A stretch of 43,765 nt of DNA. It comes from Fibrobacter sp. GTDB lineage: Bacteria; Fibrobacterota; Fibrobacteria; Fibrobacterales; Fibrobacteraceae. The notes below the pieces were generated by a model. That model ran no database searches and had not been told where the DNA came from. It worked only from the letters and a program-made list of their open reading frames with translations. A program made the position numbers and the translations under genes. The stretch lies in assembly GCA_024398965.1 (NCBI GenBank), contig JAKSIF010000021.1:1-43765 (forward strand), given 5' to 3'. Positions 1 to 43,765 of this stretch are shown in pieces. The first letter of the stretch is position 1, and every line of letters begins with the position of its first letter.

Positions 1-8
1 AAGTCAAC

Positions 9-31
9 AAAAAAGGGTGGCGAAGCCACCC
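9..31 (-). terminator. Intrinsic-terminator-like hairpin, minus orientation
   Basis: A perfect 7-bp stem (GGGTGGC at 15-21, GCCACCC at 25-31) closes a 3-nt loop. Read on the minus strand it is followed by six T residues, the form of a rho-independent terminator. No minus-strand gene ends just to its right, so it may be a relic or a bidirectional end of a gene left of the window. Confidence 0.5.
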
Positions 32-45
32 ACACATGTTGATGA

Positions 46-882
46 AGAGCCATTTTTTTTAGTGCAGACCTTATTGGCAGCACAAGAAAAAAGCAAAATG
101 CACAGGGAGGCTTGTGCATAAGTTCCTGGGTTTCTAATGCTGTTTTGTTCTACACTTCATTTGAAGATGAATTTGTTGGTGATGGCGTACAATTGTGGAA
201 ATACAATGGCGATGAGATTCTTTTTTACGCAAAAATCACCAGCTGGAGCGAAGCTCTTAAGCATGTAAAAAAATTCAGAGATGTTATTGAAAAGAATAAT
301 AATTCTTCTGAAAACAAGTATCCTGTAAAGGGCACTATTTGGACAGCGGGCTTTCCGATAAGAAATTTTATTTTGCGCCAACCAGTTGTGAAAAATAGCC
401 TGATTGATTTTATTGGCCCTGATATAGATTTAGGATTTCGCATTGCATCTCTTGCAAATCGAGAAAGAATTGCAATTTCACCAGAACTTGCTTTAGGGTT
501 GCTAAATGAAACAAGCAATAGCAGAGATATAGATTGGCATTTTTACGGACGAAAGGACTTGAAAGGCATTGTTGAGGATGGAGGTATTCCTGTTGTTTTC
601 ATATCGTCGACAAAAGATGCTGAAACACTCTTGGATAAAGAAGAAGATCTACTTGGCAAAGAGATAAAGCCTCCGGTATTGAAAGATTTTTTGAATGCTT
701 TTTTTTTGCAATCCCAAATATGGAAAAAAAGGGAATTTTTCTTAAATGCCGAAGAAATGAAGCAAAACCCAAATTATGCAGAAGCGTATAGCAAAGCTTG
801 TGCAACGATAGACAATATTTGGCTTGATGATTCTGTAGGCGAGTCGGCTGGTGAACACGAAATAGTGATAGAGCTGAAGTAA
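46..882 (+). CDS. Class III nucleotide cyclase-like protein, start disrupted or unusual
   Basis: The open frame runs from just after a stop at 43-45 and begins with FFSADLIGST, the first metal-binding Asp motif of class III nucleotidyl cyclases. LWKYNGDEILFY follows with the second Asp, then DFIGPDIDLGFRIAS, which resembles the late VN.AaR segment of the fold. A TTG at 112 would give a 256-residue protein lacking the first catalytic motif, so I doubt that start. ATGs at 36 and 42 lie in another frame; removing one T from the 8-T run at 53-60 would join them in frame to the motif. The gene is therefore a frameshift mutant, uses transcript slippage on the T-run, or starts at the ATT at 52. Length fits a stand-alone cyclase domain. 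It lies upstream of a type III RM system and a Pycsar-like operon with two more cyclases, suggesting a defence role. Family call fairly sure; start unresolved. Confidence 0.7.
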   Translation, partial: RAIFFSADLIGSTRKKQNAQGGLCISSWVSNAVLFYTSFEDEFVGDGVQLWKYNGDEILFYAKITSWSEALKHVKKFRDVIEKNNNSSENKYPVKGTIWTAGFPIRNFILRQPVVKNSLIDFIGPDIDLGFRIASLANRERIAISPELALGLLNETSNSRDIDWHFYGRKDLKGIVEDGGIPVVFISSTKDAETLLDKEEDLLGKEIKPPVLKDFLNAFFLQSQIWKKREFFLNAEEMKQNPNYAEAYSKACATIDNIWLDDSVGESAGEHEIVIELK

Positions 883-947
883 TTTTTACCCTTATTTGAA
901 CATTGATTTGCAGCGATTTGTTGCAAATCTTTTTATTATTGGAATAA

Positions 948-1108
948 GGGCACCTCTAAAAATTGCTTTGGTTAAGAAAATTTGAGTGAGACCGAGCGAT
1001 GGCAGGAATGAAAAGTGGCGAATACTGGTGGTATTTGCCACTTTGAACGACGAACCAGCGCGAAGAGTCGCAACCAAATTTTTGAAAATTGAATTTTTAG
1101 AGGTGACC
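948..1108. mobile_element. 161-bp MITE with 17-bp terminal inverted repeats and ATAA target duplication
   Basis: The ends are GGGCACCTCTAAAAATT and, on the other strand, GGTCACCTCTAAAAATT, matching at 16 of 17 positions. ATAA occurs directly outside both ends (944-947 and 1109-1112), as expected of a 4-bp target-site duplication. The inside has no credible gene but contains a second long hairpin (AAAGTGGC ... GCCACTTT, about 1013-1047). Ends starting GGGCACCTCTAAAAA and 4-bp duplications are typical of IS5-group elements, so this is probably a non-autonomous derivative. It ends 29 bp before the mod start and may affect mod transcription. Confidence 0.8.
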
Positions 1109-1137
1109 ATAAAGGATATTTTACAAACGGACGCCTC

Positions 1138-3213
1138 ATGGAAAAGATGAAGTTTGAAACTCCTGATATGACTCAGATGAACATTGAAAAGATTGCGGCT
1201 TTGTTCCCGAATTGCATTACCGAAAAGAAGGATGATAGCGGCAAGATTACGAAAGCTGTGAACTTTGACGCCTTGAAGCAGATTCTGGGTGATTCCATTG
1301 CCGATGGGGATGAATCCTACGAGTTCACCTGGGTGGGGAAGCGCGACGCCATGGTGGAGGCCGCCAAGCCCATACGCAAGACTTTGCGCCCCTGCGTCGA
1401 GGAGTCCGTCAACTTCGATACCACCGAGAACCTCTACATTGAAGGCGACAATCTCGAAGCTCTGAAACTGCTCCAGGAAGGTTATCTTGGCAAGGTCAAG
1501 ATGATTTACATCGACCCGCCCTACAATACCGGAAACGACTTCATCTACAAGGATGATTTCCGCATGGATTCCAAGAAGTACGACGAGGAAAGCGGAGCCG
1601 TTGACGACGAAGGAAATCGCATGGTGCAAAATTCCGACAGCAATGGCCGATTCCATTCTGACTGGTGTTCCATGATTTATAGCCGTCTTCTCCTTGCCAG
1701 GAATTTGCTGACCGATGATGGCGTGATTTTCATTAGTATTGATGATAATGAACAGGCTAATTTGAAGAAAATTTGTGATGAAGTTTTTGGTTCAGATTGC
1801 TTTGTTGGGGATGTTGCTTGGCAGAGAACATATTCCACAAGAAACGATTCAAAAGGTCTTGTTCGTGAAATTGAACATATTGTGTCGTATAGCCGACAGC
1901 GTGAATGGATGCCATATGCTTTACCAAGAACTGCAGAAATGAATGCAATGTACAAAAATCCTGATAATGATGTGAATCCATGGACTAGTGATAATCCATT
2001 TGCTCCTGGAGCAGCGACACATCAAGGTATGGTGTATGCTATTCAACATCCTTTTACTGGAGAAATGATATATCCAAGTGCTAATGCATGTTGGCGTTAT
2101 CAGCAAGATGAAATGCTGAAAATTATGCAAGGCTGGGGAAAGTACGTTTTAAAAAACTTGGATGACGAAGAACTAAGGGCTGCTGTATGTGGAATATCTG
2201 CGAATGACATCCGCAAAAATGTTATGGGAATTGTTTTAGAAGATTCTTTAGAAAATGCTAAAAAATTTGCTCAAAGTGTTTATGATCGAGGTCAATGGCC
2301 GAAATTTTACTTTACAAAAAATGGATTTGGTGGAATTCGTCGAAAAACATATTTAGATGCTGTTGGAGGAAAACTTCCTACAAATTTTTGGCCTTTTTCT
2401 GAAACGGGCCACACCGATGAAGCAAAAAAGGAAATTCTTTCTTTATTTGATGGCAAGGCTCCATTTGACACTCCCAAACCCACTCGTTTGCTAGACAGAA
2501 TGTTAACGATAGCCTCAGAAAAAGATTCTTTGATTCTAGACTTTTTCTCTGGTTCGGCAACAACAGCTCATGCTATTTTTAAGAAAAATTTAGAGGATGG
2601 CGGAAATCGCAGGTTTATCTTAGTGCAAGTTCCTGAAGAAACGAAATCTCCAGCATACAAGAACATCTGCGAAATCGGCAAGGAACGCATCCGGCGTGCC
2701 GGAGCAAAAATCCTTGCCGAAAAACAAGCCGAACAGCAAAAGTCCTCAGAAAAGAACGACCTCTTTGACGCTCAAAATGTTTCTGACAACAATGCCAAAA
2801 CTCTGGACATCGGCTTCCGTGTCCTAAAAATAGACGACTCCAACATGAAGGATGTCTATTATTCCGCAGGCGAAGTCTCCCAGCAGAACCTCCTCGATCA
2901 AATCAGCAACATCAAGGAAGATCGCACCGATATGGACCTTCTCTTCGGTTGCCTCGTCGATTGGGGCGTCTCCCTGTCGCTCCCCATCAAAACAGAAACC
3001 ATCGAAGGCGTCACCATCCACAATGTCAACGACGGCGACCTCATCGCAAGTTTCTCCGAAAACATCCCAGAAACCGTCATCCGCCAAATCGCCGCCAAGA
3101 AACCCCTCCGCGTCGTCTTCCGCGACTCCTCCTTCCGCGACGCCCCCTCCAAAATCAACGTCACCGAAATCTTCAAAACCCTCAGCCCCAACACAACCGT
3201 CAAGGTGATTTAG
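1138..3213 (+). CDS. mod: Type III restriction-modification methyltransferase subunit (Mod)
   Basis: This adenine-specific DNA methyltransferase modifies the type III recognition site and gives the restriction complex its specificity. The N-terminal part (to about residue 110) has the conserved type III Mod lead-in, including IEKIAALFPNCITE. Catalytic motif IV, DPPYNTGN, is at about residue 126, and the AdoMet motif DFFSGSATTAHA at about residue 468; this order marks a beta-class enzyme. At 691 aa it is full length. The recognition region between (about 1690-2640) is visibly richer in A+T than both ends of the gene, a mosaic pattern expected of an exchanged target-recognition domain. The partner res gene lies 4.5 kb downstream, separated by a Pycsar-like operon and a toxin-antitoxin pair. 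The ATG at 1138 is favoured over 1147 because the longer N-terminus matches the family. Confidence 0.95.
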   Translation: MEKMKFETPDMTQMNIEKIAALFPNCITEKKDDSGKITKAVNFDALKQILGDSIADGDESYEFTWVGKRDAMVEAAKPIRKTLRPCVEESVNFDTTENLYIEGDNLEALKLLQEGYLGKVKMIYIDPPYNTGNDFIYKDDFRMDSKKYDEESGAVDDEGNRMVQNSDSNGRFHSDWCSMIYSRLLLARNLLTDDGVIFISIDDNEQANLKKICDEVFGSDCFVGDVAWQRTYSTRNDSKGLVREIEHIVSYSRQREWMPYALPRTAEMNAMYKNPDNDVNPWTSDNPFAPGAATHQGMVYAIQHPFTGEMIYPSANACWRYQQDEMLKIMQGWGKYVLKNLDDEELRAAVCGISANDIRKNVMGIVLEDSLENAKKFAQSVYDRGQWPKFYFTKNGFGGIRRKTYLDAVGGKLPTNFWPFSETGHTDEAKKEILSLFDGKAPFDTPKPTRLLDRMLTIASEKDSLILDFFSGSATTAHAIFKKNLEDGGNRRFILVQVPEETKSPAYKNICEIGKERIRRAGAKILAEKQAEQQKSSEKNDLFDAQNVSDNNAKTLDIGFRVLKIDDSNMKDVYYSAGEVSQQNLLDQISNIKEDRTDMDLLFGCLVDWGVSLSLPIKTETIEGVTIHNVNDGDLIASFSENIPETVIRQIAAKKPLRVVFRDSSFRDAPSKINVTEIFKTLSPNTTVKVI

Positions 3214-3217
3214 AATT

Positions 3218-3772
3218 ATGAAAAACTGTGAATATGACATAGATTCTCAGTTAGAGCGAACTGTTGATTGGCTTAAATATGCTGAGGCAAAAAATGGCAT
3301 TTTGGTTACTCTTTTAAGTGCTTTGCTTGTTGCTTTTTTTCAACAAGATGTACTTCCTGTTTGGTCATTTTATGGAAAACTAGTCAGTATTTCCTTATTA
3401 TGCGGAATAATGCTGTTGCTTTATTCTTTTTTCCCGGTTTTGAATCTTTTTCCCAAAATTAAGTGGATTAAAAGGCTTAAACGAGCTTATTACAAAAAAA
3501 TGAGAAGAAATGGAAAGAAAAAAGAGCCTTTGAAAATACAACTAAAAAATCAAAATCTGCATTATTATGGGTGCATCGCACAAATGTCTACAGAACATTT
3601 TATTCACGCGGTGAGATTAAGTTATGGCGAGCGCGATAATAAAAAATACTTTATAGACGTTTGCCAACAAATAAAGATAAATAGCGATATTGCTCTGCGT
3701 AAATTTAAGTTGTTTCAAAAAGCTGGATATCTTTGTATTTTAACATTTGTTTTTCTCGTTTTGACAGCGTAA
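3218..3772 (+). CDS. PycTM-like (DUF5706-type) membrane effector
   Basis: A 184-aa protein with the pattern of Pycsar transmembrane effectors: an amphipathic lead-in with WLKYAEAKNGILVTLLSALL (residues about 19-38, comparable with the family's fAD.KAgillal.gall), a second hydrophobic helix at about 50-72, a basic linker rich in Lys/Arg, and a final helix (GYLCILTFVFLVLTA) at the C-terminus. The segment before it, with YFIDVCQQI and ALRKFKLFQKA, matches the family's C-terminal part. In the family the effector binds a cyclic pyrimidine mononucleotide made by the neighbouring cyclase and damages the membrane on phage infection. It starts 4 nt after the mod stop and ends 3 nt before a cyclase, so it is probably co-transcribed with both. 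Assigned by pattern only; a plain membrane protein of unknown role remains possible. Confidence 0.72.
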   Translation: MKNCEYDIDSQLERTVDWLKYAEAKNGILVTLLSALLVAFFQQDVLPVWSFYGKLVSISLLCGIMLLLYSFFPVLNLFPKIKWIKRLKRAYYKKMRRNGKKKEPLKIQLKNQNLHYYGCIAQMSTEHFIHAVRLSYGERDNKKYFIDVCQQIKINSDIALRKFKLFQKAGYLCILTFVFLVLTA

Positions 3773-3775
3773 TAT

Positions 3776-4477
3776 ATGGAAGTAAAAAATAGAATTGAGT
3801 ATGATTTTGAAGCGAGTCTGCAAAGAATTGATGAAATTTTAGCGTCATCTGATCAAAATTATGTTGAATTAGATTATATCCCTGCTAGAAGTTTTTTTAC
3901 TTATGAAAACGGGGTAAATACAAAAGCTATTGCTCTGTTTATAGATATAATAGGTTCATCGAAACTAACGCAATCACATACACGTCCTGTAATCTCCAAA
4001 ATATATAGAACATTTATCTCTGAATGCACAGCTATCTTAAACTCGGAAAAAATCTGCGAAGAGATTAATATCCACGGAGATTGTGTATGGGGAGTATTTG
4101 ATGCTGATAAAGATGAAAATTATGGAATTGTGTTTCATGTTGCTGCAAGATTAAATTCGTTAATTGGATGTATTAACGAAAGTTTGGCTGAATTTGGCTA
4201 TAAGAACATCAGGGCTGGTATAGGTGTTGCGGACGGGAGAGTTTTAATAGTTAAGGCCGGTTACTCAGGAAGCTCTCTAAATGATTTAATCTGGATGGGA
4301 GATGCCATTAATCAAGCTAGTCATTTAGCAAATGCGGCTGGTAGAAATGGGGTCGATCCTATTTTGATGACAGAAGGTATTTTTTCTAAAGTTTCTAATA
4401 TAAGACAAAATTTATTGAGCCGCACAAATACACCTGGAATATATTGTGGTGATTTTATTGCCACGGAAATGGAGTGA
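3776..4477 (+). CDS. Class III nucleotide cyclase, PycC-like (first of two)
   Basis: The 233-aa protein is essentially one class III cyclase homology domain with no sensor or membrane segment. FIDIIGSSKL carries the first metal-binding Asp (D57) and NIHGDCVWGVFD the second (D102). The later stretch with IRAGIGVADG, KAGYSG and WMGDAINQASHLANAAGR gives the remaining fold elements. These features and the position beside a PycTM-like effector match Pycsar cyclases, which make cCMP or cUMP during phage infection. Base specificity cannot be read from the sequence by eye. It is the second gene of a packed operon (3 nt after the effector, 1 nt before the next cyclase) and is strikingly A+T-rich compared with the ends of mod. 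Cyclase fold sure; Pycsar role inferred from context. Confidence 0.8.
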   Translation: MEVKNRIEYDFEASLQRIDEILASSDQNYVELDYIPARSFFTYENGVNTKAIALFIDIIGSSKLTQSHTRPVISKIYRTFISECTAILNSEKICEEINIHGDCVWGVFDADKDENYGIVFHVAARLNSLIGCINESLAEFGYKNIRAGIGVADGRVLIVKAGYSGSSLNDLIWMGDAINQASHLANAAGRNGVDPILMTEGIFSKVSNIRQNLLSRTNTPGIYCGDFIATEME

Positions 4478-4478
4478 T

Positions 4479-5279
4479 ATGTCTTTTTCTGAATTACAAG
4501 TTGAAAAAGGTGTGATAGACATTATCGATGAAGAATTGAAAATTTCGAGACAAGCTATATCTTTCACACAACGGAATTCTATACCAGATACGACAAAAAT
4601 TCCTATTGAGAATCCGACAAACTGGTTGAAGATTCCTGATGTTGTGTGTGTCTTTATTGATATGATTGGGTCCACAAAATTAAGCGCTCTTGTTGATAAT
4701 ACAAAAATGGCTAAGGCTTATAGATTGTTTACTGGGACACTCATTAAAATATTTGATTACTTTGGTTCTCCCTATATAGATGTGAAGGGCGATGGCGTTT
4801 TTGCACTTTTTGATTCGGATAAAGTGTATACCGCTCTCGTTGCTGCAATTACAGCAAAAACGATTGTAGAAGAATCTTTGTCGGGACGTATAAAAGATAT
4901 TTCTGGAATTGAAATTGGAGCTCACATTGGTATTGATCAGGATACAATTTTAGTCCGCAAGCTGGGCTTAAAAAGATATGAAGGTAGAACTGATCGTCAA
5001 AATGAAGTTTGGGCAGGCAAAACCGTGAACATGGCTGCAAAACTAGCATCTTTATCGAAAGGTAAAGAATTGTGGGTGAGTTATCGTTTCAGGAAAAATT
5101 TAAAAGACGAAAAAGCAACAATGTCTTGTTCTTGTCATGAGAAGATTCAGTTGTGGGAGGAAAAAGACGTTTCTAATGATGATCGTTTTGATTTTGATTC
5201 TGCTTATATGACCAAAGCCATATGGTGCAGCAAACATGGTTCAGAATATGCGAAATATTTGAAGCAACTTGATGGTTAG
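4479..5279 (+). CDS. Class III nucleotide cyclase, PycC-like (second, divergent)
   Basis: A 266-aa cyclase domain protein. Metal-binding residues are D61 in VFIDMIGSTKL and D105 in DVKGDGVFALFD; GAHIGIDQDTILVRKLG and EVWAGKTVNMAAKLASL complete the core. A C-terminal extension has paired Cys residues (CSCHEK) and may be accessory. The ATG at 4479 is preferred because it lies 1 nt after the previous stop with GGAG just upstream; an upstream in-frame start at 4446 would overlap the previous gene and add unconserved residues. It is clearly not a recent copy of its neighbour: only the motifs agree. Two adjacent cyclases could make different signals, heterodimerise, or split catalysis and regulation. 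Both keep the two metal-binding Asp residues, so neither is obviously dead. Confidence 0.8.
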   Translation: MSFSELQVEKGVIDIIDEELKISRQAISFTQRNSIPDTTKIPIENPTNWLKIPDVVCVFIDMIGSTKLSALVDNTKMAKAYRLFTGTLIKIFDYFGSPYIDVKGDGVFALFDSDKVYTALVAAITAKTIVEESLSGRIKDISGIEIGAHIGIDQDTILVRKLGLKRYEGRTDRQNEVWAGKTVNMAAKLASLSKGKELWVSYRFRKNLKDEKATMSCSCHEKIQLWEEKDVSNDDRFDFDSAYMTKAIWCSKHGSEYAKYLKQLDG

Positions 5280-5282
5280 TTA

Positions 5283-6485
5283 ATGGTGTACGCCGAATTA
5301 GACAAAGACTTGATTGATCTTGCGATAAATCATATTTCGCTTGATATTGAAAACGCGGAGTCCAAATGGGATGTTTCTTATTGTCATGGAACTTATTATC
5401 TTTTTGTAAATAACGGTCAGGAAAAATTATATCAAATTTCTCAAAAATACTCTACAAAAGAAATCTTGCCAGAGCAAATGAAAAATATGTTCTTGCCTGC
5501 GATTATTTCTTTGAAATGTGATGAATCAAAACAAAATGAAATTTTGTCTGTTTTGCACGATAAAATTAAAGAGTCTGTAAAAAACAATACCATTGTTTTG
5601 CCTGTTACAGGAATTGTTGTTGATGCTTCGTTTAAAATAGGGCGTTTTACTCTCTATCCAAAAATGGAGTACATTCAAGAAAAGAAAAATGTTCTGAATA
5701 AATTTGATTGCGATTGTATAGAAAAAGATTTTCCAGCGACATTGGCCGTTGCTGAATTACAGAGCCATCCTAACTCTGCCAATGAAATTGGTATTGGCAT
5801 ATTGAAGTCTGAGCTAAATCGATTAAAAGCTTTCATTCCATATTTAAGAGATTCTACGAAACATTGGATTCATCCCCTAAAAACAGACGTTTTGTTGTTG
5901 GAACAATACGTTGTGTTTGGTGATTATGGGGGCGTTTCAGGAATGTCTCATGTAGCCAACACACAGCCTCTTTATTTGGAAGCAAAAAACGATAAACCAA
6001 CTTCCATATCTTTTCGAGAATTTTTGAATGGAAGAATGAACTTTTCTTCAATTATTGACGGCAAAACCGATTTCTGGCAGGCTTTAAATATCGGTTATGA
6101 ATGGCTCGGTAAAGAATACGATGAAGAAAAACTGGAAAATAAACTGATATATTCGATTTTTGCATTAGAGTGTTTACTATCTAACGTATCCAATTTTTCT
6201 TCCATCTCTGCAGCAATCGCAGAAAAATGTGCATTTTTGGTTGGTGAAACTGTTGATGATAGGATAAAGATTTTTAACCAAGCAAAAGATTTGTATAATT
6301 TGCGTTCGGCCTTGGTTCACGGTTATTCTAAAAATCCCGTGACAGAAGAAAAAGTATGGCAGGCATATTGGTTGGCAATGGAAGTATATCGGAGAGTGAC
6401 AAAAATGCTTGTAGCAGGTGACATAACCAATCAAAAAGATTTTGAAAAATATATTTTGAATAAAAAGTTTGAAATGGATAATTGA
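5283..6485 (+). CDS. Apea-like HEPN-domain protein, candidate RNase effector
   Basis: A 400-aa soluble protein starting 3 nt after the second cyclase and ending the operon. The N-terminal 250 or so residues are not recognised; ApeA anti-phage proteins likewise have a large N-terminal domain. The C-terminal part is helical and carries IYSIFALECLLS, then IAEKCAFLVGE and LYNLRSALVHG. The last contains the HEPN Rx4H motif (R341, H346), which in this group is the active site of a metal-independent RNase. Such proteins commonly cleave tRNA or other RNA to halt infected cells. Placement after two cyclases suggests a second effector answering to the same nucleotide signal, or a regulator of the first; neither is proven. 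HEPN call is good, the Apea relationship moderate, the link to the cyclases inferred. Confidence 0.7.
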   Translation: MVYAELDKDLIDLAINHISLDIENAESKWDVSYCHGTYYLFVNNGQEKLYQISQKYSTKEILPEQMKNMFLPAIISLKCDESKQNEILSVLHDKIKESVKNNTIVLPVTGIVVDASFKIGRFTLYPKMEYIQEKKNVLNKFDCDCIEKDFPATLAVAELQSHPNSANEIGIGILKSELNRLKAFIPYLRDSTKHWIHPLKTDVLLLEQYVVFGDYGGVSGMSHVANTQPLYLEAKNDKPTSISFREFLNGRMNFSSIIDGKTDFWQALNIGYEWLGKEYDEEKLENKLIYSIFALECLLSNVSNFSSISAAIAEKCAFLVGETVDDRIKIFNQAKDLYNLRSALVHGYSKNPVTEEKVWQAYWLAMEVYRRVTKMLVAGDITNQKDFEKYILNKKFEMDN

Positions 6486-6535
6486 TTATAGAACCATTAG
6501 ACAGAAATGATTGCTTGATTTATATTTAAATGATA

Positions 6536-6572
6536 AAGTCTACTGAATAATAATTCAGTAGACTTCCTTTTT
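6536..6572 (+). terminator. Rho-independent terminator after the cyclase-HEPN operon
   Basis: A perfect 13-bp stem (AAGTCTACTGAAT at 6536-6548, ATTCAGTAGACTT at 6553-6565) with a 4-nt loop is followed by CCTTTTT. It separates the plus-strand operon from the convergent antitoxin gene, whose stop codon begins at 6571. Confidence 0.85.
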
Positions 6573-7131
6573 AAGCAGTAACCAATTCTTTTTTCTTGTG
6601 AGAAACAATTGAATCATCAAGAATAATCTGCGGTTCCTGTTGAGGATGAATCTTGTTTAATTTAGAAGCGCTGCTTTCAATCAATGCCGAAGCAAGATTC
6701 AACATATTATGCGTTGCTTCCAATTCGAATTTCGCAATACTCTGAAGAATTGCTTCGTCATCAACTGCGTAATTCTGCAATTCCTTTGTCAAGGCAAAAA
6801 GCTGATTGTATGTGTTCTTGATTTTTTGAACAATGTTCTGGGGTTTTGAAATTGTGAGCGTTGTATCATAACCCAGAGCATTGACAAACTTGTTGAAATC
6901 TCCAAATTTGATTTGATCGTTGCTTGCAACTTCAAGTTTAGAAATGAACGATTGCGATACTCCCATCTTTTTCGCCATTTCGGCCTGCGACAAATCAGCC
7001 TTTGCTCGCAAGATTGTAAGATTTTGACTTACGCTATGATTATTGATATTGTCTGTGACTTTTTTGGCAATGTCTTTATCAATTCCCATTTCATTCATCA
7101 AATCCGATATACTTATCAATTTCTTATCCAT
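6571..7131 (-). CDS. XRE-family helix-turn-helix antitoxin
   Basis: A 186-aa protein whose central part (about residues 40-95) is a lambda-repressor-like helix-turn-helix: LTILRAKADLSQAEMAKKMG followed by VSQSFISKLE. The N-terminal extension and a long helical C-terminal region (LFALTKELQNYAVDDEAILQ and beyond) are of unknown role. It follows the toxin-like gene on the same strand by 42 nt, the toxin-first order of higBA-type systems, and has a good ribosome site (AAGGAG). It most likely neutralises the upstream toxin and represses the pair through the twin palindromes at 7582-7654. The C-terminal extension is longer than in minimal HigA. Confidence 0.75.
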   Translation of the reverse strand: MDKKLISISDLMNEMGIDKDIAKKVTDNINNHSVSQNLTILRAKADLSQAEMAKKMGVSQSFISKLEVASNDQIKFGDFNKFVNALGYDTTLTISKPQNIVQKIKNTYNQLFALTKELQNYAVDDEAILQSIAKFELEATHNMLNLASALIESSASKLNKIHPQQEPQIILDDSIVSHKKKELVTA

Positions 7132-7173
7132 TTGTCGGTCTCCTTGATGTGTGGGGCTTATTTTGTGATTGCT

Positions 7174-7539
7174 TTATAGCGACTGAATGTACTTGTGCCC
7201 TATCTTTATATCGTTTTGTTGGCTACTTTTATCCCCGATGGCCACTAGATGGATTTTGTGAGTCTTTTCATCTGGGTAAATGTAGAGCCGGAGTTGAAAT
7301 CCTCCTTTAGGAGGTCTCTGGTCAATTGCAAGCAGTCCGTTCTTCTCATTGTGAATATAGGGGAGCGTCCTTTTGGCTTGTTCTAAAGAAATTCCTGCGT
7401 TTAAGGCTTTTTTATAACCTTCTAGGTTTGTAAGAACATTCTGGAATTCTTGCGTGTGTTTCTGACTGATGCTCTTTGCGTTGGATTTTGAGTAGCACGA
7501 TGCTGTCTCATAATCCCAGGGTGTATTTGACTGCGGCAT
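7174..7539 (-). CDS. HigB/RelE-like toxin of a toxin-antitoxin pair
   Basis: A 121-aa protein. The C-terminal half (LLAIDQRPPKGGFQLRLYIY, then KIHLVAIGDKSSQQNDI) has the compact strand pattern of RelE/HigB-fold mRNA interferases, and it sits directly upstream of an XRE antitoxin gene. AGGAG lies just before the ATG. Catalytic residues cannot be assigned with confidence. The pair lies opposite to, and between, the HEPN gene and res, so it may act as an addiction module stabilising the inserted island. Toxin identity rests on context plus weak sequence pattern. Confidence 0.6.
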   Translation of the reverse strand: MPQSNTPWDYETASCYSKSNAKSISQKHTQEFQNVLTNLEGYKKALNAGISLEQAKRTLPYIHNEKNGLLAIDQRPPKGGFQLRLYIYPDEKTHKIHLVAIGDKSSQQNDIKIGHKYIQSL

Positions 7540-7581
7540 TATAACTCCTATTTAATCATAAGATAGTCCTTTATTCGTTGT

Positions 7582-7602
7582 TTTATTCCGTTTTGGAATA
7601 AA
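7582..7602. promoter_or_regulatory. Operator-like palindrome, copy 1
   Basis: TTTATTCC-GTTTT-GGAATAAA, a perfect 8-bp inverted repeat around a 5-nt centre, lies 43 bp upstream of the toxin start on the minus strand. An identical core recurs 52 bp away, a typical arrangement for an XRE antitoxin operator. Confidence 0.65.
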
Positions 7603-7633
7603 TTTCGTCGTTTGACTATCTAAATATAGTAAA

Positions 7634-7654
7634 TTTATTCCGTTTTGGAATATA
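7634..7654. promoter_or_regulatory. Operator-like palindrome, copy 2
   Basis: The second copy of TATTCC-GTTTT-GGAATA. Its right arm overlaps a TATAAT hexamer (7651-7656) that could be the -10 box of a plus-strand promoter for res, so antitoxin binding here might also influence res transcription. Confidence 0.6.
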
Positions 7655-7733
7655 ATTTCTTTTTTAATTGTAAAATATGGATGATTAGGGTTGATGTGGT
7701 TGCATATTTATCGCGAAAAACTACTTTTGTGCT

Positions 7734-10700
7734 ATGAAAATCCAGTTTAAGCACCAGCAGTTTCAGGCAGATGCCGCCAAGGCAGTTTGTGATGTGTTCC
7801 TTGGTCAGCCTTACTTGGAGTCTAGCTATTTGTTGGATTCTGGAACGATGAAACTGTTCGGTGGGGATGTCTCCGCTCACAACAAGGTCATGGGCTTTTG
7901 TAACCAGCCTCTTGTTCCGCAGATGACCGATGAACTGGTGCTCAAGAATTTACAGGCGGTGCAGGCAGGGAATCTCCTTCAAACCGATGAAAAGCTGGAT
8001 GGCCGTTTCAATTTGACCATTGAGATGGAAACGGGTACCGGTAAGACCTACACTTACATCAAGACCATGTATGAACTGAACAAGGCTTATGGCTGGAGCA
8101 AGTTCATTGTGGTGGTGCCGAGTATTGCAATCCGTGAAGGCGTGTATAAGTCTTTCCAGATTGTTCAGGAACATTTTGCCGAAGAATACGGTAAGTCCAT
8201 TCGATTCTTTATCTACAATTCCCAAAATCTTACCGAGATTGATCATTTTGCAAGCGATAGCCATATCAATGTGATGATCATTAACGCTCAGGCTTTTAAT
8301 GCAACAGGGAAGGATGCCCGCCGCATCTACATGAAGCTTGATGAATTCCGTAGCCGTAGGCCCATTGATATTATTTCTAGCACGAATCCGATTCTCATCA
8401 TTGATGAACCTCAAAGTGTCGAAGGAAAAAAGACCAAGGATCGCCTGCTAGAATTCAAGCCTTTAATGACGCTTCGTTATTCAGCAACCCATCGCAAGGA
8501 CGCCATTTATAACATGGTGTATCGCCTTGATGCCATGGATGCCTATAACAAACGCCTGGTCAAGAAAATCAGCGTTAAAGGCATTACTGCCACAGGTTCT
8601 ACCGCTACGGAAGGCTATCTGTACCTAGAAAAAGTCCAGGTGTTCACCGACAAGAATCCTGTTGCAACATTGGAGTTTGATTACAAGGGCAAGAATGGCT
8701 TGCTGAAGAAAACAGCAAATGTAACCAAGAACTTTAATCTTTACGAGCAGTCTGGTGAACTGGAGGAATATAAGGACAACTATGTCGTTACTGAGGTCGA
8801 TGGCCGCGACAACTCCATCACATTTGCCAATGGGAAAAAACTTCTTGCCGGCGAATATGTGGGTGTAGTAAATGAAGACCAGCTTCGCAGAATCCAGATT
8901 CGCGAAACCATCATTTCTCACTTTGAACGCGAACGAGCTTTATTCAGTAAAGGCATTAAGGTCCTGTCGCTGTTCTTCATAGATGAAGTCAAGAAGTATC
9001 GTGATTATGATGCTGCTGACGAGCAGGGCGTTTACGCCAAAATGTTCGAAGAGGAATATGATTCTGTTCGCAAGTCTCTGCAGCAGGATTTGTTGGAAAG
9101 TCCTGATTACCTCGAATTTCTTGACAAGACTGTAGCTCGCAAGGCTCACGCTGGTTATTTCTCTATTGACAAGAGCAAGAAAGGCGCCGGTCGCTTTAAG
9201 GATTGTGAGCTCAAGAAAGGTTCCTCAGAATCTGACGATGTTGATGCCTACGACCTTATTATGAAAGATAAGGAGCGTCTTCTTTCTCGTGAAGAACCTG
9301 TGCGTTTTATCTTCAGCCATTCAGCACTTAAGGAAGGTTGGGATAATCAGAATGTTTTCCAGATTTGCACACTCAAGAGTAGTGGTTCTGAAGTTCGCAA
9401 GCGCCAGGAAGTTGGCCGCGGCCTTCGCCTTTGTGTAAATCAGAATGGCGAGCGTATGGATGCCGCAGTTCTCGGTGCAGATGTTCATTCCGTGAATGTG
9501 CTTACGGTAATTGCAAACGAAAGCTACGAAGATTTCGCCAAAGCCCTGCAGACTGAAATGGCCGAAAACATTGGTACTCGTCCTGTCAAGGTGACTATCG
9601 ACTTGTTCAAGGGCCGTAAGCTGGAAACAGAATCTGGCGTAAAGATTGCCGTTTCTGATGATTTGGCACAAAATATATACGATGCTCTTCTTGAATGTGG
9701 CTATGTGAAAAAGGGTATGCTTACTGAGGCATATCGTGTTGATAAAGCCGCTGGTACACTTCATTTAAGCGAAGAGGTTGCTCAATATACGGCTGGCATT
9801 TGTTCCTTGCTAGATACACTTTATGATCCGGATGCCGTCAAGCCTGATGATGCACGAAAGAATAACGTCGAACTACACTTGAATAAAAGTAAATTCGGCT
9901 CCAAGGAATTCAAGGATCTTTGGAATCGCATAAATGCAAAGTCTGCCTATGTGGTGAATTTCGACACAGATGAATTGATTCTCAAGTCAATTAATGCTTT
10001 GAATGAAAAGCTGCGTGTCACGAAGATTTTCTTCAAGATTGACCAGGGTTCGTTAAAGGAAATCAAGTCCAAGGAACAGTTGGAAAACGGTAATGCCTTT
10101 AAGCTGGAATCTACAGAAAATAAGGCTGCCGTCGTTACCGCAAATTCTAATGTTAAGTATGATTTGATTGGTAAAATTGTAGAAGGAACGCAACTGACCC
10201 GTAAGGTGGTCGTTGACATTCTTCGCGGCATTCACAAACCGATTTTTGATCAGTTCCAGGAAAACCCGGAAGAATTCATCATCAAGGCGAGCCGTCTAAT
10301 AAATGAGCAAAAGGCAACAGTTATTGTAGAACATATAACCTACAATAAGCTTGAATCCCGCTACGAAACCAACATCTTTACCGACAACACCATGAAGGGT
10401 AAGCTGGGTATGAATGCCTGCGAAACTCACCAGCATTTGTACGATCATCTGATTTACGATTCTACAAACGAACGAGATTTTGCACAGAAGCTCGAAGCAA
10501 GCAAGGATGTGTCTTTGTACATCAAGTTGCCGAAGGGATTCTTCATCAACACTCCTGTTGGAAACTACAATCCTGACTGGGCCATTGCCTTCCATGAAGG
10601 TTCTGTAAAGCACGTTTATTTCGTCGCCGAAACGAAGGGCTCCATGAGTACCTTGGAACTTCGCGAAATAGAATCCGCAAAAATCAAATGTGCTCGCAAG

Positions 10701-10781
10701 CACTTCGCCGCAATTTCAAGTGAATCTGTAACGTATGACGTTGTGGATTCCTATGAAAAATTGCTGGATTTGGTGAAATAG
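7734..10781 (+). CDS. res: Type III restriction endonuclease subunit (Res)
   Basis: A 1015-aa restriction and translocation subunit that works with Mod; type III complexes use ATP hydrolysis to communicate between two sites and cut DNA. A superfamily-2 helicase core occupies the N-terminal half: Walker A METGTGKTYTY (about residue 99), Walker B IIDEPQSVEG (about 221), LRYSATHRKD (motif III region), then FSHSALKEGWDNQNV and QEVGRGLRL for motifs V and VI. The C-terminal domain has a PD-(D/E)XK-type nuclease signature, NPDWAIAF followed by VYFVAETKGS (about residues 945-967). It appears intact and full length. It has its own upstream region shared with the divergent toxin-antitoxin pair rather than following mod directly, so expression may be uncoupled from mod. 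Confidence 0.95.
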   Translation: MKIQFKHQQFQADAAKAVCDVFLGQPYLESSYLLDSGTMKLFGGDVSAHNKVMGFCNQPLVPQMTDELVLKNLQAVQAGNLLQTDEKLDGRFNLTIEMETGTGKTYTYIKTMYELNKAYGWSKFIVVVPSIAIREGVYKSFQIVQEHFAEEYGKSIRFFIYNSQNLTEIDHFASDSHINVMIINAQAFNATGKDARRIYMKLDEFRSRRPIDIISSTNPILIIDEPQSVEGKKTKDRLLEFKPLMTLRYSATHRKDAIYNMVYRLDAMDAYNKRLVKKISVKGITATGSTATEGYLYLEKVQVFTDKNPVATLEFDYKGKNGLLKKTANVTKNFNLYEQSGELEEYKDNYVVTEVDGRDNSITFANGKKLLAGEYVGVVNEDQLRRIQIRETIISHFERERALFSKGIKVLSLFFIDEVKKYRDYDAADEQGVYAKMFEEEYDSVRKSLQQDLLESPDYLEFLDKTVARKAHAGYFSIDKSKKGAGRFKDCELKKGSSESDDVDAYDLIMKDKERLLSREEPVRFIFSHSALKEGWDNQNVFQICTLKSSGSEVRKRQEVGRGLRLCVNQNGERMDAAVLGADVHSVNVLTVIANESYEDFAKALQTEMAENIGTRPVKVTIDLFKGRKLETESGVKIAVSDDLAQNIYDALLECGYVKKGMLTEAYRVDKAAGTLHLSEEVAQYTAGICSLLDTLYDPDAVKPDDARKNNVELHLNKSKFGSKEFKDLWNRINAKSAYVVNFDTDELILKSINALNEKLRVTKIFFKIDQGSLKEIKSKEQLENGNAFKLESTENKAAVVTANSNVKYDLIGKIVEGTQLTRKVVVDILRGIHKPIFDQFQENPEEFIIKASRLINEQKATVIVEHITYNKLESRYETNIFTDNTMKGKLGMNACETHQHLYDHLIYDSTNERDFAQKLEASKDVSLYIKLPKGFFINTPVGNYNPDWAIAFHEGSVKHVYFVAETKGSMSTLELREIESAKIKCARKHFAAISSESVTYDVVDSYEKLLDLVK

Positions 10782-10918
10782 GGGAGAGTACTTTCAAATA
10801 ATTTGGGATTGTCATCCTTTGTCACTTTGTTGTATATATTTTATCGTTGATTTGATTTTTTTGATATAAATCTTGAATGTCGGCTGGATAATACGTCAAG
10901 ATTGCAAAAGGGGACAAA

Positions 10919-12973
10919 ATGGATAGTGTTTATCAGAAAGCTCACGCTGCTTTGGAAAGTTTTCTTGGTCCTGGGAAAAATTTTAGAGATGGCCAATATG
11001 AGGCCATTAAGGCTACTCTTACCAATAAAAGGACGCTCGTTGTGCAGCGTACTGGTTGGGGTAAGAGTATGGTGTACTTTATCTGCACCAAGATTTTGAG
11101 GGATGAACAAAAGGGGCTGACTCTTATTATTAGCCCTTTGCTGAGTTTGATGAAGAACCAGATTGAAGCAGCGGCTAGGGCAGGCTTGAAGTGTGAAACT
11201 TTGAACAGTTCTAAAACGATTGAAGAGAAAACTCAGATTTTAGAATTGATGGAAAAGGGTGAAATAGACCTTGTTTTGACAACGCCAGAAACTCTATTTA
11301 CTGAAAAAGTTCAAGATGCTTTAAAAAAGATCAAGATAGGTTTATTTGTCGTTGATGAAGCACACTGTATTTCTGATTGGGGACATGATTTTCGTTTGGA
11401 GTATTGCCGAATTAACAAGGTTATCAGCGGTATGCTGAAAAATATTCCTGTTCTTGCAACAACGGCAACTGCGAACGACCGGGTTGTAGAAGATCTTAAA
11501 CAACAACTGGGCGGAGATGTTTTTGTTTCTAGAGGCCCGTTGATGCGCAAGAATCTCTCGATTCAGGTTCTTAATTTGAGGTACAAGGCTATGCGATATG
11601 CATGGCTTATAGATAATATCAACAAAATTCCAGGATCGGGTATTATCTATTGCCTTACACAAAATGACTGTGAGCATCTTACAGAATTCCTGAATGAAAA
11701 TAATATAAACGCAAGGGCTTATCACAGCGGATTAGATGAAGTTGTAAATCAAGAGACTGAACAGTTGTTCATGAAAAATGAAATCAAGGTTATTGTTGCT
11801 ACGATAAAGCTGGGGATGGGGTACGACAAACCTGATATTTCATTTGTAATTCATTATCAAATGCCATCTAACGTGGTTGCCTATTATCAACAAATTGGTC
11901 GTGCAGGGCGAAATGTTGACCGTGCATATACTTTTTTGATGTATGGTGCAGAAGATCTTGATATTCAAAATTATTTCATAGAAACAGCATTTCCTTCAAA
12001 ATCTGAAGCTGATAGTGTGTATTCTCTTGTCGCAGAAAATGAAGGAATAAAGTTGTATGATATAATGTATCATCTAAATTATTCAATGGGGCGTGTTGAA
12101 AAAACATTAAAATTCCTTGAAAATGAGGAATTTGTATACAAAGAAAAGGGTAAATACTATGCTTCTGCTCATAACTTTGTGTATAACGAAGCTCATTATA
12201 GCGACGTAAAGAATGTTCGTTATAGAGAGCAATCACAGATGCTTGATTTTATCAAAACGAACGAATGCTATAGCAAATATATTGTCAATTGTTTAGACGA
12301 TATAACCACTGAAAATTGTGGGATTTGTAAAAATTGTATTGGACATGAGGAATTTTCTTCTGTTATTTCAAAAGAATCCTTGGGCAGAGCGGTAGCATTC
12401 TTAGAAAAAATTCTGTTGCCGATTGAACCTAGGGTGCAGTGGGCCAAAACGGATTTGTCTAGTCGCACAAAAATAGATATGCCAAATGAAGTGGGTGTTT
12501 GCCTATCGATTTATGGGGAACAGGGCTATGGAGTTATGGTAAAGAATGGAAAGTATGAAACAAAAAAGTTTTCCGAAGAACTTGTTGAAAAAAGCGCAAA
12601 AGTTTTGCAAAATCTTGTATCCGAAAATGGAATATCTCAGCTTGCCTACGTTCCCTCCCTGCGAAGCGATGTTGTGAAGGATTTTGCGTTACGATTAGCT
12701 TCTAAATTGGGGATTTCCTGCATAGATGTGATTCAAAAAAATGTTGCAAAAATGCAAAAAGAGATGGAGAACAGTTCTTTTCAATGTGGTAATGCTCGAA
12801 AATCATTCAGTTTACGAGAAGGAACATCTCTTTCAGGTTCTATATTGTTAGTTGATGATGTTGTAGATTCTAAATGGACTTTGACTGTATGTGGATACTT
12901 GTTAAGAACAGCTGGTGCTGAACATGTCTATCCATATGCGTTAGCTTGCAGTTCTAAAAAGAGGGCGGATTAA
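10919..12973 (+). CDS. RecQ-family helicase fused to a phosphoribosyltransferase domain
   Basis: A 684-aa protein. Residues 1-350 are a RecQ helicase core: Walker A RTGWGKS (about 44), DEAHCISDWGHDF (about 146), ATTATAND, GMGYDKPDI and QQIGRAGR (about 327). A RecQ-type zinc-binding segment follows (ENCGICKNCIG, about 467). The C-terminal 150 residues contain LAYVPSLRSDVV and ILLVDDVVDSKWTL (about 643), the PRPP-loop pattern of ComF-type phosphoribosyltransferases, with DS.WT in place of the usual TTG.T. Helicases of this architecture exist in other bacteria. A GGGG ribosome site precedes the ATG at 10919, and the next gene starts 1 nt after this stop, so the two proteins probably act together. 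A helicase, a ComFC-like domain and DprA are the parts natural-transformation systems use on incoming single strands; here a defence role is inferred. Confidence 0.85.
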   Translation: MDSVYQKAHAALESFLGPGKNFRDGQYEAIKATLTNKRTLVVQRTGWGKSMVYFICTKILRDEQKGLTLIISPLLSLMKNQIEAAARAGLKCETLNSSKTIEEKTQILELMEKGEIDLVLTTPETLFTEKVQDALKKIKIGLFVVDEAHCISDWGHDFRLEYCRINKVISGMLKNIPVLATTATANDRVVEDLKQQLGGDVFVSRGPLMRKNLSIQVLNLRYKAMRYAWLIDNINKIPGSGIIYCLTQNDCEHLTEFLNENNINARAYHSGLDEVVNQETEQLFMKNEIKVIVATIKLGMGYDKPDISFVIHYQMPSNVVAYYQQIGRAGRNVDRAYTFLMYGAEDLDIQNYFIETAFPSKSEADSVYSLVAENEGIKLYDIMYHLNYSMGRVEKTLKFLENEEFVYKEKGKYYASAHNFVYNEAHYSDVKNVRYREQSQMLDFIKTNECYSKYIVNCLDDITTENCGICKNCIGHEEFSSVISKESLGRAVAFLEKILLPIEPRVQWAKTDLSSRTKIDMPNEVGVCLSIYGEQGYGVMVKNGKYETKKFSEELVEKSAKVLQNLVSENGISQLAYVPSLRSDVVKDFALRLASKLGISCIDVIQKNVAKMQKEMENSSFQCGNARKSFSLREGTSLSGSILLVDDVVDSKWTLTVCGYLLRTAGAEHVYPYALACSSKKRAD

Positions 12974-12974
12974 A

Positions 12975-13922
12975 ATGAATGAAAATTCTTCTGTAATTGT
13001 ATCTTTGTGTAGCCATCTTTGCGCGGATTCCTGCAAACCGTTTACTCCCTATGAGTGGACGAAGTTTGCAAAAATGCTTATGGAAAAATCTCTACAGCCT
13101 AAGGATGTCATTAATTTTTCGACTGAAGATTTTAAACATAAACTGTTGTATACTGACGAAGAAATTCAACGGGTCCGTTCTTTATTTGATCGAAGTGGAA
13201 GCTTGATATTTGAATTAGAAAAATTTTCCTCTATGGGGATTAAGGTTGTAACGCGGGCTGATTCTGAATATCCCAAAGTATTGAAGAGTAAGTTAAAGGA
13301 AAACTGTCCGCCTTTGTTTTACTATGCTGGAGATTTGAACTTAACAAATCGAAAATATGCTGGTTTTGTAGGCTCAAGAACTATAGATGATAATGATACC
13401 GATTTTACAAAGTGCACTGTCTCAACGATTGTAAAAAATGGATTCGGCGTGGTTTCTGGCGGAGCAAAAGGAGTTGACTCAACAGCGTCTTTAGCGGCAC
13501 TTGCCGAGGGCTGCTTCTGCATAGAATATTTGGCGGATTCTTTAGCGCGGAAAATAAAAAAGCGTGATGTCGTTTCCCAAGTACAAAAGGGAAATTTGCT
13601 TCTCATTTCTATTGCAAAGCCGGATGCTGGTTTTAATGCTGGTTTTGCAATGCAACGTAATAAATTTATCTATGCCCAATCAAAGGGAACCATTGTTGTG
13701 AAATCTGATTATGACAAAGGCGGTACTTGGAGCGGGGCAACTGAAGCTTTGCGAAATGGATATTGCCCAGTTTTTTGTCGAAACAACCAGAAGAGTCTTG
13801 GCAATAAAAAACTGATTGAACTTGGGGCTATCGCAATTGATGAAAATTGGGATGGAAATTTGGATGAAAATGAGGTTCGAAAAGTTAGTCCTCAAGAAGA
13901 ACAACTATCCCTGTTTGGCTGA
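12975..13922 (+). CDS. DprA-like (SLOG Rossmann) DNA-binding protein
   Basis: A 315-aa protein with the DprA core: YPKVLKSKL and PPLFYYAGDL, then GFVGSRTID, VSGGAKGVDSTASLAALAEG, and GGTWSGATEALRNGYCPVF. In DprA this fold binds single-stranded DNA and loads RecA; related SLOG domains sense nucleotides. It lacks the downstream winged-helix domain of many competence DprA proteins, and the N-terminal 90 residues are a helical lead-in. It is translationally coupled to the RecQ-phosphoribosyltransferase gene (1-nt gap). That pairing and the surrounding defence genes argue against a housekeeping competence role, though a true dprA cannot be excluded. Confidence 0.8.
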   Translation: MNENSSVIVSLCSHLCADSCKPFTPYEWTKFAKMLMEKSLQPKDVINFSTEDFKHKLLYTDEEIQRVRSLFDRSGSLIFELEKFSSMGIKVVTRADSEYPKVLKSKLKENCPPLFYYAGDLNLTNRKYAGFVGSRTIDDNDTDFTKCTVSTIVKNGFGVVSGGAKGVDSTASLAALAEGCFCIEYLADSLARKIKKRDVVSQVQKGNLLLISIAKPDAGFNAGFAMQRNKFIYAQSKGTIVVKSDYDKGGTWSGATEALRNGYCPVFCRNNQKSLGNKKLIELGAIAIDENWDGNLDENEVRKVSPQEEQLSLFG

Positions 13923-14026
13923 TTACGTTATCCGAGTATTCAGAGTTAGTGTTATTTAGGGCTTTTCTTTGTTGAAAAGGTCGTTGACAATCTCGCCGCT
14001 TTGTAAAAAAGAGTTATTTTAACAGT

Positions 14027-17000
14027 GTGAGTGTTGTTTTCTTAGATATTGAAGTTTCTACATCCAGCGGGAAAATCGCCGATTTGGGCGCCGTTGATTC
14101 TCAAGACCAGACGATTCATACGCCTAGTCAGGGTGATTTCCTGAATTTCGTGAAGGATGCAGAATACGTCGGTGGTCATAATGTCTTGAATCACGACCTT
14201 CAGTATCTAAAACACCTGGATTTAGACAAAAAGAAGGTTATTGACACTCTTTATCTTTCGCCGCTGATGTTCCCCATGCGGCCCAGCCATAAGCTGCTGA
14301 AAGATGAAAAAATCCTTAGTGATACCTTGAATAATCCCTTGCTGGATGCACAGAAGTCCAGGGACTTGTTCCATGACGAGATTAATGCTTTCAATGCCTT
14401 GGATGATGATCTAAGGGATATCTATTTCAATCTTTTGAAGGGCTCAAGGGAATTCAAGGATTTTTTTGAATATGTGGGCCTAAAAGAAGAAAGCAAGGGC
14501 TTCTTTAACAATCTTCTTTCTGCCAGATCCAGCACTAGGAACCTTGTTAAGCAAATTCAGAGCCGTTTTGCAGGCTTGATTTGTGAAAACGCTTCTATAG
14601 AGTCCTTTGTTACAGAACACCCCATAGAGCTGGCCTATGCTTTGTCGGTAATAAACCTGCAGGATAAGCGTTCTATTACGCCAGCTTGGGTGCTGCGTAA
14701 CTATCCATACACAGAGAACATTCTTTTCTTATTGCGAAATAATCCGTGTCATGAGCCTACGTGCCCCTATTGTAGTGGAAAACTGGATGTCCGTAAGAAG
14801 CTGAAAGAAATCTTTGGGTACGATAATTTTAGAACTTACGATGGGGAACCTTTACAGGAACAGGCTGCGGCGGCTGCGGTCAACAATGATTCCTTGCTGG
14901 CTATTTTCCCCACGGGTGGCGGCAAGTCCATTACTTTCCAGCTGCCGGCTTTGATGGCGGGGGAGAACTATAAAGGCTTAACAGTCGTTATTTCACCCTT
15001 GCAGTCCTTGATGAAGGACCAGGTTGACAACCTTGCTTCCAAGGGGATTGCCGATGCCGTAACTATCAATGGTCTTTTGGATCCTATTGAACGTGCAGAG
15101 GCCATTAAACGTGTGGAATCGGGTATGGCATCTATGCTGTACATTTCGCCGGAATCCCTCCGTTCCCGTACCATCGAAAAACTTTTACTTTCTAGGCAGA
15201 TTGCCCGTTTTGTAATTGACGAAGCCCACTGTTTTTCTAGCTGGGGCCATGATTTCCGTGTAGATTATCTCTATATCGGCGATTTCATCAAGAAACTCCA
15301 GGAACAAAAATCCAGTCTAAGAAGAATTCCTGTTTCTTGCTTTACAGCAACTGCAAAGCAGAAAGTGGTTCAGGATATTTGCGATTACTTTAAAAAGAAG
15401 CTGGATCTTGATTTAAAGATTTTTGCCACAAAGGCAACCCGCGCAAATCTGACTTACCATGTAATCTATCAGGAAGACGAAGACCAGAAATACAAGACTT
15501 TAAGGTCTTTGATAGAAACAAAGAATTGCCCGACCATTGTCTATGTTTCAAGAACCAAGAATACTCTGGAACTGGCAGAAAAGCTAAGTATGGATGGTTT
15601 TGTTGCATTGCCTTTTAACGGAAAGATGGAAAGCCGTGAAAAGGTGGAAAACCAGGAAGCATTCATTAGTGGCAAGGTCCAGATTATCGTGGCCACATCC
15701 GCTTTTGGCATGGGTGTCGATAAATCCGATGTGCAACTTGTAGTGCATTTTGAAATTTCTGATTCTCTGGAAAACTACGTTCAGGAAGCCGGTCGTGCAG
15801 GGCGTGACCAGAGCTTGCAGGCAGAATGTTATGTTCTTTTTAATGAAAGTGACTTGGACAAGCATTTCTTGCTACTGAACCAGACGAAGCTTAGCATGAG
15901 CGAGATTCAGCAGGTTTGGAAGGCAATCAAGTCTCTTACAAAGAACCGAACTGTGCTTAAGCGCTCTCCTCTGGAGATTGCAAGAGAGGCTGGCTTCGAT
16001 GATCCTAATGGTGATGTAGAAACTCGCGTAAAAACCGCAATTCTCGCCTTGGAAGAGGCTGGCTACATTGAACGTAAGCAGAATTGCCCTCAGGTTTACG
16101 CCACTGGCATTCAAGTTTCAAATATGGATGAAGCTCGTAGTAAGATTACAGCTTCCAATATGTTTGATGAAAAACAGAAAGAGAATGCCATTAGAATTAT
16201 AAGTCTTCTGATTTCTCAGCGAAATACTTTTAAATCCAAAGGTGACGAGGCTGAATCCCGCATTGATTATATAGCCGATATCCTAGGTATGGAATGCAGT
16301 GCTGTTCAGGAAACAGTTCAGCTCCTGCGCGCAGAGAACGTGCTTGCAGATTCCAAGGATATGACCGCCTACATCAAGAAGGGTGATGGCGAAAACAAGT
16401 CCAAGTTGGTTGTAAAGCGTTTTGAAGCTCTTGAGAACTTTATTATTTCAAAACTAAAAACAGGGAAGACTGTTTTCAACCTCAAGGAATTGAACGAGGA
16501 AGCCGCTGCGGCTGGTATCAAAAAGGCCAACGTTAAGGATATAAAGACCATTCTTTATTTCTGGATGATCAATGGCCTTATCGAAAAGAACTACTGCTCT
16601 GATATTTGCACAAAGATTGAACCGAAGGTCTCCCTTGAAAATTTGGTAGAAGACTTTAATCATCGTGTTCAGTTGGCTCATTTTGTTATTGACCAGCTTT
16701 ATCAGGCTAATTACGATGCCAAGACAAATTCTCGTGAAGAAGCTCTGATCCAATTCTCTGAAAAAGAATTGCTGACAGCGTATGAAAATCAGATTTCGTT
16801 ATTTGACAAGACTCCGGTTTCATATAAGGATCTCGAAAAATCCCTCCTGTATCTTTCCAAGATTAATTCTTTGCAGTTGGAAGATGGCTTCCTTGTGCTG
16901 TATAACGCACTTGAAATTCATAGAATTGAAAAGAGCAATTTGATCAAGTATAAAGTTGACGACTATGAAAAGTTGAACAACTTCTACCAAATGAAAATGC

Positions 17001-18877
17001 AGCAAATCCATATTGTTGGTGAATATGCCAACATGATGGTACGCGATAGCAAACAGGCTCAGGTTTTTGTAAGTGATTATTTCGCTCTCGATTACAAGAT
17101 GTTCTTGAACAAGTATTTCAAGGGCAATCGCATGGATGAAATCAATCACAATATCACTCCAGAAAAGTACCACGAAATTGTAGATTCCCTTTCTGAACGT
17201 CAGAAGCAGATTATTGAAGATAAGAATAGCCAATACATTATGGTGGCAGCAGGCCCGGGAAGTGGAAAGACTAGAGTCCTCGTGCATAAGCTGGCCTCCT
17301 TGATGCTGTTGGAAGACGTGAAGCACGAACAGTTGCTGATGCTCACATTCTCTCGTAGTGCAGCCATTGACTTTAAGGAAAAACTCCATAAGCTGATCGG
17401 TAGTGCAGCCTCCTTCTTGACTGCAAAAACATTCCATTCCTACGCATTTGATTTGCTAGGAACTATGGGTGACCTAGATAAAGCAGGTTCCGCTGTTGAA
17501 ATGGCTGTGGAAAAAATCAAGGAAGGGGAAATTGAGCATAGCAAGATCACCAAGAAGGTCTTGGTAATTGATGAAGCCCAAGATATGGATGAACATCAGT
17601 TCGCCCTGGTTCAGGCCCTCATTGAAGAAAATGAGGATATGCGTGTTATTGCCGTAGGCGATGATGACCAGAATATTTTCGAAGGGGTCCATCAGAAGGC
17701 CGGTTCGAAGTCTGTAGATTTAAATCGCTTTATGGATCTTTATAAGGCGAAGAAGTACGAACTGGTGGAAAATTACCGCAGCATTAAAAAGGTTGTAGAC
17801 TTTAGTAACGCCTTCGTTCAGGATATTCCCAATCGCTTAAAGGTGAATCCCATTAGAGCTGTAAATGATGGGGAAGGTGCCGTCAGGGTTCGAAAGTTTA
17901 ATTCGCCTCACATGGAATACGCCATTGTTGAACACTTGAAAAAGTACTCCAACTATGGAACAGTTTGTGTTTTAACGCAGACCAATGATGATGCTTTGAA
18001 AATGATGGCCCTTTTGAATCACGAAAAAATCAGGGCGAAGTTGATTCAGGACAGTGACGGGTTCTCGCTCCATGATCTTGTTGAATTCAGAAGCTTTATG
18101 AAATGGCTCTCCAGTAATGAAGATCCTGTCATTAGTACAGAAGAATGGGATTCTGCAATGGGTAAGCTACAACAGTACTATCAAAAGAGCGCGTTGTTGC
18201 CTATTTGCATAAAGGCGCTTAAGGTTTATCAGAAGCATAACGATCGCCTTTATCGAAATGATTTGAAGCTTTTCTTGATGGAATCGAGGGTGTCAGACTT
18301 TGAACGCGGTGAAAAGAATGAAGTTGTAGTTTCTACGATTCATAAGGCAAAAGGTCGTGAATTTGACAGAGTCTACATGCTGATTAAGGATCAAAGGGCT
18401 AGCTCGGAACAAGGCCGCCGTGTATTGTATGTGGGTTTTACTCGTGCGAAGAAGCAACTGTATGTTTTCCACTGCTGCCCCTTCTTGGATAAGTATGCTC
18501 CCGTTATAGAGGAACATGCGAGGTATTCGGAACCTGCAGAAATCATTTGCCAGTTTGGCCATAAAGATATGTTCTTGAGCTATTCTTATGGAGAGACTGT
18601 TGACGAAGGTGGAGGACTGAAAAAACGAATCTTCAAATTACATAGCGGTGATATATTGAAGTATTCCCATGGTGGACTGTATGACTTCAGCGATTCCAAG
18701 AATCCGGTAGCCGTATTGTCTAAAAAGGCTAAGGAAAAGATTTCTCATCTTAAGGACTTGGGATATTCTGTGAAAAATGTACGAATCCGTTATGTAGTGG
18801 CCTGGCATGATAAGGAACGTGAAGAAGAAATTCCTATTATCTTGCCTGAAATTGAACTGGTGAAGAAGCATGGCTAA
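14027..18877 (+). CDS. Exonuclease-RecQ-UvrD triple fusion helicase
   Basis: A 1616-aa protein joining three machines. The N-terminus begins VFLDIE (D7, E9) with GGHNVLNHDLQYL further on, the pattern of a DEDD-type 3'-5' exonuclease. A zinc-binding segment (CHEPTCPYC, about 241) precedes a RecQ core: FPTGGGKS (about 294), DEAHCFSSWGHDF (about 398), FTATAK, GMGVDKSD and QEAGRAGRD. The C-terminal third is a UvrD/Rep-type SF1A helicase: AAGPGSGKT (about 1074), LTFSRSAAIDFKEKL, DEAQDMDE (about 1182), GDDDQNIF, STIHKAKGREF and YVGFTRAKKQ (about 1468). Both ATPase cores look intact. GTG at 14027 is the start that keeps the exonuclease motif. It lies 104 bp after the dprA-like gene. Long proteins of this kind occur in other bacteria; their function is not established, and DNA repair or phage defence are both possible. 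Confidence 0.88.
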   Translation: MSVVFLDIEVSTSSGKIADLGAVDSQDQTIHTPSQGDFLNFVKDAEYVGGHNVLNHDLQYLKHLDLDKKKVIDTLYLSPLMFPMRPSHKLLKDEKILSDTLNNPLLDAQKSRDLFHDEINAFNALDDDLRDIYFNLLKGSREFKDFFEYVGLKEESKGFFNNLLSARSSTRNLVKQIQSRFAGLICENASIESFVTEHPIELAYALSVINLQDKRSITPAWVLRNYPYTENILFLLRNNPCHEPTCPYCSGKLDVRKKLKEIFGYDNFRTYDGEPLQEQAAAAAVNNDSLLAIFPTGGGKSITFQLPALMAGENYKGLTVVISPLQSLMKDQVDNLASKGIADAVTINGLLDPIERAEAIKRVESGMASMLYISPESLRSRTIEKLLLSRQIARFVIDEAHCFSSWGHDFRVDYLYIGDFIKKLQEQKSSLRRIPVSCFTATAKQKVVQDICDYFKKKLDLDLKIFATKATRANLTYHVIYQEDEDQKYKTLRSLIETKNCPTIVYVSRTKNTLELAEKLSMDGFVALPFNGKMESREKVENQEAFISGKVQIIVATSAFGMGVDKSDVQLVVHFEISDSLENYVQEAGRAGRDQSLQAECYVLFNESDLDKHFLLLNQTKLSMSEIQQVWKAIKSLTKNRTVLKRSPLEIAREAGFDDPNGDVETRVKTAILALEEAGYIERKQNCPQVYATGIQVSNMDEARSKITASNMFDEKQKENAIRIISLLISQRNTFKSKGDEAESRIDYIADILGMECSAVQETVQLLRAENVLADSKDMTAYIKKGDGENKSKLVVKRFEALENFIISKLKTGKTVFNLKELNEEAAAAGIKKANVKDIKTILYFWMINGLIEKNYCSDICTKIEPKVSLENLVEDFNHRVQLAHFVIDQLYQANYDAKTNSREEALIQFSEKELLTAYENQISLFDKTPVSYKDLEKSLLYLSKINSLQLEDGFLVLYNALEIHRIEKSNLIKYKVDDYEKLNNFYQMKMQQIHIVGEYANMMVRDSKQAQVFVSDYFALDYKMFLNKYFKGNRMDEINHNITPEKYHEIVDSLSERQKQIIEDKNSQYIMVAAGPGSGKTRVLVHKLASLMLLEDVKHEQLLMLTFSRSAAIDFKEKLHKLIGSAASFLTAKTFHSYAFDLLGTMGDLDKAGSAVEMAVEKIKEGEIEHSKITKKVLVIDEAQDMDEHQFALVQALIEENEDMRVIAVGDDDQNIFEGVHQKAGSKSVDLNRFMDLYKAKKYELVENYRSIKKVVDFSNAFVQDIPNRLKVNPIRAVNDGEGAVRVRKFNSPHMEYAIVEHLKKYSNYGTVCVLTQTNDDALKMMALLNHEKIRAKLIQDSDGFSLHDLVEFRSFMKWLSSNEDPVISTEEWDSAMGKLQQYYQKSALLPICIKALKVYQKHNDRLYRNDLKLFLMESRVSDFERGEKNEVVVSTIHKAKGREFDRVYMLIKDQRASSEQGRRVLYVGFTRAKKQLYVFHCCPFLDKYAPVIEEHARYSEPAEIICQFGHKDMFLSYSYGETVDEGGGLKKRIFKLHSGDILKYSHGGLYDFSDSKNPVAVLSKKAKEKISHLKDLGYSVKNVRIRYVVAWHDKEREEEIPIILPEIELVKKHG

Positions 18878-18897
18878 GTATATTCTTGTAGAAGCAA

Positions 18898-18978
18898 GTG
18901 GAAACACTTCTTAAGAATCTTGATTCGCAAAAAAAACTTACCATTTCCGAAATGGGAAAAATCAGCTACAAACTCTAA
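18898..18978 (+). pseudogene. Possible C-terminal remnant of a lost gene
   Basis: A short open stretch beginning in frame at 18892 and ending at a stop at 18978 encodes VETLLKNLDSQKKLTISEMG and a few more residues. Composition looks protein-like rather than random, but it has no start region and no recognised family. It may be the tail of a deleted gene that once followed the giant helicase. Confidence 0.25.
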
Positions 18979-18990
18979 ATAAAGTCATAC

Positions 18991-19020
18991 AACCATTTTC
19001 CCGGCGTGGGGAATATGGTT
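18991..19020. repeat. Palindromic element P1
   Basis: Arms AACCATTTTCCC and GGGGAATATGGTT around a GGCGT centre, with one mismatch. First of five related 28-30-bp palindromes between 18.9 and 23.3 kb; preceded by CATACAACCA like P2. It lies at the 3' end of a minus-strand gene. Read in one frame it gives NHFPGVGNMV, similar to the DinD motif DHFADVGKMV. Confidence 0.7.
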
Positions 19021-19307
19021 TATTCTCGATCCCACAGTTTCTCTTCTTTGTAAACGATATTCTCGTCTGCGGCAATGCCTATGCAACCAAGATTTACCAT
19101 CTTGGCGATAACGCATGCAATGGTGCGAGGGTCCTGAAAACAACGTCCAAACTTTTCGTCTATGTAGTCGCGCAGTTTCCTTACGTTTCCTGGGCGCTGG
19201 TCGCAATCTTTTAGACTCAGCCTGACCGCATCTACTCCCGCGCCAAATTCCTCGCCGCAGAATCCCGGATAGAATCCACTCTTTATGTATTTCTCGATTT
19301 CCTGCAT
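19020..19307 (-). CDS. Conserved-looking small hypothetical protein
   Basis: A 95-aa protein of unrecognised family, with a reasonable ribosome site (GCGAGG) before the ATG and three Cys residues in hydrophobic stretches (ACVIAKMVNLGCIGIA). The segment LRDYIDEKFGRCFQDPRTIA looks like a helical DNA- or protein-binding region. It stands alone on the minus strand between the large helicase and a duplicated leader. No function is proposed. Confidence 0.55.
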   Translation of the reverse strand: MQEIEKYIKSGFYPGFCGEEFGAGVDAVRLSLKDCDQRPGNVRKLRDYIDEKFGRCFQDPRTIACVIAKMVNLGCIGIAADENIVYKEEKLWDRE

Positions 19308-19337
19308 ATAGCCTCGCTTTTTGATGCAAATATATCC

Positions 19338-19462
19338 TTATGGAATGACAAATGCTGTCAAGTGCCTCAGATGTCGCCCGCAAGGCGGCAAATATTTTTC
19401 CAATTTTGTCACAAAAGTGTCAAAAATAAATGGTACTTTTCTCTACAAACAAGGAGAAAGCC
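19338..19462 (+). repeat. Duplicated leader, copy A (interrupted)
   Basis: About 95 bp here match 22055-22150. Both begin TTATGGAATGACAAATGC, and both contain TTTTGTCAC-AAAA (or CTAA)-GTGTCAAAA, AATAAATGGTACTTTTCT and ACAAGGAGAA. Copy A carries about 30 extra bp near 19362-19395 with a small hairpin (TGTCGCC/GGCGGCA). Copy B is the leader and ribosome site of a secreted-protein gene; here the downstream coding part has been replaced. Confidence 0.7.
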
Positions 19463-19500
19463 TTTTCAATTGACCGTCTTTAATTTCTTATATTGTCACT

Positions 19501-19959
19501 ATGCTCATCTATCACGCTAGTAAAGAAATTGTAGAAGTACCCGAGATTCGCAAGACTCGGTTCACCAAGGACTTTTCCTGGGGATTTTATTGTACCAACA
19601 ACTTTGCACAGGCTGTTCGGTGGGCAAACCGTGGAGATGGGGAACCCCGGGTCAATCATTTCGAGTACACGCCAGATCAGTCGCTGAAAATTCTCACATT
19701 CGAGAAAATGACTGATGAATGGTTGGATTTCATTGCAGCATGCCGTAGCGGGAAGGCTCATGATTTCGATATTGTGGAAGGCCCCATGGCAGACGATACG
19801 GTCTGGAATTTCGTAAATGACTTCTTGGCAGGGACCATCAACAGAAAGCAGTTCTGGGTCTTGGCGGAATTCAAGCATCCGACCCATCAGATCAGCTTCC
19901 ATACAGAGGCGGCTTTGCAGTGCTTAAAATTTGTCAAGTGCGAGGTCGTTCATGACTGA
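19501..19959 (+). CDS. DUF3990-like protein, possible ADP-ribosyltransferase-type toxin
   Basis: A 152-aa protein beginning LIYHASKEIVEVPEI, then DFSWGFYCTNNFAQAVRWAN, YTPDQSLKILTFEKM and HDFDIVEGPMADD. This order (YHaS, DFg.GFYlT, then DiV.GpiAdD) matches DUF3990, a family thought to be related to ADP-ribosyltransferases. Catalytic residues were not verified. The stop overlaps the next ATG by 8 nt, so the two genes are translationally coupled and may form a toxin-antitoxin-like pair. No strong ribosome site is visible before the ATG. Confidence 0.7.
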   Translation: MLIYHASKEIVEVPEIRKTRFTKDFSWGFYCTNNFAQAVRWANRGDGEPRVNHFEYTPDQSLKILTFEKMTDEWLDFIAACRSGKAHDFDIVEGPMADDTVWNFVNDFLAGTINRKQFWVLAEFKHPTHQISFHTEAALQCLKFVKCEVVHD

Positions 19960-20392
19960 ATCTCGGAAAGATGATCTCTTTTATGTATGTTCCCTGATTG
20001 AGTATGTCGCTCGCGTAACAAAGAATAAGCGCGGGGTGATTGCAAACAAGCTGGGTGAGGCTGGCTTTGCGAAGGAACTGAAAGACGCAGGTGTCAACCA
20101 CAGCCTTAGCTTTGAGCAAGTGGGCGAGGAAGTTGTCGAACGTTACGGCATACCTGCAGGCACCTTTGAAACTATAGAAAACTGCAAATACTCCGTTCCT
20201 TCCTATACCGACATCGGACGCCTTTACAGCATCATGGTCCAGGATTGTGCACGTCCGGGCGAAGAGATTAAAACTGCCATCCAAATTTTTTCTTCGGTCA
20301 TTAGCGACTACATCTCCAATTTCAATTCCGACTGCTATTACCAAAATCCCAGCTACCTGGAAGAATCCTTCAGGGCCGGTAAACTGCTTTAA
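19952..20392 (+). CDS. Partner protein of the DUF3990-like gene, function unknown
   Basis: A 146-aa helical protein starting at the ATG within the ATGACTGA overlap. It contains YVCSLIEYVARVTKNKRGVI early, somewhat like DUF3791 proteins that often accompany DUF3990 genes, and a C-terminal helical part (CARPGEEIKTAIQIF). Coupling to the upstream gene suggests it is the antitoxin or chaperone of the pair. Family assignment is tentative. Confidence 0.6.
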   Translation: MTESRKDDLFYVCSLIEYVARVTKNKRGVIANKLGEAGFAKELKDAGVNHSLSFEQVGEEVVERYGIPAGTFETIENCKYSVPSYTDIGRLYSIMVQDCARPGEEIKTAIQIFSSVISDYISNFNSDCYYQNPSYLEESFRAGKLL

Positions 20393-20406
20393 GTGAAGTT
20401 CATACA

Positions 20407-20434
20407 ACCATTTTGTTGACGTCAACAAAATGGT
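20407..20434. repeat. Palindromic element P2 (perfect)
   Basis: A perfect 28-bp palindrome with arms ACCATTTTGTTGAC and GTCAACAAAATGGT and no unpaired centre. It sits between two convergent genes (20392 end, 20436 end), where it could act as a bidirectional transcription stop. In one frame it reads NHFVDVNKMV. Confidence 0.8.
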
Positions 20435-20435
20435 C

Positions 20436-20675
20436 TTAAAAATACTTCCGGTTCATCGCTTCAAGTAATTCCACGTTAAGAGTATTGTCTAAGTCAGGAA
20501 TTACGCTGTCAATGGAACAATAGGGGCAAAGCGCAGTGTCTTCGCCATCATCAGTCCATTCAGTGATTTCAGACGGGGTGAACGATCGTTTGCAATAGAA
20601 ACATCCACATTGAGTTGCTGAGGACAAAACGCCCCTGTTCCTAAAGCTGAGCTTATGAAGTTCATCAAAATTCAT
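20436..20675 (-). CDS. Small zinc-ribbon cytoplasmic protein
   Basis: A 79-aa protein starting MNFDELHKLSFRNR. It has two CxxC knuckles, CGCFYCKRSF and LCPYCSID, separated by SEITEWTDDGED, the layout of a widespread family of small 'cytoplasmic proteins' of unknown role. The start at 20675 is chosen to match that family; an upstream start at 20726 would add 17 poorly conserved residues. Confidence 0.65.
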   Translation of the reverse strand: MNFDELHKLSFRNRGVLSSATQCGCFYCKRSFTPSEITEWTDDGEDTALCPYCSIDSVIPDLDNTLNVELLEAMNRKYF

Positions 20676-21000
20676 GTAAAGTAATATAGTCATTTTTGCA
20701 TCTTTTAAGTGGATTATTTTTGACAATCAAAGTACTTGAAATTTCTCTTGCATTTGCATATATTTCTTTCTGAAATTCATCACTCCTTGCGACAGTCGAC
20801 ATAGACTTGCAAAAGTCCGTACGTGCATTCGCGGCAAGGTTCATTAACCATCTGGTTGATGTTGTTGGATAGCTGGCAGGAGACGCTGCCTGCTCGAGAG
20901 CGTAAGTTCGCCACAAGGTGGAATTGCGCCAAGTAATGCCGGGGAAGGCCCCCGCCAACAACAAAACTAGAACATCTTCATAATCAAAAGTATGCTATCG
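20676..21000. other. Gene-poor stretch with a possible remnant
   Basis: No intact gene is supported. The minus strand has an open frame (to 20964) containing ANARTDFCKSMSTVARSDEF, which looks like protein but overlaps the zinc-ribbon gene in another frame and has no recognised family. A G+C-rich part at 20930-20960 can form a GGGGAAGGCCCCC hairpin. Confidence 0.3.
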
Positions 21001-21028
21001 ATCATCTTCCCGGCGTGGGGAAAATGAT
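21001..21028. repeat. Palindromic element P3
   Basis: Arms ATCATCTTCCC and GGGGAAAATGAT, one mismatch, around GGCGT. The outer pair has changed on both sides (ATC with GAT instead of ACC with GGT). One frame reads IDHLPGVGKMM. Confidence 0.7.
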
Positions 21029-21075
21029 GTTCTTTGCCGTTGTGGTTTTGCAGAATCACGACATAGGAGATTATT

Positions 21076-21159
21076 ATGGTAAAAAAGGTTGTTGGCGTGA
21101 GCCGCGCTGTTTTTCCAAAATGTGAAACACTGTCTCACAAATTGACTTGGAGTCATTAG
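21076..21159 (+). pseudogene. Fragment of a YhcG-type (DUF1016) protein
   Basis: A 27-codon stretch ends CETLSHKLTWSH before a stop. 'kLtWSHy' is the hallmark of the N-terminal domain of YhcG/DUF1016 nucleases. The rest of the domain is missing. Confidence 0.5.
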
Positions 21160-21172
21160 CGAGGAGGGCAAG

Positions 21173-21765
21173 ATGGATAAGGTCAGTCCGATTTACAATA
21201 ACATTGTTCAGCAGATCAAGTCTGCTATTCTTGAGAGTCAGCTGGAGTCCGCCCGAGCAGTCAATCAACAAATGCTTTCTCTGTATAGCATTAAGAAAAT
21301 GCGTCAATTTTACGAGAAATGGGAAGAGTTTTTAAATCGCTCGCCAATGGCGGGCGAATTGGAAAAGGCTGAATTTGACATAAAAACGCCAATTATACCC
21401 ATTCACGCTCTAATAAACTTAAATCGTTCGCCAATGGCGGAAGTCCGAAAACGCTCCATACGCAAAAGGCCATTTCGATGTTCAAGGACGAGTACCTCCT
21501 GGATTTTATCAATGTGGAGGAATTGGGGGAGCGCAACCCGCAGGATATTGACGAACGCGTGGTTGAAAAAGCCATTGTCCAGAATGTCAAGAATTTCATT
21601 TTGACCTTCGGCAAGGATTTTACGTATGTGGGCCATCAGGTTCATATCGAAAAATTTGAACACGACATGTGGGTGGACCTGCTCTTTTTCAATCGCGAAT
21701 TGCGCAGCCTTGTCGTTGTCGAACTTAAGACGGGCTACCCAAACGGATTTGCTACGTTTGCTTAA
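21173..21765 (+). pseudogene. Broken YhcG/DUF1016 nuclease gene
   Basis: The 5' part reads IKSAILESQLESARAVNQQM, the N-terminal helix of YhcG-type PD-(D/E)XK nucleases. The 3' part (about 21442-21765) lies in another frame: PKTLHTQKAISMFKDEYLLD, then ERVVEKAIVQNVKNF, FGKDFTYVG, MWVDLLFFNRELRSL and VVELKTG, the nuclease domain with its D...ExK residues. Between them most of the protein is lost, and two similar stretches containing CGCCAATGGCGG (21343 and 21427 areas) flank the deletion. The gene stops just after the catalytic ELKTG and runs into another fragment. YhcG proteins act in DNA metabolism and some defence loci; this copy is dead. Confidence 0.8.
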
Positions 21766-21770
21766 AAATA

Positions 21771-22023
21771 GTGGCGGTGTAAAAGCTAAAAATGGCGGTG
21801 TAAATTTGTTGCGGTTGGCGGTGTAAATGTTTCGGAAGCAATTCTTGCAGAAATCAAGAAAAATCCCGGAATGAACGCCCCTGCGATTGCTGCGAAACTC
21901 ACTCTGGCCTTGCGAACGACTCAGCGTTATCTAAAGACCTTGACTGACGACAAGAAAATTGAATTTAGAGGAGCCCCGAAGAACGGCGGGTATTTTGTAA
22001 ATCTCGAAAATTCAAACAATTGA
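21771..22023 (+). pseudogene. C-terminal winged-helix fragment of an AAA_4/Schlafen-type regulator
   Basis: The reading frame ending at 22021-22023 encodes VSEAILAEIKKNPGMNAPAI and further residues with TQRYLKTLTDDKKIEFRG and KNGGYFVN, a winged-helix typical of the end of divergent-AAA (Schlafen-like) regulators. Upstream, GGVKAKNGGVN-like repeats match the Gly/Val/Asn-rich linker of the same family, split over two frames. The N-terminal ATPase-like domain is absent. Confidence 0.6.
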
Positions 22024-22082
22024 GTTGGAGCCACTATACCGAAATCTTGAAGTCTTATGGAATGACAAATGCAGTCAAATGA
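22020..22082 (+). pseudogene. Second short YhcG N-terminal fragment
   Basis: LSWSHYTEILKSYGMTNAVK followed by a stop. 'lSWSHYteIL' is again the DUF1016 N-terminal hallmark, showing that a second YhcG gene once existed here. Its last codons run into leader copy B. Confidence 0.45.
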
Positions 22083-22150
22083 ATTTCCAATTTTGTCACT
22101 AAAGTGTCAAAAATAAATGGTACTTTTCTTTGCATAACAAGGAGAATGCC
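22055..22150 (+). promoter_or_regulatory. Duplicated leader, copy B (upstream of secreted protein gene)
   Basis: The intact copy of the leader described at 19338. It holds the near-palindrome TTTTGTCAC...GTGTCAAAA and ends with AAGGAG six nt before the ATG at 22151, so it probably contains the promoter, operator and ribosome site of that gene. Confidence 0.6.
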
Positions 22151-22591
22151 ATGAAAAAGATTATTACCGCTTGCCTGTTACTGATAGCCTTTGCGAATGC
22201 AGGCAATCAGACTTTCAAGAATCTCCACAAATGCACCAAGTTGGCAGACCGTTTGATCTGCTCCCAGGGAGGCATGCATGCCGAAGGATTTGTCTATTTG
22301 TTTAAGGAAAAAAAGCTGTATAAGTACGAAGCATCCGTAGCAATGCTTGGTATTGATAGAACTTCTAGCAAATTATTTATCCGCAAGGCCGAATCCTATC
22401 GCCTTTCCCCAATAAACGAAGGTAGGCAGGATTGCGAATTTTTCCAGGTCTCTGACATTGAAGAATTTTATTGCGATAGGTTTGAAACCAAGCACTATTT
22501 TAAAGACAAGTACGGTTTCGGCAGAGAAGAAATTCTAAAGGACAAAACCTACGAATACTGCGATGAAATGTTCAACAAGTTGTTGCCTTAA
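22151..22591 (+). CDS. Small secreted protein of unknown function
   Basis: A 146-aa protein with a clear signal peptide (MKKIITACLLLIAFANAG, cleavage expected after ANA). The mature part has five Cys residues, which could form disulfides outside the cytoplasm (CTKLADRLICSQGG, GRQDCEFFQ, FYCDRFE, YCDEMF). The ATG at 22151 with AAGGAG upstream is preferred over an ATG at 22130, which would put charged residues before the signal peptide. No family is recognised. Confidence 0.7.
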   Translation: MKKIITACLLLIAFANAGNQTFKNLHKCTKLADRLICSQGGMHAEGFVYLFKEKKLYKYEASVAMLGIDRTSSKLFIRKAESYRLSPINEGRQDCEFFQVSDIEEFYCDRFETKHYFKDKYGFGREEILKDKTYEYCDEMFNKLLP

Positions 22592-22654
22592 GTTACTTTG
22601 TAAAATTTTCGCAAGTACCTTGCCAAGAACGGTACTTTAGCTACATTACATCCC

Positions 22655-22697
22655 GACGCACTACTCTATCGAATGGAGTGGTGCGTCTTTGTTTTAT
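22655..22697 (+). terminator. Rho-independent terminator
   Basis: Stem GACGCACTACTC (22655-22666) pairs with GAGTGGTGCGTC (22676-22687) with one mismatch, followed by TTTGTTTTAT. It ends the secreted-protein gene. Confidence 0.75.
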
Positions 22698-22754
22698 ACG
22701 GCATTCCCGTATTTGCCAAGACGCCCCTAACAAGAACAAATCACAGGAGGCTGT

Positions 22755-23051
22755 ATGGCTAAAAAAGAAATCTCAACTTATTCTCAGCAAACTTTTGAAA
22801 GCATCAAGCATGTAGACGAAAACGGTGTCGAATTCTGGTATGCAAGGGAACTGCAGACAGCGTTGGAATACACACAATGGCGTCGTTTCGAAGATGCTGT
22901 TGATAGAGCAAAAGTGGCGTGTGAAGCTAGTGGAATTGAAGTTACAGACCATTTTGCCGACGTTGGCAAAATGGTATCCCTTGGCTCCGGATCTGAACGT
23001 GAAATCAGCGATGTCAAACTTTCTCGCTATATGCGCTTTATTCAATTGTGA
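22755..23051 (+). pseudogene. Truncated DinD-like protein (N-terminal third)
   Basis: 98 codons with a strong ribosome site (GGAGG). The product matches the start of DNA-damage-inducible DinD/Bro-N proteins: HVDENGVEFWYARELQTALE, then HFADVGKMVSLGSGSEREI and ISDVKLSRYM. The reading frame then diverges (RFIQL and stop) where the family continues acyLIvqNadprK, so about two thirds is lost. A short fragment at 23107-23166 may be from the same or a related gene. Palindrome P4 lies inside the conserved HFADVGKMV codons. The short product could still be made. Confidence 0.75.
22948..22975. repeat. Palindromic element P4, inside the dinD fragment
   Basis: Perfect 11-bp arms ACCATTTTGCC and GGCAAAATGGT around GACGTT. 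It encodes HFADVGKMV in the dinD reading frame, and has the same length and design as the four intergenic palindromes. Confidence 0.8.
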
Positions 23052-23106
23052 ACGCAGTGCGTTCGCAATTGAATTGGACTAAGTATGATTGATTGTTGCC
23101 CAAAGT

Positions 23107-23166
23107 GACCGAAAACATATGCATGATGCTTTGGACAAGTTTATTGATAAGGCGTTAGTTATATGA
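23107..23166 (+). pseudogene. Possible remnant of a RhuM/DinD-type gene
   Basis: A 19-codon stretch ending at a stop reads DRKHMHDALDKFIDKALVI, resembling a C-terminal helix of RhuM-like proteins. Short and without start; low certainty. Confidence 0.25.
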
Positions 23167-23220
23167 CCTCATGAAATGACTTTTGCGAATTATGAATAAG
23201 CTACATATTCTTTGAATTTT

Positions 23221-23250
23221 TATCATTTTGCCGGCGTTGGCAAAATGATA
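23221..23250. repeat. Palindromic element P5
   Basis: Perfect 12-bp arms TATCATTTTGCC and GGCAAAATGATA around GGCGTT, 38 bp before tgt. One frame reads YHFAGVGKMI. It could form a strong hairpin at the start of the tgt transcript or end the decayed region. Confidence 0.8.
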
Positions 23251-23266
23251 AATGTGGATGCTCTAA

Positions 23267-24427
<1,161 letters not shown>

Positions 24428-24459
24428 AAGCAGCTGTTCTCGTCATAGCAAAACTTCCA

Positions 24460-24482
24460 AAGCCCCTTCAGGGGCTTTTTCA
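24460..24482 (+). terminator. Rho-independent terminator of tgt
   Basis: Stem AAGCCCC / GGGGCTT with a TTCA loop followed by TTT, 33 bp after the tgt stop. Confidence 0.9.
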
Positions 24483-24518
24483 TTTGACAAATAAAAATTC
24501 TTTAGTATCTTGAACAGT

Positions 24519-24686
24519 ATGGCAATGAACCACCACCTATTTACCGGTCAATGCGAATCCGTGGGTGAAGCCCACGTCACGAACACTACAACGGCAAACG
24601 ATGGCGTAAAATCCAAGAATCTGCCGACACACGCAGGAAAGTCTCCCGTCAGGAGGCACAACGTTCCTCGCGCCCCCAAGAAGTAG
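24519..24686 (+). CDS. Possible small basic protein (55 aa)
   Basis: An ATG-started frame encodes a 55-residue basic peptide beginning MAMNHHLFTGQCESVGEAHV and ending RRHNVPRAPKK. No ribosome site or family is recognised. TTGACA at 24484 with TATCTT 18 bp later could be a promoter. The interval 24428-24758 holds otherwise only two terminators. Confidence 0.3.
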   Translation: MAMNHHLFTGQCESVGEAHVTNTTTANDGVKSKNLPTHAGKSPVRRHNVPRAPKK

Positions 24687-24706
24687 TCGTATTCGCTCAT
24701 GACAAA

Positions 24707-24736
24707 TAAAGCCCGCAGACCTTATCTGCGAGCTGT
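24707..24736 (-). terminator. Minus-strand terminator of the GH43 gene
   Basis: AGCCCGCAGA (24710-24719) pairs with TCTGCGAGCT (24725-24734), allowing one G-U pair. On the minus strand it is followed by TTTATTTG. Confidence 0.7.
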
Positions 24737-24758
24737 TTTGAAGTATTTAAAATCAAGA

Positions 24759-26759
24759 TTACTGAACCTTGAACTTGGTGACTTTCACCAGGCCGTTATT
24801 CATGTATTCTCTTCGCAGGTAGACGCCTGCTTGCTCCGGCTTGCCCGACAGCAGAACGCCAGTCATGCTAAAGTACTGGACTCGCACCGGAACTGCAGCA
24901 AAATGAACATTGATCGGAATACCGCCAATCGCTTTGGGAATTGTGTCAAGTTGTGCCAAACAGTTACCCGGATCTTCAGGAGTATTTAAGCAAACAAGAG
25001 TATCTTGTTCAGGGAACTTTTGTACGCACTTGCCTGATTCATCCAGAACTTCGTCATCCTTGCAGACCACCGGTTCCACGTAGGGGTGTTCCGGATCGTT
25101 CACCACCACCTTGAATTTTTCGTAGGTCTTGCAGCCGGATTCGTTGGTGTATTCCACGGTGTAAATACCGCTGTTCTGCCATTGCAAATTCTTCAGGGTC
25201 ACTTCGCGGGTGGTAGCGCCAAAGTCCGCCGGGCCGCTCCATTTCCAGATTTTTCCGTCCCAGGGGTGGGGGCCAAACAGCAGGTCGCTGCCGGGTTCCA
25301 CCAGCAGATCCGTAGATTCGCTCCAGCCGCCTTCGCCCGCCTTAACGTAGGGAACAATCTTTGTGCCAGAGCAAGGGCCTACAACAGGCTCGCCGGAAGC
25401 CAGTACCTTCAACGTGTCGGGAATGGGAATCACCTTGGGCTCGAAATCCGCAGTGGGGAAGGCCTTCATGAGGCGAGCAGTTTCTTCGGCGGTAATGGGC
25501 AGCACGGTGCCGTGGCGAGGAGTAAACGCCCCCGCCATCTTGGTATCCTGCACAAAGGTAAAGTTGGTCAGGTCCGGGCTGCTGGTAAACTGGTAATGGC
25601 CATTCATGTAGCAGTCGTACATCAGAATCCAGGAATCCTGATTGATAAGCTTGAACACGCCTGCGCCTTCCACCGCTTCCTTGGTCTGCTGCAGGGTTCC
25701 GCTGGGCTTGCTCCACTGGGAACCTTCCTTGCCGGCGGGAGCCGTCAACTTTTTGGCGGTAGTCTTGCAGATGCCGCCTTCGCCTTCGTTCTTGAAGAAG
25801 GCGTGGTAAAGGCTGTCGTTTTCGTTATAGACGATGTCCATGTCGATGGTGGCAGAACCGCGGTCAAAGAAGTAGGTGGGCTTGCCAATCACATCGGTAA
25901 AGTCGTCGTTGGCGTACAGGTAGTACACCTTGTCGTAGGGAATGGTACCGTCGTTGGTCAGCAGCGAGAAATAGATCATCAGACGGCCCAAGGAGCCGTC
26001 GGCGTTTTCGTAATCCTTGTCCCAGATGGTTTCGGGAGCCCACACGCGGGTCACGTTGGCAAAGTTCGTTCCCTTGTACTTATCCGGGAAATGAACCGTG
26101 CTATGGGACCAGTTCACCAGATCCTTGGAGCGCATCAGCACCATGCCGCGGTTACTTGCCCAGCCCTCGGCGCTCTTCATGTCTGTATGGACCATGTAGA
26201 AATATCCGTCGGGCGCACGCAAAATGTGGGGGTCGCGAAGCCCCTTCTTAAGGCTCACGGAATCCGCAGCCAGCACGCGGTTACCGCCGTTCATGGCCGT
26301 AAAGTTGTAGCCGTCGTTACTGATGGCGTAGTAAATGTTCTCGTTGTTGTTTGCCGGGAAATAGATGAAAAGATAGTTGGAATAGGGCTCGTAACCATGA
26401 ATGGAAACGTCGAACTTTTTCGTTTCAATCTGGGTGCCGTCGGTTACGTTGGCGGACAGCTGGACAGTCTTACTTTTGTCGATGAGGCGAGCAGCGATGG
26501 TTCCATCGTTCTTTAGGAAGGTGGTATCGCTGGAGGTCCAGTAAATGCGTACGTTTTCGCAACCAGAAATGCCTGCACCTGTGGTGGGCAAGGTCAAATC
26601 CTTATACAGGTTGTTCAAGTGTGCGTTTAGCGTCAACTTTGCGGCACAATCCGAAAGCCCGGCGGCAAAGGAAGCTCCTGCGCAAATTCCTACAGCCCCA
26701 ATAACTGTGGAAGCCTTCAAAATACCCAATTTATTGAAAAATCCTATTCCCTTTTTCAT
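24759..26759 (-). CDS. Secreted GH43-family glycoside hydrolase with Ig-like modules
   Basis: A 666-aa exported enzyme, probably an arabinofuranosidase, xylosidase or arabinanase acting on plant hemicellulose. A signal peptide (ILKASTVIGAVGICAGASFA) follows the ATG at 26759. Next is a small Ig-like module with IYWTSSDTTFLKNDGTIAA, then a five-bladed GH43 catalytic domain (GLRDPHILRAPDGYFYMVHT, RVWAPETIWDK, STVHFPDKY). Then comes an Ig-type module (VEPGSDLLFGP, WKWSGPADFGATTREVTL, NSGIYTVEYTNESGCKTY) common in gut fibre degraders. The end (VQYFSMTGVLLSGKPEQAGV) resembles C-terminal regions of secreted Fibrobacter proteins and may be a sorting signal. Exact substrate is uncertain. An ATG ten codons upstream (26789) is less likely because it precedes the signal peptide. 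Confidence 0.85.
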   Translation of the reverse strand: MKKGIGFFNKLGILKASTVIGAVGICAGASFAAGLSDCAAKLTLNAHLNNLYKDLTLPTTGAGISGCENVRIYWTSSDTTFLKNDGTIAARLIDKSKTVQLSANVTDGTQIETKKFDVSIHGYEPYSNYLFIYFPANNNENIYYAISNDGYNFTAMNGGNRVLAADSVSLKKGLRDPHILRAPDGYFYMVHTDMKSAEGWASNRGMVLMRSKDLVNWSHSTVHFPDKYKGTNFANVTRVWAPETIWDKDYENADGSLGRLMIYFSLLTNDGTIPYDKVYYLYANDDFTDVIGKPTYFFDRGSATIDMDIVYNENDSLYHAFFKNEGEGGICKTTAKKLTAPAGKEGSQWSKPSGTLQQTKEAVEGAGVFKLINQDSWILMYDCYMNGHYQFTSSPDLTNFTFVQDTKMAGAFTPRHGTVLPITAEETARLMKAFPTADFEPKVIPIPDTLKVLASGEPVVGPCSGTKIVPYVKAGEGGWSESTDLLVEPGSDLLFGPHPWDGKIWKWSGPADFGATTREVTLKNLQWQNSGIYTVEYTNESGCKTYEKFKVVVNDPEHPYVEPVVCKDDEVLDESGKCVQKFPEQDTLVCLNTPEDPGNCLAQLDTIPKAIGGIPINVHFAAVPVRVQYFSMTGVLLSGKPEQAGVYLRREYMNNGLVKVTKFKVQ

Positions 26760-26856
26760 ATCCAATCCCTTTGGTATTGAATATACCATTTTCTTTTAGG
26801 CAGTAGGGGAGAAAGGATTTGCTAATAAAGGACAATTTGTCCATAAAGAGTAATAA

Positions 26857-26895
26857 AAAAGCCCCGGGGCATTAAACCTCGGGGAATTTTTTCTT
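26857..26895. terminator. Bidirectional terminator between GH43 and dnaJ
   Basis: AAAAAAGCCCCG and CGGGGAATTTTTT pair imperfectly around a 12-nt centre, with A and T runs on either side, so it can stop transcription both ways. It lies downstream of dnaJ on the minus strand. Confidence 0.65.
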
Positions 26896-26903
26896 ACAGC
26901 TTG

Positions 26904-26990
26904 GATTGCCACGCCCTCGCGGGCTCGCAATGACATGCTGGACTGGATCCTTCGACTTCGTTGCTTCGCAACTACGCTCAGGATGACACC
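26904..26990. repeat. Composite of two interspersed repeat units
   Basis: The first unit (GGATTGCCACGCCCTCGCGG, then GCTCGCAATGACA) and the second (GGATCCTTCGACTTCG ... CGCTCAGGATGACA) are the two common intergenic repeat types found in many bacteria. A degenerate, inverted second unit recurs at 30592-30619. Confidence 0.6.
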
Positions 26991-26998
26991 TAAAGGTG

Positions 26999-28144
26999 TC
27001 ACTTAAACAGGTTCTTCATCTTCTCAAGGAAGGATTCTTCCTGGGCAGTTTCCTTGTCCTTACGGAGTTCGGCCAGCTTCTGGTAGAGTTCCTTTTCTTC
27101 CTTGGACAAGTCCTTCGGGATATCTACGCCGATTTCGACGTAAAGGCTACCACGGTCGCCACGCTTATGCAGCGGGTACAGGCCCTGTTCACGGAGGCGC
27201 AGGATGCTGCCAGCTTGGGTGCCGGCCGCAATCTTGATCTGCACTTCATCGCCTTCCAGGGTAGGAATGCGCTGGGTGCCGCCAAGAACCAGGCGATGTA
27301 CGGGAACCTTCACTTCGCAGTGCAGGTCGTCGCCTTCGCGGGTGTAGAAGTCGTCGGGCTTTTCGGTCACAACGGCAAGCAGGTCGCCGCTGGCACCGCC
27401 ACGAGGGCCGCAGTTGCCTTCGCCACGGAGGTTCAGGTACTGGCCATCGGAAACGCCAGCCGGAATCTTGATGGAGATTTCTTCCGTTTCCTGTACGCGG
27501 CCTTCGCCACGGCAGTTGGAGCAGGGCTTTGCGATAGTTTCGCCCATGCCGTTACAAGTGGGGCAGGCGCTTTCAGAAATCATCTGGAAGAAACCGCCTG
27601 TTGCGCGGCGTACTCGACCGGTGCCATGGCAAGTGCTACATTCGGTAACGTTCTCGCCGCCCTTGCCGTTACATTCGGTACAGGGTGTATAGCGCTTCAG
27701 GCGAACCTTCTTGGTGCAGCCTTCGAAGATTTCCTTGTAGCTCAGGGCCACCTTGATCTGCAAATCGTTTCCGCGGGGAGGGCCTGCCTTACGGCTACGG
27801 CCGCGACCGCCGCCGCCAAAACCAAAGCCACCGCCAAAGATGTCACCAAACTGGCTGAAGATGTCTTCGAAGCTTCCGAAACCACCGCCGCCAAATCCGC
27901 CACCGCCGAAACCGCCACCAGGTGCGTTAAAGCCAAACTGGTCGTAGTTCTTGCGCTTTTCAGGATTGGACAGCACGTCGTAAGCTTCTGCAGCTTCCTT
28001 GAACTTTTCTTCCGCTTCCTTGTCACCCGGGTTCTTGTCCGGATGATACTTGATGGCAAGCTTCTTATAAGCGTGCTTGATTTCGTCAGCACTTGCGTCC
28101 TTACCGACGCCTAGAACTTCGTAATAATCTCTTTTATCTGCCAT
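26999..28144 (-). CDS. dnaJ: Chaperone DnaJ (Hsp40)
   Basis: A 381-aa co-chaperone that delivers unfolded proteins to DnaK and stimulates its ATPase. The J domain starts [20 protein letters not shown] and carries the HPD motif in [10 protein letters not shown] long glycine/phenylalanine region follows (about residues 75-115). Four zinc-binding CxxCxGxG repeats are intact: [24 protein letters not shown] and CSNCRGEG. The C-terminal substrate domains follow. The ATG at 28144 gives the canonical [12 protein letters not shown] start; an upstream start at 28162 is not conserved. A terminator lies between it and dnaK, and a -24/-12 type promoter lies 105 bp upstream, so it is probably its own transcription unit. 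Confidence 0.97.
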
Positions 28145-28248
28145 GTTTGCCCTCCCGGGCAATTACTAATTATGAATTACGAATTAAAATTTTTTATTCG
28201 CAAGACATTCAAAATCGATTTTGCGACGTATTCAAATATGCAAAAACA

Positions 28249-28265
28249 AGCAAGGCAAGTGCCGC
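28249..28265 (-). promoter_or_regulatory. Sigma-54-type (-24/-12) promoter for dnaJ
   Basis: On the minus strand CGGCAC-N5-TTGC matches the RpoN consensus TGGCAC-N5-TTGC at all but the first position. GG and GC are spaced exactly 12 bp apart (28263 and 28251). Predicted transcript start is near 28239, about 95 nt before the ATG. Confidence 0.6.
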
Positions 28266-28314
28266 GACAGAAAATTCATTTTCTGGCATGGCCGAGCCGA
28301 AGCCTGTTTTATGC

Positions 28315-28345
28315 AAAAAGGATTGCCCGAAAAACGGGCGAATCC
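28315..28345 (-). terminator. Terminator of dnaK
   Basis: On the minus strand GGATTCGCCCG, a T5 loop, and CGGGCAATCC form a stem with one bulge followed by TTTTT, 77 bp after the dnaK stop. It separates dnaK and dnaJ transcripts. Confidence 0.75.
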
Positions 28346-28421
28346 TAAATGCTTTTGGTAGCGGGGGAGGTTTGCACCAGCGTTCGCTAGCGGAACCACC
28401 GGCCGCCAACCGCGTTAATCA

Positions 28422-30323
28422 TTAGTCAACGACTTCAGCGTCGACAACTTCCGGACCGTCGCCCTTCTTTTCGGACTTGGGCTGTTCAGAAGCGCCCGGC
28501 TGAGGACCCGGCTGAGCCTGGTTTGCACCGGCAGCCTGAGCCATGGAGGAGATCATGCCCTGGAGCTTGTCCATAGCGGCCTTGATTTCTTCCTTGGTAC
28601 CGTTATCCTTCTTGTCCTTGATTTCCTGGATAGCAGCTTCCAGCTGAGCCTTAGTGTCGGCAGGCAGCTTGTCGCCGAATTCCTTGATCTGGCCTTCAGC
28701 CTGGTATGCCATCTGTTCGGCCTGGTTCTTGATGTCCACCAGTTCGCGCTGTTCCTTATCCTTGGCAGCGTTGGCTTCGGCATCCTTAACCATCTTGTTG
28801 ATTTCGTCTTCGGAGAGGCCACTGGAGGAAGTAATCTTGATGGACTGTTCCTTACCGGTTTCCTTATCCTTAGCGGAAACGTGTACGATACCGTTGGCGT
28901 CGATGTCGAAGGTCACTTCGATCTGAGGAACGCCGCGGGGCTTCTTCGGAAGGTCGGTGAGGTCGAACTTACCGAGGGTACGGTTGTCGCGAGCAAATTC
29001 ACGTTCACCCTGGAGAACATGGATGGTCACTGCCGGCTGGTTGTCTTCGGCGGTAGAGAACACCTGGCTCTTCTTGGTGGGGATGGTGGTGTTACGGTCG
29101 ATGAGCTTGGTCATGACGCCACCGAGAGTTTCGATACCCAGAGAAAGCGGGGTCACGTCGAGGAGCAAAACGTCCTTCACAGCGGAGTCGCCGCTAAGAA
29201 CTGCGCCCTGAACTGCAGCACCGATTGCCACAACTTCGTCGGGGTTCACAGTCTTGTTGGGTTCCTTACCGAAGTACTTCTTAACAGCTTCCTGAACGGC
29301 CGGAATACGGGTAGAACCACCAACCAGGATCACTTCATCGATTTCAGACAGGGACAGGCCAGAGTCTGCGAGAGCCTTGCGGCAGGGTTCCATGGAACGT
29401 TCCACCAGGTGAGCGGTCAGCTGGTCGAACTTTGCACGGCTGAGGGTCAGGTCCAAGTGCTTCGGGCCAGTTGCGTCAGCGGTGATGAAGGGGAGGTTGA
29501 TGTTGGTAGAAGTGGTAGCAGAAAGGTCAATCTTTGCCTTTTCAGCAGCGTCCTTCAAACGCTGGAGAGCCATCTTGTCCTTCTTCAGGTCGATGGAGGG
29601 ATTTTCCTTCTTGAATTCGTCGTTGATCCAGTCGATGATGACTTCGTCGAAGTTGTCACCGCCCAGCATGGTGTCGCCGTTGGTGGACTTCACGGAGAAC
29701 ATACCGTCGTCGATTTCCAGGATGGAGATATCGAAGGTACCACCACCCAGGTCATAAACGGCAACCTTTTCGCTCTTCTTGGAGTCAAGGCCGTAGGCGA
29801 GTGCAGCAGCGGTCGGTTCGTTCACGATACGGAGAACTTCAAGGCCAGCGATCTTACCAGCGTCCTTGGTAGCCTGACGCTGAGCGTCGTTGAAGTATGC
29901 CGGAACGGTAATCACAGCCTGGGAAACGGTTTCGCCCAGGTAGTCTTCTGCAATCTTCTTCATGGTCTGAAGAACTGCAGCGGAAATTTCAGGAGGAGCG
30001 AACTGCTTGTCGTCAATCTGCACGCGGATCGGATCGGAACCGGTACCAACGAGCTTGTACGGCATGTTCTTTTCCACAGCGGAGCATTCGCCAGCGGAGC
30101 GGCCCATGAAGCGCTTAATGGAGTAAATGGTCTTTTCGGGGTTGGTAATTGCCTGACGCTTTGCAACATGGCCCACCAGACGTTCGCCGGTCTTGCCGAA
30201 TGCGACGATAGACGGAGTAGTGCGGAAACCTTCTGCGTTTGCGATCACTACGGGCTTGCCACCTTCCATAACGGAAACGCAGCTGTTGGTTGTACCAAGG
30301 TCGATACCGATAATCTTGCTCAT
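28422..30323 (-). CDS. dnaK: Chaperone DnaK (Hsp70)
   Basis: A 633-aa ATP-driven chaperone. [19 protein letters not shown] opens the ATPase domain, and [41 protein letters not shown] and [12 protein letters not shown] follow. [17 protein letters not shown] starts the substrate-binding domain. The tail ends with the acidic [11 protein letters not shown] typical of bacterial DnaK. Length is normal. dnaJ follows on the same strand but with its own promoter and a terminator between. The dnaK promoter is of the -24/-12 type with an upstream palindrome. Confidence 0.98.
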
Positions 30324-30398
30324 TTTTGAGTCTCCTATTTTTTAATTCTTGCCGCCCGCGAATCAATCTGAACGGGGCGATTTTTACGCCCATACATA

Positions 30399-30415
30399 AG
30401 CAAAACCCGTGCCAA
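30399..30415 (-). promoter_or_regulatory. Sigma-54-type (-24/-12) promoter for dnaK
   Basis: Minus strand TTGGCACG-GGTT-TTGCT fits the full RpoN consensus, with GG (30413) and GC (30401) exactly 12 bp apart. Predicted start is near 30389, about 65 nt before the ATG. No CIRCE element is seen here. Confidence 0.75.
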
Positions 30416-30444
30416 ATGCTAATAACTGGCAAAAAACGGCCATT

Positions 30445-30463
30445 TTGTTTCGTTCTGAAACAA
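30445..30463. promoter_or_regulatory. Operator-like palindrome upstream of dnaK
   Basis: TTGTTTC-GTTCT-GAAACAA, a perfect 7-bp inverted repeat, begins about 30 bp upstream of the -24 box. The core GTTTC-N5-GAAA recurs at almost the same distance upstream of grpE, so it may bind a shared activator. Confidence 0.5.
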
Positions 30464-30525
30464 GAAAAAGCCCTAAATCGGGGGAAAAAAGGCGCGTTTC
30501 ATATTAAAACACCCTGTAAAAGGGG

Positions 30526-30544
30526 TGGGGGAGGCACCCCCCTG
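30526..30544. repeat. G-rich hairpin repeat, copy 1
   Basis: GTGGGGGAGGCACCCCCCT forms a short stem. A close relative lies at 32658-32676 (GTGGGGGAGGCGTCCCCCT). Both are intergenic; meaning unknown. Confidence 0.4.
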
Positions 30545-30567
30545 CCTTCAGCCTTGCCCCTCTTGCG

Positions 30568-30897
30568 TCACTCAAGAGCGTTTCCTTTTACGTCATCCTG
30601 GAGCGTAGCGACGGGATCCATACATTTCATACGGTCGTTTGACAGGGGCAAGTCTTCCGTCACCCCCTCTGCGGGCGCTCGCCGCCCCGCAACGCCCCGG
30701 CTCCTCATAAAAATAATGCTGGGGGAGAGTCCAATCTTGTTTGAAGACCATTTATTTGCGACATTTTTCCATTCAGTAAATGTGGGTATTCGCCATCCAT
30801 TTGGACATATTCCTTGCATATTTAGAGAATCTTTACAATCTCGTTTAGGTTTAAATGCTGAATAAAAGAATTCGTGCATTCTCGCAAAGAAATCCAT
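30568..30897 (-). pseudogene. Decayed FISUMP-domain fragment
   Basis: An open frame containing NMQGICPNGWRIPTFTEWKN, the conserved QGICP.GWh.Pt..EW segment of the FISUMP domain. The N-terminal signal and linker are missing, and the C-terminal part (after about 30720) is unrelated repeat-derived sequence. It overlaps the next pseudogene at 30822-30897, as if a deletion joined two genes. An intact FISUMP gene lies 250 bp away. Confidence 0.6.
30592..30619. repeat. Degenerate interspersed repeat unit
   Basis: GTCATCCTGGAGCGTAGCG followed by ACGGGATCC is an inverted, diverged copy of the second unit at 26904-26990. Confidence 0.5.
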
Positions 30898-31130
30898 CTA
30901 GTTTTATTCGTCCTTGAACGAAATTTTTTTATAATCAGTTCCCATGGAATGTTGTTTATTGATGAATTTGCATAAACAAGGATGCCTATTGACGATGTTT
31001 TGGATAATCTAAAAAGTTTATTTGCAGAATTATAAACTTTCCCTCGACCAAGAGAATTTGTCAATGTTGCAGCGCTATCTGCAGCCATGGCAACGCCATT
31101 TTTATTCATTATAAGAACTTCCGCCGTCAT
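30822..31130 (-). pseudogene. Truncated Ntn-hydrolase/proteasome-like protein
   Basis: The N-terminal 70 residues are well formed: MTAEVLIMNKNGVAMAADSA, then GRGKVYNSANKLFRLSKTSS and GILVYANSSINNIPWELIIK. This matches the start of a bacterial family with proteasome beta-subunit-like features (AaDSA...KvynsanKLF.Ls...GI.vYgna). The family is much longer; here only about 100 codons remain before sequence shared with the FISUMP fragment. Probably inactive. Confidence 0.55.
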
Positions 31131-31149
31131 AACAACCTTTTTTATTTTC

Positions 31150-32358
31150 TTAATCCTTTATGCAGCGAACAGAAACTGCTTCAGTCTTGTCGTTTCCGTT
31201 TATTATTTGCGCTTTTCGTTCACATCCAGTTAATGATGCAGGTCCTTTAATTTCAAGAACAGAATATTTAGATTTACTGTATTCATCACTTAACATTATA
31301 TCGGCTGCTACATGCAAAAGATTAAATTCTCTGCCAGAGGCCGAATAATATCCTGATGGCAATGCAGAAAAACCATATGCATCGGTCCCATTGCACCCAC
31401 TTTGCCAATTTTTAGAAGACATCAGATTCTTATTTTCTCCGGTGTTTTTTAATAAGATTTCGATTTCGGTACGAGTAGGGATGTGCCATTTTTCTGGGCA
31501 AATGCCTTGAATTGGAGAACTTGGTGAACAGGTAACCCCATATCCGCAGCCCGTTGTTAGAGAATCCAGTGCTGCACCCCAAAAATATAATCTTCCATAT
31601 TTTTTACAAGTGTCCGGATCATGATGGCAAACACTTCTATTTAAATAAGCCAAACTATCGCATTCAAAATCCAGATTTTCAGCCATCCATTCCTGATTAC
31701 CTATTTTCACAGTTTTGTATGTTTTTCCATTACGCTCATCAAACAATGAACCATATTCACAGGTGTCTTCCTTTGCTGTTTTGCATTTTTTTGCCATAAT
31801 TGAACTGGAGGATTCTATTATGCCGCTTGAGGACTCCGCAGAACTGGACGACCCAGCCTTGCCGCTCGATGACTCCACTACAGATGACGAAGACGGCTCC
31901 TCGCTAGACGAACTTTCAACCGACGAAGAGGATTCTGCCACGCTAGAAGAACTCTTTTCCGACGAAGACGACTCTGCGACAACATCCGAAGAACTGCTGC
32001 CAGCCGCCCCCTCGCTCGATGACGACTTTTCGCTCTTACCGCTACTGCTGGACTCAACTTTTCCGGAACTAGACGAGGATTTTCCGTCGCTGGAGGAACT
32101 GCCGCCGATCGCCTTCTCGCTCGACGAAGACTCGTTCGGCTCCGCTGACTGCGGAGCCTGTCCTGAACTAGTCGAAGGACTCTCAGTGACACTTGATGAT
32201 GAACTGTTGCCAGGAATCACGTCGTCGCTGGAGGAGGAGAGGGTAACCTCGCCATCCGCAGGCCCCGCCGGGGAATCGCTCGATGCATCGTCCCCGCAAG
32301 CATTGCCAAGCAACGCCGCCACCACAACCATACTCCCCAGAACAAACTTCTTCAGCAT
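31150..32358 (-). CDS. FISUMP-domain lipoprotein with poly-serine linker
   Basis: A 402-aa surface lipoprotein of the type highly multiplied in Fibrobacter. The lipoprotein signal (MLKKFVLGSMVVVAALLGNAC) is followed by a long linker of Ser runs alternating with acidic and Ala/Gly residues (about residues 25-190). The C-terminal FISUMP domain has RNGKTYKTVKIGNQEWMAEN, RLYFWGAALDS, GICPEKWHIPTRTEIEILL, GFSALPSGYYS and VRCIKD. Function of the domain is unknown; a surface or matrix role is supposed. The start at 32358 is the one that gives a signal peptide; an open frame extends upstream to 32427 without one. The serine linker is strongly repetitive at DNA level and prone to length change. Confidence 0.88.
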   Translation of the reverse strand: MLKKFVLGSMVVVAALLGNACGDDASSDSPAGPADGEVTLSSSSDDVIPGNSSSSSVTESPSTSSGQAPQSAEPNESSSSEKAIGGSSSSDGKSSSSSGKVESSSSGKSEKSSSSEGAAGSSSSDVVAESSSSEKSSSSVAESSSSVESSSSEEPSSSSVVESSSGKAGSSSSAESSSGIIESSSSIMAKKCKTAKEDTCEYGSLFDERNGKTYKTVKIGNQEWMAENLDFECDSLAYLNRSVCHHDPDTCKKYGRLYFWGAALDSLTTGCGYGVTCSPSSPIQGICPEKWHIPTRTEIEILLKNTGENKNLMSSKNWQSGCNGTDAYGFSALPSGYYSASGREFNLLHVAADIMLSDEYSKSKYSVLEIKGPASLTGCERKAQIINGNDKTEAVSVRCIKD

Positions 32359-32506
32359 AAATAACCTCGCCCCTAAATATAACCAAAACCCCGCCCCCAA
32401 AAACAACCACCCCGTGACCAAACACACTGAAAACGCCCGATTTTGTCATAATCTGACATAGCAATTGAATTATATTTACTCGCAGACAATTGTCTATGGA
32501 GTTTTC

Positions 32507-32645
32507 ATGGCATACGACAAGCAGGAACGTATGTCCGCTCTCGAGGAATCGGATGAAGTCTTTTACGCCAAGATGCAAAAGGGCTTAGACGACATGCGCA
32601 AGAGCTGATGCCGAAAAATTCATCAAGGGATTGATGATCTCATAG
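32507..32645 (+). pseudogene. Frameshifted small antitoxin-like gene
   Basis: An ATG-started frame encodes 33 residues (MAYDKQERMSALEESDEVFY, then AKMQKGLDDMRKS) and stops. In another frame the sequence continues ADAEKFIKGLMIS and a stop. Together they resemble a RelB/ParD-type antitoxin broken by one frameshift near 32603. No adjacent toxin gene remains on this strand. Confidence 0.45.
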
Positions 32646-32657
32646 CAAAAATCCTCC

Positions 32658-32676
32658 GTGGGGGAGGCGTCCCCCT
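32658..32676. repeat. G-rich hairpin repeat, copy 2
   Basis: GTGGGGGAGGCGTCCCCCT, related to 30526-30544. A TTT follows on the plus strand, so it may act as a weak terminator between the antitoxin remnant and the XRE gene, which converge here. Confidence 0.4.
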
Positions 32677-33042
32677 TTACTTGCTAAAGTCAAAGAATGC
32701 TGCGGGATCCGTTCCGAAGATTTCGCCAAGCTTTACCGCCATCTTGCGGGATACCGCCCTACGTCCGTTTTCCATGGCGCAGAGGTTCTGGACCTGAATT
32801 CCGAGTTTTTCCGCAAGGGTGACCTGCGACCAGTTGCGCAAATCGCGGTTCGCGACAATCATTTCGCCGGGAGTGGAATCCAGATTCTTGAACCAGTCGG
32901 ATTCCTCGAAGGGAATCGAATCCTCATTTTTGCAGACCGCCACATTTTCGGGCTTGTAGGTATCCTTCAAGAACCTGACAAGCGGAGCAGGGATGTGCTT
33001 CGCACGAATTTCAATACGGGGCTTTTTCACGACTGCCAACAT
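32677..33042 (-). CDS. XRE-family antitoxin (HigA-like)
   Basis: A 121-aa protein. The C-terminal part is a helix-turn-helix (LRNWSQVTLAEKLGIQVQNL, then CAMENGRRAVSRKMAVKLGE), and the N-terminal half has PGEMIVANRDLR leading into it. The toxin gene precedes it and overlaps by 32 nt, so the two are co-translated. It should neutralise the toxin and repress the pair. The start at 33042 (MLAVVKKP) is favoured over 33054. Confidence 0.78.
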   Translation of the reverse strand: MLAVVKKPRIEIRAKHIPAPLVRFLKDTYKPENVAVCKNEDSIPFEESDWFKNLDSTPGEMIVANRDLRNWSQVTLAEKLGIQVQNLCAMENGRRAVSRKMAVKLGEIFGTDPAAFFDFSK

Positions 33043-33274
33043 AGTATACCTCAATATTTATCGACCCATTTTCGCATGTCCAGCAAGCAACCCAATTCAG
33101 GGCGATGTGACAATGATACCTGTTATCGCCAAGTTTTGAGTAATGCCAGAAAAGTGGTTGTATAGGTCCAGAGACCTTTAGCGACTGCAGTAGAGCCTTC
33201 AGCTTGTTCTGCACCGCTCTAGGCATTGTTTTCGCCGAACGATCCGCCTTTTTGGTTATGGTTACATTGTACAT
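33011..33274 (-). CDS. RelE-superfamily toxin
   Basis: An 87-aa protein with a RelE-like layout: MYNVTITKKADRSAKTMPRA, VQNKLKALLQSLK, HYSKLGDNRYHCHIALNWVA, then INIEVYYVGSREKAPY with the final strand that carries catalytic residues in many members. Toxins of this group cleave mRNA at the ribosome. Overlap with the downstream XRE gene supports a type II pair. Confidence 0.78.
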   Translation of the reverse strand: MYNVTITKKADRSAKTMPRAVQNKLKALLQSLKVSGPIQPLFWHYSKLGDNRYHCHIALNWVACWTCENGSINIEVYYVGSREKAPY

Positions 33275-33333
33275 ATTAGAATATAATCGATTTTTGATTA
33301 TTCGTCAATAGGGTTTAACATTAACAAACAAAA

Positions 33334-33396
33334 AAAAGCCGGCTTTTGATATAAAACTCCCAGAGTACTCTGGGGATATAACAAAAGTCGGCTTTT
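33334..33396 (-). terminator. Triple palindrome that folds as one long terminator hairpin
   Basis: Three palindromes in a row: AAAAGCCGGCTTTT (33334-33347), CCCAGAGTACTCTGGG (33359-33374) and AAAAGTCGGCTTTT (33383-33396). The outer two can pair with each other, enclosing the central one. On the minus strand a T run follows. It may end the small-peptide transcript at 33466-33570. Confidence 0.6.
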
Positions 33397-33465
33397 CTAG
33401 TCGAACGTGGCTTGTAGACGGAATTCCGCTACCAGTGCTTGTCAAGTTTTAATATACAAAAAAAA

Positions 33466-33570
33466 CTAGGACGCGAAAAGTATCGCCAGCAGGGCCATCC
33501 ACTCGCGGCGAGATAAAACGCCCTCTACTTCATACAGGTTCTTTCCGCAATATTCCTTCAGTTTAGCCAT
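33466..33570 (-). CDS. Candidate 34-aa small protein
   Basis: AAGAGG lies 6 nt before the ATG. The product begins MAKLKEYCGKNLYEVEGVLS and ends in a hydrophobic stretch, WMALLAILFAS, suggestive of membrane association. The GH43 terminator lies just upstream and a strong terminator structure downstream, so it would be its own short transcript. No family recognised. Confidence 0.4.
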   Translation of the reverse strand: MAKLKEYCGKNLYEVEGVLSRREWMALLAILFAS

Positions 33571-33607
33571 GATATCCTCTTTTTGGGGACTTCCATTTGA
33601 ATATAAT

Positions 33608-33644
33608 AAAAACCCCGGCCTTCTTTACGAGAGGTCGGGGTTTT
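33608..33644. terminator. Bidirectional terminator after GH43-CBM6 gene
   Basis: AAAACCCCGGCC pairs with GGTCGGGGTTTT (one G-U) around a 12-nt loop, flanked by A and T runs, 42 bp after the minus-strand GH43 stop. Confidence 0.85.
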
Positions 33645-33685
33645 AAATGAGGGGAAGTTCCGCGCGGTTTAAGATTCGCGCAAGC

Positions 33686-35803
33686 TTATTCCCCGACTTG
33701 CAGTTTCAGGGTCTTTCCGGCGGGGTTGCGGACGACGTAGACGCCGCTCCCGAAGCCGGCGGTCTTGAGTCCGGCCTTGAGGTCTGCGGAGGAGGTTGCA
33801 CCATCCAGGCGAACCTTGCCCAGCTGATGGCCCGTCAGGTCAAAGACCTTGTATTCGTCTGCAGCTTTTACGAAGAAACCTGCAAAATTGGACTTTATAG
33901 CCGTCTCCGCATAGTCTTCTGGAGTTTCGGAAGATTCGTTACGAATTTCTTCGGCAGACTTGTCGCTTGCCCCAAAGGCGATCCAGTCCAGGTTCACGTA
34001 GTCGGTGGTCATCAGAACCCTGAGCACGTGTTCACCCTTGGCCAGTTCCTTGGTGGTCTTACCCTTGAAAGTGTCGTATTTGTCGAAATCGCCGGTTCCC
34101 TTCAATTCCAGTTCATCGGTAATAGCCTCGCCATCCATAAAGAGCTGGATGCCAGCTTTTTCCATGCCGGTAGCGTAGGAAAGTTCGTAGGGGAGGGCAC
34201 CTGCGGCGTCCACATTCACAGTATATTCAAGCCATTCGCCCTTCTGAGTGTAGCCAATGGCATAACCAGTACCTGCGGCAACAACGTCAACGCGGTCTTC
34301 ACGGTATTCGCCACCCTGATTCTTGGTATCCATGTCGTAATAGGCCTTACCTGCGCCGCCCACATCGTAGTTTTCAAATTCAATGAAGTTCTTCTTGCCT
34401 TCAACCTTGGCTCCGATAACCGGCAGTTCGCACTTGGCTTCTGGATCCTTCAGCAAAGCCTCGCAGAAGGGGCCCTGAGGAACAGCGGTCTTGCTGTCTT
34501 CAAATTCCCAGTAGTCGGCTTCGAAATCACCAGAGAACATGAAGAATACGTCGTGCTTGCCAACGGCACCGTCAACCGGAACGGTCACCAGGCCATCCTT
34601 GGTAAATTCAGCCTTTGCAACTACGGGACCATCCACCTTGTCAAGGCGAACTGTAATGGAGGAAGCCTTCTTTACATTCAGCACAGAAGCAGAGAAGGAT
34701 TCTGCGCCGGCGTCACCGAATTCCACGCCGCTAATCTTGGTATAGTCGCCGTCTCCAATGCTAGTCAGCACCACATTGCCGGCCTGTCCGTAATTACGGC
34801 TCTTGACGCCCTGGCTCCAGGACATAGTGCCAGCTTCTACACGCTGATACGGATTGAAATCTTCCACCTGGGCAATGCCGTTTTCTGGCCAGAAGTCGAT
34901 TTTTTGGATGGTGCCATCGGCGTTATACTTCATTTCGGCCACAGAAACAGAACGACGTTCCGCATGCTGATAAGCCTGGCCGATGCTAGCCTGATATTCT
35001 GCCCAAAGCAGGTAATTCAAGCCAAATACGTAAGATTTACCCTTATAATCAATTATACCCGGATGATTTCCGCGGCTCTTGGGAGAATGGGGCATAATGT
35101 CGCCCTTGTAAGTCCAGGGGCCAGTAATCTTGTCGCTCATGGCATAGCCAATACCCTCGGAGCAGCAAGTGGATGCAAAGGACATATAGTAATAGTCGCC
35201 ATGCTTATAGACCCAGGGACCTTCCTGGTAATCCTTGATCTTGGGATAGGTAACAATAGAACCTTCGGTATGGATCATGTCCTCTTTCAGCTTGATCATG
35301 TACAGTTCCGGGTTGCCCCAGTACATATAGGCCTGGCCGTCGTCATCAATCCAGACGGTAGGGTCGATATCGTTCCAATGTTCGCGCTGCCAAACCAGCT
35401 GGCCGTTCAAAGGATCCTTGAAAGGTCCATAGGGGCTGTCGGAAACCAGGACGGAAATGCCATGACCATGAATGGGGCAGTACATGTACCATTTGCCGTT
35501 ACGTTCGATGACCTGTTCGGCCCAGGCACCGTTATTGGACTTATACCATTTAAAGTCGTCCAGGGAGGCTACAGAACCGCGGTCGGTCCAGTTAACCATA
35601 TCCGTAGAAGTATATAGCAACCAGTCGTACATCATAAAGCCGTCGGCGTTATCGTCGTCGTGGGTCGTATATAGATAGACCGTGTCGCCATGCACGTAGG
35701 GAGCCGGATCCGCCGTATATTTGGTTGTTAGAATGGGATGCTGGGCAAAGGCCGCACCAGCCAAAGCCAATACAGAAGAAACCATTAAGAGTCTACCAAA
35801 CAT
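33686..35803 (-). CDS. Secreted GH43-CBM6 arabinofuranosidase-like enzyme, paralogue 1
   Basis: A 705-aa exported hemicellulase. Signal peptide MFGRLLMVSSVLALAGAAFA; GGAG precedes the ATG. The GH43 domain shows the base Asp region TKYTADPAPYVHGDTVYLYT, the second Asp in HWNDIDPTVWIDDDGQAYMY and the acid Glu in KDYQEGPWVYKHGDYYYM, so the active site looks intact. A beta-sandwich region follows (RVEAGTMSWSQG and SITVRLDKVDGPVV), then a CBM6-like module (FIEFENYDVGGAGKAYYDM, GYTQKGEWLEYTVNV, NLDWIAFG). The C-terminal VFDLTGHQLGKVRLDGATSS is probably a sorting or attachment region. Likely acts on arabinoxylan side chains. Tandem with a close paralogue. Confidence 0.9.
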   Translation of the reverse strand: MFGRLLMVSSVLALAGAAFAQHPILTTKYTADPAPYVHGDTVYLYTTHDDDNADGFMMYDWLLYTSTDMVNWTDRGSVASLDDFKWYKSNNGAWAEQVIERNGKWYMYCPIHGHGISVLVSDSPYGPFKDPLNGQLVWQREHWNDIDPTVWIDDDGQAYMYWGNPELYMIKLKEDMIHTEGSIVTYPKIKDYQEGPWVYKHGDYYYMSFASTCCSEGIGYAMSDKITGPWTYKGDIMPHSPKSRGNHPGIIDYKGKSYVFGLNYLLWAEYQASIGQAYQHAERRSVSVAEMKYNADGTIQKIDFWPENGIAQVEDFNPYQRVEAGTMSWSQGVKSRNYGQAGNVVLTSIGDGDYTKISGVEFGDAGAESFSASVLNVKKASSITVRLDKVDGPVVAKAEFTKDGLVTVPVDGAVGKHDVFFMFSGDFEADYWEFEDSKTAVPQGPFCEALLKDPEAKCELPVIGAKVEGKKNFIEFENYDVGGAGKAYYDMDTKNQGGEYREDRVDVVAAGTGYAIGYTQKGEWLEYTVNVDAAGALPYELSYATGMEKAGIQLFMDGEAITDELELKGTGDFDKYDTFKGKTTKELAKGEHVLRVLMTTDYVNLDWIAFGASDKSAEEIRNESSETPEDYAETAIKSNFAGFFVKAADEYKVFDLTGHQLGKVRLDGATSSADLKAGLKTAGFGSGVYVVRNPAGKTLKLQVGE

Positions 35804-35882
35804 CTTAATCTCCAGATTAATAAAACACCGGAAATAAAGATACCCACTATGGAGAAAAAAAGACCTGTCTGCACAAATAAGA

Positions 35883-35903
35883 TTATGGATAGTTTATCCA
35901 TAA
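35883..35903. promoter_or_regulatory. Operator-like palindrome upstream of GH43-CBM6 paralogue 1
   Basis: TTATGGATA-GTT-TATCCATAA, a perfect 9-bp inverted repeat, 80 bp upstream of the ATG. It could bind a regulator or end transcription from the upstream gene. No equivalent is seen before paralogue 2. Confidence 0.45.
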
Positions 35904-35936
35904 CCTATTGATGACGGCGGGGCATCTTTTTTTCAT

Positions 35937-38063
35937 CTAGAAGTTGATTCTAACGGCCTTTCCTACGGAATTTCGGATGAGGTAGGCCCCGTTACGGTAG
36001 CCGGCGTTCTTGAGGCCTGCCCTGAGGTCTGCGGATGAGGTTGCTCCATCCAGGCGAACCTTGCCCAACTGATGGCCCATCAGGTCAAACACCTTGTATT
36101 CGCCAGAAATTCCTGCGTCGAAGACCGGAACCATGGAAATCACCGTGGTAGAATCAGAGGATTCATTACCATCATTCTTTTCTGGATTGGAGGTTTCGTT
36201 ACGGATTTCTTCGGCAGGCTTGTCGCTTGCACCAAAGGCGATCCAGTCCAGGTTCACGTAGTCGGTGGTCATCATGACCTTCAGCACATGCTCGCCCTTG
36301 GCCAGTTCCTTGGAGGTCTTGCCCTTGAAAGTGTCGTATTTGTCGAAATCGCCGGTTCCCTTCAGTTCCAGTTCGTCGGTAATGGCCTCGCCATCCATAA
36401 AGAGCTGTATGCCGGCTTTTTCCATGCCGGTAGCATAGGAAAGTTCGTAGGGGAGGGTACCACCAGCTTCCACGTTCACGGTATATTCCAGCCATTCGCC
36501 CTTCTGGGTGTAGCCAATGGCATATCCGGTACCTGCGGCAACAATATCGACGCGGTCTTCGCGATATTCGCCACCCTGGTTCTTGGAATCCATGTCGTAG
36601 TAGGCCTTGCCTGCGCCGCCTACGTCGTAGTTCTCAAATTCAATGAAGTTTTTCTTGCCTTCCACTGTTGCACCGATAACCGGAAGTTCGCACTTGGCTT
36701 CGGGATCCTTCAGCATAGCTTCGCAGAAGGGGCCCTGGGGAACAGCGGTCTTGCTGTCTTCAAATTCCCAGTAGTCGGCTTCAAAATCACCAGAGAACAT
36801 AAAGAATACGTCGTGTTTGCCAACGGCACCGTCAACCGGAACGGTCACCAGGCCATCCTTGGTAAATTCAGCCTTTGCAACTACGGGGCCATCCACCTTG
36901 TCAAGGCGAACGGTAACGGAGGAAGCCTTCTTTACCGTCAAGACAGATGCGGAGAAGGATTCTGCGCCGGCGTCGCCGAATTCCACGCCGCTGATCTTGG
37001 TGTACTTGCCATCGGTAAGATTGGTGATAACCGTATTGCCTGCGGCACCGCTCTTACGGACCTTCACTTCTTCGCCCCAGGACATGGTCTCAGCCTCTAC
37101 ACGCTTGTAGGGATTGAAATCTTCCAGCTGGGCCACGCCATTATCCGGCCACCAGTCAATCTTCTGGATAGTTCCGTCGGCATTATACTTCATTTCGGCA
37201 ACGCCAACAGAACGACGTTCCTTATGCTGGAATTTCAGGCCCATTTTATCGGATTTCTGGTGCCAAAGTTGATAATGATGTCCGAAAACGTAGGATTTCC
37301 CCTTGTAATCCACAATTCCCGGGTGGTTACCGTTACTGCGGGAGGAATGAGGCATGATGTCGCCCTTGTAGGTCCAGGGGCCTGTGGGGGAGTCGCTCAT
37401 GGCGTAACCGATACCTTCCGCACAGCAGGTGGATGCAAAAGCCATGTAGTAATGGCTGTCGTGCTTGTAGAACCAAGGGCCTTCCTGGTAATCCTTGACC
37501 TTGGGGTGAGTAACGATATTGCCGGAAGTGCTGATCATGTCTTCGTTAAGCTTGATCATGTACAAATCCGGATTGCCCCAGTACATGTAGGCCTGGCCGT
37601 CATCATCCACCCATACGGTGGGGTCGATGTCATTCCAATGCTCCCGCTGCCAAACCAAGGCCTTGTTCAGAGGTTCCTTGAAGGGGCCGTAGGGATTATC
37701 TGCCACCAGGACAGAAATTCCGTTACCATGAATGGGGACGTACATGTACCATTTGTTATTGCGGAATACAACCTGCTCAGCCCAAGCGCCATTGGTCTTG
37801 GTACTCCACTTGATATCGTTCAGGGAGGCCACAGCCCCGTGGCTAGTCCAGTTGACCATGTCCGTGGAAGTATGCAACAGCCAATCGTACATCACGAACC
37901 CTTCGGCGTTATCTTCGTCGTGGGTCGTGTAAAGGTAGAGCGTGTCCCCATGCACCATGGGAGCCGGGTCCGCCGTGTAGTTGGTTGTGATTATCGGCTG
38001 CTGTGCAAAGACAGAACCTGCCAAAGCCAATAGGGAAGTTACGGATAAGAGTTTCCCAAACAT
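35937..38063 (-). CDS. Secreted GH43-CBM6 arabinofuranosidase-like enzyme, paralogue 2
   Basis: A 708-aa paralogue of the next gene with the same architecture: signal peptide MFGKLLSVTSLLALAGSVFA, GH43 (TNYTADPAPMVHGDTLYLYT, HWNDIDPTVWVDDDGQAYMY, KDYQEGPWFYKHDSHYYM), beta-sandwich, CBM6 and C-terminal region. The catalytic half differs at many positions, while the stretch from the beta-sandwich to NLDWIAFGASDK is almost identical in protein and DNA, pointing to gene conversion or recent duplication with selection on the catalytic half. The start at 38063 gives the signal peptide; the frame is open to 38150 without one. Substrate may differ slightly from paralogue 1. Confidence 0.9.
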   Translation of the reverse strand: MFGKLLSVTSLLALAGSVFAQQPIITTNYTADPAPMVHGDTLYLYTTHDEDNAEGFVMYDWLLHTSTDMVNWTSHGAVASLNDIKWSTKTNGAWAEQVVFRNNKWYMYVPIHGNGISVLVADNPYGPFKEPLNKALVWQREHWNDIDPTVWVDDDGQAYMYWGNPDLYMIKLNEDMISTSGNIVTHPKVKDYQEGPWFYKHDSHYYMAFASTCCAEGIGYAMSDSPTGPWTYKGDIMPHSSRSNGNHPGIVDYKGKSYVFGHHYQLWHQKSDKMGLKFQHKERRSVGVAEMKYNADGTIQKIDWWPDNGVAQLEDFNPYKRVEAETMSWGEEVKVRKSGAAGNTVITNLTDGKYTKISGVEFGDAGAESFSASVLTVKKASSVTVRLDKVDGPVVAKAEFTKDGLVTVPVDGAVGKHDVFFMFSGDFEADYWEFEDSKTAVPQGPFCEAMLKDPEAKCELPVIGATVEGKKNFIEFENYDVGGAGKAYYDMDSKNQGGEYREDRVDIVAAGTGYAIGYTQKGEWLEYTVNVEAGGTLPYELSYATGMEKAGIQLFMDGEAITDELELKGTGDFDKYDTFKGKTSKELAKGEHVLKVMMTTDYVNLDWIAFGASDKPAEEIRNETSNPEKNDGNESSDSTTVISMVPVFDAGISGEYKVFDLMGHQLGKVRLDGATSSADLRAGLKNAGYRNGAYLIRNSVGKAVRINF

Positions 38064-38191
38064 CTTAATCTCCTGATTGTTATACACCGAAGATAAAGAT
38101 ACCCTGTAAAACAGGGCAAAATAACCCTGCTTTTGCAAACAACTTTGCAACTTCTACAATAACTTTTTGTTTACGAATCCAGATTTGTACG

Positions 38192-38225
38192 AAAAAAGCC
38201 GCCTTATACTTTCGTATAAAACGGC
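38192..38225 (-). terminator. Terminator of grpE
   Basis: On the minus strand GCCGTTTTATAC, a GAAA loop, and GTATAAGGCGGC pair fully (two G-U) and are followed by TTTTTT. Confidence 0.85.
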
Positions 38226-38265
38226 CAAAATTCAATAGGGGAGTGATGTTCGCGAAATGCTTGAA

Positions 38266-38322
38266 CCGCGGTGGCAAATCAGTCGCTAAACATCAGGACC
38301 GCCGCGGTGGCAAATCAGTCGC
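38266..38322. repeat. 21-bp direct repeat pair downstream of grpE
   Basis: CCGCGGTGGCAAATCAGTCG plus one further C occurs at 38266-38286 and again at 38302-38322, a 36-bp period, just after the grpE stop codon region. CCGCGG is itself palindromic. Meaning unknown. Confidence 0.55.
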
Positions 38323-38327
38323 GAAAA

Positions 38328-38984
38328 CTACTTGCCGGAAGAAACGATAACCTTTGCGGGCTTAAGAATCTTGTTCTTGAGCTTGTAGCCCTTCATGAAC
38401 ACGGTTACCACGTGATTTTCGGGAACGGTGTCGCTGGGCTGCTGCATCAGGGCTTCGTGGCAGTTGGGGTCGAATTCCTGACCGGTGGGATCCAGCTGTT
38501 CAAGACCAGCGTCGGTGAGGACCTTGGCAAACTGGTCGTGGATCATCTGCATGCCCTTTTCGAAGGTTTCAAGGTCCTTGGCCTTGTTTTCGGAGGCAAA
38601 GGCACGTTCAAAATTGTCCAGGACTTCGGAAAGCTTTTCCAGGAGCTTGCCGTTGGCGGTTTCGATGATTTCAAGCTGTTCGCGGGCGCTACGACGGCGG
38701 AAGTTGTCGAATTCAGCCATGAGACGCAGGTTGCGATCGTTGGCGGCAGCCAGTTCAGCCTTCAGCACGTCTTCGGCAGATTCGGTGGATTCCGGGGCAG
38801 GTTCGGCCGGAGCTTCAGCAGCGTCGGCTGCAGGGGAAGATTCGCCAGAAGCGTTCTGGGCAGAATTGTCGCCAGCGGCCTGGGCCTTTTCAGCCTCAGC
38901 AGCCTGCTTCATGATATTTTCAAGGTCCTGTTCAAACTTTGCGCGTTCTTCGGCGGTAGGTTCCTGCAAATTTTCGTCAGCCAT
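38328..38984 (-). CDS. grpE: Nucleotide exchange factor GrpE
   Basis: A 218-aa factor that releases ADP from DnaK. The N-terminal 85 residues are acidic and Ala/Glu/Ser rich and weakly conserved. The long dimerising helix follows (LKAELAAANDRNLRLMAEFD, then NFRRRSAREQLEI). The beta-domain holds GMQMIHDQFAKVLTDAGLEQ, the PTGQEFDPNCHEALMQQ motif and VFMKGYKLKNKILKPAKVIV. The ATG at 38984 (MADENLQEP) is chosen; the frame is open to 39017. It is 8 kb from dnaK, separated by hydrolase genes, yet carries the same promoter type. Confidence 0.96.
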   Translation of the reverse strand: MADENLQEPTAEERAKFEQDLENIMKQAAEAEKAQAAGDNSAQNASGESSPAADAAEAPAEPAPESTESAEDVLKAELAAANDRNLRLMAEFDNFRRRSAREQLEIIETANGKLLEKLSEVLDNFERAFASENKAKDLETFEKGMQMIHDQFAKVLTDAGLEQLDPTGQEFDPNCHEALMQQPSDTVPENHVVTVFMKGYKLKNKILKPAKVIVSSGK

Positions 38985-39048
38985 TATCAATTTCCTTGTG
39001 TAAATACGGGAATGCATCCCAATTCAATTAAAATTCGTCCAATCTTTA

Positions 39049-39065
39049 TGCAAAATACGTGCCAA
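39049..39065 (-). promoter_or_regulatory. Sigma-54-type (-24/-12) promoter for grpE
   Basis: Minus strand TTGGCACG-TATT-TTGCA is a full RpoN consensus match, with GG (39063) and GC (39051) 12 bp apart. Predicted start near 39039, about 55 nt before the ATG. Confidence 0.75.
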
Positions 39066-39093
39066 GGCCAAATATAGGAATTTTGGCTGAAAA

Positions 39094-39112
39094 TCGTTTC
39101 ATTTTGAAAAAT
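39094..39112. promoter_or_regulatory. GTTTC-N5-GAAA motif upstream of grpE
   Basis: TCGTTTC-ATTTT-GAAAAAT lies at nearly the same distance from the -24 box (33 bp) as the dnaK palindrome (34 bp). The match is weaker than at dnaK. Confidence 0.4.
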
Positions 39113-39157
39113 TATGGGCTACACGGAGATTTTTGAAGGAATTTGAGGCCATTTTTG

Positions 39158-39210
39158 CATTTTGCAAACACCTGTTGTCAATCTGGATCATTTTGCAAAC
39201 AGTTGTTGTC
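39158..39210. repeat. Tandem 22-bp sites upstream of grpE
   Basis: CATTTTGCAAACA followed by TGTTGTC (two differing bases between) occurs at 39158-39179 and 39189-39210, a 31-bp (three helical turns) spacing, roughly 120-170 bp before the predicted grpE start. This is where activators of sigma-54 promoters usually bind; alternatively it serves a plus-strand transcript. Confidence 0.5.
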
Positions 39211-39239
39211 TTTGTGAGCCATAGAGAATGTTCCAAGGT

Positions 39240-39350
39240 TTGAAGGATTCTAAATTGTGCCCGCCGGTGGATGCCGGCAAGTTGCTACATAACCGATAGC
39301 ATCTTTCAGTTAAAAAGAGAATCCCACCGGACGCGGAGGGATTCTTTTTT
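39240..39350 (+). ncRNA. Candidate small RNA ending in a strong terminator
   Basis: A strong plus-strand terminator (AGAATCCC ... GGGATTCT with an inner CCG/CGG pair, then TTTTTT, 39318-39350) has no coding gene upstream; the only neighbour, grpE, runs the other way. A hairpin GCCGG/CCGGC lies at about 39262. The simplest reading is a short untranslated RNA; the 5' end and promoter are not defined. Confidence 0.3.
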
Positions 39351-39802
39351 ATATGGAAAGAATTTAAGAGAATATTTAGTTTACATAACCCGCATTATCG
39401 GCAACACGTATTCAGGAGCAGGGGTTGTCTCCGTGCAAGCCACATGTCCAACCATGCGAAGAACTTGTCCAACGAGACGGACGATTCGAAGGATCAGACA
39501 GAGCCTTAAAAGATTCTAACAGATTCTCCAAGGACCTCCCAGAGATTCCCGCAGATATCCCGCAGAGTTCTCCTGGGTGTATTAGACCTAGTGCCTTGTA
39601 ATTGCCGTTTTTTGCTCCGTTTTAGGCAATTTTAATATTGAGGCTGGACGTTCCGCTTGTTTTTCTCGGATCTCCCGCTGACCTTCTTCTAGCCTCTTTC
39701 TGGCTCGATTTGGCCGCCTCCATACCGCACGCCTGCTCCTTCTTCGGCGTGGACAGGTCCTTGCAACGCCCTGGACAAACCGGGTGTAAGCAAATAGGGG
39801 AG
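39351..39802. other. Gene-free stretch without recognised features
   Basis: No supported gene. It has short internal repeats (TCCCGCAGA-like units at 39548-39570) and a pair AATTGCC/GGCAATT (39600 and 39625). The downstream part is C+T-rich on the plus strand. Nothing recognised. Confidence 0.4.
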
Positions 39803-40519
39803 CTACTTTTTCTTAATTTTAAAGACAGGCTGTTCCTTGCTGTTCTTGCCTTCCTCAAAGTATTCGGTGGCGCGGATCAGCTTGGGCCATGTTGCATAGC
39901 CGAAATTCTTGGGTGAATGAGTAATCTGCCTGGAGACTCGCTGGGCGACCGTTGCGGCAGATGCCCAGCCGTTATCGTCCTGGCACTCCATGATAGCCTT
40001 GCGGATGGCGTTCATGAGGCGGGTATCGCAGCGGAGCTTGTTCTTGTCGTAGCGTTCCACGGTCACGGCAGGATCATCTACGGAATCCATGTCCTTGAAC
40101 TTGTCGGTGAACACGAACAGATTGCAAGCGTAAATGAATGCGGACGGAGTCTTTTCCTCGCCGAAGCCAATAACAGTCTTGCCCTTGGCACGGAGCTTCA
40201 TGGCCAACGGCGTGAAGTCGGAATCGCTGCTGACGATGGCGAATACGTCGATGCTTTCTGTATAGAGCATATCCATGACGTCGATGGTCATGGCCAGGTC
40301 TGTAGCGTTCTTGCCCTTGGTATAAGGGAACTGCTGGACGGGCATAATGGCAAAGGGATGAAGCACCGTCTTCCAAGTGCTATTGGTTTCCCAGTTGCCG
40401 TAAGCACGACGGATGCTTGTCTCGCCGTACTTGGAAAGTTCTTCCATAATGCCGTCTATAGCCTCGGCACTGGCGTTATCGCAGTCAATAATCAACGCAA
40501 TCTTATTTTCGGTTTCCAT
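39803..40519 (-). CDS. NYN-domain RNase-like protein with OST-HTH/LOTUS-type C-terminus
   Basis: A 238-aa protein. The NYN (PIN-like) nuclease domain has ALIIDCDNASAEAIDGIMEE, GKNATDLAMTIDVMDMLY and FAIVSSDSDFTPLAMKLRAK, with acidic residues placed as in LabA/DUF88 nucleases. The C-terminal part (RCDTRLMNAIRKAIMECQDD, then NGWASAATVAQRVSRQI and FGYATWPKLIRATEYFEEGK) matches the OST-HTH/LOTUS fold that binds RNA. Together they suggest RNA cleavage or turnover. The start at 40519 (METENK) lies inside the end of the upstream MORN-like gene, a 17-nt overlap that implies translational coupling. Confidence 0.82.
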   Translation of the reverse strand: METENKIALIIDCDNASAEAIDGIMEELSKYGETSIRRAYGNWETNSTWKTVLHPFAIMPVQQFPYTKGKNATDLAMTIDVMDMLYTESIDVFAIVSSDSDFTPLAMKLRAKGKTVIGFGEEKTPSAFIYACNLFVFTDKFKDMDSVDDPAVTVERYDKNKLRCDTRLMNAIRKAIMECQDDNGWASAATVAQRVSRQITHSPKNFGYATWPKLIRATEYFEEGKNSKEQPVFKIKKK

Positions 40520-42917
40520 GTTCCTTAATATAGAAAGAAAGTTCCTTGACGATTTGCTTCTCAGTCTCTCCGTCGTTGGGGAGGCGCAGACGCAAGATAA
40601 ATTCACGGACAACGCCGCGGACAAACTGATCCTCGGGGATGTCGTCCTCCCCTGCCTGCTGCAGTTCAGAATAATTCTCGTACTCTATGGCAGCCGCCGG
40701 AGATTCCATGACTACTTCATAGGATTCACGAAAAAATTCCTGAAGATCCAGGGATTCCAGCGGAACATCCTTTTCTTCATAGAAATTCACAACATCCTCG
40801 GCCAAGCCTTCGAAAGTCTGGTTAAGAAAATCCTCCTCGGAATCGCATATTTCGCCGTCGTAGTAATAGATGACTTGTTTTTCAGAGCCATCCTCATAGA
40901 ATTGAGTGCATCGTCCGTTGGGCTTGTCCCTATAGTTATAGCTGAGCTGCTTCAAGGAACCGTCATCGTAAAACGCCCTGGCCACGCTGTTCTTGTAGAC
41001 GAATTCCTCATAGACATTTCCATCCTCGTCATAGACTGTGTACTTGCCATCAACTGGCATGCCGTCCCTGTAGTCCACAATAGACTGAATCCTGCCATTG
41101 CTGTAGAAAACCTTTTCCTGACCATTTGGGAGCATTCCGTTCATGTCGATTTCCCTGAAAATTTCACCACCTTCGAAATATTCATAGCAGTGGGAACCGC
41201 AGTTGTCACCATCAATGTACATGGTTGTGCACATCAACTTGCCATCATCGTAGTATTCCTTTTCGTAGCCCTGTTTTTTATCGTTCTCGTAGGGAGTTTC
41301 CTTATCCAGAACTCCATCTTCGGTAAAATGCCTTTGGACACCCTCAATGGATCCGTCGTGATAAGGAGTCTCCCACTGCATGGTTCCAGACTCATAATAG
41401 AATCGTTCGATGCCATCTAGACGGTCATCCTTGTAGAAGCCTTCATATTGCAAGGCTCCGCTCTCAAAGAAAGTCCTGTGCTCCCCTTCCCTACGGCCAT
41501 TTCTGTAACTTTCAACAATCCTTCTGTTTCCGTTTTCGAAGAATTTCCTGGCTCTTCCCCAGACATTGCCGTTCCGGTAGTAGCAATCCGCGGCAACATT
41601 CCCATTGGGGAAATATTGCTTGTAAACACCCTCCAGGCGGCCGTTCTCATAGGAGCATTCCTCCTTCAGAGTGCCATCTTCGTAAAAGCACTTGTATTCG
41701 CCATCCATCTCGCCAAGCTTGTAGAAGCACTCCATGGCAAGCAGGCCGTTTTCGTGATACATCTTGTAGAACCCGGCCAGGCAACCATTGAACAAGCTGA
41801 AAGACTTTTGCAGGTTTCCATTTTCCCCATAGACCTTGCACACACCGTTTTCCCAGTGTTCCACAAAATCTTCCGAGCCATCATCCTTGTAGAACGTAAC
41901 ATCGCCATCCTCCACAATACCATGGCTATAAGGATGGATTACCAAAAGCTGACCATTGGGACGGAATACCTTTTCGTCTCCGGTCAAGGCTCCGTTCTCG
42001 TAATGACATTCCAGGAGCACCGTGCCATCTTCGGCATAGGTGTGTTCTGGACCATGAATGGCTCCATCCTTAAAATAGCGGCGGCGTTTCAGGACCCCGG
42101 ATTCGAAGTATTCACTCTGCTCCCCTTCCCTATGGCCATTCTTGAACCAGGAATCCCAATTCAGGGCTCCACTCTTGTAGTACTCTTTTTCAAAACCATC
42201 GGGCTCCCCCATGGACCATTGCTTTTCGATATAGAGATTGCCGTTGTCGTGATAGATCTTTTCGACACCGTCCTTCTCGTTGTTTTTGAAATTGCACTCG
42301 TAGACGATAGTCCCGTTGATATCGAAACGCTGGCGAATGCCCTCGATTTTATCGTTGACATAGGGCGTTATGAGCATGACGGCGCCGTTCTCGTGGTACA
42401 TGTGTTCCACACCGTCGCGCATGCCAAGCTTGCAGGGAGTCTTTTGACGGATTTTTCCGTTTTCGTAATAAGACACGAACAAACCCTCACGGAGACCGTT
42501 GACATAATCGCATGCAAGTTCAAGATTCCCGTTGGAGAAAAACTTGCGGAACGGACCATCGTAATGGCCGTTGAACATCCCGAATTCCGCCAGGAGAACT
42601 CCTCTGGAGCTAATGACACGGCAGCGACCGTCGGACCAGTATTCCGTGGCGAAAAGGTTGCCTTCATCATCCAGCTTTGAATAGCAGCCGTCCACAATGC
42701 GCCCCCTGGAATAGACACGCTTGTGTACAGTCTTTCCGAACTTGCTGTAGATTTCCTCCAGGCCGTCCATCAGGTCGTTCTTGTAGGAAACACGGCGATC
42801 CATAGTCCCGTCTTCATTGTAGAAAACAGCGGTTCCGTTGCGTTTACCGTCCTTGAGCGGACATTCCATGCTAACAGCTCCGCTTTCGTAATAGTGCTTT
42901 TCGTTCGTCTGATCCAT
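40503..42917 (-). CDS. Large MORN-like (YwqK-type) repeat protein
   Basis: An 804-aa protein, nearly all of it (about residues 5-660) a run of 20-25-residue repeats of the MORN variant type: (Y/F)YesG.l..e..Y.nG...G, for example HYYESGAVSMECPLKDGKRN, VFYNEDGTMDRRVSYKNDLM and MYHENGLLAMECFYKLGEMD. About 28 repeats form an elongated beta-solenoid. No signal peptide is visible, so it is probably cytoplasmic. The last 140 residues are acidic and non-repetitive (VVNFYEEKDVPLESLDLQEF). Single repeats of this kind occur in YwqK-type antitoxins, but this length suggests a scaffold or binding protein. It overlaps the NYN RNase-like gene by 17 nt, so the pair likely functions together. Confidence 0.85.
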   Translation of the reverse strand: MDQTNEKHYYESGAVSMECPLKDGKRNGTAVFYNEDGTMDRRVSYKNDLMDGLEEIYSKFGKTVHKRVYSRGRIVDGCYSKLDDEGNLFATEYWSDGRCRVISSRGVLLAEFGMFNGHYDGPFRKFFSNGNLELACDYVNGLREGLFVSYYENGKIRQKTPCKLGMRDGVEHMYHENGAVMLITPYVNDKIEGIRQRFDINGTIVYECNFKNNEKDGVEKIYHDNGNLYIEKQWSMGEPDGFEKEYYKSGALNWDSWFKNGHREGEQSEYFESGVLKRRRYFKDGAIHGPEHTYAEDGTVLLECHYENGALTGDEKVFRPNGQLLVIHPYSHGIVEDGDVTFYKDDGSEDFVEHWENGVCKVYGENGNLQKSFSLFNGCLAGFYKMYHENGLLAMECFYKLGEMDGEYKCFYEDGTLKEECSYENGRLEGVYKQYFPNGNVAADCYYRNGNVWGRARKFFENGNRRIVESYRNGRREGEHRTFFESGALQYEGFYKDDRLDGIERFYYESGTMQWETPYHDGSIEGVQRHFTEDGVLDKETPYENDKKQGYEKEYYDDGKLMCTTMYIDGDNCGSHCYEYFEGGEIFREIDMNGMLPNGQEKVFYSNGRIQSIVDYRDGMPVDGKYTVYDEDGNVYEEFVYKNSVARAFYDDGSLKQLSYNYRDKPNGRCTQFYEDGSEKQVIYYYDGEICDSEEDFLNQTFEGLAEDVVNFYEEKDVPLESLDLQEFFRESYEVVMESPAAAIEYENYSELQQAGEDDIPEDQFVRGVVREFILRLRLPNDGETEKQIVKELSFYIKEHGNRK

Positions 42918-43064
42918 GCGACACCTCCCCTGGGCTTAACGTAACCATAATATAGACTCATCTATACGACAGAAAATGACAATTCAGTAATCATTTCCCG
43001 TTTTCAATTACGAAATAATTTAGGTTATGTCGATAATAAATTTGTAGCCTGGCAGGCGACAATT

Positions 43065-43667
43065 TTATGCGCTAAAGAAAAACACGGCAAACAGGGGAAG
43101 AACAAAGATCCAAACACCCTTGGCGTAAAGTTTCAAATCGGCGCTGCTCATGGTACTGTGGTTTACAAGGCATACAATGAGGTAGCCGAGAACCCCATAT
43201 TCCCAGGGGGCATGGGGATTATCCAGCATATAGCGAAACAGGACATATACAAGGCAGAGCCCGGTCACCGTAGGAGCGCATGCAATAAGGGTGTGCTGAA
43301 TCGCCTTCAGAAACCAAGGGCCCCTTGCCACATAGGCCACATGTCCCAAACTTTCTTGGTGGGTTTCCATCAAGACAATTTCTTCGACCTTGGCTCCGGT
43401 AACAACGGCAAGCAACGCGTGGGAAAGTTCGTGAACAATCACTCCGGGAAGAGTCCCGAAGTTTGCAAGTCCATAAGCCAACTTGGGGCTTAAACGGCTC
43501 ACCAGGATTATTTGCAGTCGCTGCAATCCATCTAGCAGAAGCCCTACAATCACAGGTGCAAGCAACACGGCAACGACCAATATACCGCTGACCGCAGCAA
43601 CGGCTTCTCTGCCATTGCCCCAGCCAAACCAGTTTACCACCTCGCCTATCGCTGGCACGTGTAACAA
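43065..43667 (-). CDS. Membrane metallopeptidase-like protein (HExxH)
   Basis: A 200-aa membrane protein with about five hydrophobic segments and the zinc motif GVIVHELSHALLAVVTGAKV, like a reduced site-2/M50 peptidase. A third zinc ligand is not evident; candidates are the Asn/His in VNHSTMSSADLK. Substrate unknown. The TTG at 43667 follows GGAGG by 5 nt; a TTG at 43691 would add 8 residues but lies against the divergent gene. The neighbour on the plus strand starts 41 bp away, so promoters overlap. Confidence 0.7.
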   Translation of the reverse strand: MLHVPAIGEVVNWFGWGNGREAVAAVSGILVVAVLLAPVIVGLLLDGLQRLQIILVSRLSPKLAYGLANFGTLPGVIVHELSHALLAVVTGAKVEEIVLMETHQESLGHVAYVARGPWFLKAIQHTLIACAPTVTGLCLVYVLFRYMLDNPHAPWEYGVLGYLIVCLVNHSTMSSADLKLYAKGVWIFVLPLFAVFFFSA

Positions 43668-43708
43668 CAAAACCTCCGCGATTTCCGACAAATATAATTA
43701 CTACATTT

Positions 43709-43765
43709 ATGCCGATGAAACCTCGATTCCTGCTTTTACCTTTTATCGCCATTGTGTCTGTAGTG
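43709..43765 (+). CDS. Start of an exported or membrane protein, cut by the window end
   Basis: ATGs at 43709 and 43715 open a frame reading MPMKPRFLLLPFIAIVSVV to the window edge, typical of a signal peptide or first membrane helix. Function cannot be judged. Confidence 0.5.
   Translation, partial: MPMKPRFLLLPFIAIVSVV

Follow-up and report, generated by a model that had tools for sequence, protein, structure and literature searches.

PsyrTA was reportedly described by Sberro et al. in 2013. The pair is equivalent to RqlHI. It was recognised as a toxin-antitoxin system in 2013-2015, is contained in PADLOC and is not new. In E. coli F11 the RqlH protein was genotoxic in the absence of RqlI. 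The toxicity required the phosphoribosyltransferase (PRTase) domain and was largely abolished in the variants D663A and DIVD663EVME; RqlI neutralised RqlH, and the two proteins interacted physically (PMC4670107). The Walker A lysine, the DEAH box and the aspartate of the PRPP motif were important for the activity of the E. coli and mycobacterial RqlH proteins, of which the latter is a working RecQ-type helicase (PMC4670107). Many Gram-positive bacteria possess rqlH without rqlI (PMC4670107), and neither toxicity nor pairing is therefore universal. PsyrTA has been listed as a toxin-antitoxin system that works through abortive infection (PMC10855318). In one study, phage protection by PsyrTA was undetectable in the native host strain, and expression caused a growth defect (PMC12409345). 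The published support for a role of PsyrTA in phage defence is mixed.

The DNA analysed here (the window, 43,765 nucleotides) is contig C21 of a 3.59-Mb Fibrobacter genome. In a preliminary description of this DNA, a RecQ-PRTase fusion gene had been placed 1 nt upstream of a DprA-like SLOG gene, and the coordinates and domains of the open reading frames agreed with this arrangement. The features referred to below are as follows.

10919..12973, plus strand: psyrT / rqlH (predicted toxin), 684 aa, RecQ-like SF2 helicase with C-terminal PRTase
12854..12883, plus strand: predicted PRPP-binding loop DDVVDSKWTL, residues 646-655, in the PRTase domain of PsyrT
12975..13922, plus strand: psyrA / rqlI (predicted antitoxin), 315 aa, DprA-like SLOG/Rossmann protein, short form
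14027-18877, plus strand: RecQ-UvrD protein, 1616 aa, with RecQ and UvrD helicase domains

Both genes of the pair lie on the plus strand with a gap of 1 nt between them, and a G-rich stretch resembling a ribosome-binding site precedes the ATG of psyrA. With the PADLOC models PDLC03928 (PsyrT) and PDLC03927 (PsyrA), the first ORF gave a match of 811.8 bits (E 1.2e-244) over residues 5-681 of 684, and the second a match of 313.9 bits (E 4.1e-94). In pairwise comparisons PsyrT was 41% identical to the RqlH-type protein of E. coli strain 1283, and PsyrA was 36% identical to its partner protein. In strain 1283 the annotations read RecQ family helicase and DprA, and the pair is of the rqlHI type. 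As in PsyrTA and RqlHI, the Fibrobacter locus consists of a RecQ-like helicase fused to a C-terminal PRTase domain and a DprA-like gene immediately 3' on the same strand, and the Walker A lysine (K49), the DEAH box (D146) and the aspartate of the PRPP motif (D650) are conserved. The C-terminal HTH region, a variable and non-defining feature of RqlI, was absent from the Fibrobacter PsyrA. Because of the full-length PADLOC matches, the identity to the E. coli pair, the gene order and the conserved helicase and PRPP motifs, the Fibrobacter pair can be assigned with near certainty, on sequence grounds, to the PsyrTA (RqlHI) toxin-antitoxin family. The locus is therefore not a new system, as it is already known as PsyrTA/RqlHI and is listed in PADLOC.

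The helicase motifs of PsyrT were intact, with motif I (GWGKS) at residues 46-50, DEAH at 146-149 and QIGRAGR at 325-331, and they were conserved in the relatives (40-82 sequences), including K49 and D146. A cysteine cluster was located around residues 450-473, and the PRTase domain extended from about residue 495 to 684. The AlphaFold2 model of PsyrT had a mean pLDDT of 90.1. When the whole model was compared with the PDB using Foldseek, RecQ-type chains and cores were the best matches and the only type among the matches listed, so this comparison was uninformative on the PRTase domain. The Pfam domain PF00156 was only weakly recognised in the Fibrobacter protein (E 0.0024, below the cut-off), while across the family the PRTase domain was clear in 36 of 41 members, with a best value of 6.5e-11. 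A profile of 41 C-terminal domains of the family matched chains of PRPP synthetases (3e-5) and of HGXPRT (3e-4), and the alignments to PRPP synthetase spanned the DDhhD motif.

The PRPP loop had been described as altered. The sequence DDVVDSKWT was confirmed; its presentation as a peculiarity of the Fibrobacter protein was not, since DSxWT occurs in 77 of 82 PsyrT sequences and is thus the family's own motif. D646, D647, D650, S651 and W653 were invariant in all 41 aligned PRTase domains. The loop is altered only relative to ComF, for which the ComF-like protein of the same genome (DDVYTTGAT) is an example, and it corresponds to DDhhDT, the motif with which HGXPRT and PRPP synthetase bind PRPP. 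HGXPRT and Gpt also have an aspartate where PsyrT has D650, and in these enzymes it is considered to be the catalytic base. In E. coli F11 RqlH, the counterpart of D650 is the last aspartate of the DIVD663 motif. A degenerate, inactive loop was considered and found unsupported, given the conservation across the family and the alignment with working PRTases and PRPP synthetases. The PRTase domain of PsyrT looks active from its sequence, and the odd-looking loop is better read as a family hallmark. Its conservation and its resemblance to the loop of purine-base PRTases suggest genuine catalysis. HPRT has a glycine at the loop position where PsyrT has a lysine (lysine, arginine or glycine in relatives), followed in PsyrT by a tryptophan, so the PRPP chemistry of PsyrT remains a prediction. 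In two other Fibrobacter genomes (L083 and L084) a divergent PsyrT/PsyrA pair of about 32% identity was observed with the loop DSGAT instead of DSxWT.

The Rossmann domain of DprA (PF02481) was detected in PsyrA with 118.7 bits. The NCBI dprA equivalog model, which has a cut-off of 191 bits, gave only 91.7 bits, and a better dprA was present on contig C2 of the genome, so that PsyrA did not classify as a canonical competence DprA. The AlphaFold2 model (mean pLDDT 92.3) was nearest to ShosA (8zva) and then to DprA in a search of PDB structures, and among the PADLOC models the score for PsyrA was far higher than the 83.7 bits obtained for ShosA. PsyrA ends after the Rossmann core, at 315 aa compared with the 398 positions of the PADLOC model, and about 12 of 30 aligned relatives were likewise short and lacked the C-terminal HTH region. 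Since an HTH-free E. coli RqlI comprising residues 1-320 still neutralised RqlH (PMC4670107), the short PsyrA should, by analogy, function as an antitoxin.

Of 80 loci spread over many phyla, 72 carried a PsyrA homologue immediately 3' of PsyrT and on the same strand; at least one of the eight unpaired loci was a contig end. Pairs resembling rqlHI are common in E. coli; the K-12 strain MG1655 lacks rqlHI. Within the genus Fibrobacter the pair was found in only 3 of 25 genomes, and two of these three carried the divergent version. The closest named relative was Fibrobacter succinogenes RUG14562 (L003) with 88% PsyrT identity. DNA similarity between the window and this genome was 85% over positions 10981-13866 and was found nowhere else. 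Because the similarity is confined to the pair, psyrT and psyrA are, as judged from this comparison, a two-gene unit that travels together without its neighbours.

In the window the pair comes after the restriction gene of a type III system, and Pycsar-like genes lie further upstream. In E. coli strain 1283 it lies within a type I restriction-modification (R-M) operon, flanked by S and R. The neighbours at other PsyrTA loci included Hma, SoFic, JetD, ZorD and R-M families (125 proteins; indicative, without a background control). This defence neighbourhood, together with the separate competence genes of the genome, favours the view of the preliminary description that the pair is a two-gene system of a defence island; recognition of incoming single strands or of a nucleotide signal, which it also proposed, would be hypothetical.

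The Pycsar-like module of the window consists of a 2TM effector (3218-3772) and two PycC-type cyclases (3776-4477 and 4446-5279). The module is enclosed, together with an unassigned gene for a 400-aa protein and an HTH gene, by mod (1138-3213) and res (7734-10781) of the type III R-M system. The combination of one effector with two tandem cyclases seems unusual. Beyond the island, positions 24759-42917 contain genes that seem ordinary for Fibrobacter, namely those for Hsp70, GH43/CBM6 glycoside hydrolases, Fib_succ_major and a MORN-repeat protein.

Three other explanations of the locus were weighed. If the pair served ordinary natural competence, the helicase-PRTase would replace ComFA and ComFC, and the DprA-like protein would load incoming single-stranded DNA. 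The underlying parallel with the ComFA helicase, ComFC and DprA, drawn in the preliminary description, is real in terms of domain types; it had already been pointed out by Russell and Mulvey in the E. coli RqlHI paper (PMC4670107) and by others (PMC5512222). However, separate competence-type genes are present in the genome: a canonical dprA (C2), a comF-like gene (C8) and a comEC-like gene (C61). Canonical dprA was present in all 25 genomes of its search set (16 from the genus and 9 more distant), in contrast to the patchy pair, PsyrA scores far below the dprA equivalog cut-off, and rqlHI-like pairs are common in E. coli, in which natural transformation was undetectable to the authors (PMC4670107). 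A competence role is therefore very improbable, because of the separate competence genes and the patchiness of the pair in the genus, and it was rejected. The preliminary description had tied ordinary competence to a genome with no other dprA and to a pair found outside defence islands; this genome has its dprA on C2, and the pair lies in an island. The 1616-aa RecQ-UvrD protein could be a third component of a larger system, as its gene is on the same strand and only 104 bp 3' of the pair. None of 80 other loci, examined with flanks of at most 10 kb (less where a contig ended), had a homologue next to the pair, near-full-length homologues occur in three Fibrobacter genomes without PsyrT, and the DNA similarity to F. 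succinogenes RUG14562 stops at the pair. A three-gene system can hardly be upheld against these findings and was rejected; on this comparative evidence, the 1616-aa gene is a separate module. The protein itself is unevenly distributed in Fibrobacter: 3 of 24 genus relatives have it, at 34-38% identity. Its N-terminus resembles, by eye only, a DEDD exonuclease. In a Zoogloea genome (L057, 13476-18404) a 1642-aa ORF was observed directly 3' of PsyrTA, which was not homologous to the 1616-aa protein in BLAST.

A module for genome maintenance or DNA repair, with the helicase and PRTase acting on host DNA and toxicity arising as a by-product of unbalanced expression, is unlikely but deserves more weight than the other two. 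It would agree with the helicase activity of mycobacterial RqlH and the frequent occurrence of RqlH without RqlI (PMC4670107), and with the one strain that PsyrTA did not protect from phages (PMC12409345). The patchy distribution, the transfer as two genes and the R-M and other defence neighbours speak against it, as does the deletion of rqlHI, which caused no detectable loss of fitness (PMC4670107).

By analogy with E. coli RqlHI, we infer that the Fibrobacter toxin-antitoxin pair acts in the same way with regard to toxicity, neutralisation and interaction; the same applies to a trigger by phage and to the substrate on which PsyrT would act chemically. The PRTase domain would be the toxic part of PsyrT, and unrestrained PsyrT would lead to DNA stress and growth arrest. 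PsyrA would bind PsyrT and restrain its toxic activity. What would disturb this restraint is most likely infection or abnormal DNA, such as single-stranded DNA or intermediates of replication that the helicase and the DprA fold engage, a step for which we see an even chance. The freed PRTase would then act on DNA or nucleotides, and the infection would be aborted. A more specific version is speculative and rather improbable: PsyrT could be an active, specialised PRTase with the HGXPRT-type aspartate, whose helicase reaches single-stranded DNA and which adds phosphoribosyl to a base in DNA or to the nucleotide pool during infection, with the short PsyrA as a natural HTH-free subtype.

The Fibrobacter pair in itself is a routine annotation, which widens the range of PsyrTA to Fibrobacter, where it would move as a two-gene unit. 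Among known systems, the competence trio ComFA, ComFC and DprA has the same broad domain types, but combines the ComFA helicase with a TTGxT loop, whereas the Fibrobacter pair has RecQ and a DSxWT loop and exists beside the canonical competence genes of its genome. ShosTA and the DprA-PRTase system of P2-like phages likewise consist of a PRTase-type protein and a DprA-like partner, and ShosA, the DprA-like antitoxin of ShosTA, is the best structural match of PsyrA. Their PRTase is not fused to RecQ (PMC9122126), unlike PsyrT, and membership in ShosTA was rejected because PsyrT carries a complete RecQ helicase and the second protein scores as PsyrA rather than ShosA. RqlH-RqlI of ExPEC E. coli F11 (Russell and Mulvey 2015) is likewise a RecQ-PRTase toxin and a DprA-like antitoxin in one operon. 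The helicase lysine and the D(I/V)VD PRPP motif are common to RqlH and PsyrT, while RqlI has an additional C-terminal HTH region, dispensable for neutralisation (PMC4670107), which PsyrA lacks. The same region is missing relative to PsyrTA as modelled in PADLOC; both proteins nevertheless matched this system over nearly their full length, and gene order, strand and spacing were identical.
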